Position numbers and translations under genes: made by a program. Under the pieces are notes generated by a model. It saw only the letters and a program-made list of their open reading frames with translations, had not been told where the DNA came from and did not search any database. From Pagrus major (Eukaryota > Chordata > Actinopteri > Spariformes > Sparidae), in contig NC_133235.1 of NCBI RefSeq assembly GCF_040436345.1, forward strand, positions 21,724,660 to 21,788,659: a stretch of 64,000 nt of DNA, in the 5' to 3' direction. Numbering within the stretch: position 1 is the stretch's first letter; the number at the start of each line of letters is the position of its first letter. Shown in pieces: positions 1 to 64,000 of this stretch.

Positions 1-163
1 GCTAGACAGCATGAAACCCTTACACATTTCATTCCCCAAATCCATCCAAGATATAATGTGTGGTGTAAAGATAGATAGAAAAATAGAGGCTGATCTATAA
101 TCCCTCCCTGCTGTCACTGGACGACAATCAGATTTAATGACCTGAGCACCGACGGATACTGAC

Positions 164-500
164 CTTTCAAACCTCTGCATGGAGAGCGCCAGGGTTTTAT
201 TGAGCTCCTCGATGATGCGGCTGGGAGCGTGCAAACTGCCGTACTGGAGCTGCAGCGGGTGACCGTGGCTCTGGTGAAGACTGGATAGACCGGCGAGCTG
301 GGAGGGCAGCAGGGTGCCGTGGTGGAGGGACATGCCCTGGGAAGGGACGCACTTTTGGGAGAGCCCGCTGAGGGGATTGGGGGATGGAGAGGGGGAGTCC
401 AGCCCCCCTGGAGGCACACAAATCATTACTTTCTTGGGAGGCAGAGGTGGAGAGTGCTTTCCCCCGGGCATACAGGGCAACTTCATTGGCTGGCAAGAAT
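164..500 (-). CDS. phactr1: PHACTR1 central exon (leftmost in window)
   Basis: A 337-bp exon with acceptor TTTCTCTCTAG|AT and donor TTTGAAAG|GTCAGT. It encodes [19 protein letters not shown], then [15 protein letters not shown], and ends [19 protein letters not shown]. These correspond to the human stretches VKLPCLPV...[11 protein letters not shown] and MIDELNKTLAMTMQRLE. It ends in phase 2, so the next exon must lie left of position 1. Confidence 0.92.
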
Positions 501-3500
501 CTAGAGAGAAATAAAATCAAGTATAACTGGACAGAATGATGGATTACTGAACATTTCTACTGGGTTTACTTGTGGTGTAGGGCATCTTCTACACTTCGCT
601 GGTGCAGACAGATAAACAACTCTCATGGACGATGAGACATGGCTCAGACATCAGTGCAGAGTGGCGGGAATTAGGCCAGGGTAATGCCACTTCCCCTCTG
701 ACTGACAGATTGACAATGACAGAGAGAGCTCAGCTGACCTCTCCTCAGGAGAATTTAATGAGACTACTCTAATCCTTTGCACATGTGTGGCAACGCAGGT
801 AGGGTTTAAAGCAACAGCAGCCATGACTCATTAACCGAAACAAGTTCTCTGTATTTACTGTGGGAGATTTACTGAGGTGCTGAAATAAATAGCAGTAGGG
901 TACATTGGTTTGGAAAAAGGGTAAATCAAGTGTATAGTGTGACTTCACCCACTGGATTGTGGAAGCCTGGAGTTTGGCATTAAAGGCAGTCGCCATTTTG
1001 TTTTTTTGGAACCAATAGTAATCGTATTTGGATGAGAAAGTGGGTGCGGGGATGATATCCTGATAGGATGTGATTGCAAAGCCGAAGACACGCTGTGGCA
1101 GCTTCTTGTCAATCACAAGGTAGTTAAGCCCTAAAGCATACACGCATTTATCGTCTGTGTTTCCCTTAATGGGACCAAAATTTACTAAATTAAAATTTAG
1201 AAAATCATGCTCTATTGAAGAGGACTTGAAACTAGCATTTGCGACCAAAAACTGATTAGGAAGCTGTTTACTGAGGCAATAAATCAAGCAAGAGGTAGGA
1301 CCATTTTCTCATAGGCTTATTTTTGCAACCAGTGGAGTCATCCCCTGCTTTAGGCACTTCCAAGGACGCATTATATATATCGTATAGAGTCGATGGGAAA
1401 AATCATGCGATCCAGCATTAACGAAGACCACTGACCTGTGCTATGGTTTGGGATCCTAGAGAAAGGCTTTGGAGGGAGAGCAGGAGGCTGTTTGTGGTAC
1501 AGCGGCGGCTTGGCGGGGTTATCCTGAAGGTCACCTGGGTAGGTGACAGATTTCTTGGTGGACAAGACCATCGAGGATTTAATAGAGTGCTCCTGAGTGC
1601 CAATTCCGCCATCCATCGAGGAGCGGAACTCAACAGTCGCTAAACACAAAAAAAAGAGCAACAATCAATATCGAAAATAACTGCACAAGAAAGCCACTTC
1701 CAAGAAGACTGTTCCAACAAAGTTTGAAATGAACTCGGGGCGTTGAGTTTTGTGACAAAGGGTGGTTGGGGATTCAGGAGGCTAAGACTGTTTAACTACC
1801 CAGGAGTCTTTTATCAGCACAAACCAGACCAAGGAACGGTGTCAGCCGTGCCGTTTGACAGAACTTTTGCTTTTTTAATTCTTTTAGAGCGCCGAGCCAT
1901 TTGATGGTTTTTGCATGATCACATTTTCAGGCTGACAGTGCAATTCACAATGCTGCTCACATATTCTGACAAACAATGCATTTTTTTTTGGGCGCTCTCC
2001 CCCGTTCCCAACTGTCATCTTGACTGAACAGCCTTTTAAACAGAAACCAAATGAATGCTAAGCACTTTATGATTTGATGAGCAAGGTTAGTCTCTTGATT
2101 TTTAACGTTTAGGAAGTCTTTCAAGGGATTATTTTGTTTTTTCTTATCCCATTATCGAAGACATACAAGTAAAAAGTCTTTATTGTAATCAGACGTTAAT
2201 TTTGAAGCATCTCCAAGAGAAAAGATCTGATCGTATCTTTAAATTCAGCTATTGAGATGGTGACTAGTACACTCGTATGAGAGTTTGGCTGGTGTGTGCA
2301 GCATTAAATCCAGGCACACAGAGTGCCAGTCAAAGACAACGTCCAGTTTAAGCCAATTACATTAAAGCAGCCAATCAGATGAAAGGTTGGCACGTTTTTC
2401 CTTTTCTTTTAAATGTATTTCTATTTTTGTCCCCGTGTATCCATACCTCTTTTTAGCATCCTGGAGCAGAATGAGCTTTGTTGTATATCTATCCATCAGA
2501 GGGACGTCAGTGCTGATAAAACAACGCTGTTTTCACGGATATAGTAAATGTAAAAATATCTGCTGCTGATCTATCGAGCTGTGCACGCAAGCCTTTTTTT
2601 GATTATGGAAACTAGGTTGTCACTGGGCAGGAGAATTGAGCACACCTGCCCCCATTAATATGCATTCCAGGAGTGGCACAGCTATTGCACAAAAATATGG
2701 GAGGGAGCTATTTAATTTATCAGTTACTTACCAATTCACTGTGAGCTCAAGGTTCACATAATGCAGTAAGGCCACGGAGAAGTGGCTTGTACTTGATTTA
2801 AGTCAGTTTTTTTTGTGTTCTTATTTCTGAACACTGACCAAAAGGCTAAATTTTTAAAACAATAAAATATGAAAAAAGGTCTCATATCTCCTCATTTGAA
2901 CTGTTCACATCTCGGCAAGAGTCGATGGACTTTCTCAGCTTCGGCAACTTTGTTTTTCATGTCCTGAGGCATTGAGCACCCTGCTGTCCGACTCAAATAT
3001 ACTCTCTAGCTTTGAATAAGGCACATCAAATCAAGATCAAAGACTTTATAAAACCCTACAAAATTTCTATAATGAAAGATTATATCTTGAGATGCCCCGT
3101 GCCAAATCTTGAAGAGTGCACTTCAGAGACTACTGATTAATGAGGAGATGAATGAGTGAAGACCTTCCAATTTAGTGCACCACATCTACCCCTCTCTCGC
3201 AGTTTCTATTTAAAGCCGAGACAGTTTCCAGCTCTATTTGATCAGAATGTAACTGTATAAGATCAGCTCACCTTTTTCAAAGATTTCTTTCAGCACCCCT
3301 CTCTTGATCAACTCATCTCTGCTCTGTCGCATAGACATCTTCCTCTCCAAAGCTGAGGGGAGAAAGAAGAATTATTAGTGATACACAAAATAAAACTGAA
3401 AAGGATCTTCACAATCTCTACGTTTCCCCAATAATCCATTCAAGGCTTTAGACAGCAGATAGCAGAGCATGGCGGTCAAAAAAATCCCAGTTTTTCTGGT

Positions 3501-6500
3501 AATTCTAATATTAACTTTTTGTTGAAAACACAAGAACTGGCTTGCGAAAAAAAGCAGGCATTATTCATGACAAACTAACCACTAACTGCTTATTTCTTTC
3601 CTTTTCTGTCTGTGGCGCTCAGCCCCGAGCCTATTTGCTCCAAATTAAGACGTAAACCTTTTAAGAAGGTATTAAACCATTTTTAAAATGTATGTGGGAC
3701 CTTTTTGAAACAGCTTTAAGCACAGAACAGAAATAAATGGTGCATTTGGTGGGGACTATTTTGAGCTGTGTATCAATACACATTTGCTGGTCCACTCAGT
3801 CGGTGTTCATGGCAGCGGGATGGTGTATGTGGCACTGACTCGAAATAAAACTAGTGTCCATGTTTGCTGTAATGATGGACCATGTCACCCAGGGCAACAG
3901 TGTGGCTCACTGATGTGTTTTTGGACAACAGTGAAGGTATATGGCACTGTGACCATTTAGTCGCATTTTCTTCACCAGGAGCACTGCTGCCACCTGCAAA
4001 TATGATTATTTATATACTACTGATTTACCTGTACATGAAGTATAACATTGGTCTTGCTGTACACGTATATGTACAGTAAAGGGGTACATTTTTGTTTTTT
4101 TATATATTGAATAAAATCAGAACAAAGCAACTTCAGTTGGCAGAACAGCAGTATTATAATCCTGGATTTTATCGTAAAGATAATCTGTGACTTCTCCTCT
4201 GAACACCTAAAGCTAAATAACAGGGCCTTGATTAACAAAAGAGATAAAAAGGACAAAGGAGATATTCAAACAACAACACTTCTCATAGTACTGCATTATG
4301 CACAAGAAACTATGTCCCATAGCTACTGCTTGCTTCTATTTTTAGCTTTGAAAGTTGAGGCACTTAACATCTTCTATCAGTAGGCTGAACAAAGGCGGCT
4401 CAAAACCATGTTAGCGATTTCGAAATCCACCCCTGCATGGAAACCAATTAAGAATGTGAAATGAGGATCGGCAGCAACACTTGAGCACACTGCGCAGGAA
4501 TGTCCCTGCAGGCCTCCGTAGCTCCTGCTTAAGATCACAGATTGTGCCATGTGTGCTTTACATATGACCCAGGAGTCCTGTCCCAGCTCTATCAGAAGGC
4601 GGCGTGCCCAATGTTAATACATCCTCGCTGTGGATTCATGAAAATACTGACGGCTTGACCTCCATTTTCCTTGCCCTTAGTCACAAGCACAGTGGATTTA
4701 AAAACCAACTGCTGAGAGTCCAAAATTAAAAAACACAAATGAGAGTCACACAAATGTCAGACGGGCAGGCCTCCGGGGCAGGAATTTGGACACTCTGTGC
4801 TTCAGTGTTCGAAAATACCCGAGCAGAGCAAGTTATCGTCAACAGTACGCTCGGTTATGAGTTCCTCCAGGATACCAGATGTTCAATATCACTCCACACT
4901 TCAAAAGTTTTTGAGGAGAAGCCCGTTTAAGATCAGCTCCAAGCCAGAATTAGTTAAGCAGCGAAACGTTTATTTTTGGAAAGACGTGACCAAAATATCA
5001 TCAATGTGTCACACAAAGAATCCTCCCCACCAGAGCTCAGCGACGTGTTAAATTGCAGAGTGAGAAATGAAAGGAAACTGTGCCGTCTGTAGATGCTACT
5101 TGGGATGCTAATCCTAGCAGCTCCATCGTAAAAAGTGACTTTTCCCACAGAGGCAGCAAATTCAACATGAGGTCAAGCATATCAAGGGGATAATAAATAG
5201 ACTTATCAAAGAGTTGACCCAGAATATAGAGGAATTATTGCAGCCTGTTCACCAAATTTGTTTTCCCAAAGCACTGCAGGCCTCATCACACGTTTCACTT
5301 ATCTGTACCTGTGCATGTTCAAACTTCATTAATATTTACAACAGTTCAGAAACTGGAGTGGATTCCATTAATAATTTCTGCCAGGTGATAAAAAATAAAG
5401 CTTGCAGCGCTCCACACCTTGGCTGTAGATTTTCATAAAATTCCCACAACCCTCTTTCAAAAAAAAAGGTATTATATGTAACATTTACACATTAAAATGT
5501 CTGACAATGACTAGGCCTTTGTTATATATGTTGTTGAGTTGTGTACTTGTATTCTCAACATTTCCAACACTGTTGAAAAGCAGAGAAATCCATATTGCTT
5601 TTTCAAGTTGACGGTGTATTTAATTTGGCCCATGTCATATCCCCTTCACCCGCGCCGGTTGCTTTAACTTCCTGGAAACACGGGAAACATCAGAGAGTGA
5701 GAAAGAAAGTAGGCAAGCGAGACTAAACATTATGTGAATAAAGCTTTAAAACGTCACCTTGTCTGAGAACATTTCTGCCTGAGCCACATCAGAGTTGTTG
5801 GATAATGAAGAAGACAAAAAGACCCATGATCCCACACTATTGCAAGACGTCATCAAACTTTTGTCTTTTGTTTTCATTGATTTGAATATAACCTAGCCAC
5901 ATCCTGTGCATTTAAATGAGAGGCAGTGTCTATTGTTGATATATGAGCATTTTGGCAAAACACTTGAACACATCTTACAATAACACTTATATTTTCTGTC
6001 TGTGTCTGTCTCTGTCCACCTATTTTCAATAAAAACTTCATTCTGGCACCAAAAACCCTGCATGAAGTCAACTTCAGTTACAGGTTATTAAAAAAAAAAG
6101 CCCCGTCAGTCCTTTGCTTGACACAATGTTCATCAAAATGACAAATGTCTTTAAAATCATCAGCACCAACTCTTTGCCAGAGAGGGAAAGCCCAGGGCTT
6201 AAGGTTGATGCTGGGCTGGCATTGCTCTAATATGTTCAGGGATTATACTGCTGTTTCATCCAAAATGAAAAGTAATTACTCAAAGCTTTATGACATAACT
6301 GCTATGCCATGGGATGTGCTCAGTTACGTAATACCATTAACTCAAAGGGCTCTGTGAAGATATGTCTTCAGATTTGACTCATAAAACAAAAGAAGGAGGA
6401 ACTGCTAGAACCGATGAGAGAAGTTGCCGCACTGGCCGAACATCGAGCCAGGAGTTTAATCACTTGCTGGTCTTGCAAAAAAAATAAAAAATAGTTTAAT

Positions 6501-9500
6501 ATCTAGTGAACACATATAGAGTGCAGTGAGAATTGTGGTGGTGAATTTCCATTATCGGGATGATCATGAATGGAGATAATCATAAATATCCTCACATGAA
6601 TGACTACCAAGCTTGCTGACATACAGTCCTATATTGTTTTCTGATTTATTTTGAATTGCCTCAGGATGTCACCACAGCTGAAGGTATGGCGTGCACATTG
6701 TATCCGCCACAAAAACAAGTAATCAGATGTGAGTAAATTTATTGACCCTATGATTTATGATTACTTATTTAACAGTCTTTGTTTGTCACTAAAAAAAGAT
6801 GTGTGTCCTCTCTGTGATCCAATAAAGTTTTCTTATAAAATGTACGGTTAAAGTCTTTCCATATGACTTTACTATTATCCATATTATATCGGGATAATAT
6901 TGTGAATCGCAATAATGTTGGATAGGATAAATGTGTTATGAAATGTTCATATTGTCCCATGTCTACTTTAGAAACCAACTTATAAGCATTCAATTATACA
7001 AGAGGCATGTCACCATTCTCCAAATGAATGATTCAAATCCACTTTTTATTTTTTGGTCACAAATTGATTCGGTTTTTTTTTTTAAACATTTTATGTTCTG
7101 TCATTTATACGTTTTTTTTTTTCAAAACAAGGATGTTCTTCTTTTAATTTCACAACAACTTGAGTATATCTTTGCGGCCTTTTGCATGTTAGGGATAGGC
7201 AAGTTGAATAAATATTCTGAAACACAAAATAATACCAAAGTGAAAGAGTTTAACAAAAAAAGATAGAAATTAAGTTTGCCACTAGGTTCAGTATCTCAAA
7301 TCTGTCCCGAGTGACCCCTCTTCTCAAACAAATCAACAAGAGATCTCTGAAAAAGGAAATAGACCCAACATATCCAACCAGTTAGTTTATAGAGTGTTTT
7401 TCTGCGGATGCATGCAAGGAAGCACAGGTGTTGAGAAACAAATATAAAATACAGAGTGAATCGCTGATCCTGCTTTTGATTTTGATGATCGAAATCGAAA
7501 GCTCATTTCGATCCATCTTTGATTTAGAATCACATTTCTGGACTTGGAACAAACATTTGAGCCAATATACATATATACCGCTGAGATACATCAACTGAAA
7601 CATCAAACAAACTTTATTGTCAGTCTATCAATGCCAAGGAGCAAAATGCAATCTTTCATGCAAGAGTATGAAAAGCACATACTGTCCTTCAAATCGCCTA
7701 AAATACCAACCAGGTTCTATTTTGGACAGTCCACCGCAGCCCGAGCGGTGTCCAACAGTCCAGCCGCTCTGTCTGCTCCAAGATGAGAAGATTAGACACT
7801 CATCGGGGAGACGCAGCTGAGAGCATATTAAATGAAACTGGCATATCTGAGTATAGCCTGTATTGATCTGAGAACACTACACTTAGTTTTTTTAGAGAGA
7901 ATATATTCCACTGCGAAGTGACCCAGATAGTCAGAACACATCCTACCAACCCTGAGGCTCAGTAGCTCAAAGTGGAGGCTTTTACTGAGGCAACTCTCTC
8001 AGCCCGCGCCTCACAAAAACTGTATTAAAACTTTCATGGAGTCTTTTATCGACGAGCGGCTCAAGCGTTAAGACTCGCACGTCAGAAGCTCGGATTAGGC
8101 TAAACGAGACTTTGACGCATTCAAAAGAATTCGGCAGGTTTGTGACGTGAGTGAGTGTGATTTTATTCAAATTAACAGTGATGAACAGTGAGAATGGAGC
8201 ATTAGACGACTGCTGTTCATAAGGAAATCTAACTAATTGGATTAGAAATAAAAATGAAGATAACATCAGACTAACACGCGTGTTGTCTTTTGATGAATCT
8301 CCGCCTAGTGAGATCTCTTTGTGATACGAGCTCGCTGTGAGAATGTACCGAGCGCGATAAGGCAGCATGATAAGACATCCGACTGTCAGGGCCCTCTTCC
8401 CTCCTTCCTTCCTTCCTGAGGTGAAGAGTACAGTCCCCCTGAGCTGGCCTTCATCTGCTTAATATCACGACACATTCATAATCCTCCACTGTGCTCAGTG
8501 TCTAATTATCTACGACAACATCTGCATGCCCAGTGGCTGGTCTGCTCCCTGCTGAAACGGGAAACATAATCAACAGTGAGACAACTGCAGAGACGAAGAA
8601 GACCGAACGCAGAGGCAGAAAAGTCCAGGATCGTAGCGGTGCAGCAGGAACCACGACTACACAACAACCCTCAACTTTGTCTCGCATGTTTAAGCAACAG
8701 GTTGACAAATGGCCAATGAGATCTCAAGCTGCCAGCTGTCAAAGCATAAGTACAATAAATTAAGTCGAGTGCGGGTTTTAATTATGTGGTGGCGGTTCTC
8801 TTATATCAGCTAAAATGAGGTCACCCCATTCCAGGCTTTAGGATAAACACGCTGCCATCTTAGCGTTGACAATGTAAATGAGGGCACAACAGTATGCGGA
8901 TGTTCAATTTATTTAACAAACAACAAATCAATAGCGAGGCAACAAAAGTCGATACGGTTTCCTAGATTAGGTGAACACAGGAACAACGTGCAAGTTACAA
9001 GAGGACTAAAAGTATGTGAATAAATACAGTGAGCTTTATTTCTGGGAAATTATTCTGATAGTGAGTTAACAATAATGAAAAGCTCTCAGAATGAACAGTT
9101 TTACTCATTAGATTTGGATTTTTTGGGGCATTTTTACTAGGATTAATCCACTCCACGCTTCACTCTGTTGTTAGCTATTCAGCCCTACAACGGGGTAAAT
9201 TAGGTATTCAAGCAGGTGAACTTCATCATGTATACCAGCATAGTGTATCTCATACCACCGTGTTTTTCCTAAAACATCATAATTAATGCTGTTCCAGGAC
9301 CGTCATTTCAACTGACCAATCTGCTGTGGTGATGTCGTAGCTTTGCGACTCATGTTGATGTTGTTCCTGGAACATCATAATAAATGTCTCTCCAGGATCG
9401 TCATTTCAACTTGCAAAAAAGTGACGTGAAGTCCACCCCTGGAGCAAGCTGTTCTGGCTGAATGAGTTATGAATAGGAACATATTATTACTCCTAATGAG

Positions 9501-12500
9501 GATAATAATATGTTCACTCAAAGTTCACTCATTATTTCCAGTTTTCTGTTGCCATTCGATTCGGTTTAGGGAACAAAAATACTTGGCTATGTTTATGCCT
9601 ATTTAAGGGTGCCCATTAGAAACACATGGATGTGCCTCTAGTCTTCCTGAGAGTGGCGCAAATAGACTCTTTCACTACATTAAACACATGTTTGAAAGAA
9701 TAACTTCTCCCATGTTCGTATTTTTCAGGTCTTTTTGCCCCAAGTCGCTAAGCTATGACATTACAAAAACATGATTGGCTAGTTGCAATGAAGGTCCTGG
9801 ACCACTGACTCATAAAATATGGTTTCACCTGTTTTGATTTAAAAAAAAAAAAAAAGGTGCAGTATGTAAGTATTGGCCACCTGTTGAATTCATACTCCAA
9901 ACAAATATGGAGCAGCATATCACCAGAGCAGCCATTAACTGTTGCCAACTATAGCTGCTGTTAGCTAGTTAGCTCAGTTAGCCGTGCAGATAGCAGTCTG
10001 GACTGGGAGCTCGGAGCACTGGAGAAGTGTTGGTGTTTACACCGCTAGCAAAGGACATTTGGACCGGGAATGGGCTAGCTGGTTAGCATGCTAAACATGC
10101 TTTGCAACACATTACATAGAAGTCAAACCATCAAAGCTGTTGTGGTACAACTGGAGTAAAGGCATCTATACCGTCATTAAAGCAATGTTAATCTGTTTTT
10201 AGGCCACTTGGAAATCCAAAAATTTACATCATGCACAAATGACATGTTATGGCCTTATAAAGCTAAAAAGGGCTAATGTTAAAATGCTAACTGTCGCCAA
10301 TTTACACATCCAGGACGTGCAGAGCAGGACGTAGTCATGTTTCTGACCTGACAAAAACTCCAATAGTTGTTCTTTATGCTCGGTTTTGGTCTTCATCAAA
10401 TTCTAAGGGAAATATTTGGCTCGATGATAACCAATTGCGAGAGCAGCTGGCTGGAGAAGACGTTGATGAAAGAGTCAAGCAAAACAGACCAGTGTGGGCC
10501 GTAAAAACAAATCAATAAGCGACATCATTATTCGCGACCCCTCTCACCTCACACATTTGTGGTCATTTGAGCCATTGTTTACATTTATTTTTTAGAGTGG
10601 CTCTAAACATCCATCCAACTGCAGTGCTCCATGTGTTGACCGCTACGCTTCAAAAATCCCTGAGCCACATCCTGTCATTCGAATTTACTGCACTGGATCA
10701 CGCTTGCGTGCCTTCCACTCTTCCCCTGCCGGCTTTATGTGAGACTTGAGGTTCATCCCTCTGGCAGAAATTGATGTGACAAGTGTGTGTGCAGCTGTCG
10801 TGGCGTCACTGCAGCCAAGAGAACCTGCCTGAACATCGGTGCTACTTGCAAGATTGCGCATCACCTACACACAGCTTGAAACGACGCAGAAATTCCACTC
10901 AAAGGCCACTTCGATGAGATACAGTATGCCAGTCGGTCGTAATCCACCATCATGCTGCTATCAAAAGGGATTGAATAGAACAATAGTAGTGACAGAATTA
11001 TTTGGTGACAGCAGCATTATGCATCCCAAACAAAAGCGATGAAGAGCGTTTTCAATCAACTCCACTGTGCATTAACACCATTGTAAGAGCGAAAAAAAAA
11101 AAAAAGGGCCTTTTGTTGTTCAGCTCTTGATTGTTGTCCTTCCCCACATCAGGGGAGATGGTGTTATCATAGAGCATGCATGAATGTACCAAAGATTTGT
11201 TTCATCAAGTATGCACTCACCATAAATCAAGCATTTAAGCTGAATCACAGATTTCATCAGCACTTTTGTGCCCTACTAAAAAAAAAACACTTAGTCCAGA
11301 GAGACTGCTGAAGAGCCACTGGGACCATGTTGGGGCAGAAAAACAAACCAAACAGCACTCTGGGAACGATAACAGTCAAAACCTAACGCTGAGAGACCTA
11401 AAAGTCAAATGTTTTGCGCTTGTGTTAAGTGATGAAGACATCACATCAGTGCCTGTGATCACATGGCAGTCACAGCATTACATGATCAAATCAGACAGAG
11501 ACTGATTTAATCAGCAAGTTAACACCTGAAACATGTAAATTCGACAATACCGCAAAATCAGAACATCCTGCTCGGACTGGTTACAGGTCGTCGCCGTTTG
11601 TCTATTTTCTACAGAAGCGAGAATTCTGCTTCCAACCCCGCAAGACGCAGCCTGACAACGTGCCTCCTCCTGTCAGCTGGGCTGACAGCAGAATTCAGGA
11701 TGTGTCAGCCGAGGAAAATAAATACAGCCACATCTGAAGAGAGCATGTCCTTCACTCGCCCCTGACAACGCTGAGCTGCAAGATCAAAGGAACTCTAAAG
11801 AGACCTCAAAACATGAAACTCCAACGCTGCACTTTTGCTGAATCAATTTGCCGCAATTTCAATCACCCTGGAGACTGAAACTCCTTTTTTTCTCTCTTTT
11901 GGCCAAAGGATATATACTGAATTTCTTTCCACAACCAGACGGGGTATAAAACGACAAGAAGAGCCGTGGTTGTTTATGATACCTGTGGCGCCTGCATGTG
12001 TATTTTTTTATATATATATATTAACATACTGCAGAATTAAGAGAACAATGTACCTGCAGAGGTCTGCTTGAACTTCTCGCTCTTCTTCTTCCTCCATTTC
12101 CACGGCTTGAGGAGGCGTCCCAGAGTGGCGAATTTGCTCCGACGGCGGATGGGTGGAGTGTGGGTGCCGGAGAGCAGGGACTCAGAGCGCATGGCGGCCA
12201 GCCTCTCTACTTCCTCGGCTGTAAGGGAACAAAAAAAAATAAAATAAAAACAGGGTCTAGTTTGGGTGAGGATGCAGAGGTGGTGATATTTTGGTAATCG
12301 GGCAGGAGAGCTTGCAGTGAATGCAGCAGACGCTCTTGCTCACAGAGATCCAAGCAGTGAGGCTCTGTGCCAAGTGGCCTCCTGAATTCCCTCGTAACTG
12401 GATGAGGTTGGGAGAAGATAAACAAACCTGCATATCAGATAGCATTACGGAGGATACGCTTCGAGTCTTAACAGTTTGAAGATGCATCACTGAGCGCTTG

Positions 12501-15197
12501 GCATTAGCTTGCCAAAACACACTAAACAGACTGATAAGCACCTCATTAAGAAGAAATCTTTCTACTCCTCATCAAATATTCATGAGGCCCAGCCCTTTAG
12601 TCTTCTACGTGCTGCTGGATATCAAAAGCAAAGCATTTTATTCCAACACAATCAATTAGAGGAATGGTGCGAGTATGTCTGAAAGATGCTGTAATCCAGG
12701 GCTACAAACAGCCCCACTTACATAAACTAGACACCAAAATGTGCCCATGTGACTAGCAAAAAAAAAATCTAAGGTTTTAGTTGTAGATGTACGATGATAA
12801 AGAGGTATTTTAACGGAAATGACTCAAAACAGACTCACCAACTTGTGAAACTGATCTTAAAACTGTGAGCAATGCTAGCAGCAGATCAACTTAGATGTGC
12901 CTTATGCAACCGTTTTGCTTCTTCAGTCTCCTTATCACAAAACTAACTGAACAGGCATTTAAGAGTAAAGTAAGTAACATGCTCTGACTCAGTCAAACAG
13001 CTGACTCCAACCATCTCGCAAAACAAAGATCTGTGGGTCAGGGCATCTCTGCATCTCTACAGTGCTTCATTATAATGTTGTTTTTTTCACACATTTTATG
13101 ACAAAATTGCAGCTTCTGTCATCTAGATATTACACCTAGATGATTTGTGCAGCCTCAACACAAATGTTTCAGATTTCTGAATGTTAATCGCAGGCAGCCA
13201 CTGGTTTCCCTTCGTTGCCGCGCAGTAGAAAAACTTGCAGAGACTTAATACTTGCTTGGGATGAGTAATCCTTCATGTCTGCTTTTATTTTTGTCAAACT
13301 TACATCATCATTTCCTCGTGCAACAGTTGCATAGTCTTGCATTGCCAGACGTCAAGGCCTTGTGGGATTGACGATAACACCGCATTGACAACAATGAGAG
13401 CAGACACATCACTTCACTCAGACAGGTTCAAGTCCCTGCACAAGGAATGGACACCAACGGCTGCCTGTAACATCGGAAAAGTATTCAACCAGTATGCAAT
13501 TTATAGGGATGCTACTAAAGATTATTTTCAGTGGTGATTAATAGACTATTTGTTTTTCCAAAGCCCTAGATGACATCCTCAAATGTCTTTCATAACCAAA
13601 AGATTTTTAGTTTACTGTGAAGAAACCAGAAAATACTCACATTTAAGAAGAATTTTAGCCTTTACTCTCTTAAAAAAACTAGCAACAGAAACACTGAAAA
13701 GGACGAGTATTCATGACTAAATCGACTGTAGTCTGTGTAAGCGAGCTGACCTCGAGGACAACTCGTCACTTGTCAGTGTCACTACATTGCATCAGATCAT
13801 CACCCATGACATGCTGTCAGGGAATGTGCTGGTTGCTTGTTTTTAAATAATGACATCACATCCATGAGGTCTGCCAGCGTAGACATATCACTTTGCAGGG
13901 CCAGCCACCTCCCCAGGGCAATGGGACGGCATGAGAAATAATGTGACAGTAATGCAGTGGAAATCAGTCGCACGGACCATCACTCGAACACTCCGATGCC
14001 TCACAGCCAACCATCTTAGCAATCCTGCCACCACACCGCTCTATAAATAACTCTACAGTCGATGCTAATCGAATCCAGCAGTGATTCAAATTACTTCATT
14101 AGAAGTCCTAAAAGCTAGATAGAGACAGGAAGACAAAGGACCTCATGTAACCTGGGTACCATTCAACAAGCTCTATATACTACACACACATTTAGTAACT
14201 TAAAGGAAAGGTTCATCTAAAAATGAAAATTCAGTCATTATCTGCTCACCCCCATGCTGATGGAAAGTCTTGTTAAGATTTGTAGTCCACAAAACATTTC
14301 TGGAGCTTTACAGTAACACAGCGTTTCAGCATTTTCAATTAAAGTAAATGGGGACTTGTTTTAAAACGTAAAAAAAATCAACCAAAAAAACCCATCAAAT
14401 GGCTCCATACAGCTCGTCGGGCGTAATCCAAATACCCAGAAGTCTCGAGATCCCAAATTTAATCGAAAAGACGTTATTCATACCCTTTTTAAGCCGAAAT
14501 CTTCACTGTTTTTGCTAAGCTAAAAGCGCACATCACATCTGAAGTGGGAGCTTGAGCTTGATCGTGCGTAGAGGCTGTAAATAACGTCTTTTCAAATCGA
14601 TTTGGGATCTCAGCACTTTCAGAGACTTTGATTATACTTAACAAGCTGTATGGAGCCATTTTTTTTTTTATTTTGGGGTTTCTTTTCCCGTCCCTATTTA
14701 CTTTACTTGTTTAGGAGAATGCTGCAGCGCTGTTTTGCTGTGAAGCTCCAGAGATGTTTCATGGCTTCCGAAAAAATTTCCCTGAGTAGATAATGTATGA
14801 ATTTTCAGTTTTGGGGCGAGGAAAGAAATCCTTACAAACTGAACATCAGCTCACACCATAAAACAACAGGTCAGTTAGTGGGGGTTTTTTTGGCACATCA
14901 TTAAGCCAAAAAGGATCATGTTTGTGTTTGTACTGGTTCAAAAGACTGATGATCCTCAAGCACCGTGATTAATACGACCCTATCTCTTTTCTTCTGAATC
15001 ATTTCAAGGGAAGAAAACACAGAACCAGAATGTCTTGATGATGCAACGGATTCCAATCTTGACTAAATCCTGGCACGGCAGAGAGGAGCTCAATCTGCAG
15101 AGGGGGGGAAATAAATAGAAAACCTTCTTCCAAGTATCCAAACAGAGTGATTTAAATGGAGCCGCTTTCAAGGTAGGAGCTCATTCAACGACACCGG

Positions 15198-15250
<53 letters not shown>

Positions 15251-18200
15251 AGCATTTCTATCCCACATGTAACCTAGATTTTCCACTACTGTAACACAAC
15301 ACACTGATGTGGCTGCTTTTTTAATTAAAAACACTTGTTTGCATACCAAGATGGCTGAGTGATGATGTAATGACACTGAACTGGAAATGGACTTTTATTG
15401 TGCAAGGCAGCCTGCACACTCTCACGCACACTCTCATGCCATTTTAATGACATCTATAGGCTAAATAGGTCAGCTGAACTTACACTTAAACCTCCCACGT
15501 AATTACACTAATTCATACATGTGCAAATAGCAATTTGAGTCAGAGCCCAGCCCTGTGAGGAGGAGAAGTTCTGACCCAGCTTCCACAACAGCAACAGTTT
15601 AAACAAAAACAAAAAAAGGGTAAACGCTGACCCACTTAAACTACAGAATATGAAGCACATGAAGGAGACGCGGAACACATTCAATGATGGAGTCTGGTGT
15701 TGTGCACAGGAGCCCACAAGGCATGGCAGCCGCCTGATAATGTACCAGTACCGCAGGGCTACTATGGGCGAAGCCGCGCAATGCTCCTCTTACTCACCGT
15801 CCTGCGTGTCGTTCCCGCGGCTGCAATTGCTGCAAATGTGCTTGATCTCCTTCCCGATGTGACAGTGGATCGTAAAGGGCATGTTGTTGTTGTGCTGCGG
15901 ATACTGGCCGTGCCCCTTCTTGTTGCTCAGAGACATGATTTTGACCAGGCTGAACGCCTTTTTCTTGGGTTTCTCCACCGCCACGGGCGTGTTTTCTCGG
16001 CACCCCGTGGTAAGCCAGGCGCCGTGCATGATGGTGGGCGCAGGATCCACCGTCGGGTAATTGGCCGTCTTGAACATAATCGGGACGCGAGGTGGGGAAA
16101 AAACGAGATGGGGCGCCTCAGTGCGCGGTGATAACGACGGTGTGGACTTAAATTAAAAGGGCCCCATCAATTGAGTCCTACCTGACCTACTGTGGCATCT
16201 TCCATCAGCGCCAAAAAGCAGCCGCTTCTCTCTGCCGGATCCACACACCTTTACCTGAGATCCCTGTATGCGCAGCTATCGGTTGCGTAACGAGAAAAAA
16301 GAAAAGTCCCTGCTGATGAGGAAAAGAAAAGCACTGCTGCCGGATCCAAGTGAGCTAATAATAAAGGAGAGGGTGAGTAGTGAATGGCAGCGACAACCTC
16401 TCCCTCCCAGAGCTGAAGACTGCAGTCGGTTGTAGCTAATCCACGATTAGTGGAGCTGAGCAGCGAGAGCCTGTGATTGGCTGAGCGCTGCGCTCCTCCA
16501 TAGGCCAGTGTGGATGGGAGGAAAAGTTGCTCGTCTCATAATAGGATTCCAATAACTGTTTTTTACGGTGGCCGTGAAGTGCAAAACACAACGGCAAATC
16601 AGACAACAACGGCAAAAGAGAAAACACAACACAAAGAGAGAAAACACAACACAAAAAGAGAAAACACAACACAAAAAGGGAAAACACAACGGCAAAAGAG
16701 AAAACACAACCCCAAAAGAGAAAACACAACACAAAGAGAGAAAACACAACACAAAAAGAGAAAACACAACACAAAAAGAGAAAACACAACACAAAAAGAG
16801 AAAACACAACGGCAAAAGAGAAAACACAACACAAAAAGAGAAAACACAACACAAAAAGAGAAAACACAACACAAAAAGAGAAAACACAACGGCAAAAGAG
16901 AAAACACAACACAAAAAGAGAAAACACAACACAGAAAGAGAAAACACAACACAGAAAGAGAAAACACAACAACATTAACCAAACCGGAAAAGGTAGGAAC
17001 CCTCGGGCGACATGAATCGTCGCTGATTGGACTGGTCCGTCCTTTGAACCGGAAGGACATGGTTTACATGTTTTCAAAACAAGAGCGCTGCCAGTGACGA
17101 CGTACACACTGCTATTAAAGAATATTTTGATGCAGGACATGGATATGGGTCCGTGTATCATCTGATCATGCAATTCTATTTAATGTGGCAAACGAAAAAC
17201 GAAAATACGAGTCAATATTTCGTTTTTCTGTATGCACCAAACATTGAAAACTGGTGTTTGTTTTCCTATTTTCAGCCCAAACGAGCGGGTGAGGCCACTC
17301 GAGGGTGTCCAGCGGGGAAGCTCTGAAATCACAGAGACGCCGGATTATCGCCGCAGCAGTGGTTCGCCAATTCTCCGCCGTTGGTTGTTCACACAGAACC
17401 AAGCAGCTCCGGCGTAAAAGACGAACCGGAGTATAATTCACACAGAAAGCCGGCGCTGCGGCTCCAAAGGAGGTGTGACGGTACACGTCATGACGATGAC
17501 GTATGTGTTTTTTTCAAGGTGTTTCCTGGTGTACTCCTGTTAATCTAAACATGTACCCGCTGACTGATTATAATCATATGGATGCCGTTATAATGTGTTG
17601 TGATTGAGATCCCGACCCACCAAACATCCTGGAAAGTGACAAAGTTACGTTTTTCTCTAAATTACATAATCACCATCAGTCAACAGGACGTCTGACTATT
17701 TCACTCGGGGGGAAAGAGGCTGTTTTCTGGGGGGAAAGTTCACTGAGTCTCGGTCAGGAGGGCTGATCGTCGCGGTGATTTGGTCTCGTCATCAAAATAT
17801 TCTTTAATAGCAGTGTGTACGTCGTCACTGGCAGCGCTCTTGTTTTGAAAACATGTAAACCATGTCCTTCCGGTTCAAAGGACGGACCAGTCCAATCAGC
17901 GACGATTCATGTCGCCCGAGGGTTCCTACCTTTTCCGGTTTGGTTAATGTTGTTGTGTTTTCTCTTTCTGTGTTGTGTTTTCTCTTTTTGTGTTGTGTTT
18001 TCTCTTTTTGTGTTGTGTTTTCTCTTTTGCCGTTGTGTTTTCTCTTTTTGTGTTGTGTTTTCTCTTTTTGTGTTGTGTTTTCTCTTTTTGTGTTGTGTTT
18101 TCTCTCTTTGTGTTGTGTTTTCTCTTTTGCCGTTGTGTTTTCTCTTTTTGTGTTGTGTTTTCTCTTTTTGTGTTGTGTTTTCTCTTTTTGTGTTGTGTTT

Positions 18201-21200
18201 TCTCTTTTGCCGTTGTGTTTTCTCTTTTTGTGTTGTGTTTTCTCTCTTTGTGTTGTGTTTTCTCTTTTGGGGTTGTGTTTTCTCTTTTGCCGTTGTGTTT
18301 TCTCTTTTTGTGTTGTGTTTTCTCTTTTTGTGTTGTGTTTTCTCTCTTTGTGTTGTGTTTTCTCTTTTGCCGTTGTTGTCTGATTTGCCGTTGTGTTTTG
18401 CACTTCACGGCCACCGTAGTTTTTGTTTTTTTTTTCTTTTTTAGCAAGTCATATTACATGATGGACTCTAGTTTAAAAAACAGCTGCAATAACAACTAAA
18501 AACCACCATTTCATGAGCATGATATTGGCAAAAAATTGGATGTCACTGTATTAATTCAAGAGGGTTAGATTTAAAGAGGTCATATTATGCTAATGTTTAA
18601 GTTCATACTTTTATTTGGGGGTCCTAGAAGAATAGGTTTACATGCTTAGATTTTCAAGAAACGCATTATTTTTCTCATGTGGTGCGTTGCTGCAGCACCC
18701 CTTTTCACACTGTGTCTTGAACGCTCCGTTTTAGCTACAGAGTGAGACATCTCGCCTCTGTTCAATCTTCGGTGAGAGCTGCACATGCGCATTACTTAAC
18801 GGGCAGGATGTAGCCAATCAGAGGCAGAGTAGGCTGGGTCATGGGGAGCAAGGTAGTGTGATCTAAAATAACGCCTACAGCAGTAGTAACTGTATGTCTG
18901 CTGACTGATTGGAATGTATATATTTTATAATAAATATGTAAAAATCTATATTTATATAACGCCTGTTACATTGTGATGCACATAAGTTACAGAAGTAAAG
19001 GCTTGACTCCAAACCAGGCGTTTCAGGCAGTGCATGAGCAGTGTTTTCTGTGGGAGAGAGTAACTCCCTTTGCCGTGCGCTTTTTCACTTTGCAGACCTA
19101 TTACATGCACAAAAGGCTACATAACCCAATAAAGGAAAAGCAAAAACCTATAAAAGCATAAAATTACCTCTACACCTCTCCCATCTTTATAGATAATATA
19201 ATCTAATCTGGGAGAATGTTATGAAAGAGGATTAGGGCCACATGTGAACAATTATGACTACTTACATAGCAACACTATGTAATTTTTAAAGCGTTTCTAG
19301 AGACGTAAGAGTGAAAATGTGATATGTAAACAAAGTTGTTGTGAAAACACAGATTTAAGCACTAGAATGGCACTAAGTAGAGTGCATACCTCTGCCAACA
19401 TCCAACCGTCCCTTTTATTTAATCAAGCTTAATCCAATATGAAATAAAACATACTTGAATTGGCTACAGCTGTATTTTTCATCAAGATCAATTCATTATT
19501 CCTGGAAAAATGTCAAAAAATGCCCTATCTCACAATGATAAAAAAAGTGACAAAAAAGTTCCTGGATTCGTCCCAAAAGTAAAAAATCTAGCAGTTATCT
19601 GCAGGAGTTAAAAAAGTGTTTTAGTTAAAGCGGCTTAGCTACTCCTGAAATAGTGAACATGCCTTTTTAAAGCTTTTCAAACATGGCTGTATAAAAAGTT
19701 GACTGTATTTGAAAAACTTCTTTCTTTGAAGGTAAAGACTGACAAGATGTGATGCTAATAAGAGTTGATTAATCAAGACTGAGTTTCTTGAGCTGCGGTT
19801 GGAGGACTTGCCAGAGCGCTGAGTGACCTTTTAAACTGTATTTGTGTTTAAATTCAGAAAGGTAACTTAAACACATTTACTTTTGTATATGACACAGTTA
19901 CTGGTTAGAAACAATGACCCTCTGGTGCAAAGGACACATACACATGCTCATCATTTAATTCAACATTATCCATGAATTGCATCACTGTACTGCAAAAATC
20001 TGGTGTATGTCTTCTACATTTATCCATCCACTCAGTGATGCAAAACTACAAAAGCTGAAATATGTATATTACATATATTTAGAAAGCCAGTTTCAAGTGC
20101 ACGGGACATCTAAGGTGAATGCTAAATATCTATCTAGTTTGGGCGTAGAAACAGACAAGAGCTCGGAGAATTAAAATCAAAGAAAAGAAACAGCAACGGG
20201 ACTGTAATCAGCGATCAGAAAGCCCAATACTTCAAATGAGAGAGCTCTGCCTAAAGTAATAACAAAGCATTAAATATTCTTTCTTTGCATCACAAAGTCC
20301 AAATAGCCACTCGCTCGATCCCTCGAGCTACTGAGTACACTTTGGGGTAATTGATAACATTAACAGCCAGTTAATTAGGCGTTAATCATGGAAAAAGTTA
20401 TCGGACCCCCACGGCATTTCCAATAATGTTTCCTACAGAGGAGTGAATAGTTGTGGACTGGGGGTGAGCATCTTTGATGTTCCTTCAATGAGCCGCAGCT
20501 TATTCCAGTGACATCAAAGCCCTCTCTGAAATGAGGGACAGAGGAACTTGATTTACTCCCACCACGGTGCAATGCAGCTGCTGCCCTCGGTTGCTTCTTT
20601 TTGCTGCAAAGTTTCCCTCCCTTGCATTCCTATGCGCTAAAAGTTCAGGAAACTGGCAGGAAAAAGCTTTTTTTTATGTGTGGAAAAACATCTTGCAACA
20701 AATAGTCAGAGGTTAATGGTTAAAGGAGAGGAGGTTTTTGCCATGCTTGAGGTAGATAATACTGCAGCAAAGTGTGACTCTCATCCATATTATTCTGCCT
20801 ATACATCTTGAATTGTCTATAAATGTACTTCACAAGTGTTTCGTGGCAAGGCTCAACGCCGGCTTCAAAAGTATGTTCACTTTTATGGGCCTACTTCTTG
20901 TTCCGCTCCGGGCCGCTCTGGCCTCACTTTCCCATTAGATCATTCTTACAAGAATCACATAATTAAAGCTACAAGACAGGTCATTTGCTGGCTGCAAGGA
21001 GGAATGGTCACATGTGGCAATGTGGTTATATAACTGCTGTGTCAGGCAGCGCAGATCAGCGCTCTGGCACATCGCTTTGGAAGAAAAGGTGAATGTGCAT
21101 AACTGAAAGCATAGAAGTGGTAATTATCAGTTGAAATCTTTAAATCAAGACTGAAAACCTTAACCTACCTTTACACACTTCAAGACAGCCGACATTAGAC

Positions 21201-24200
21201 CCTAGACTTTTAGTCAGGCCCATCACCCTTTTGTTATTTCAATTTTCAGAGTTTATTACAACTCTTTAACAACCATTAATATGGTTGTTTTATTTTAATC
21301 TCTGCTATTTCAAGTCAAGTCAAGTATATTTATATAGCCCAAAACCACAAATCACATGATTGCCTCAGTGGGCTTCACAATCTGCACAGTGCACCAAACT
21401 CTCTGTCCTTACACCAAGTGGCAGATTTAGGATGTTTGAAGGGCAGGGGCGACCAGCTGTATGCAGTGGGGCACCAGCTCCCTGAAATTGTTGCTGTTGA
21501 CTTTTTAAGATTTACACGGAAATTTCAAGCTTTGCTTAAAGGGTAGAACCACCAATTTTCCACATTAACGTGAGAGTACAGGTCGTGGGGAGTACTAATG
21601 CATATGTGAAAAAGTAGTATGAAGCCTTTTGTGGCTCCAGAGGAAGCTGCATATAATCTGATTAATTGCCCCCAGTGATGTTACCCAGTGGCTAAGTTGC
21701 ATTGTGGGTAATGTAGATAGCAGGTTGTGAAAAGCAGTCCACGGGTCTAGCGAACCAGAGATATTGCCTTTTTTATTCCACGCATTCTTCCGCTTTTTCA
21801 AAACCTGTCGCCTACATTACCCACAATGCAACTTTGCATCACTGGAGGCAATTTATCAGATTACATGCAGCTTCTTCTGGAGCCCCAAAAGACTTCATAC
21901 TTTTTATACAACTTTTTTCACATATGCAGTAATACTCCGTAAGACCTGTTAACACACTTTAAAGAGTAAAATCAGTGGAGTTACCCTTTAACTTAAACAT
22001 TAAAATGTTCAGAACAAGAATCAATTCACTTCAGGCCTGGTGGGTTACAATTCAAAAGTAGTTTTCTCTCCTGTCCTGACCAGAGAAATCATTGCCTGCC
22101 TTACTCTTCCTGCCTTAGAAGAAAAAGACATAAGAGAGTTTGAATGTTGTTTGAAGTTTGTTTTAGAGGTGCTTCTATTGACTTTTTCATGTGAAACTTT
22201 GATTAAGTCAGCATTAAATCCTGGGATCTGTGCTTGCCTTAAAGAAATTAAGTATTTTTTTCCTGTCGTTGACAACGTACCTGACACGTGTCACAAACTG
22301 TCACAATAAACTTAAACTGACACAGTAAGCTCACCCAAAGCTGCTGAGAAGTACTTGCCAAGCCTCTCTGACTCACATCTGATGGGTATGTTGGCTCATA
22401 GTGTTGTTGCCATGAAGCCTCAGTAAATGTTAGTTGTGTACCACTAAGAATCAGGGAAAGCACATGGTTTATAAACAGTAAAATGGGAGGCATTTTACTT
22501 CCTTAAATATTTTGGATTCTGGTTCGGACTGGTTTCTACGCAGGTTTAAGGCTAAGCAATCTTGCAACTTCCGACTGAACAGGCTGTCACTACAAATCTG
22601 CTGTTCCCGTTCTCCCTGTATCTCTCTGTCCCTTCCCATCTGTCATTCTCTCTCTGCATTATTATCTCTCTTACTCTCTCTCACGCTATCACATTTTCTT
22701 GACACAATCTAAAAGAGAATTCATTAGATGGTAAAAGTGCGCTGTGTGCCTCGCCTTTTTTCTCCCCGCTTTTCTTATTTGCTGCAGGGAAACGTGAATG
22801 ATAGTTACGCAATTATAATCTGTGAGGAGAATGACTCCTCGCAAAATCTTTTATGCAGTTCTTGGCTCCACCTTCAGCACTAAGCTCAGTCTTCTTTCCT
22901 GACAGGCAGCAGAGTGATGTGACGTGATTATGTAAAGTCCACAGAGTGCAACACGTCAGGAGTGAAGCGGTGATGTACTCATTTGGAATAAAGAAATCAC
23001 ACAAGGACACAGAGCAAGAGACAGACAAATGTCAAGCTGAGATAGAGATGTATCCACTTGTTTTTATAAACAGTCGACAACTTTCTCTGTTGACATTAAT
23101 AGTCACTGTGAATATCAGTCTGCTCAGCCGCTGAAGCCAACAGAAATGTTCATTGAGTACTGTCACAGACTGTCAGGGATTGTGGGAAAGATGCTTGTGA
23201 CCACAGATCCAGAAAACCGTAAACGGATGGCTGCTCACTTTTCATCTCTGTTATAATTCACTCCTGTCTGTCTTTACCCTGTCTCAGTATGTTTCATGTA
23301 CTGCTGGATACAAGTGAAGTGATACAAGTGATGCAAGTTGAATGCAAAGCTAAAGGGGCTCTATTCAACAGATTGCTGCAATTTACATGTATTAATCACT
23401 TTTTTATTGGCCATATGTGAGCAGATTGTAATGTGATGCCTCTCTCGGGTTGTATATACAAGTCTGTGGACGCTTTAAGTTGTTTAATGCTGCTGGACTG
23501 TGGATTTCTTTGTGAAGGACTCAGATTGGATTTTCCATGACAGTCCAACGAATGTGACTTTCACACCTTCTTGAGTTCCTCATCTCAGTAACTCTCTCCG
23601 CTCCACTAAAGCAGGGCAACAGAAGCTAATATTAAAAATGGAGCCCGCTAACATAAACTAATGACCACAGAGCCCCTTTAACAGGCACAATAGCAGGTGC
23701 TACACCAGGTGCTACCTGATCATTTGTGTAATTTTGGAGAAGAGACATGGGTTACTGACCAAACACTCTATAACAGTGATTACTGTTTGAATATAGAACT
23801 ATTTTACATGCATTTCACTTAAAGCAGCTTTAAGGAGTTATTTGATTCTCTAATAACAAGTAAATTTTCTTACAGTGTTGTTGGTTCTTATGGATAACAA
23901 CCAGCGTCAACTTTTGTTCCAGGCAGCATTGTTGCAACACAGAGCATCTCTCCTATTCTTTTAATTTGAGAGTTTCGTTATATGTGAACACAATTGACTG
24001 AGCTACATGGGACAAAAAAGTGCATGTAATAATTTGGTTTTATTTATAAAAAGAAATGTGAATATGAATTGCCAGTAAAACCATGTAATCACAGAGCACT
24101 TGACTTGTGTATAGGCATTACATATTGTTGGTCATTGTTGCTTTATATATTACCACCTTGTATGTAGGCCTACATAATATGCTTATTTTTCTGATCTACC

Positions 24201-27200
24201 TTTGTTTAGCTTTGTTGTGCTTGTCTTTCGATATATGTAGGCCAATATTTCCAAGTTGTTCTGTGTGAAAGTACAAATATAGCAACTTGGGAGTCCTTGT
24301 ATGTGAAATAGCATTGTTTAAAATGTTTACATGAGGGGCTATGGACTAGAAATAAAAACTTCATTACATTATACGCAGCTATCACAATCTGCATGGTCTT
24401 CATATTATGAGTTGCTACAGAAGTCCCCCAAAGCACACTAAGTACAGTTGAAAGAGGCCCACCACCTCCCATGTTACAATGCCTCCATCTTGTGGAGCAA
24501 TATGGCAATTTAGTGAAAAATGCCCTCACAGCACACCTGTGCAGTGATGGAATATAACTGAGTACATTTACCCAACTTCTATGCTCAAATCTCGCTTTGA
24601 AGTACGTGTACTTTATTCAAGTATTTCCGTTTTTTGCTGCTTTATACTTCCACTCTAATACATTTTGGAGACAAATACTGTACTTATTTGATAGCTTAAG
24701 TTACTAGTTGCTTTGCAGACTGCATGTTACATCAGAGTCAAAGAAACACATTTAAAAAAAAAAAAAGAAAATAATAAATAAATAAATACATTCTGATTAA
24801 TTACATACAATTATTCACATAATCTGAATATCGGATCAGATTATTCAGTAGTATACAATCACAATAAATACATGTAAATATATTTACTTGCACGTGTATC
24901 AGCGTTACGTGTTTGTACGTAATGACGTAATGACGTACACTTCCAGAAAGCAGGACGTAACGTAGCTTCCATGTTCCAGTGTTTTTCGTGTGGCGGGCAG
25001 GCTGCGGTGTTAGCGAAAAGCCATATTCAAGGCGTAAATGATGTGTCAATAACGCCAAAATGAGCAAGATAATAACAGACCATGGTGAGTGTTTAACACT
25101 CAGCGGACATTACCTCAGTTCAGTCTGTATTTGCCCTCAGGAAAGATAAGAAAATAGCGCCAGAGAGTGATGTTTTAGGGTAACTGACAGGCTAACGTTA
25201 ACGGAAAATGTCTGGTTTATTTTCACCCTTGATAGAAACTGAAATGACAGTTTTAATATTTGTTTCCTTCAGGCTTCCTCCCCCTTTCCTCCCTCCGTCT
25301 TATCGTCCCTCCTCTGCAGCTCGTGTCTGCGGCTCTGTGGGAGATAGTGAAGCAGGGAGCTGTGGTGTACTATGGTCTGCTGGAGGAGTTCATCACCACA
25401 GTGCTGGAAACAGTCCCTGAACTGCTCACTGACACAGAGAGAGTCCAACTAGTTATGGGTCTACGTGCAAAGGTTAGAGGAAGATACAAGATGTCTTAAT
25501 AATGCTGCTACTAACCTGTGCTAGCTACCAGAAATACCAATAGTGGAATGTAAATAAGCATAGTAATAAGTACTGCACTTAAGGACACATTTGAGGTAAT
25601 TTACTTGAGTATTTCCTTCTATGTGTATTCCACATGTAGAGCTGAAATGATTGGACGTGTGTTTTTCTATCCTGGGGCCTCATTTATATATATAAAAAAA
25701 TTCTGATAATGTGCTTGAGTTGGATTCATAAAAAGATGCTGGGCTCAAAAGAATCCAATTTGTAACCTGCGCACCTGTGATCTCTAAATCTCAAATCAAC
25801 TAAAATTGACCTCACCTGCCTTGTGATTTCTCCTTATATGTTGCACAAATGAGCAAATAGTCAGGAATAGAGATGGGGAAAAGAGACAAAATCAAACTTT
25901 TTGGAAGACAAGATCTCAACGACGTTAGAGGGGATTGAAGCCAGGCAACACATATTATTATCAAGTAGACTAAGTAGTGGAGTGACACATGAAGCCAAAA
26001 AAAGCTCTATGGGAGTCTGTCACTGCTGCATATTTTTCATTAAGCTCATTCAAAGCTCACCACACACTTGGACACATACTGTATGTGTCCCAAACCGCAA
26101 TACCTCTACATAACCAGCAGGAAAATCACTTCCATGTAGTCTAGACTTTACTTAGATATAGGATCCTTCCCAAGTCAAAGTAAACTTTGATAAATAACTA
26201 CTCAGATGTGGTTTTCTGTCGTTAAATAAACTTGAGACTTGTTCTGTCTGTTGATGCTCCACCAGGTGGTGCTAGACTTATGCCACAAAGATGATCTTGC
26301 CAGCCTACAGACCATCCAGTCTCATTTGAGCAGAATAAACACCTACATTAAAAACCAGGACAACAAGGTATGTGCTCTTGTTGATCTTCCATTGCTCTTT
26401 GTGTCTTTTTCATTTATTTATGACCTTTTTTATCTGCATTTTTAAGGATTCTAGTTTTGAGGTAGAAGCATCAGTGACAAACTTCCTGAAGCTTGTTAAT
26501 ACTCTCATGGATGATCAATGCCAGAGGGATATCTTTTATCAGGTAAGTTTGTGGTACAATATCATAGATAATCACTACATGCTGATTGCATTTTTGTTGG
26601 TAAAAATGCCTTTTAATTGATTGGATGATAGCCTTAATGCAACGCTTTAGTTCTGTACTGGTTTCAAAGGGCCCTTGCAGTATTTTGTGAAATGTAATGA
26701 AAACTTTCCTCTTTATTCTTTAGAAAATCTTCCCAGCAGTGTTCGGCTCTAAATACGACTCAGCCCTACAGGCTCTGATGAGAAAATTCCTCCTCAATCT
26801 GCAGAAGCTGCTGCCTGTTCCAAACCTAGAACAAGTACGTAAATTACAAATGAAGAAAAAAATACAAATACAAAAATATATAGATATGAAACGATATGTT
26901 TATCTTCTTATTTCATAGTACTTGTCTCTCCAGAGCATGTTAATTGTATGTTTATACTCCTCTGATATGCTCCATCCATAGTAGAAAATTCAGTCATGCA
27001 TGAGTGTGCCCGAGGGTAACAAGTAGAAATAGTTTTGTAACCTGCATGTTAAACCTATGTATGGGAAAGAGAAAAGTATGAGATAACCAGTGGGTATTAG
27101 TTTTCTTGCATTTATAAACTCAAGGGAGTTAAGTAATTCACATTGGTGCATATATTTGTGGTTACATTCAAACAGTCTGGGAAATATAAAAAAATATTAA

Positions 27201-30200
27201 CTGATGTAAAAGTACACAAGGAAAACAACAACATTTATGACAGCAAAACTCCTGAAATGCAAGGACGGAGTTTATTTATCATAATATCTGATGTTGATTC
27301 GAACTGTTCTGTTTCATTTCAAGACTTCACTTTGGCTCAGTCAATCCCCTTCTATCTTGAAAGAGTGTGCTGACTTCATAAATCAACCTGAGCCCCTGAA
27401 TACACTCATTCAGCATCACAAAGATCATGGCCACAAAGTTCCACAAGGTAGAACTTTAAGGACTTTTCACACAATTCCTGATTGACTTACATATTATTAA
27501 CTTTTAGTGAATGAAAATAATTTGTCTTGTCTTTAATTTTTCTTTAGCTTCGCCTTTCTCAGCTGATGATTGCATCCTTTCCAGCCTGTCTTATTGCTTA
27601 CCAAAGGTGGACAATGACAAAGGAGACACACTGTTCAAATCTGGATCCACGTGTGTCTCACAAGACTGGCAGAGAGATAATTTACTTGACAGTGAGTCAA
27701 AAGAGGTTAAAGAAGAAAATTTTAAGGAGATAAAATCAGAATTGATGTGGAATGTAGAAACATATGGACAACAGCATGTTGATAATCTGACTGAAGACCA
27801 GGGGGCCTCTATTGAAGTAATACTTCAACCTTTTGATGAAAGTGAGCCTCATGATGAGGACAACGACATGGACAAAAAATGGCTTCACCATTTGAAAACT
27901 GGCATTCGGACATCTTCCAAAACCTTCAAGTGTCTTGTCTGTGGCAAAGATTTTGGTTCCCTTCCCAAACTAAAGAAGCACAAGACTACACACAGTGATT
28001 TCTTGACAAACAAAAGGAGTCAGTCAAATTCTGCGAGCCACAAGATACATTTACATCTTAAACCAACGACTTGTATTCGTAATAATGCTTCAAGAAGTGA
28101 AGCTGAGCTTCCACCACTGGCAAGTGCCACAACACGTAGCCCATCAAATTTGAATAGACTTCCAAACTTTGAGCAGTCTAATGATAATTGTGATCTTGTT
28201 TGTCATGTTTGTGGCAAGGTTTACACTTACCAAAGGAACTTTGACAAACACCAGATGATTTGCGTGGTCAGTAGTAAACAACAAGCAGAGAAGGACCAAC
28301 AGTGTTCCACAAGCTTTGCTCATCACTCCAAACCGATCCCTGCTGATACGACCAAAGGGTCTCCCCCCAGTGAAACTGAAACTGGGCCTTCAGATGTTGT
28401 ACCCCAGGAATCTTTGGAATCATCTCAACAACAAATGTGTAAAAGAAGCAGTCGTGTCAAACAATGCTCCATATGTCGAGAAGTCTTTACTTGTTCTTCC
28501 AACTTGATGAGTCACATGAGATGCCACATTGAACAGAGTCCTTATCTTTGTTCTTATTGTGGGAAAGACTTTGACAACTACAAAGACTACGAGACACATC
28601 AGGAAGGTAAATGCAGAGTTTCAAAGCAACATTCACAGGACAATCCTCTCAGTAACGCAAAGAAAAGCAAAGAGGAGAATCCAGTTGTTTCAAGTGGAAC
28701 AAATCAGGTCCCAACAATCACAGATGGACCTGCCAACTCACAGGCTGTGCAGCCGTCACCTCTGAAGTGTCAAAAATGTGAGCAGGTTTTTACCTACTAC
28801 AAGAATTTTGAGAAGCACCAGAGCAAATGTTCCAAAAGAGCTCCTCAAAGGAAAAGGCAAACAAACGCAAATTGGGTTGTCAATGGGTGTAATTTCCAAT
28901 CAGCTGACAATACCAATAGCAGCCATGATGAGACAAGTTCTGAAACTGCAAAAACTCCAATCTCTGCAGATGCATCCCAGGCTAAAACTCGCACCTTGAA
29001 GTGCAACATCTGTGAGAAGAACTTTTCAAAAATTGTCCATATGAGCGAACATTATTCCAAGTCACATAAAGTCACCGACTCATACCCCTGCACTTTGTGC
29101 AAGAGAACTTTTGTGAGGTTGTCTGAATTGGTTAGACATCAGCAAAATATGAAATTGTACCAGTGCACCGCCTGCAAGAAATGTTTCTCGAAACCAGGGC
29201 TAAAAGATCATGAAAAAAAACATAATGCGTGTGTAACACCACATGTTTGTGAAACATGCGGGCAAAGCTTCCGATTTCTTGCTTATCTGGTTCTGCACCA
29301 GAGAAAGCACAGAGAAGAGCTGCCTCATATTTGCTCCTACTGTGGGAAACAGTTTAGTACAAAACAATGCCTGAAAGCACACGTGGTGAGGCACACAGGT
29401 GGTTACCCATGCTCGGTGTGCGGAAAGAAATTCTATCAAAAAATATACCTGAAATGGCATCTGTATAAACACACAGGGCAAGAGCCGTACCTGTGCGACA
29501 CCTGTGGGAAAGGCTGGCCAACTGCAGCTCAGCTCAAGTATCACATGATTCAGCATAGAGAGGAAAGGCCGTTCAAGTGTGAAGACTGCGGTGTTTGTTA
29601 CAAGAGGCAATCCAATTTGATTTCTCACCGTAGAGCCGTACATATCCGGTTGCGTCCATTCTTGTGCGAAGTTTGCAACAAAGCCTTTCGATTAAACAAC
29701 GAGCTAAAACAACACATGAGGGTTCACACAGGGGAGCGGCCATTCACGTGTACAAGGTGTGGCAAAAAGTTCAAGAGAAGATTTCACCTTCGACAACACG
29801 GCAAAAAGGCATGTCGGTAACTTCATGCTGTTTGTGGCATGAAGAAGAAAAGGGACCAACAGGTATTTGATTGAAAGTGAATAACATTGATCGTCTCTTT
29901 ACAATGCAGTGTTCTGATCGATAACCATGACTTGTGTAGCTACTCATACTGTATGATAATACACAGCAGATGTAAATGTAAATGGTTTATTTTACTTCAA
30001 TTTATTAATAGACCATAATAGAAATATTGAATGTCAAGTTAACAGATGGTGACACAACATTGATTTTGTATAATATGGGAAAAGCAGTGAAACTTAAGAA
30101 GCTGTTCAAGTCTTTTGATTTCCTAATAAAAAGAAGAAAAAAAAATTTAAAAAAAGCGTTAACAGTGTGGTGGTATCTAATGAATAACAACCAGTATAAG

Positions 30201-31838
30201 TATTTTTTCAAGAGTAATTGTTGTCTTATAGAGAATACATATTTCTTTGTTAAACTTTGTTGTCCTTGTTTTTAATGTGTTTATTTCTGTCTTCCTGTAA
30301 ATTGCTCTGTGTATGTACATCAACAACTTTAATACAAGTCAGATTCATCGTATAACATTGATTAAAAAGTTTACATTATTGGGTAGAAATTAAATCTTTA
30401 TTACATATTATGGCCCCTTCAGAGCTGCAAAGCTTCTCTCATGTTACCTTGCCACCATCTTGTGAATGCCATCTTATGAACTCAAGGCAAGGCAAGTGTA
30501 TTTGTATAGCACAATTCAGACACAAGGCAACTCAAAGTACTTTACAGGGGCATAAAATTACATTCAAAATTGCATTTAAAATACATTAAAAGCTAGTAGG
30601 AAGACACCAAGAAACAAAACATTAAAACAAGTTTAGAAATAGGAAAATAAGCTAAAAATAGGTTTAAAAGACACCAGACTAAAGAATAAAAGTCACAGTG
30701 AAGTTCAAAGCCTCGAAATTGTTTCAATGAAAGGCTGTGGCAAACAGAAAGGTCTTCAGCCTTGATTTAAAAGAGGTGACAGATGGAGCGGACCTGCAGT
30801 TTTCTGGGAGTTTGTTCCAGATGTGTGGCGCATAATAACTGAATGCTGCTTCTCCATGTTTAGTTTTGACTCTGGGGACTGAAATCAGACCTGTACCTGA
30901 CGACCTCAGAGGTCTGGGTGGTTCATAACGTAGCAGCAGATCAGAAATGTATTTTGGCCAGAAACCATTCAGTGCCTTACAAAACCAACAGCAGGATTTT
31001 GAAATCTACTCTTTGACAGACCGGAAGCCAGTGTAAAGGTTGTAACCATGGAATAGATCCATGGTTGTAACAGGCTGAATATGATGAGAAGTGTACGCCA
31101 CTAAAATAAACCCTCATGAAATGTACTGCTGCCTAGCACGTTTGTACGTAATGACGTAATGCGTACGCTTCCCAAAGAGAGGCCACTTGCTTCTGATGTT
31201 GCGTTCGCTTCCATGTTCCAGTGTTTTTGTATGGCTGCGATGTTAGCAGACAGCCACATGCTAACTGAAAAGTTTATGTCCATAACGCCAAAATGAGCAC
31301 GATATTAGGGGACTATGGTGAGTGTTTAACACTCGACTAAACTTACCTCCACTCAGTCTGTATTTGCCCTCAGGGAAGATAAGAAAATAGCGTCAGAGAG
31401 TGATGTTTTAGGGTAACTGACAGGCTAACGTTAACTGAAAATGTATGGTTTATTTTCACGCTTGATAGAAACTGAAATGACAGTTTTAATATTTGTTTCC
31501 TTCAGGCTTCCTCCCCCTTTCCTCCCTCCGTCTTATCGTCCCTCCTCTGCAGCTTGTGTCTGCGGCTCTGTGGGAGATAGTGAAGCAGGGAGCTGTGGTG
31601 TACTATGGTCTGCTGGAGGAGTTCATCACCACAGTGCTGGAAACAGTCCCTGAACTGCTCACTGACACAGAGAGAGTCCAACTAGTTATGGGTCTACGTG
31701 CAAAGGTTAGAAGAAGATACAAGATGTCTTAATAATGCTGCTACTAACCTGTGCTAGCTACCAGAAATACCAATAGTGGAATGTAACTAAGTATATTTAC
31801 TCATGACTAACCTTTCCACAAATTGGTGCCTGTACTTG

Positions 31839-31877
<39 letters not shown>

Positions 31878-34800
31878 GATAATACAATTATTATTATTAT
31901 TAATATCATCAACAATAATAATATAAGTAATGATAATAATAATATAATAATAATAACAATAATAATAATAATAATGGTGTTATCAATATTATAATTGGCC
32001 TTATTTTTAGACTTTACTACCAAGTAACATTTTCAGTGCAGGACATTTACTTGTTACCAGAGATGTTGTTGTAACATATTTCTATAATGTAGTATTGGCA
32101 CTTTTCCTTATGTAAAGCATCTAATGAATTCCTCCACCACTGAAAAATTCAGAGATGAGATATTTGGCACTTGTCTGCAGTGTGGAATCTAACTTAGTGC
32201 ATTTTCTCCAGTACTTGTACAACTCTGAGGTACTCTACACGACTGTTTTCTTATTCTGCTTCTTCCTACTTCTCGCATGTACTTTGTAATATGGTCTTAG
32301 GTTGTAAGCGTTGCTGTACACACAGACTGATCAAGATTACTTAAAAAAAAATTGCATTACCCCGAATAAGAAGTCAGGCAAAGCAATATTTTAGTGGTTT
32401 TAGGGAATGTACTGTGCACCAACAAGTCTTGGAGAAAATCACCTTGTAATATCAAACTTCAAACGGCCATCAACACGTTGTTTGAACATTCTAAGCAATA
32501 AAATACATAATATCCTAGTAGTTCATCAACACAACTAGAACACAGGAGCATGTGAATGTTAAGTTGACAAATAAAGCCTCCACTTCATTTTTCTGTCTCT
32601 TGATGTACCACCAGGTGGTGCTAGACTTGGTCCGCAATGGGGATTTCACCAGCCAACAGGCCATCCAACCTCATTTGAACAGAATAAACACCTATATTGA
32701 AAACCAGGATAAAGAGGTATGTTGTTGTTGATTTTTTCTTGCTTTTTGTGTCATTTTCATTTATTTATGTGCCTTCTTATTTTTATTTCTGCTTTTTTAA
32801 GACTTCAAGTTCTGAGGTAAAAGCATCAGCGACAAACTTCCTGAAGCTTGTTAACACTCTAATGGATGATCAATGCCAGAGGGATATCTTTTATCAGGTG
32901 AGTTGGTTGGTACTATTACATATGTTATCATTACATGCTGTGTGATTTTTTTTCTTGTGGGTTAAATGTGTTTTTATTGATTGGACGATAGCCTTCAGTA
33001 ACGCTTTAGTTCTATAGTGGTGTGAAAGGGGCCTTGCAGTATTTTGTGAAATGTAATGAAAACTTGTCTCTTTATTCTTTAGAAAATCTTCCCAGCAGTG
33101 TTCGGCTCTAAATACGACTCAGCCCTACAGGCTGTGATGAGAAAATTCCTCCTCAATCTGCAGAAGCTGCTGCCTATTCCAAACTTAGAACAAGTACGTA
33201 CATGAACTGTAAACTGTAGAAACTATAGATATGTTACATCTTTAACAGTTTCAGGTATAATACTGCATATTTAAAATGTTCAGTATGTCAACTGTGTTTG
33301 TAGGACAGAAACAAAATATTTATAATCGCTTTCCATACTACTACTCTACAGAGCATGTTAATTGTCACACTGTGCCTACCTTTATACCTGTGATATGCTC
33401 CACTCATAAGTAACAAGAGGTGTGCTGGAGGGTTGCAAGAAAATTAGTTTTGTAACCTGCATGTAAAACCTTTTGTGGAGTCAGCTTTGTATTGGATATA
33501 AGATCTCTAGTGGGTATTTGTTTTCCTGCCTTCATTACCTTGTTAAGTAATCATATCTACATTGATGCAGGGGATGCAGGTAGACAAGAAGTCTGCCATG
33601 ATAGTGAGTGCTGTTCAAGAAGCTGTTTTAGTATTTGTAGGTGACTAAGTTTTCTTATTTTGCTCATTTTGAAAGTCAGCCATGATGATGAGAGTAGGCA
33701 TATTAAGTAAATATGTAAACTCTTTATAATACACCAAAACCAGAGTTACAAGGTGCTTTACGATGAAAACATTGAAGAAAAACAGAAAGTTAAAACAGGA
33801 AATAACCATTCGAAATAAGAAGAAACATCAATATAAACAATATGGTAATACATAAAAAATAATATCTTAATGCCACTACAGGAGAGATTGGATGTTCTTT
33901 ACAATTAGGTGGGAAAAAAATATGTGGGTGTATGTGGGTCAGAAATTCGCCAGGATGTAGTGATGAAAATATCGATTTTGCTAAATCTGTGGTTACTGGA
34001 AGAGGGAGAACAATTTACAATCACCAGTTTCCTCCCTTCTCTTTGAGGTGTTTATGAGAGATTCTGGGAAATGTAGGAAAGTATTTACAGGAAAAGTAAC
34101 AAAATGAATAATTACATAACTCCTGAAATGCAAGAGTAGTGTTCGTATTATAATGTCCAATATTGATTTGAACTGTTCTCTTCCATTTCAAGGTCTCCCT
34201 CTGGCTCAGTCAATCCCCTTCTATCTTGAAAGAGTGTGCTGACTTCATGAATCAACCTGAGCCCCTGAATACACTCATTCAGCATCACAAAGATCACGGG
34301 CACAAAGTTCCACAAGGTAGAACTTTAAGGAGATTTGACACAATTCCTGATTAACTTTTGTATTTATATTTCTTTAGTGACTTAAATAATTTGTGTTTTG
34401 TCTATAATTTCTTTTTTTTTTTTTTAGCTTCGCCTTCTTCCACTGATGATTGCATCCTTTCCAGCCTGTCCTATCACTTATCAAATGTATACAATGACCA
34501 AGAAAACACACGTCAAAAAAACGTCAAATCTGGATCCATGTGTGTCCCACAAGACTCGCAGATAGATAATTTGCTTGCCAGTGAGTCAGAAAATATTAAA
34601 AAAGAAAACTTAATGGAGATTGAATCAGAATTAATGTGGAACATAGAAATAAATGGACAACAGTATGCTGATGATCCGGCTGAAGACCAGGGGGCCTCTA
34701 TAGAAGTAATACTTCAACCTTTTGATGAAAGTGAGGATCATGTGAAAACTGGCAGTCGGAAATCCTCCAAAACCTTCAAGTGTCTTGTCTGTGGCAAAGA

Positions 34801-37800
34801 CTTTGGCTCCCTTCCCAAACTAAAGAAGCACAAGACTACCCATCGTGATTGCTTGACAGACAAAAGGAGTCAGTCAAATTCTGCGAGCCACAAGAAACAT
34901 TTACATCTTAAACCAACAACTTGTATTGATAATAATGCTTCTAGAAGTGAAGCTGAGCTTCCACCACTGGCAAGTGCCACAACACGTAGCCCATCAAATT
35001 TGAATAGACTTCCAAACTTTGAGCAGTCTAATGATAACTGTGATCTTGTTTGTCATGTTTGTGGCAAGGTTTACACTTACCAAAGGAACTTTGACAAACA
35101 CCAGATGATTTGCGTGGTCAGTAGTAAACAACAAGCAGAGAAGGACCAACAGTGTTCCACAAGCTTTGCTCATCACTCCAAACCAATCCCTGCTGATACG
35201 ACCAAAGAGTCTCACCCCAGTGAAACTGAAACTGGGCCTTCAGATGTTGTACCCCAGGAATCTTTGGAATCATCTCAACAACAAATGTGTAAAAGGAGCA
35301 GTCGTGTCAAACAATGCTCCATATGTCGAGAAGTCTTTACCTGTTCTACCGACTTGATGAGTCACATGAGATGCCACATTGAACAGAGTCCTTATCTTTG
35401 TTCTAACTGTGGGAAAGACTTTGACAACTACAAAGACTACGAGACACATCAGGAAGGTAAATGCAGAGTTTCAAAGCAACATTCACAGGACAATCCCCTC
35501 AGCAACGCAAAGAAAAGCAAACAGGAGAATCCAGTTGTTTCAAGTAGTACAAGTCAGGTCCCAACAATCACAGATGGACCTGCCAACTCACAGGCTGTGC
35601 AGCCACATAAATCACCTCTGAAGTGTCAGGAATGTGAGCAGGTTTTCATTTACTATGAGGATCTTGAGAAGCACCAGAGCAAATGTTCCAAAAGAGCTCC
35701 TCAAAGGAAAAGGCAAACAAAGTATTTTATTATCAACGGGTGTAATTTCCAATCAGCTGACCTAACCAATGGGAGCTGTGATGAGATAAGTTCTGAAACT
35801 GCAAAAACTCAAATTTCTGCAGACCTTGCAGAAGTCTCCGAGACTGAATCTTGCACCATGAAGTGCACAATGTGTCAGAAGAACCTTTCAAAAATCCCCC
35901 CCATGAACGAACATTATTCCACGTCATATGACGTTACCGACTCATACCCCTGCACTTTGTGCAAGAGAACATTTGTGAGGTTGTCCGAATTGGTTCGACA
36001 TCAGCAAAACAAAAAGTTGTACCAGTGCGCCACCTGCATGAAATGTTTCTCGATATCAGGACGAAAGAATCATGATGTAAAACTTAATGCGTGTGTAACA
36101 CCACGTGTTTGTGAACCATGCAGGAAAAGCTTCAAATGTCTTGCTAATCTGGCTCTGCACCAGAGAGAGCATGGAGAAGAGCAGCCTAATGTTTGTTCCC
36201 ACTGTGGGAAAGACTTCAGTTCAAAAGACAGCCTGAAAGCACACATGGTGAGGCACACAGATGGTTTCCCATGCCCACTGTGTGGAAAGAAATTCTATAG
36301 AAAATTATCCCTACAATGGCATCTGGATAAACACACAGGACAAGAGCCGTACCTCTGCGACACCTGTGGGAAAGGCTGGCCGAATGCAGCTCTGCTCAAG
36401 CTTCACAAGATTCAACACACAGAGGAGAGGCCGTTCAAATGTGAAGACTGTGGTGTTTGTTACAAGAGGGAATCCAATTTGATTGCTCACCATAGGGACA
36501 AACATATGAGATTGCGTCCATTCTTGTGTGAGGTTTGTAGCAGAGCCTTTAGAGTAAACAGCCTCTTGAAAGAACACATGAGGGTTCACACAGGGGAGCG
36601 GCCATTCATGTGTACAAGGTGTGGCAAAAAGTTCAAACGAAAAACTCACCTTAGGCAACACAGCAAAACGGCATGTCGGTAACTTCAGGCCATCTTTGCA
36701 TGTGCCATTCTTACATTCTACCTCGATATACATAATACATTGATCAGCCAAAACAGAAAAAGGACCAACAGGTAAAATGAATAACATTCATCATCATATT
36801 TCAGTGCAATATTCTGTTGGGAAACCTTGAAATCCTTGCATTCATGTGGATGCCGCTTGACATGCACCACCCACCCAAATACCATTGCAGAACCGAGAAC
36901 TATCCCTCATGGCAATGGGACTTCCAGAAGGCTTCACCTGTTAGTCCTTTAGCCAAGCTCAGATCAGTATCTGTATGTATACATTAGCTTTAGAGGAGCC
37001 CCTACTCTCAGTGACAAACTTATGAAGCATTATCTTCCCCCTGTACAACCAAAAACTTGGTTAAACACCAGAGCCGGCAGCTACAAGTGTGGAAATTGCA
37101 ATCATTGTGGTAATATGACAACATCAGGTCGTAAGAATAACATAAAGTCTTTTATAAATCGCAGTACTTCATAATATGGTTTACAGACTCGAATGTCCAT
37201 GTCCATGACTGGCTGAACATAAACATGCTATAAGAACTGGTATCCTCCAATACCCCCTGGCTTTACATTAGAAAGAGGCTAACCACAGCAGTTGCAGTAC
37301 GCTAAAGATATCAGGCATAGAATGTATAAAGGAGGAGACAGATTAAAAAGGCTCTCACAGAGAGAATCGTTCTGGATATATATATTGAAAGCTACCCAAT
37401 ATCCAGGTTTGAACGGGGAACTAGACTTTTCTTCTTTTTTATAACTGTTTTCTACCAAGGCATCTGAGGCCTTGAAAGTCTGAAAAAGTTATTTTAGACA
37501 TAATTAATTGATGCTTTTCTGAGTGTATTGAAATATTTAGAAATTTGAAAATTTTGTGTATGTATATTTTTCTATTTTCTTGCTCACTGTGATTTTTTTC
37601 CTGCTAAACATGCTTAGTCTTTTGATTTTGACTGTCTAATGATGTGCCTACCAACCTGCTCATACTGATCATGTGATAATTTACCTACCTGCATAGTCTG
37701 TCATGTGGTTTTTCTAGACAAATCATGTTACTGCTCACCTGTCTTCATTGATCATGTGACTGTCTGCTAACCTATAAATGGAAGAGCCCAAAAGTAGCCA

Positions 37801-38643
37801 TTTTGTACTGCCCCGATGAAGGCCTTAATGGCTGAAACACGTAGGCATGTTTTTACTGTTGTTGTGATTCAACAGCCATGATTAATTAAATGCTTTTTAA
37901 CTCATTACCCTCTTGAGTGCCTTTTTCTACAATTCTGATAGTCCTTTAAATGTTGTTGCTGATTGGTGTATATCATAAGTTCCATATCTGTAATATCTAA
38001 GAATCACAGCCTGCCGATGGACAACCATCGAGTGGTGTAGCTAATCATATAGTACAATAATACACAAAAGCTGAACATGAAAAGGGTTTCTTTTACTTAA
38101 TTTAAATAATAGAAATATTGACCAGATTTGAAAGAGTAAGAGCTGAAATATCTCTTGACTTTTCTTGTTAGAAATATGTTATAATTTTGAAGGTATGTCT
38201 CAATATGTTGTCTGTACTGCTGGATATTAAGTTAACAGTTGGCATAGAGGGACTTAAACTCAGTTTTGTTCTACAAGCCTGGTGATGTAAAATGAATTAA
38301 AAATAAACCTTTTACTTTCCTTTTGTTTTGGTAGGCCTATATATAGAGAGAGCACCTTTAATAGCCTACGAGAGTCAGATTCCTTTTTTGTGCAATACCA
38401 TTGATTAAAAAGTTTACATTATTGGCTAGAGATTAAACCTTTACAACATTATATGCAGCTATCACATTTAGCACGGTATTCACATCGTGAGTTGCTAGAA
38501 AAGTCCCCCAAAAGCACACAAAACTTCCAGTGCCACCTGAAGGAGGCTCCTTCAGAACTGAAAGCTCATCCCATGTTACTGTGCCGCCATCTTGTGGGCT
38601 AATTTGGTAATCCAGTGTCAAATGACTTCATAGCACACTAAAC

Positions 38644-38674
<31 letters not shown>

Positions 38675-41600
38675 GAGCTTCTTTCATCGCCAAACAGAAT
38701 GTGGGTTAATGCCTCCTGTGATTTCTAAATGCTAGGAACAGGCTGAATATGATGAGAAGTGTACGCTACTAAAATAAACCCTCATGAAATGTGCCTCTGC
38801 CTTGCACGTTTGTACGTAATGACGTAATGCGTACGCTTCCCAAAGAGAGGCCAGTTGCTTCTGACGTTGCGTTCGCTTCCATGTTCCAGTGTTTCTGTAT
38901 GGCTGCGATGTTAGCAGACAGCCACATGCTAACTGAAAAGTTTATGTCCATAACGCCAAAATGAGCACGATATTAGGGGACTATGGTGAGTGTTTAACAC
39001 TCGACTAAACTTACCTTCACTCAGTCTGTATTTGCCCTCAGGGAAGATAAGAAAATAGCGTCAGAGAGTGATGTTTTAGGGTAACTGACAGGCTAACGTT
39101 AACGGGAAAAGTCTGGTTTATTTTCACCCTTGATAGAAACTGAAATGACAGTTTTAATATTTGTTTCCTTCAGGCTTCCTCCCCCTTTCCTCCCTCCGTC
39201 TTATCGTCCCTCCTCTGCAGCTTGTGTCTGCGGCTCTGTGGGAGATAGTGAAGCAGGGAGCTGTGGTGTACTATGGTCTGCTGGAGGAGTTCATCACCAC
39301 AGTGCTGGAAACAGTCCCTGAACTGCTCACTGACACAGAGAGAGTCCAACTAGTTATGGGTCTACGTGCAAAGGTTAGAGGAAGATACAAGATGTCTTAA
39401 TAATGCTGCTACTAACCTGTGCTAGCTACCAGAAACACCAGTGGTGAAATATAACTAAGTATATTTACTCATGAAACAACCTTAAACAAATTTGAGGTAC
39501 CCGTACTTTAATTATTTTCTCCTCGTGCCACTTTGTATATCTACTTCACAAGTGCAGTTTCAACAATTAGTAGATAAATTCAGTTACATATAATTAATTT
39601 GCAACTTCTTTGACCAGGCTTCATGGTTCCAGCTCAGTCAATATTGTGAGGATGTGCTTTTCTTTTTCATTATTTCAATGATTTTATTTAAAATCATATA
39701 GACAAAACAAGCAATGTAATCATTTTGGGCTATAGGTAATTGTGAATTTCTAGAAAACAAACAATCAATCACCAGTCACCAGATGCTCTTATTTTGCACA
39801 TTGCAATATCAGTATCTACCGGGATCTTGCGCAATCCAGGTCAAACTTTTTGCACTACTGGATGAATTTGGACAGTCTTCACTTACTTTAAAATCGGTCA
39901 CACATTATTTATATTTATATTCACACTTTTATTTTTATTACGTCTTTTAAGTATTTTTAGTATTGTTTGTTGTTTTGCACATACAGACCACAGCAAATTC
40001 ATTGTATGTGTAAACTTACTTGGCAATAAAAGTGATTCTGATTCTGATCAGTTGAGAAAACAATCTTCAGATTAATCCATGATGAAATTAATCAGTAGTT
40101 GCAGTCCTATTCAAAATAGTTTAAAATGAGCTCTACTGCAACCGACTACAACAGTAAAGTCCTGCTTTTACATTACTGCATGAGTAATAATAATCTGTAA
40201 TAGTATAGCAGTCACAGAGGACATCTTTCTTATTAGAATACTTTTTACTTTTAAGTACATTTTTCTGATTATACTTTCACACGTTACTACCAAGTAACAT
40301 GTTCAGTGTGGTACCTTTACTTGTAACAGATAGATAATAGGCACTTGTCTGCAGTGTGGAATCTAAGTACTGTTACTTTAGCATTTGTACAACTTTGAGG
40401 TACTTTACGTGACTTTTTTCTTATTCTCTGACTTTATACCTGTCACATGTCATGTATGACATTAGGTTATAACCTGTATTTGTTGTCCACGCCCTCGCTA
40501 AATTGATATGTCTGCTGTTATGCCACCAGGTGGTGCTAGAGTTGTGCTGCAATGATGATTTTGCCAGCCAACAAACCCTCAAACCTCATTTGAGCAGAAT
40601 AAACACCTACATTGAAAACCACGATAAAGAGGTATGTGCTCTTGTTGAATTTCTCTTGCTTTTTGTGTCATTTTCATTTATTTATGTGCCTTCTTATTTT
40701 TATTTCTGCTTTTTTAAGACTTCCAGTTCTGAGGTAACAGCATCAGTGACAAACTTCCTGAAGCTTGTTAACACTCTAGTGGATGATCAATACCAGAGGG
40801 ATATCTTTTATCAGGTGAGTTGGTTGGTACTATTTAATATATTATAATTACATGGGGTTTGATTTAATTTTTTGTTGGTTTCATTTCTTTTTATTGTTTT
40901 GTCAACAGCCTTCAGTAGCGCTTTAGTGCTGTATTGGTATCAAAGGGGCCTTGCAGTATTTTGTGAAATGTAATGAAGACTTTTCATTTTATTCTTTAGA
41001 AAATCTTCCCAACAGTGTTCGGCACTGAATACGACTCAGCCCTACAGGCTCTGATGAGAAAATTCCTCCTCAATCTGCAGAAGCTGCTGCCTGTTCCAAA
41101 CCTAGAACAAGTTCGTACATGAACTGTAAACTGTAGAAACTATAGATATGTTACATTTTTAATCCTTTCAGGTATAAAACTGCACCATTGAAAATTACAG
41201 TAAATTAACTGTACGTTAAAGGACAGAAACAAAATATTTATATTGTTCCATCAAACTTCTACTCTACAGAGCATGTTAATTGTCACTCTATACCTACCTT
41301 TATACCTGTGATATGCTCCACTCATAAGTAGAAAATTCAGTAATGCAGAGGTGTGCTGGAGGGTTGCAAGAAAATGAGTTTTGTAACCTGCATGTAAAAC
41401 CCTCTGTGGAGTCGGTTTTATATTGGATATAAGATCTCCAATGGGTATTTGTTTTCCTGCCTTCATTACCTTGTTAAGTAATCATATCTACATTGATGCA
41501 GGGGATGTAGTTAGTTGAGAAGTCTGCCATGCTAGTGAGTGCTGTTCAAGAAGGTGTTTTAGTATTTGTAAGTATGAAATCACTAGATATTTTGAACAAG

Positions 41601-44600
41601 AACAAAAAAACAGGTGTTTTTAATGAAATGAGAGATTAAATGAAAATTTGCCACAATGTAGCGCTGAAAATATTGATTTTATCAAATTTGTAGGAAGAGT
41701 AAGAACAATTACAATATCCAGTTTCTTCCCTTTTCCTTGAGGTGTAGAGAGAGATTCTAGGAAATGTAGAAAAGCATTAAGTGTTGCAGAAGTTGACAAC
41801 ATAACTCCTGAACTGCAAGGATAGAGTTTGTATATTACAAAATCTGATGTTGATTTGAACTGTTTCTGTTTCATATCTTCAAGACTTCACTTTGGCTCAG
41901 TCAATCCCCTTCTATCTTGAAAGAGTGTGCTGACTTCATGAATCAACCTGAGCCCCTAAAAACACTCATTCAGCATCACAAACATCATGGCCACAAAGTT
42001 CTACAAGGTAGAACTTTAAGGACTTTTCACACAATTCCTGATTGACTTGTGTGTTTAAAGTTCATGAAAATATTTTCTTTTTTTCCTAGTTCCCTCTTCC
42101 TCTGCTGATGATTGCATCCTTTCCAGCCTGTCCTATCACCTACCAAATGTAGAGGACGACAAAGGAGACACACTTGTCAAATCTGGATCCACGTGTGTCT
42201 CACAAGACTGGCAGAGAGATAATTCACTTGACAGTGAATCAAAAGAGGTTAAGGTAGATCATTTTAAGGAGATGAAAACAGAATTGATGTGGAACGTAGA
42301 AATAAATGGACAACAGCATGCTGATGATCTGACTGAAGACCAGGGGGCCTCTATTGAAGTAATACTTCAACCTTTTGATGAAAGTGAGTCGAATGATGAA
42401 GACAACATGGACAAAAAATGGCTTCGGCATTTGAAAACTGGCAGTCGGACGTCCTCAAAATCCTTCAAGTGTCTTGTCTGTGGCAAAGAATTTGGTTCCA
42501 TTAACAAACTAAAGAAGCACAAAAATACCCATCGTGGTAGCTTCAAAAACAAAATGATTCAGTCCAAACCAATCCCTGCTGATAAGATCAAAAAGTCCCT
42601 CCCCAGTGAAACTGACACTGGGCCTTCAAGTGTTGTACCCCAGGAATCTTCGGACCCTGCTCAAGAGCAAATGTGTAAAAGAAGCAGTCGTGTCAAACAA
42701 TGCTCCGTATGTCGAGAAGTCTTTACCTGTTCTACCGACTTGATGAGTCACATGAGATGCCACATTGAACAGAGTCCTTATCTTTGTTCTTATTGTGGGA
42801 AAGACTTTGACAACTACAAAGATTACGAGACACATCAGGAAGATCAATGCAGAGTTTCAAAGCAACATTCACAGGACAATCCCCCCAGTAACGCAAAGAA
42901 AAGCAAACGGGAGAATCCAGTTGTTTCAAGTGGAACAAGTGCTGTGCAGCCGTGTAAATCACCTCTGACGTGTCAGAAATGTGAGCAGGTTTTTACCTAC
43001 TACAAGAATTTTGAGAAGCACCAGAGTAAATGTTCTGAAAGAGCTCCTAAAAGGAAAAAGCAAAAATATCCAAAGTATTTAATTATCAAAGGGTGTAATT
43101 TCCAATCAGCTGATAATACCAATGTGAGCTGTGATGAGACAAGTTCTGAAACTGCAAAAACTCCAGTCTCTGCAGATGATGCAGATGCGTCCCAGGTTAT
43201 ATCTCGCACCTTTAAGTGCACAATGTGTGAGAAGAACTTTTCAAAAATCCCCCTCATGAGCAAACATTACTCCATGTCACATAAAGTTACCGACTCATAC
43301 CCCTGCTCTTTGTGCAAGACAACGTTTGTGAGGTTGTACGAATTGGTTCGGCATCAGCAAAACAAAAAGTTGTACCAGTGCGCCGTCTGCAAGAAATGTT
43401 TCTCGAAATCAGGACGGAAGGATCATGACAAAATACACACTGCGAGTGTAACACCGCGCGTTTGTGAAACATGCGGGCAAAGCTTCAGATTTCTTGCTCA
43501 TCTGGTTCTGCACCAGAGAAAGCACAGAGAAGAGCAACCTAATGTTTGTTCCCACTGTGGAAAACAGTTCAGTTCAAAAGACTGCCTGAGAGCACACATG
43601 GTGAAGCACACAGATGGTTTCCCATGCCCGGTGTGCGGGAAGAAATTCTATCGAAAATTATACCTGAAATGGCATCTGTATAAACACACAGGGCAAGAAC
43701 CATACCTCTGCGACACCTGTGGGAAAGGCTGGCCGACTGCACACCTGCTCAAGCTTCACATGAGTCAACACACAGAGGAAAGGCCGTTCAAGTGTGAAGA
43801 CTGTGGTGTTTGTTACAAGAGGGAATCACATTTGATCGCTCACCGTAGAGCCGTACATATCCGGTTGCGTCCATTCTTGTGCGAGGTTTGCAGCAAAGCC
43901 TTTCGATTAAACAGCGAGCTGAAACAGCACATGATCGTTCACACAGGGGAGCGGCCATTCTCATGTCCAAGGTGTGGCAAAAAGTTCAAGAAAAAATGTC
44001 ACCTTAGGCAACACGGCAAAAAGGCATGTCGATAACTTCAGGCTGTCTTTGGACTAAGTGCTAAAACTGTTCATGAATCATGTGCCATTCTACATTCTAC
44101 CACGACATACATACGTCAAAAGTTCTGTCAGCTACCATGTCTTAATGCTCTATATCCGGTAAATGAGCTCCGTTTTGTTTGATACTGTGAATGATTTTCA
44201 TTCACTGCGAATAAAAATGGTACTCAGACAGTGTGTCAAATCAAAGTCTTTTCTAAAGTGTGCTGATGTCTACAAGGTTTCCCCGAGGCCTACAAGGAGC
44301 TCAAGGCTGTCTGATAGAAGTAGGGAGAGGCAGACTCAATTTAGCTTTGGGTGAATCGAGTCCAACAGAAATAGCAGAGATCATGTACGAACAACTGATG
44401 AAACACTCACCGGGCTTTATAATAATGCTGTAACATCTGTTGTGATACGGCATACTTAAACAAACGAAGGGCACATAATGAGTGCTTTTCTTGGTAAATG
44501 TTTGAAGATGTCGTCGCCTTTATATATGGGGAACTGAAATGAGCAAAATGTGCTACTCTTTATTGTTTTATATAAGTATATGAATATTTTTTGAGTTCTG

Positions 44601-47600
44601 ATCAAGCATCCGTGGGACGTACCTGAACAAGTCCAATCTTTGGAGGCCCCTCCGTGGATTGGACTTGGCTCTGACTCACTGAGGCATTGACACAAGACCT
44701 CTGGGGTTGTTTTGTGGTTTCTGGCACTGCAACAATGTTTGGCTGGGTGTTGCATGTCAATTGGCAGCCACATGAATGCAAGGAGCCGAGGTTTCCCAGC
44801 AGAACATTGCGTTGTTACAAGATGATCCATGTCAGTCACTTCACATGTAAGTGGTCGATCGGTGTATGTATAGCTACACATTTAACCTTGTGTGGGAGCC
44901 TGCTGCTGCAGAAAAAGCATTGCTCCACCAGGGAGCAGTGGCACTCCAGAGACTGCCTCCGTTCCATCAGCCAGTCAAACTGTTTTTTATGTACAAGATC
45001 TATAAATGATATTTAATTTCACACACCACATCCTTTGAAATGGCAACATGCAACAAATCTCTATGACTGTCCAGCTGTCAAAATGAAAATGACTTTTGGA
45101 CTACAGAACATTTTGATGTTGAAAAATGAGGATAAAGATGCAGCATGTGCTACATCTTTCATCAGATTTGTTGTTTCAAGCTTTAGATCTGTTCTGTATA
45201 CCGACTGAGCCTTGTCTCTGCGGAGAACAGAAGAATCCTCAGTTTGGGATTTTCCATGTTGTCTGCTAATTAAAAAACAGTGTTGCAGGCGGGGTGATGG
45301 GGTTTGACAGACATCAGCTTTTTTGATGGGGGAATGAAAATCTCTGAAATAACTGCAAAGTAGAAACTCAAGGACATTTGTGAGTCCTGTTTAATCAAAG
45401 ATGCGACAAGGGAAAGGGAACACTGCATACTTTAATATTTCAAGCTTGTTGAGAGGGCTGTGGACAGGATGTGCCACACAAATTTTGAGGTAATAACGTT
45501 TGGTTATACGCTCACAAAATCGCACTACTTGACAACAACCTCATGAAAATGGAAAGAGAAGAAGCGCCAGAAAATGAAAGCAATCTTCACTGGATCTTGC
45601 AGCACTTGGTGGTGGGCAGACTGTGCCACTCCTCTGGGATGTTCTGGCTGTCTCTGTCTGCAGAGACACTCAGATTTTTTCTCCGTCTGAAACCTCCATC
45701 TGTCCTGCCTGCTTTTGATGAACACCGCAGTATGGAGTGGACTATCAACCAAAGAGCTTAGGTCCCCTCTGGCCTCTTCTGGCTCTGCTGAAGTTAAGAC
45801 GAATATCTCGTGGTCTCAGGCACAGGTAGCTCAGCATTTATATAACAAGTCACATCAAGGAGTTTTCTTTTTTACTCATGAGTCATGACTGCTGTGATCA
45901 TTGTCACAATTACTACAGAATAATTACCCATAGACCATGATACAACGATGCACAAGGGTCATTTTAAATCTGTAGGTGGTATTGATGCAGTAATGGCTTT
46001 CGATGCGACCCCATACCCTCGCTGAAGTCAGACGGACAGAAACCTCACTGTCGTGTTTCACCTTATTATTAAGATTTACAGAAGTAGTTAAGCCTCAATG
46101 AGAAAACAAAAACTATATGTTCAAAGTCAGTGTAACTTTTTGCTCAAAATATTAATCTGCTTTGGGGCAACTTTGCACCTGCTTGCGTTTGCACCTGCCT
46201 AATACAGGCATAAAAAAGAAAAAATGAATCATGTTGACAGTGACAACTGATCATTGGCCTAATTATTTTATTGTTTCCTTAGTTTTAAAGCGCATAATTA
46301 TATTAATGGCTGTTAAATGTTCTAAATAAAAATAAAATGGTTCTGATTGACTACTGGCAATCTTCAAAACCTTCAAAAAGCCTTTAAAAATGTGCAGATC
46401 CTAATAATTTCTGATTTGTAATGCAAAAATAACTATAATATATGCAGTGGTTACTGTTACCAACAAGATGTTAAAACAGATACAGATCTTCTGGTAATGA
46501 ATATTTGCAAACGTTGCCACAAAATCACCTTATACTTTATTTATCTGATGATACCCTGAGAGAATGCTGTTTGGTTTTTATTCCCATTTGTGGGATTGTT
46601 TTCCGTCTTTATTAATGTATATTACTGTAAGTATCCAAAAAGGGGACAAAGTCAATATTTTGTCACTGCAGTTATTATGTGATGTGATTACAAAATCGAT
46701 TCTACGTCGGATCTGTGGAGGAAGGAGGAGCAGACTGTCCCCTTTGGTTCAATAACTTAATTTCACAGAATTATTCACTTCAGATCGCAGTCATTTATCC
46801 TGTGGGCTATTAGTCTGTTTATACACAGGCTTACATAACTGTCTGAAGAGTGCAGGCATAATTCACCACAATGTTCCGTGTAGACAGAAGTGAAGAGCTT
46901 CAGGTTTATACTACAACATAAAGATGAATACTTGGAGAGATTCAGTGTGACATTGTGACAACTACTGTAGTACTGCAATCTTTATATTCTAAAAAACGTA
47001 AAGTTGTATTATTGTTAATTTGTGGTTTATGTGACAAAACATTTGAGGATTAACAAACATCGGGCTGTGTAGCTAATCAAATTTGGTCAAATACATCAGC
47101 TGTTAATGTAAATCGTCTCTTTAATCTCATTTAAACGATGGAAATATTGACTGCGTTCGGAAGCATAAGAGTTGAAATGTATCCCGACTTCTATCATACA
47201 GAAATAAGATATAGTTCTGAAGGACTGCTGAGTGGTGCAATGCAGCTTTGATTGAATTGAGTCCTGGATTTGCAGCAGCGTTGACGGGATTCTGACTCTG
47301 TAAAGTCTCTTACTCAGCAGAAATGTCTTGAAGAGCTGGTGCACTATGGGAGCTGCACTGGTGACGCCAGCAACAAATGCCATTCTGTACACATTCATCA
47401 AATCCACTCATAATGGATGCCCGTCGTTTGTCCCCCACCTGCCTGACATTATCTCTCTGAGAATATATATTTTGTTGTCACTGTAGATATCAAGGATATC
47501 ACCCATCCATCCTTCAGGCAGCAGACTGGATACAGTGTGCTGCCTCCTTTGTTTTACTTCCTTGTATCCGACAGAATTTATTGCATGTTGCTTTAAATTC

Positions 47601-50600
47601 AGTGAAACCGGCATCAGTGATTCAGGAGGAGCTCTCCGCTCCAGCGTAATTGCTCCTTGGCAGTGCCGCCTTTCAGATTGCAGTGGTGTCTTTACCCCTT
47701 CTCTTCCCAATGTGCTGCCACACTTACTATAAATATGACCCATAAGCACATCGTCATGCTGCTTTCTTCAGCTTGGAAGGCTTTTGAAATAGGCGTCATT
47801 TCTCAGCTGGCGTGTGGAAAAGCACATCACAGCCAGGAGCCTTTTTCCCACACTTCCAATTGAGGCAGAGAGAGATGAAAAGGATGAAGAGAGCGCGAGA
47901 GAGAGGGAGGGATTCTGGGAAGATGCAGCTTCCTGAAACCACTCATAGAAGACACCTGCCTGTCGTTTTTTTTCTTTGAACCATCTTGCTACTGAGGTAG
48001 GCAGGTTTTCTGGCCAGGTGACACTGATGGTTGATTGAATTTTTATGCAGCAGGCGCATCCAGCAAGAGTCCTGGATATAGCATTGCTATTTCTGCTCTG
48101 ATTTTCCCACTCATGTTTTATTCAGACCTGAGATGCTTCAGCAGGAGAAGGCCCATGTGTAACCAAGTAGGAGAAGATGAGTGCTTGTTTTTCTTTTGCG
48201 ATGCAGGGCTGTAAGTCCATCATCAGATGGTGTGAAACATCAGTCATGTGCTGTGTGCTTCTGTTTGGTAGACAGAGAACTGAAAAATCTCTCGCCACTA
48301 ATTATCATCACTTTGTTAAACACTTGTGCTAATAGCCTCTAGTGTTGCTGCAAACAGCTGAAAACATTACGGATTCAACAGCCTCTGCACTGGCGCCGGC
48401 CCAACTAGTTAATCTGAAATTCACTTTCCCTTTGAAAAAAGGACTGACAGCTCGAATTAGTGATCTCAAATTCTGCTTGTTCTTGACCTTGCAGTCACAT
48501 TTGGCTGCTTTTTTAATTCCAACGAAAACCTGATCGTCTGACTAGACTTTCCTCCATGCGAGCGGTTATGAAAATCATCTCTAAATTATTAACAGAGTCG
48601 AGAGAGACAATACAAAATTATCTGCGTACACGTCCTGCGAAGAGAGGCTACAGTTAAATCCATCCCGTGCATATTATGAAGTGTTTCTCAGACAATCCTC
48701 TGGTAAAACCCTGCTGGAACACAGAGCTCTGCAGCAGAAATGTGTCCTGTCCCACCATGCATCTGGTGTGTATTGATTGTACTCTTTGGGACAGCGGTGC
48801 TTACTGTACAGGGATTGCAACACAGAGCAGCAGAGAGAGAGAGAGAGAGATGCAGGGAGTGGTGGGTGGTGAATGAGTTCAGTTTAGCTTTTTTTAGCGC
48901 AATGTGGCTGCAACACAGAGCCAGATTTGAACATTGGGATTGTGAGAGTGCCTGTACATATCCAAATGCTGTGTGTTACTTGCTTGCTTACATCCCAATT
49001 TGTAGACATGTTTGAATTTGAATGCAGGGTCTGCATGTTGTTAATGTGTAGGGATGCAAAAAAAGACATTCGCACCATATTATCAATCCTCCGACAACTG
49101 CAATGCAGCCGCGTCTGGGCTTCGGCTCTGTCTATTTGCATTCCAGCCAGGTATGGTGTTGGGAGCTCCAGCCGTCGGCGTCCCCACATCTCTACCCCGC
49201 ACACAGCATCCAGCTGTTCAGCACAATAAACATCAGTACAGTAGGTGTGCTCTCTTTAATGCTCCATATGCCACACCAGACGTATTAGCATTTCTAAACT
49301 GCAATATGCTACATGATTCTCAAACATAGTATTTATGAACTATGCCCAAATTACGGCACGGTTAGGAGCAAGTTATGTTTAGACAGCATCATCTTTTATG
49401 GACATTTATAGGCAAAGATATAGATAGGAGGAGGTGGGGTGACATGCAGCAAAGGGACTGGGCTGGAATCAAGGACTCAGCCTTATTACATGGTACACTA
49501 TAAGATCTCTGATTTATTAAATGTAAAGAAAGCAGAGCTAAATTATTATCACTCATTTTAAGCACAATTAAAACACGAGCAAGATAAAATGTTATTGCAA
49601 AGCACTGATAAATTCAAATTTGTGCTAGGATATATATTTATGTACCATATTGACATTTCCAAAAAATGTGTCGTATTTACCAGACTTCATGTCAGTAGCT
49701 AGACGGGACGGTAGTGGAGTTGCAAGAAACAAGGCTGCCAAGCCAGTGACTGCAGTTCGTGACCGCATTTCAACATTTCTAAATGTCACTTCAGTCTTGG
49801 AGGTTATGATCCTTCTGGTCTGAAAGGGCCAAAACGTCAGTGAAGTTATTACATTGCGATGCAGAGTGCAAGCAGGGTGCAGGATCTTCTTCTTTTTCAT
49901 GACTGAAGTGACATTTTCCAACGCACCTGCATCTGAGTTAGTCGGCTGTGCAAACAAGTGGTGGAACCACTGTTTTGACGAGGGCTCACTGCGATCCAAC
50001 ATGGTAAACACAATTTCCTGCCATGTTTGTGGCAACAAAAAACAGAACATTTTGACGTGAAGGTGAGCTGTGTTTGTGAAGCCAAACCATGATGTTCTCC
50101 TAACCCTTACCATGTGTTTTGTGCCTATCGTACCTATCTATCTATCTGCAGCATTTACAACACAACTGTACTGTAAAACACCTGCAGTTGCACCAGACAG
50201 TCAATCAGTTTGTTATATTCTCACCAAAAGGAGCAGAATATAGACAAAGAAAGGATGGAGACAGAGTGAAAAGGTTAGGTTGAGTGCTTGAGCAAAGATG
50301 TAAGAAAACCCCAAAGGTGTCTGTTCTCTTCGGCAGCAGGACATTAGCAGGAAATCAAAACAGCCAGCTCCTGTAATTGGAAGAGTTTCTTGCGTCTAGC
50401 GTGAGTGTTCAGACAGAAAGCAGATGGGGCTGTTGTCGAGCTGCTGAGTGATGGGAGAATAAAAACAAGCAGACAACCTCCTCTGGTGAGACGGATGCTG
50501 TGTCAGCGGGCCACACATGCACGTCACAATAACAAGGGACCATGCACACTGATGTGCACACACGAGTACACGTGTCTCTGCCTTTTGGCTCAAAAAAAAA

Positions 50601-53600
50601 TCCATAAACAAGATTCTCAGGTACAACACTGATGATTCTGGTTGCACAAATCCTGTAATCTCTCAGCTGTCCGGATATAAAGTGTGTGTGTGTGTGTGCG
50701 TGCACTGAAATCAAACCTGTGAAGTAGGTCAACCACCTACAGTACATCCTCTAATGTTTTATGACCGGTGACAGCCGTTGATAGCTGCACAGTAACTGAT
50801 GCCATTATGTTGTTATATCTTTGTGACTGTGTGCAGGGCCATTAAACTGTGGGGCAAATTAGATTAGGGCAGATGCTAAACAGGCCAATGCAATAAAGCA
50901 ATGTGTCATACATGCGCTCTGATTCCATTAAAAGCCCATAGAGTATCTGTCATTTGTATGCTACAGTACGAGCCCTGTTTCTGCAAAAGCCAAACTGAAT
51001 CCCTGCTGACACCACTGATCCATGTACAGGCTAACTAGGCTCAGCTTCGGCATCAGGGAGCAAAGCAAAGCATCAGCTGTTTAAACACCAAACAGTCGAG
51101 TTGGCTTCGAACCCTTCCGACTCGTCTCCGAGCCATCACAAACCCACCACACATCAAAAACGAACTACACAACTCATTGAAGCGAACGCCAGACTGGCAC
51201 CGGTGTCTTGATTGCAGTGCGGCTGTGTTTGATATTAAAAGTGTGTTTCCTGCTCTCTGTGAAGCAGCAGCTCATTGATGAAAACACAAATACAGTCATC
51301 AGATTTTCAACAATGAATTCGCCTACTCACAGGACATCAATCTCCCCCTCCCCCTTGTGTCTTTTTTATTATCTTTATAGAACATTAAGCTGTGTTTATA
51401 ACCATTATAATGACCCTGAAAAAAGACCATGACAAATAGAAACCAAAGCCAGAACTCCACTGAGATAATTGCTTAGTTCTTGTTTCACATCCTTGGCAGC
51501 TCTGGTCATTTATCATTATTAAGCACCTGGGCACACAACCACCAGACTTTTGGTTTCCTTGGCAATAAGCAAGCTAAATCCTGCTCCACTTCTCCAGGTG
51601 GAAGTGAGTCAACAGCGCTGTTGTACAAATCGCCCCCGTACCATCCTCTTGCTTTGTATGAGCTCCTCATAGAGTAGGGAAATAAAAAAAAGAAAGAAGA
51701 AGGGACCACAGAGACAAATGACGGTGTCCTGCCATCGACAACAAGCTCGTCTCCACAGGCCAAACACTCATTGGCAACAAGAGCAGCCTCGAACTACAGA
51801 GGCTTATCTGAGATAAACATGCTGGGAGCCTTTTTCTTTTCTTTTTTTTTTTAATTCAACGTTCACTCATGCAGGTAAACAAAACGGAGCGCTCTTGCTC
51901 TTTTCCAGCAGCGCCCCGGTTAGCACCGCACACCTGGGAGATGTCGATACAGACACACACGAGCAGCTGCACTCACTTTACGATTAAACCGATGACCCTT
52001 TGATCACAACCTCTAGAGTCGGGACTGCTGCTCTCCTGAGAACACACACTCTGCTCAGTGACCTTCTACATCGAAACACATCAGTGTCGAGATGATTAGT
52101 TGATTCATCGATTTGCTGGCAGCTTTTCAATCGGGTTAAAGCTTTTCTCGCTCTGCATCTGGTGTAAATAGTTTGCCACTGGGGCTTGTAGGTTGGATAA
52201 AAGTGACTGTGATGGACTGAATTAGGGCTCAGACTAACCACTATTTTCATCATCGATTCATCTGCCGATATTTACCTTGGTTGGTTTGTCGGCAGGGTCA
52301 CACTGATACTGATTGGATTTACACGAAACTTGAATGGAGGATCGGCCCAGAATAGACTGGTAAAGGGACAGATCCAGGAATTTTATCTCACTTTCTTCAA
52401 CATTGCAGGATAAGGGTTTTTTGTTAGGTGGATGGAGTACAATCTGATGCTGATCCTAGATCTGGTGAGCATTACCTATGCTTGAGCAGTTATGGGTAGT
52501 TTCAAATTTAGAGCGATACAGGGCTACGGGGTTTGATACTGGATTAGCCTTGATTGAATTAAAGGGCAGCGCTGGGCCTTGGCGAAGGTGTCGGAGTGTT
52601 GTTCTACTCTTCACAATTAATCAGTGACTTGTTTAGTCCAGTGTTTTTCGATCCTGGCCCTGCGTGGTTTGCATGTTTCCCTGCCCCAGCACGCCTGATT
52701 CAAATGAATGGATCATTATCAGGCCTCAGCAGAGCTTGATGACGAGCTGATCCTTTGAATCAGGTGTGTCGGAGCAGGGAAACATGCAGGGCAGGGGGGG
52801 GGCTCCAGAACCAGGATTTAAAAACACTGGTTTAGTTTGTAAAATCTCAAAAAGAAATTGTGAAAAATGCTCATCACAGTTTCCCAGAACCCATAGTGAG
52901 GTCTTGATGTAGCTGTTTTTGTCCAAAATGACAATCCAAAACCCAAAGACTCTTCATTTACTATCACGAATAACAAAGAAAAGCAGCAAATCCTGACATT
53001 TACAAAGCTGGAACCTGCATGTGTTTGATATTGTTGCTTGAAAAATGACTGAAGCAATTCGTTGATAATCAAAATAGTTGGAAGTTAATTTTCTTCTGGT
53101 TGACTTAGCCATTAATCGGCTTACCACTGCAGCGCTAGACTGAATTATTCGATGATATTAGATGTAAAACAAAATGTGCGGATTAGTCGTAAATGACAAT
53201 AATCTGTAATTTCATCCCAATACAATCACACACACACACACACACACACTATGCAATCCAGTCGCCGGAATACATTTGGGCAGTGTACGATTCTGCAAAC
53301 AACAGATATTTTGAAACGTTACATTTTTATGTTGTGACAAGGCTTATGGTCTGGTTAGGTTTATGCATAAAACCCACCTAGTCGGGGTGAAGAAAAGATC
53401 ACGTTTTGGCTTAAAATACCTGCTTTGGTTGCCACAAACATGGCAGAAAATTGTCCCCATGGCAGTCAGGTTATAAACACGTCATGTGAACGTGATATGG
53501 CAAGTCTTGTTAAAAATGTCAGTGTGGTTCATGCGACCGTACAAATGTGAACATACCAGTGGTTTGCAGAAACGTTAACTGCCAACATGTTAATCCTTCA

Positions 53601-55052
53601 TCACAACAGAACATGTTTGCACTGTGCATCACTATCTTAACCTTCAGTTTTGTCAGGTCTCCACATAACAGTATGCATTCCTCTAAAACACGAAACCATG
53701 TTCCTCACATCGGTGCATTCGATCATGCAAAAACCACAGTTATCTAAGGCTCAAAGCGATCGTCTAAACCATCTCTCAAAGCCTACAATACATCATCTCT
53801 AAAATCCCCTTATTGAATTGGCCAACATCCAAACACCACAGCAGACCAGAAGGGCTGGTGCTCTCACACATTTTGCTGAGTGGATAGATGGGTGTGACTC
53901 CAGCGAGCCGAGCTGCTGGGGCCAGGATACGTCTTTGTAGTTGTGTGGGCTCTCGGCACTGATATGTTTTTGCATCCTGTATTTCAGAACATTAGCATCA
54001 AGGGGACTAAAAAGCGTAGGACTTGTGATGTCAATTCCGGTCATTACACATGAGGGCACGCTTAAATCCTTTCCCAGTGAATGATAAGTGAGTAATGAGA
54101 CGGCTACAAACATCAGATACCCTTCAGGGATTAATAAATGACATGAGAGAGCTGTATTTTTGGTAAAACAGTCTGCTGGATGCGGGGAGTGTGTGTCTTG
54201 ATTACACTGGTGTGCAAAAAAATAAAAAAAGATCTGTTGACTCAGTCAGCATAAAATGCCAAGTCACCATGGTAACAAGGGGATGCAGCACGCTTTGCAA
54301 AGGCTGATGGAGACAGAGGACTGTTCACCAGGAGCATCATGGCCGGATCTATTACAACAGTTTAAAAAAAAAAACATGAGGCGATTAAAATCTGCAACAC
54401 AATGCTGAACAAGCCGGATGTCCCATCAGATTGTGTGCTGCAAACAGAGCTCACAGCTCAGGGCTCAGAGCCAGGGCTACTACAGGTCACGTTGATGCTC
54501 CTTCATATTATGTAACTGCGTTGAATTAGAGTGGTAGCAATTACCAAGCGCTGACGAAATCCAAATTCACACATGGACGACATTTAAAGCTGTAAAAAAT
54601 ATCTGAAACTCAGTGTTTTGTCTTGCGCCAGACACGCCAGTGACCACCAGCAGCGTTGGTCCACAAAGTTGCATAACATTTCAGTCACATTTCTCGCCGC
54701 CTCACGAGAATATTTCTATTGCCTACCTTTTTTTTTTTTTTTTTTTTTTTTGAAAGGGATGGACCTCACACCAGTCCGCATGAATAACACCCCCCGAGGA
54801 TATTACTGTCGCGTAAACTAGAAGCGCATTTAAAGCTGTAATCTCTCCCCCCCTAGTCCGCCCACATCTGGGGAAACATCCAGCCAAAACATTTTGGGAG
54901 GCAGCAGGATGGATGGATGGATGGATGTGTGTGCGCCTACCTGTCCGCAGGTTGAAGGAGAGACGGGCTTCAACAAGATACGGGGTGTCGCTTTTGGAGC
55001 GGAGTCTCCGGATCGGTCTGCGGTCTGTGCTGCTGTCCGGAGTGGTCGCCAT
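164..55052 (-). CDS. phactr1: PHACTR1-type phosphatase and actin regulator, 5' part of gene (spliced, partial)
   Basis: Family knowledge: PHACTR proteins bind G-actin through RPEL motifs and protein phosphatase 1 through the C-terminus, linking actin state to dephosphorylation in cytoplasm and nucleus. Seen: minus-strand exons with consensus splice sites in compatible phases at 54941-55052 or 15798-16077 (alternative first coding exons), then 12054-12218, 3272-3352, 1436-1639 and 164-500. The spliced product has a basic segment ([17 protein letters not shown]), then [22 protein letters not shown], the N-terminal RPEL motif, a proline-rich region with [11 protein letters not shown], and [17 protein letters not shown]. 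These match my recollection of PHACTR1 better than PHACTR2-4. The C-terminal RPEL repeats and PP1-binding end lie beyond the left edge. The acidic segment that follows the first RPEL in the human protein as I recall it was not found; the exon at 1436-1639 sits there instead. Three zinc-finger genes are nested in the first intron on the opposite strand. An assignment as phactr1a or phactr1b cannot be made. Confidence 0.9.
501..1435 (-). other. PHACTR1 intron
   Basis: AT-rich intronic DNA. A 172-codon open frame runs on the minus strand at 769-1287, but it lacks any recognised domain and I do not call it a gene (see findings). Confidence 0.6.
1436..1639 (-). CDS. phactr1: PHACTR1 proline-rich central exon
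   Basis: A 204-bp exon (68 codons, phase 1 to phase 1) between TTGTGTTTAG|CG and AGCACAG|GTCAGT. It encodes a segment beginning [18 protein letters not shown] and ending with the proline-rich [18 protein letters not shown]. The [15 protein letters not shown] block is typical of the PHACTR family centre. The symmetrical length means it could be skipped without shifting the frame. It occupies the place where human PHACTR1, as I recall it, has an acidic segment. Confidence 0.8.
1640..3271 (-). other. PHACTR1 intron, nothing further seen
   Basis: AT-rich sequence. I looked here for the acidic exon expected after the first RPEL motif from the mammalian gene and did not find one. Confidence 0.6.
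3272..3352 (-). CDS. phactr1: PHACTR1 exon encoding the N-terminal RPEL motif
   Basis: An 81-bp exon between CCCCTCAG|CT and GAAAAAG|GTGAGC. It encodes [20 protein letters not shown] followed by LKEIFEK. Its R-x3-ELI-x-RGVL core is the actin-binding RPEL signature. Confidence 0.93.
9268..9415. repeat. Imperfect direct repeat, period about 97 bp
   Basis: A stretch of about 45 bp containing AACATCATAATTAATG and then CCAGGACCGTCATTTCAACT recurs about 97 bp downstream as AACATCATAATAAATG and CCAGGATCGTCATTTCAACT. Probably part of an old dispersed repeat. Confidence 0.55.
9838..10330. repeat. Dispersed teleost repeat (unclassified)
   Basis: Begins after an A-rich tract and contains GTGCAGTATGTAAGTATT, then a GC-richer stretch full of GCTAGC/TTAGC motifs (TTAGCTAGTTAGCTCAGTTA). 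This style is common in fish dispersed repeats. Family and ends are uncertain. Confidence 0.35.
12054..12218 (-). CDS. phactr1: PHACTR1 exon with basic [11 protein letters not shown]...KPWKWRKKK motif
   Basis: Acceptor CCCTTACAG|CC and donor TCTGCAG|GTACAT frame a 165-bp exon. It encodes (A)[17 protein letters not shown], then [19 protein letters not shown] and [18 protein letters not shown], nearly identical to the most conserved N-terminal block of PHACTR1. The Arg/Lys-rich run is the family's nuclear-localisation region just before the first RPEL motif. Both first exons join here. Confidence 0.95.
14200..14835. mobile_element. Fold-back MITE (non-autonomous DNA transposon)
   Basis: The two halves are imperfect inverted complements. 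The left end AAAAATGAAAATTCAGTCAT pairs with TGTATGAATTTTCAG near 14800. CTCCATACAGCTCG at 14403 pairs with CAAGCTGTATGGAG at 14643, and AAAAGACGTTATT at 14464 pairs with AATAACGTCTTTT at 14581. No ORF is present. The left terminus (GGTTCATCTAAAAATGAAAA) is of a type common in fish genomes; the superfamily is unassigned. Confidence 0.7.
15198..15249. repeat. (CA)n microsatellite
   Basis: About 26 uninterrupted CA dinucleotides in the PHACTR1 intron. Confidence 0.95.
15798..16077 (-). CDS. phactr1: PHACTR1 proximal alternative first coding exon
   Basis: ATG at 16077-16075 opens 93 codons plus one base and ends at a GCAGGACG|GTGAGT donor. The phase equals that of the distal first exon, so both can splice to the exon at 12218. 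The encoded N-terminus starts [19 protein letters not shown], has a lysine-rich stretch ([14 protein letters not shown]), and ends with a Cys/His-rich stretch ([15 protein letters not shown]). I do not recognise this leader from memory, so its use as an isoform start is inferred from the open frame, donor and phase. The fold-back element at 16566-18416 lies just upstream. Confidence 0.7.
16078..16565 (-). promoter_or_regulatory. Putative proximal PHACTR1 promoter / 5' leader
   Basis: The 488 bp between the proximal ATG and the fold-back element. It is more GC-rich than the surrounding introns near the exon (CGGGACGCGAGGTGGGG, GCGCGGTGATAACGACGG). No clear TATA box was identified. Regulatory status is inferred from position only. 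Confidence 0.4.
16611..16970. repeat. 20-bp minisatellite, left arm (18 units)
   Basis: Units of AAAACACAAC plus a variable ten (ACAAAAAGAG, GGCAAAAGAG, ACAAAGAGAG, CCCAAAAGAG, ACAGAAAGAG or ACAAAAAGGG). Counting from the outer end, the third tens are types G, S, A, A', G, C, S, A, A, A, G, A, A, A, G, A, M, M, where A is ACAAAAAGAG, A' is ACAAAAAGGG, G is GGCAAAAGAG, S is ACAAAGAGAG, C is CCCAAAAGAG and M is ACAGAAAGAG. Confidence 0.95.
17956..18370. repeat. 20-bp minisatellite, right arm (21 units, inverted)
   Basis: The reverse complement of the left array. Using the same code from the outer end it reads G, S, A, A, G, C, S, A, G, A, A, A, G, S, A, A, A, G, A, A, M. Units 1-8 match the left array except for one base in unit 4. 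The inner part differs in order and by three extra units. Confidence 0.95.
18573..18890. repeat. Dispersed teleost repeat fragment
   Basis: Starts AAAGAGGTCATATTATGCTA and continues through GTTCATACTTTTATTTGGGG and a stretch with CTACAGAGTGAGACATCTCG. I recognise this as a repeat style common in fish. No complementary right end was found, so it is probably truncated. Confidence 0.45.
18891..21535. other. PHACTR1 first intron, mostly featureless
   Basis: AT-rich intronic DNA. A fragment near 21313-21400 (AAGTCAAGTATATTTATATA, then a GCCTCAGTGGGCTTCACAAT type sequence) resembles the 3' end of a dispersed fish retroelement. No gene was seen. Confidence 0.5.
21536..21991. mobile_element. piggyBac-type MITE with TTAA ends
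   Basis: The left end TTAAAGGGTAGAACCACCAA and the reverse complement of the right end, TTAAAGGGTAACTCCACTGA, match, and both begin with TTAA, the piggyBac target duplication. Inner halves are also inverted: TTGCATTGTGGGTAATGTAG at 21697 against CTACATTACCCACAATGCAA at 21812. No transposase ORF. Confidence 0.85.
23351..23680. mobile_element. Small MITE with 12-bp terminal inverted repeats
   Basis: TAAAGGGGCTCT at the left end and AGAGCCCCTTTA at the right end enclose about 330 bp without an ORF. Superfamily not assigned. Confidence 0.55.
24540..24730. repeat. Dispersed repeat fragment
   Basis: The sequence GTGATGGAATATAACTGAGT followed by ACATTTACCCAACTTCTATG and TATACTTCCACTCTAATACA is a style I associate with highly repeated fish DNA. 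Related fragments recur near 25600, 31780, 32210 and 39440-40450 in and around the zinc-finger genes. Confidence 0.45.
24912..25059 (+). promoter_or_regulatory. Promoter / 5' leader of zinc-finger gene 1, with ATF/CRE-like sites
   Basis: GTACGTAATGACGTAATGAC holds two TGACGTA cores about 130 bp before the ATG; TGACGTAA is a recognised half-consensus for ATF/CREB-type bZIP factors. TTCCATGTTCCAGTGTTTTT follows. Both elements recur at nearly the same distance before genes 2 and 3. Promoter function is inferred from position and conservation. Confidence 0.5.
25060..29820 (+). CDS. TIN2-N-like/C2H2 zinc-finger protein, gene 1 (976 aa)
   Basis: Seven coding exons with GT/AG sites and matching phases: 25060-25084, 25273-25472, 26266-26367, 26447-26542, 26724-26834, 27324-27447, 27548-29820. 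Residues about 10-210 hold a helical region ([19 protein letters not shown], then [24 protein letters not shown]). It resembles the N-terminus of TIN2/TINF2 (TRFH-like), which in shelterin binds TRF2 and TPP1; here that is a family resemblance recalled, not tested. The last exon has a conserved acidic block ([16 protein letters not shown]) and, from Cys348 to the C-terminus, about 15 C2H2 or C2HC fingers. The early ones are spaced, some with a final Cys (for example YETHQEGKC). The last eight are close-packed. Finger 7 lacks a normal second His. Nuclear DNA binding is inferred. A candidate AATAAA is at 30125. The gene lies antisense inside the PHACTR1 intron. Confidence 0.85.
29821..31144. other. 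Spacer between zinc-finger genes 1 and 2
   Basis: Holds the 3' flank of gene 1 (possible polyadenylation signal AATAAA at 30125-30130), unit-flank sequence near 30350-30480 that is shared with the DNA upstream of genes 1 and 3, and the LINE fragment at 30485-31045. Confidence 0.6.
30485..31045 (-). mobile_element. L2/CR1-type LINE 3' end, 5'-truncated
   Basis: Read on the minus strand, the end of an ORF2-like reading frame is visible: [65 protein letters not shown]. It is followed by a 3' tail ending TACACTTGCCTTGCCTTGAG. At least one in-frame stop shows it is dead. A deleted relative lies at 56080-56455 on the plus strand. Confidence 0.75.
31145..31292 (+). promoter_or_regulatory. Promoter / 5' leader of zinc-finger gene 2
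   Basis: GTACGTAATGACGTAATGCG carries one TGACGTAA site about 138 bp before the ATG. It is virtually identical to gene 3 and similar to gene 1. TTCCATGTTCCAGTGTTTTT follows. Confidence 0.5.
31293..36682 (+). CDS. TIN2-N-like/C2H2 zinc-finger protein, gene 2 (970 aa)
   Basis: Seven coding exons: 31293-31317, 31506-31705, 32615-32716, 32802-32897, 33083-33193, 34193-34316, 34428-36682. Exon lengths of the first six equal those of genes 1 and 3 (25, 200, 102, 96, 111, 124 bp), so the structure is well supported. The N-terminal TIN2-like region is close to gene 1; exon 2 is nearly identical at the nucleotide level. In the finger exon two fingers have decayed. The one starting [20 protein letters not shown] ends STSYDV, losing its second His, and the one starting [19 protein letters not shown] ends VKLNAC. 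The remaining fingers and the acidic block ([16 protein letters not shown]) are intact, and no stop or frameshift interrupts the gene. DNA binding and nuclear location are inferred. The protein is larger than typical TIN2, which has no zinc fingers as far as I know. Confidence 0.85.
31840..31976. repeat. (AAT)n-rich microsatellite in intron 2 of zinc-finger gene 2
   Basis: A run of AAT/ATT trinucleotides with interruptions. It is absent from the corresponding introns of genes 1 and 3. The open frames of Asn/Ile through it are artefacts. Confidence 0.95.
36840..37940 (+). mobile_element. Penelope-like retroelement remnant (GIY-YIG end)
   Basis: Conceptual translation in shifting frames shows pieces such as [48 protein letters not shown] and [20 protein letters not shown] followed by [13 protein letters not shown]. 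These resemble the C-terminal endonuclease part of Penelope/Neptune-type elements (Cys-rich CGNCNHC, then the REaxWIy...LNeeLDfs ending). Stops and frame changes show it is inactive. It interrupts the 3' flank of zinc-finger gene 2. Confidence 0.7.
38645..38669. repeat. (GA)n microsatellite
   Basis: About twelve GA dinucleotides upstream of zinc-finger gene 3. Confidence 0.9.
38812..38960 (+). promoter_or_regulatory. Promoter / 5' leader of zinc-finger gene 3
   Basis: GTACGTAATGACGTAATGCG about 136 bp before the ATG, matching gene 2 base for base. The surrounding 200 bp (from GAACAGGCTGAATATGATGA) also match gene 2 with few differences. Confidence 0.5.
38961..44035 (+). CDS. TIN2-N-like/C2H2 zinc-finger protein, gene 3 (867 aa)
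   Basis: Seven coding exons: 38961-38985, 39174-39373, 40530-40631, 40719-40814, 41000-41110, 41884-42007, 42090-44035. The first six exon lengths are identical to those of genes 1 and 2. Exon 5 uses a GTTCGT donor where the others have GTACGT. The final exon is about 310 bp shorter: after the first finger (Cys347) it jumps from [12 protein letters not shown] directly to SKPIPADK, removing the linker and the C2HC finger [19 protein letters not shown] that genes 1 and 2 keep. Later fingers are better preserved than in gene 2; both fingers lost there are intact here (SKHYSMSH and KDHDKIH). Predicted nuclear DNA-binding protein with a TIN2-like N-terminal module; the function is not established. 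A candidate polyadenylation signal lies at 44210-44215. Confidence 0.85.
39780..40055 (+). mobile_element. LINE 3' end in intron 2 of zinc-finger gene 3
   Basis: GTACTTGTTTAT-like T-rich DNA leads into TTGTATGTGTAAACTTACTT and TGGCAATAAAAGTGATTCTG, ending in a short ATTCTG repeat. This tail style is typical of fish non-LTR retrotransposons. No coding part is retained. Confidence 0.55.
47064..47230 (+). repeat. Displaced 3' flank of the zinc-finger gene unit
   Basis: TGTAGCTAATCA, then GGAAATATTGAC, TAAGAGTTGAAATG and TAGTTCTGAAGG align in order with 38036-38203 in the flank of gene 2 (TGTAGCTAATCA, AGAAATATTGAC, TAAGAGCTGAAATA, TAATTTTGAAGG) and in part with 29937-30020 after gene 1. Confidence 0.65.
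52639..52829. mobile_element. hAT-type MITE (191 bp)
   Basis: Terminal repeats CAGTGTTTTTCGATCCTGG and its near-complement CCAGGATTTAAAAACACTG flank a palindromic core (CCTGATTCAAATGAATGGAT against CCTTTGAATCAGG). Flanking 8-bp sequences GTTTAGTC (52631-52638) and GTTTAGTT (52830-52837) are a target duplication with one mismatch, as expected for hAT. Confidence 0.85.
53227..53248. repeat. (CA)n microsatellite
   Basis: Eleven CA dinucleotides. Confidence 0.9.
54729..54752. repeat. Poly(T) tract
   Basis: About 24 T residues just downstream (in PHACTR1 sense) of the distal first exon; possibly an A-tail of a minus-oriented retroposon, but no body is recognisable. Confidence 0.85.
54941..55052 (-). 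CDS. phactr1: PHACTR1 distal first coding exon
   Basis: ATG at 55052-55050; 37 codons plus one base, ending at a CGGACAG|GTAGGC donor. The residues [16 protein letters not shown] and then [19 protein letters not shown] match the conserved PHACTR1 segment that follows a Met (MAASSEDD...) in the human protein. A reading frame continues upstream of the ATG, and a CCCCCAG sequence near 55090 could act as an acceptor, so an upstream exon cannot be excluded. The intron begins in phase 1 and fits the exon at 12218 exactly, rebuilding an alanine codon. Confidence 0.85.
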
Positions 55053-55265
55053 CAATTTGGAACCAGTGTCCGGGGATGACTGCCGGCCGACTGGGGGCAG
55101 ACGCAGCAGAACCACGGCCACTCACTCACACACTGAGGGAGAGAGGTAGCTATCGATGGAGAGGAGGAGGGAGAGAGAGAGAGAGAGAGAGTGTGTTCAC
55201 ACACACACACACACTGGGAGAGAGAGAGAGACTGAATGAGAGAGAGAGGCGTCGGTGGGAAATTG
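55053..55265 (-). promoter_or_regulatory. Putative distal PHACTR1 5' leader / promoter
   Basis: GC-richer DNA directly upstream of the distal ATG leads into (GA)n and (CA)n runs at 55170-55231. On the transcribed strand these read as long TC/GT tracts. The promoter assignment is by position; no TATA box seen. Confidence 0.45.
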
Positions 55266-56599
55266 GCAAGGATGCAGTGTGAGGAGGAACAATATTTAGG
55301 TTAAAGATGGTAAAATATGTGATAACAGGGAACACTGAACCAGGAAATCTCACTTTGGTATTATCAATCAGTTTTAGATCTTGTGAACACTCTAATTCAC
55401 ACGTTATAGGCTTAATTCAGGCTGTATAGTACACACATTTATATATTTATTTATTTATTTTTCAAATTTAAAATTGGCTTTAATCATCTTAAGAACAGTA
55501 TTTTAAGTATTGTTCTCCAATGATTAGCTACATTTCTTATAGCCTAATAATTTACAATAATTAAAATGATCAATAAGTCTGATGACTTATGATTTACACT
55601 ACTCAATATTAGTTTGGGATACTGGGATATGGGTGCATATATGCATGTGCAAACAAAGGTAGCTGTTCAGGTAAAGTTTCAGAACAAAAGATGTAATTAC
55701 ATTCAGTAAAAATGTGATTGCTAACAGGATTACAATTTTGAAATAAAGAATGATATACTTGCCTGTAAATATGTGCAAGCGCACACACAGCCACACTTGG
55801 TTGGTAAGACGAAATGCACACTACAAAATACGCACTCGATACTAATATTAAATAAATGTTATTTGCATATGTTTGGTACTGAGGCAATCCAGAAGGAACA
55901 GAAAGTAATCAAGTTACATTACTTGAATATTGTACTACTTGGATTATGTTACTGGCTACATATTTTAACAGGCAGCCTAATAAGTAACTGTATGGGAAAT
56001 CATTTTTAAAGTAACCCTCCCAACCCTGGAGATAAGCAAACAATCAGTCAATGAAGATCTTTCTCTCTCTCAAAAAAGTAGATCACATCACTCCAGTTCT
56101 TAAATCTTTACACTGGCTTCCTGTCTGTCAAAGAATAGATTTCAAAATCCTGCTGTTGGTTTTGTAAGGCACTGAAAGGTTTTTAAATCAAGGCTGAAGA
56201 CCTTTTCTGTTTGCCACAGCCTTTCATTGATGCAATTTCAAGGCTTTGAACTGCACTGCGACTTTTATTTTGTAGTCTCGTCTCTTTTAAACCTATTCTA
56301 TTTTAGCTTATTCTCCTATTTCCTAACTGGTTTTAATGGTTTGTTTTTTGTCTTCCTACTTGTTTTTAAATGCCTTTTAATGTAATGTTATGCCCCTGTA
56401 AAGCACTTTGAGTTGCCTTGTGTCTGAAATAAACAAATAAACTTGCCTTGCCTTCTGATGAAGATGTCTTCCTCAAAACTACATACTGCACCTTTAAATA
56501 TACCACAAAAGAAGAAGATATGTAGAAGGAGGGTGAATGAATCATCCTGAATGAACCACACTTGCAGCAGTCTACCACTAGATGTCTCTCCTAAACTGC
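55266..56599. other. Intergenic DNA between PHACTR1 and SIRT5
   Basis: AT-rich and without exon-like signals, apart from the LINE fragment at 56080-56455. Confidence 0.5.
56080..56455 (+). mobile_element. L2/CR1-type LINE 3' end, internally deleted
   Basis: GATCACATCACTCCAGTTCT begins a frame reading [20 protein letters not shown] then FKILLLVL, the typical end of L2/CR1-type reverse-transcriptase ORFs. It then jumps to the KSRLKTFSVCHSL-like end and a tail ending AAACTTGCCTTGCC. Compared with 30485-31045 the middle (about 190 bp) is missing. Confidence 0.75.
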
Positions 56600-56784
56600 A
56601 CTTTTTTCCCCCCACTTCACTTTTCTTCACTGTATGTGCATTTTTTCCCAGAGCGCGCTTTACGACAATGTGAGCTGTGTTTACGGCCTCTCATGATAAT
56701 TGCAGTGATAGAGGTAAACAAGCAGCCTCGGCGTGTGTCTGTGTGTGTTTGTGTGCTCCGAAGGTGTGGATATCACAAAGCGAG
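56600..56784 (+). other. Possible non-coding first exon of SIRT5
   Basis: A GC-richer patch that ends at a good donor, AAGCGAG|GTACGT, upstream of the first coding exon, whose acceptor (AACAATAG|CGACA) requires an upstream exon. The choice of this patch is inference. Confidence 0.3.
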
Positions 56785-58360
56785 GTACGTACGGTCAGGT
56801 TAATGAGGTAAACCCATTTCAATACGCGTGTTTCTGTCCTGTTTTTAGGTGTTGTTACCTGTAAACGCTCGTTTGGCACGTTAGTTCCTGCATATGTGAC
56901 AGAGGGCACGACTACATCTCATCCCCCAGCTAACTTAGTGGACGACGTGAGGAGCAACGACATGCTAACTTTGTACATGTTAGGAGCTTGTACACGACTT
57001 AAAATGAACTGCATGCTGTCAAGGTATTATCATAATAGATATAAAGTGACTGCTCGGTTACTTTGGACACATTAACAGTCGTAGCAGGGAGTAAAACTTC
57101 ACTTGAAATGTGCAGAATGGCTCCAAACTACTTGAGCTGTAGTGCATTGCAGTCTTTTATGCATACGCCTGATGAGTTGTAGTCCTTTATACGTTAAGGT
57201 CAGGTGTGAGTTGTAGTCTTTTGTATATGAGACTGGGCAGCCTGTTAAACCTGTTAGGGCACATCTAGCTTTAAGTATGTTCAGGCTTGCAGGACACACC
57301 CAATTGTTCCTGTTGAAGTAGGCCCTTTTACTTCCACCCTATTCTTTTAAAAATATCCTTCATGCACATTTTTTTTTGTCCAGGCTGCCACAGTTTTGTT
57401 GCAATCCCAGGCTTCATTGCAGACAAGAGTATCACTGCTGTGCTCTGATTGCACAACCACATTACATGCATTCCTGCAGCTATATCTTGTGTTTGTTTGA
57501 TATGTTGAGACATGTTATGTAAAGTGTGAGATGTTTTATACAGTTGAACATGCACAGGGAAACTTGTATTGTGTTTTCCTACTTAAAGGAACCAGAGATG
57601 TCGCTTTGAGTCGACTCAAGTCGCTGTTTTAATGACTTTCAGCTTGACTTGACAGAAAATAGATGACTTGGATCTCGACTTGGACTCGGAAGTTAAATAT
57701 TAGTGGCTTGACTTGAGGCATGATGGAAGGGAACAAGAAATCTGCACACATATGCAGCTTTAGAGGCCAAAACTCTGCATAACTGAGATATTCTGCAAAC
57801 AGGCAGCCAGAATGTTAAAAGTTTGATATTGTAGTCTGGCTGTCAGTATTTCACTGTTCAAACATGACAGGGAGGGAACATTTTTTGATTTACAAGAAAT
57901 GTAGAAATAAATAAGCTTTTATAAAGTTACATGTTTTTTGTTTAATTGGTTTTTATTTCGGCAATGTTGTTAATTATTTAACAAATTCAATAACTAAAAG
58001 AGACAAATATTTTTAGCATACTTTGCATTATTTTGTACACATGCCCCAATTTTCATGTGTCATATGTGGTGTTTTTGGATCCCTGTTAGGATTAAAGGTT
58101 AAGTTCTGTGAGATGAACAATGCTTGGCTGCACAACATGAGTTTGTAAGGTGACCTACATTTGACTTAAGTAGAGTTAATGTTGAAGGATGTTTAGTCAT
58201 TTTCATTTTCAGTACAGAATAGGCACTTTTTCCACATCTTAACCACATACTACAAACCAAAACAACACATCTGTGAGAATAAATGTAATAAATTAATGTG
58301 ATTTCTTTTTCGTTATTATCTTTCTGTCTGTTTGTCTGCTCTCCCGTAACAATAGCGACA

Positions 58361-61300
58361 ATGCTTCTCCAAAATCGAGCTGTGTTTGCACTCGGTCTAC
58401 GCATGTGCTCCACTAATGTGATGAGAGGACCTGTAGTGGACACAACAAGACCCAACTCAGGTAAAAGCAAACCTTTCAGGGTTTATATAATGTTGGTTTG
58501 CTGCTGTGTCAGGCTAATACTGGTCCATCATTAAACACTGGAAATCAGCCAGTCCGGTCATCCTTCCTGACTCTGTACATCACAAAATGTTGAAATGAAA
58601 TATTTCTTTGTAACAAATCATGTCTAGAGACATCCTAGCATCTAGAAAATGAGTAGAAAATCAATCAAGAAGTAACTGCAAATTAATGAAAAACAAACAC
58701 AAGAATTATGATAAGATAGTATTGATTCTTTGATAGATTCAATGTTAATGAAACAGTCTAATGATTACTTATCTGTGAATATGCATACTGGCCTCTTGCT
58801 CAAATCAATTGTTCCTGATTCCTCTAATGCAAAATATATAGAAGGGACACCAAAAACCCTATGATATATGACTCAAATATTGTAATACTACCAACTGTAA
58901 TACTTAAAAAGCTTGATTAATAGCTGGTTTCCATTGTTATTTTTCTAGATACTTCTGAATTCCGCAAGCTCTTTTCCAAAGCCAAGCACATAGCAATCAT
59001 CACGGGGGCAGGTGTGAGTGCAGAGAGCGGAGTACCGACCTTCAGGGGAGAAAATGAGAAGTGGAGGAAGTGGCAATCTCAGGTAATTTCTTCAAATCAA
59101 AACACACACAAGTGTACGTGGCTATATTATTTATTATTTATTTATTGTCTTTTTATTGAGGTCAAAGGTTTTTGTTTGGTCTCATTTCCAGCTGTGGTTC
59201 AGGGTTGTTGCTGCGGAGTGGGTGTATTTTATGTTTACATAATGCATCTTCACAGCTCAGTGGATTTATCTCAGCAGCAACGGCCAGTAAAGAGAGGAAC
59301 GGTGTTTGTTGCATAATCTGGAGTCTTGTTGTGGGCTGCAGCAGGATGTACCTCCAGGAAGGAATCAAAAATGGTCTTTCCTATAAGAGAATATAATCTT
59401 CCTCTTTAGTTTAGGTGTTTACACTCTAATTCTTGCTCTGAATACTACACTAACTTCTCAGCAAATGAGTTTTTGACGTAAAACATGCCAATGTTGATGT
59501 TTCCCCAGGATCTGGCGACTCCAGAGGCCTTCTCTCGCAACCCGTCTCGGGTCTGGGAGTTCTACCATTACAGAAGGGAGCTGGCTTTGCGAAAGAGGCC
59601 CAGTGCTGCCCATCTGGCTATAGCAGAGTGTGAGGCCCGGCTGAGGAAGCAGGGGCGCTCCGTGGTTGTCATCACCCAGTGCATAGACGACCTCCACCAA
59701 CAGGCCGGGTCCAAACATGTGCTCAAGGTTCATGGTGAGAGGCGGACTTGGGCCGCACCTACAGACTAAAAGGAATTAGAATAAAATAATGTCACTTTGA
59801 GTGATGACATCATGAAATATGCCAAAAGACATTCAAAGTTTAATTGGAAAACCTCAATAGAAGCTTTAAATATAAAAACATTACAATCGGTACAGTCATA
59901 GAAGCTGCTCTATATTCGGTGATTACTGGAAACTGTGACATAGCTATAAGTGCTGTAGTTCATGTCATGGTTTTACTGGGATATGGAACCAATTTGTGAT
60001 TTATAGTTGTTGGTTTTTTAAACAAATATCTCATGAACCCACAGGGTTGGGATTTAATCTCAGTGGACACACTCAAAAGTATTTTGCTGATTATCTCGTT
60101 GAAATCTTAAGGAGACAGTTCTGTCTCTTTGTCAAAAACAGTGCCAAGGCATTTGCCAGATTTCTTTGCTAAAATCTTGCATGAGTCAGGACGCAGAACT
60201 CTCATCGCCAACTAATTCTGCGCAGAGGGAGTTTTCTGTAACTCCAGCGGGCCTCAATGACAAACAGCTGTGTGTGTCCTGTGTAACTGCAGGCAGTCTG
60301 TTGGAGACGCGCTGTGTGAGCTGTGGAGAAGTGACCGTGAACAAGCGTAGCCCCATATGTGCTGCCCTTAAGGACAAAGGGTAAAAGGCAGCCACTCTGG
60401 AGTATACACACACATTGATAAACATGCAGGATTTGTGGCCTGATCCCTTCAGTTTGACCCCTACATGCTATTTAACCCTCTGTGTTTGTTCTCTTAATGT
60501 ACAGTGCACCTGACCCAGATGTTGCTGATGCCCAGATTCCTGTGGATAAGCTGCCAAGGTGGGATTAAATTCTTGGACTATTAATAACACAGATGGTCAG
60601 ATTTACTAAACCTTTTATTTAGAGTTTTCCTCGGTTAAACAGATACACCAGCCTACAAAAACACTTTTTAAGTGCATTCTGCATTGCAGCAGTGACGTGT
60701 GTCCCTTGTTTGTTTATATGCATTCGTGGGAGAATTGTGCAAATACCTGGAGGATTTGCTTTATTTTTGTCCCAGTCTCATATTATAAATTCTCTGCGTA
60801 TAAAGAGCACATAATGGCAGGAGAGAAAACATGAATGAGAGCCTGTGTTGTACTGAAAATTCAACGGCAGCAGATAAAGCAACACATTATCTGACTAAGA
60901 GTAAAATGATGATGATGGGGAGTTTGTTTGGGCTCGCTTCACATTAACGTAATGTTAAATAAACGGTGGAATCTCTGTATACTACCAATTGCACTCTTTA
61001 GACAAGAGCAATTACTTCTGCATGCTTGTGAGACATGAGTTGTATAAAGCACCATCTCCACCCCCCACCTGCTCTACTTTGAGCTTCTGTTGGACCTGCT
61101 GCTCCTCCCGGCTCAGCGCTCTCCGTCCCCGCGGTCCTTCACCACCTGTTGCAGTAGCTCTTAATTCCATTTAATGGCTATTGGATTTTCTACTCAGGGG
61201 CTGTGGTGTGCTATGAAAACTATGACTTTCCTCCTAGCTGCAAAACAAAAATATGGCCAAATAGTTGCACACGGATAAATTGTTTAATTCAAATTTAATA

Positions 61301-62423
61301 TTTAATTCAAATGCACACATGAGTTGTACTGTTGAACCATAAAGTATAAAAGGAAAGTGATTACACTTTGTTGCCTTATGTCTGACTGTTAAATTCTACA
61401 TCAGCATTATATTACAAAGGACAGAAAGCTGCTGCTTCTTCACTTTACACCATTTTCTGACATTTTATAGACTAAACAGCTAATCGATTAATCAGGGAAA
61501 ATAATCATCACTTACAGCCCTGAGCATGTTGCAACTCTGGCCAAAAAAAATCTGTGAAACTGTCGGTGTGGATTAACGCATCTGTGTTATGGCTGATTAT
61601 TCTGTGATAAAAACAGATTGACACAATTAATCGTCTAACTGCTATATCAAGGTGCCACGAAAGCGACTGCCGCGGTCTGCTGAGGCCCAACGTTGTGTTC
61701 TTTGGAGAAACTCTGGACTCTCACATCCTGACAAAGGTGGAAAAAGAGATGGAAACCTGTGATCTCTGCCTTGTGGTGAGTTAATCTCATGTTTACATGC
61801 ATACACGTCATATTCTCCTCTTGTGTAATATTACTATGTAAAACAAATATTGGTTCAGAATCTCTCTGCGACTGGCCATCGACTACAGTGCAGTACAGTG
61901 GAGTTCAAGTTGACGCTTGTGTCTCTTTTGGTAACCTTTAGGTGGGCACATCTTCGATTGTTTACCCGGCAGCCATGTTTGGCCCCCAGATCGCATCCAG
62001 GGGCGTCCCAGTGGCAGAATTCAATACGCACACAACACCAAAAACGGAGTACTTCACGTAAGTCAGACAAGAAACTGAGTGCGTGTTGAAAAAGATAAAA
62101 CTTCGCCACCAATCTGGTTCTAAAATGAATGAAGTAAGCATGAAAATATGTGAATTAAAAGAGAAAACAGATGAGTGGGTAATGATGCATGTGGACATTG
62201 GTATTTAGTGCCACCTGCTGGCAGCATAGACGACATGCCAGTATTTTTCTACCTTGAATGAGCCTTCAACTGAACGAGTAACCTTTCACCTGGTTCAACT
62301 AAATTCTGACCTTCAATGTGTCATCTTGTTTATCTGCGTGTGTGTCACAGGCACCATTTCCAGGGTCCATGTGGAACCACGCTGCCTCCAGCTTTGGCGC
62401 GACATGAGTCAGAGGTGATTTAA
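58361..62423 (+). CDS. sirt5: Sirtuin-5, NAD-dependent protein deacylase (304 aa)
   Basis: Family: SIRT5 removes succinyl, malonyl and glutaryl groups from lysines using NAD+, mainly in mitochondria. Eight coding exons: 58361-58460, 58949-59082, 59509-59734, 60293-60380, 60505-60558, 61652-61775, 61942-62057, 62351-62423, all GT/AG with matching phases. The length is close to human (310). The N-terminus [15 protein letters not shown] is basic/hydrophobic, fitting a mitochondrial leader. Kept: [15 protein letters not shown], Tyr97 and Arg100 (human Tyr102/Arg105, acyl specificity), catalytic His153, zinc cysteines 161, 164, 202, 207, [12 protein letters not shown] and EFNTHTTP. Changed: the Q-N-I-D motif reads Q-C-I-D (Cys136), GAGGY is replaced by GENEK (68-71), Ala82 by Ser77, and the WFGE tryptophan by Phe217. 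No stop or frameshift is present. It lies head to head with PHACTR1; TBC1D7 and GFOD1, which lie between them in human, are absent here. Confidence 0.92.
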
Positions 62424-64000
62424 GAGCCACAGGAACGACTTTACAGACAGCAAGCAGTGGCTTCTTCTACAGACTAATGCTTAAAAGGCTGGCGGGGAGG
62501 TTTCGTGGCGTCTTTTTTATTCCAAATGTTTGCCTTAAAATCACAGCTGTTGATACTCGCGAGTTGTATAGAATTGAGCTTTTTAAGACTTTAAGATGGA
62601 CCTCTTAATACTTGAATATGTAACGCGCTAAACTGGAAATGGGATATTGTATGTTCTATGTGTCGTCTGCCTGACAAGAATATGCACTATGTACAATATT
62701 TGCAGAGGAAGATATCTCCACAGATATCAGAGCGTATTGTTATTCTTTACATATCTTGCTTATTAGATGCTGGTGGCAGATTGTCAGATTTTTTTTTTTT
62801 AATATTCTGCGCTCTGAAATTATGCTGTAGATCAGCATCAGTGGAGAATATTCTTCTGTTCTCTCTCCACCAAATGAACAGATGTACGGAGCGTAACATA
62901 ATCTTGTGCCTTTCAAAACTGTTTACACAACCTTGACCAAATGCTCGCTTTAAACCTCAAGTGCAAATCGACCAATGTTACAGAGATTCAGCCAGAGTTT
63001 GTTTTTTTGAACAGAGAGGGTTGAGAAAGAGACGGAAATCTTTCTAATCCTAGCCTGAATCAGCAATATTTCCCTCTCATGCAGTTTGATTGTATGACAT
63101 CAGTGCAGTTACATGTCATGAAGTAATCATAATACATTTGATACATTTTTTCAATGTCTGTTTTCAATATACATATTCAACCACTGTAGATGATGGAAAT
63201 TTTCTAAAAATGAAAGTAATCACATTAAATAGATGGTAATCTGTTCTTTAACTTTTATGCCAATGATAATCAATATCTGTTCATGTTTTCTATTAAAACT
63301 GCCAGTGCATTTATACAGAAAATGATTATTAAAACACTAAATGCACATTTGCTGTTTCTGTGTGTTATTGTCTGCTCTGAGAAAGCCACCCATGACTTTT
63401 CATGAGACAGAGTGGAGTGTGCTGCACTGTGTGTGCCCAAAATGAACAGTAGATGCCAGCATGTAGCTTCCTATCCCGACCGCAGATTAAACAGTAGCAT
63501 ACAGCTCTGCTCTGTAAGGAACACAGAAAACAACCCTGTGTCTACATGAATTATTCTCTTGGTATGCGTTAGTGAGATAAAATGCAGACTTAAGTACCCC
63601 GAGGCCATCAGCGAACTCAGAATTGTTACGGCTGAGCCGAGCTGAGGAAACAGAATCGGCCTCAGTCATAATGCTGCTGAAAATGGACACAGTTGAAGAA
63701 GAAGTGGAAAGCGTGACACAAGGTGGCATCTGTTGTCCGAGCTGATCTTTGACAGGGATCCCAATGAATATTTGTTTGTAGTTATATGACGTACGGTGTT
63801 TTTGAATTAATCATTTTAAATGATAACTTGACTACAGAAATTAGGTTGGGTTTTACCCTCTTTTAGATTGTGGCTAGTGTGGTGTTTTCCCACCTGTTTT
63901 CATTGTGATCCCTCATTACAAAAAATATTTCCCTAAAACACTGACTTTGTGTTTCAATCACATAAAATTTCATAAGTTTACGTAAAGTATATCGTGATGC
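62424..64000 (+). other. SIRT5 3' flank and intergenic DNA
   Basis: Probably begins with the SIRT5 3' UTR. An ATTAAA at 63292-63297 is a weak candidate signal. No further gene was seen up to the right edge. Confidence 0.45.

Follow-up and report, generated by a model that had tools for sequence, protein, structure and literature searches.

Introduction

KRAB, SCAN and BTB zinc-finger families join an N-terminal interaction domain to a C2H2 array, and they show tandem duplication with divergence of contact residues in some copies. Zinc-finger families are named by the domain before the fingers because that domain decides recruitment. A fish-specific module of this sort, FiNZ, is described as a 28-amino-acid, single-exon segment unique to cyprinids (PMC10547256). 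The nearest literature to the genes considered here concerns zebrafish proteins with a common TIN2 N-terminus and differing C-termini, zinc fingers being unmentioned (PMC3032778). In that study of 2011, co-immunoprecipitation showed TPP1 binding for only one of the three zebrafish proteins carrying the TIN2 domain; the N-termini of zfTIN2-2 and zfTIN2-3, whose C-termini are unstated there, did not co-precipitate with zebrafish TPP1. Either substitution F152A or E153A in human TIN2 abolishes binding of TPP1 and TRF2 (PMC8262337). No description of TINF2_N-zinc-finger proteins was found among the listed titles and abstract openings of open-licence papers.

Organization of the locus

Splice-signal models predict three genes, g1, g2 and g3, on the + strand of the window, by which we mean the whole 64,000-nucleotide stretch of Pagrus major DNA analysed (Table 1). 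The initial annotation had proposed three tandem seven-exon genes sharing the lengths of exons 1-6, and the models agree with it exactly in their outer coordinates. Exons 1-6 measure 25, 200, 102, 96, 111 and 124 nt in every copy and precede a single long finger exon of 2273 (g1), 2255 (g2) or 1946 nt (g3); all introns have GT/AG boundaries and internal stops are absent. By script comparison, the Pagrus major database proteins P0002 and P0004 equal g1 and g2 in every letter, and P0044 equals g3 minus 37 residues of exon 5. A 988-amino-acid relative, P0021, is encoded in an unbroken open frame on a 4,676-base contig covering the equivalents of all seven exons, which counters, though it does not close, the possibility raised earlier that the N-terminal exons are not spliced to the finger exon.

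With a human PHACTR1 query, tblastn located PHACTR1-like exons on the - strand at 55055-54948, 12240-12052, 3356-3258 and 501-160. The first two bracket g1-g3, placing them antisense in a PHACTR1-like host intron as proposed; a search for the RPEL motif of PHACTR1 found nothing. Identity among g1, g2 and g3 is 93-97 % in intron 1 and 99.5-100 % in exon 2, after which diverged DNA begins, and this segment resembles a gene-conversion tract. A gene order that includes a sirtuin gene is shared with Nibea. Scans of the window for tRNAs and Rfam families gave no matches, and tblastn of six N-termini detected in it no upstream Myb-type exon of the kind present in grouper relatives.

Table 1. Coordinates of features in the window
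Feature	Position	Strand	Details
g1	25060..29820	+	7 exons: 25060-25084, 25273-25472, 26266-26367, 26447-26542, 26724-26834, 27324-27447, 27548-29820; 976 aa
g2	31293..36682	+	7 exons: 31293-31317, 31506-31705, 32615-32716, 32802-32897, 33083-33193, 34193-34316, 34428-36682; 970 aa
g3	38961..44035	+	7 exons: 38961-38985, 39174-39373, 40530-40631, 40719-40814, 41000-41110, 41884-42007, 42090-44035; 867 aa
TINF2_N (TRFH-like) domain	g1 25273..26834 (exons 2-5); g2 31506-33193; g3 39174-41110	+	Pfam, all three
R161-K162 codons of g1	26781..26786	+	alignment with human TIN2 F152-E153
SUMO-interaction-like motif	g1 27811..27840 (10 residues); g2 34700-34738; g3 42353-42382	+	before the fingers
g1 finger exon	27548..29820	+	13 canonical C2H2/C2HC fingers and further degenerate ones, preceded by a linker
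Gene-conversion-like tract	25186..25540 (limits approximate)	+	intron 1/exon 2 near-identical across g1-g3
PHACTR1-like host intron	12052..55055	-	exons 55055-54948 and 12240-12052 on either side of g1-g3

The TIN2-like N-terminal domain

The Pfam scan covered g1 in full and residues 1-219 of the g2 and g3 proteins. TINF2_N (PF14973) matches residues 31-178 of g1, g2 and g3 with E-values of 2e-43, 1.6e-42 and 3.1e-43 and scores of 148.7, 145.8 and 148.1 bits (gathering score 29.4 bits), the whole profile (1-149) being aligned. For g1, the domain also matches the solved human TIN2 structure by sequence in a PDB search, and its predicted fold matches the solved human TIN2 TRFH domain, 5XYF; the 50 Foldseek matches listed are all finger proteins, and 5XYF was found in the VIA rows. 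Profile, sequence comparison with the solved human structure and predicted fold thus all bear out a TIN2-like N-terminus, and a lack of significant similarity, which the initial annotation had named as grounds for abandoning its reading, is not what we see.

By alignment, R161-K162 in all three proteins corresponds to F152-E153 of human TIN2. This pair reads W-E in 123 of 124 TIN2 domains, with one gap (120 of 121 in a smaller set), in 11 of 12 domains of the Myb-type group, again with one gap, and, among finger proteins, in many relatives outside the branch of the window genes (91 of 203 gap-free domains). The R-K pair and the zebrafish co-immunoprecipitation of 2011 (PMC3032778) argue against a shelterin role through TPP1 in this branch. 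A strict pattern for the TIN2L-type tail, whose yield of 93 of 120 fish TIN2 is a lower bound that misses obvious tails, matched none of the three window proteins. The FxLxP-type TRFH-binding motif is likewise absent from all three, and also from all 120 fish TIN2 by the same pattern, which therefore does not discriminate. Pagrus has a separate TIN2 (tinf2) protein, P0133, and in the second tree seven TIN2 rows are set apart from the remaining 53 by a branch with support of 100/100, so g1-g3 are not orthologous to tinf2.

The finger region

A strict pattern identifies 13, 12 and 12 C2H2/C2HC fingers in g1, g2 and g3, and one with looser spacing 14, 12 and 13; Pfam zf-C2H2 matches 12 stretches of g1. 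The suggested figure of up to about 15 is approached by g1 once degenerate fingers, judged by eye, are added, and g3 has no equivalent of g1's finger 2. The predicted acidic block corresponds to a stretch at about residues 315-325. The putative SUMO-interaction-like motif follows a pattern written after inspection of the relatives and kept in 34 of 36 chosen ones. No KRAB, SCAN or BTB domain was listed for g1 with an E-value limit of 1, although most matches above 0.1 are removed by filters.

Divergence of the DNA-contact residues exceeds a fairer control in the pairs g1-g2 and g1-g3 only. Against all other finger residues, the excess in g2-g3 has p = 0.02, and 12 comparisons with other sparid proteins gave five at p < 0.01 and seven at p > 0.05. 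dN/dS at non-contact finger residues is low (0.19-0.37). The shared fingerprint is kept within 12 differences by 24 of 30 non-sparid relatives; eight sparid and three wrasse sequences deviate from it. A test of 65 disjoint pairs found no family-wide acceleration of contact residues.

Distribution of the family

The TIN2-type TRFH module ranges from tarpon and arowana to bream, and the DNA-binding modules it precedes differ, being fingers or Myb/MADF-type. Support exists for the idea that the family is lineage-expanded, but its members occur across teleosts and it predates Pagrus major. Myb/MADF-type proteins nest among finger proteins in both trees, of which the first has human TIN2 as a very long branch (4.02) and the second leaves it out; the branch of the window genes has a long stem in the second tree (0.53). 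No tetrapod, shark or gar member occurs among the named matches listed in three protein searches (the best 120 of 144, 365 and 739), some rows of which are nameless.

Interpretation

The gene layout, TIN2-type TRFH domain, finger array, SUMO-interaction-like pattern, replaced TPP1 pair and contact divergence in two of three paralogue pairs were observed directly, and we favour, with a probability of roughly 0.55, the view that g1-g3 are sequence-specific DNA-binding chromatin adaptors whose TIN2-derived domain docks a partner other than TPP1. The fingers would choose genomic sites, the TRFH domain would dock a short peptide of that partner, and the SUMO-interaction-like motif may engage SUMO-modified co-regulators, most likely repressive ones. 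The ancestral gene would have arisen through placement of duplicated N-terminal TIN2 exons before DNA-binding exons, prior to the crown teleost split; in sea breams, tandem duplication would have been followed by drift of finger contacts to new specificities, the one fingerprint being held by most of the non-sparid relatives examined. The TIN2-like N-terminus and the expanded family of the initial annotation are supported, and its protein-recruitment module is a role that the domain may have.

The same domain could instead still bind TPP1 or TRF2, with the fingers bringing parts of shelterin to telomeric or interstitial DNA. Clear TIN2 homology and the W-E pair of many relatives would suit this, but the R-K pair of g1-g3, the human substitutions (PMC8262337), the failure of the zfTIN2-2 and zfTIN2-3 N-termini to co-precipitate TPP1 (PMC3032778) and the missing TIN2L-type tail pattern make it quite improbable. 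Silencing of transposable elements, as by KRAB proteins, with the bream triplet as an arms-race expansion, is doubtful but has more in its favour: tandem copies with contact divergence, the sparid and wrasse deviants, the SUMO-interaction-like motif and the parallel with FiNZ finger genes (PMC10547256). Fingerprint conservation and the lack of family-wide contact acceleration are, however, unlike a continuous arms race, and just three copies lie within the window.

That fingerprint conservation, like the gene order shared with Nibea, would also fit ordinary developmental or housekeeping transcription factors, the domain then having a structural or dimerising role with no particular partner to recruit. 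This we think unlikely, since the domain is kept before modules as different as fingers and Myb/MADF-type repeats and the long stem looks more like a remodelled interaction surface, although neither point is decisive. Chance similarity, wrongly joined exons or pseudogenes are hardly credible: database models are automatic, but the open frames, canonical splice sites and equal exon lengths of three copies, the TINF2_N E-values of about 1e-43 to 1e-42, the continuous frame of P0021 and the low dN/dS largely refute an artefact.

Beyond the adaptor reading of g1-g3, a wider one, which we rate as somewhat less likely than not, is that teleosts made the duplicated TRFH domain of a shelterin hub into a general effector-docking module that serves zinc-finger and Myb-type proteins alike, a fish counterpart of KRAB and SCAN. 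In the spiny-rayed branch, the change from W-E to R-K might then have turned the TPP1-binding helix towards another partner, and W-E branches could still carry TPP1-POT1 to finger-chosen non-telomeric sites. This large fish family seems to have reused a telomere-protein module, and the window's branch probably does so without the usual telomere partner. A shelterin-derived docking domain ahead of fingers in a teleost-wide family ties telomere-protein evolution to gene regulation, and offers a clean comparison within one fold, since some branches retain the TPP1-binding pair and others have its charge reversed, in fish that possess true TIN2 as well. We note that a database name taken from TINF2 does not make a fish protein a telomere protein.

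Comparison with known systems

The N-terminal domain of g1-g3 is TRFH-like and homologous to that of TIN2 (Pfam TINF2_N; for g1, also 5XYF by fold), and soon after it comes, as in fish TIN2, a short ILxSLSL-type motif; unlike TIN2, g1-g3 have a zinc-finger array in place of its C-terminus and R-K rather than F/W-E at the TPP1-binding pair, and they are genes separate from Pagrus tinf2. Fish proteins of the zgc:113263 type also place a TIN2-like module before a DNA-binding region, although theirs consists of Myb/MADF-type repeats and not of fingers. The arrangement of an interaction domain before a C2H2 array, the tandem duplication and the contact divergence among some copies recall KRAB-, SCAN- and BTB-zinc-finger proteins, from which g1-g3 differ in that their module is spread over exons 1-6. 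Cyprinid FiNZ-zinc-finger genes (PMC10547256) are similar in carrying a fish-specific N-terminal module on C2H2 arrays, whereas the module of g1-g3 is a TIN2-type TRFH domain.

Gene models and genomic setting

The initial annotation had described three tandem genes joining a TIN2-like domain to C2H2 zinc fingers, and this observation is borne out by three models (g1, g2 and g3) that can be followed through their splice signals. Exons 1–6 have the same lengths in all three (25, 200, 102, 96, 111 and 124), exons 3, 4 and 5 are in phase 0 at both ends, and exon 7 encodes the linker and the fingers. Among the database proteins fetched as relatives, P0002 and P0004, both from Pagrus major, are exactly the g1 and the g2 model, respectively. 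P0044 is the g3 protein minus exon 5, an in-frame skip that removes the helix bearing an R-K pair; such skipping is a possible switch of docking surface. The 4,676-base contig of P0021 (source label lgn) encodes 988 aa in one open frame; the protein aligns with g1 across all six exon junctions and shares 677 of 968 residues with it. This protein and the similar short-contig cases P0061 (2781 bases), P0107 (3571) and P0289 (3502) look like products of spliced transcripts.

The three genes are bracketed by minus-strand PHACTR1-like exons, and a SIRT5-like exon follows g3 further along the plus strand. Since P0072 of Nibea albiflora, whose record name is sirtuin-5, reads as a TIN2-domain finger gene merged with a sirtuin end, its structure suggests that the order of finger gene and then sirtuin also occurs in that species and looks conserved; the sirtuin-5 annotation itself looks wrong. 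The window also holds a large inverted repeat that contains a 20-base tandem repeat.

Features of the three-gene region (window positions)
Feature	Position	Strand	Description
g1	25060-29820	+	seven exons, intact, splice-signal model
g2	31293-36682	+	seven exons, intact, splice-signal model
g3	38961-44035	+	seven exons, intact, splice-signal model
g3 exon 5	41000-41110	+	skipped in P0044
Intron 1/exon 2 tract (g1)	25186-25540		near-identical in all three genes
Second tract, part of exon 7	about 27957-28700		93-99 %, g1 vs g2
Open frame between g1 and g2	30724-31005	-	resembles a fish LINE-type reverse transcriptase tail
SIRT5-like exon (presumed)	~58924	+
Inverted repeat	16606-17132 / 17790-18316		527 nt, 95 % complementary, 657 nt apart

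Among g1–g3, identity is 93–97 % in intron 1 and 99.5–100 % in exon 2; it is 43–52 % in intron 2 and 80–85 % in exon 3. Gene conversion is likely to lie behind this tract and the second one in exon 7.

Extent of the family and relation to TIN2

Three protein searches (best 120 of 144, best 120 of 365 and best 120 of 739) supplied 354 proteins, all of which score above 60 bits for the domain (Pfam TINF2_N). The proposed relation to TIN2 is upheld. At least five C2H2 fingers are present in 191 of them, at least two in 202 and none in 149, the last figure taking in true fish TIN2, which was the target of one of the searches. The combination of TINF2_N and fingers is already visible in databases and, among the matches listed, is present in tarpon, eels, arowana, shad, smelt, salmonids, pike and many spiny-rayed fish. 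Pagrus has its true TIN2 (P0133) on another contig and an additional TIN2-domain finger protein (P0318).

In a tree of 60 domains, which is rooted on TIN2 and partly unresolved in its deeper forks, one 100/100 branch parts seven TIN2 rows from the 53 others (finger and Myb/MADF types from arowana, elopomorphs and further teleosts). A TIN2L-like tail was recognized by eye in the TIN2 rows of arowana, elephantfish, Megalops atlanticus and Takifugu, and was absent by eye from the five fingerless rows on the non-TIN2 side, some of which have database names starting TERF1-interacting. The simplest reading of these sequences is a duplication predating crown teleosts, and the g1–g3 type of protein is distinct from TIN2. 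In some relatives that have fingers (P0023, P0025, P0003 and P0094), the TIN2-like domain is also preceded or followed by a Myb/MADF-type domain; the module thus occurs among two kinds of DNA-binding domain, and some of these may be merged gene models.

Two short motifs, whose patterns were both written after inspection of the sequences, accompany the domain: an ILxSLS-type motif directly after it in 228 of the 354 proteins (0.7 % of shuffles), and [VI]EVIL-P-F-D-E followed by acidic residues, before the fingers, in 34 of the 36 relatives selected from the g1–g3 branch. The ILxSLS-type motif is common to TIN2, Myb and finger types; the other resembles a SUMO-interaction motif.

Variation in finger contact residues

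Among g1–g3 the NG86 dN at DNA-contact positions (-1, 2, 3 and 6) is 0.22–0.28, versus 0.04–0.08 at other finger residues, and contact residues differ in excess of all other finger residues in each pair (P=6e-5 for g1-g2, 1e-5 for g1-g3 and 0.02 for g2-g3). Against the fairer control of other variable finger positions, the excess is seen for g1-g2 (23/52 vs 30/143, P=0.002) and g1-g3 (19/48 vs 19/132, P=0.0007) but not for g2-g3 (15/44 vs 29/121, P=0.23). Twelve further comparisons involving Acanthopagrus or Sparus proteins, made against all other finger residues, gave P<0.01 in five and P>0.05 in seven. There is no family-wide excess over 65 disjoint pairs (362/2987 vs 1057/8213), the contact rate being higher than the control in 20, lower in 39 and equal in six.

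Within the g1–g3 branch, 24 of 30 non-sparid proteins, some of them partial and with as few as 24 contact positions, lie within 12 contact positions of their own consensus fingerprint, and three wrasse sequences are among the six exceptions. In the eight sparid sequences, which represent three species, 38–58 % of the positions present depart from this consensus. Control positions are raised too in the bream genes (g1 35/143, g2 43/143 and g3 28/132, versus 13–21/143 in the six non-sparids counted), so the drift of the bream fingerprint is partly general. A second lineage of TIN2-domain finger proteins of about 716 aa (P0318, P0302 and P0349) has contact residues nearly unchanged across species; P0318 and P0349 differ at 0/56 contact and 22/154 control positions, a pattern that suggests a conserved DNA target.

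Comparison with TIN2 and predicted function

Among the listed matches in the open-licence literature, a description of the family was not found beyond the sharing of the N-terminus noted in PMC3032778. The main text of one fish finger-family paper (PMC10547256) does not contain TINF2, TERF1, shelterin or telomer, nor that of another (PMC11603059) TINF2 or TIN2.

The TPP1-binding pair of human TIN2, F152-E153, is W-E in 123 of the 124 fish domains classed as TIN2 and in 120 of 121 in a first, smaller set, with one gap in each. Finger-protein domains number 216, of which 13 are gapped at the pair; among the remaining 203, W-E is found in 91 and two basic residues in 56. The pair is R-K in g1, g2 and g3 and in most tree members of their branch, with a few K-K or R-M, and the stem leading to this branch is long (0.53, 100/100 in the 60-domain tree; 0.56 in the first tree). 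In human TIN2, according to PMC8262337, A15R, F152A and E153A each alone abolish binding of TPP1 and TRF2, W198A has a partial effect and K160A none; in zebrafish, only one of three TIN2-domain proteins co-precipitated zebrafish TPP1 (2011; PMC3032778). Because of the R-K pair, the mutagenesis of the human pair and the zebrafish result, binding of TPP1 by g1–g3 would be unlikely. In this branch the protein is unlikely to act through TPP1, a partner of human TIN2; its most plausible role is that of a DNA-guided adaptor whose docking domain would have been put to a new use.
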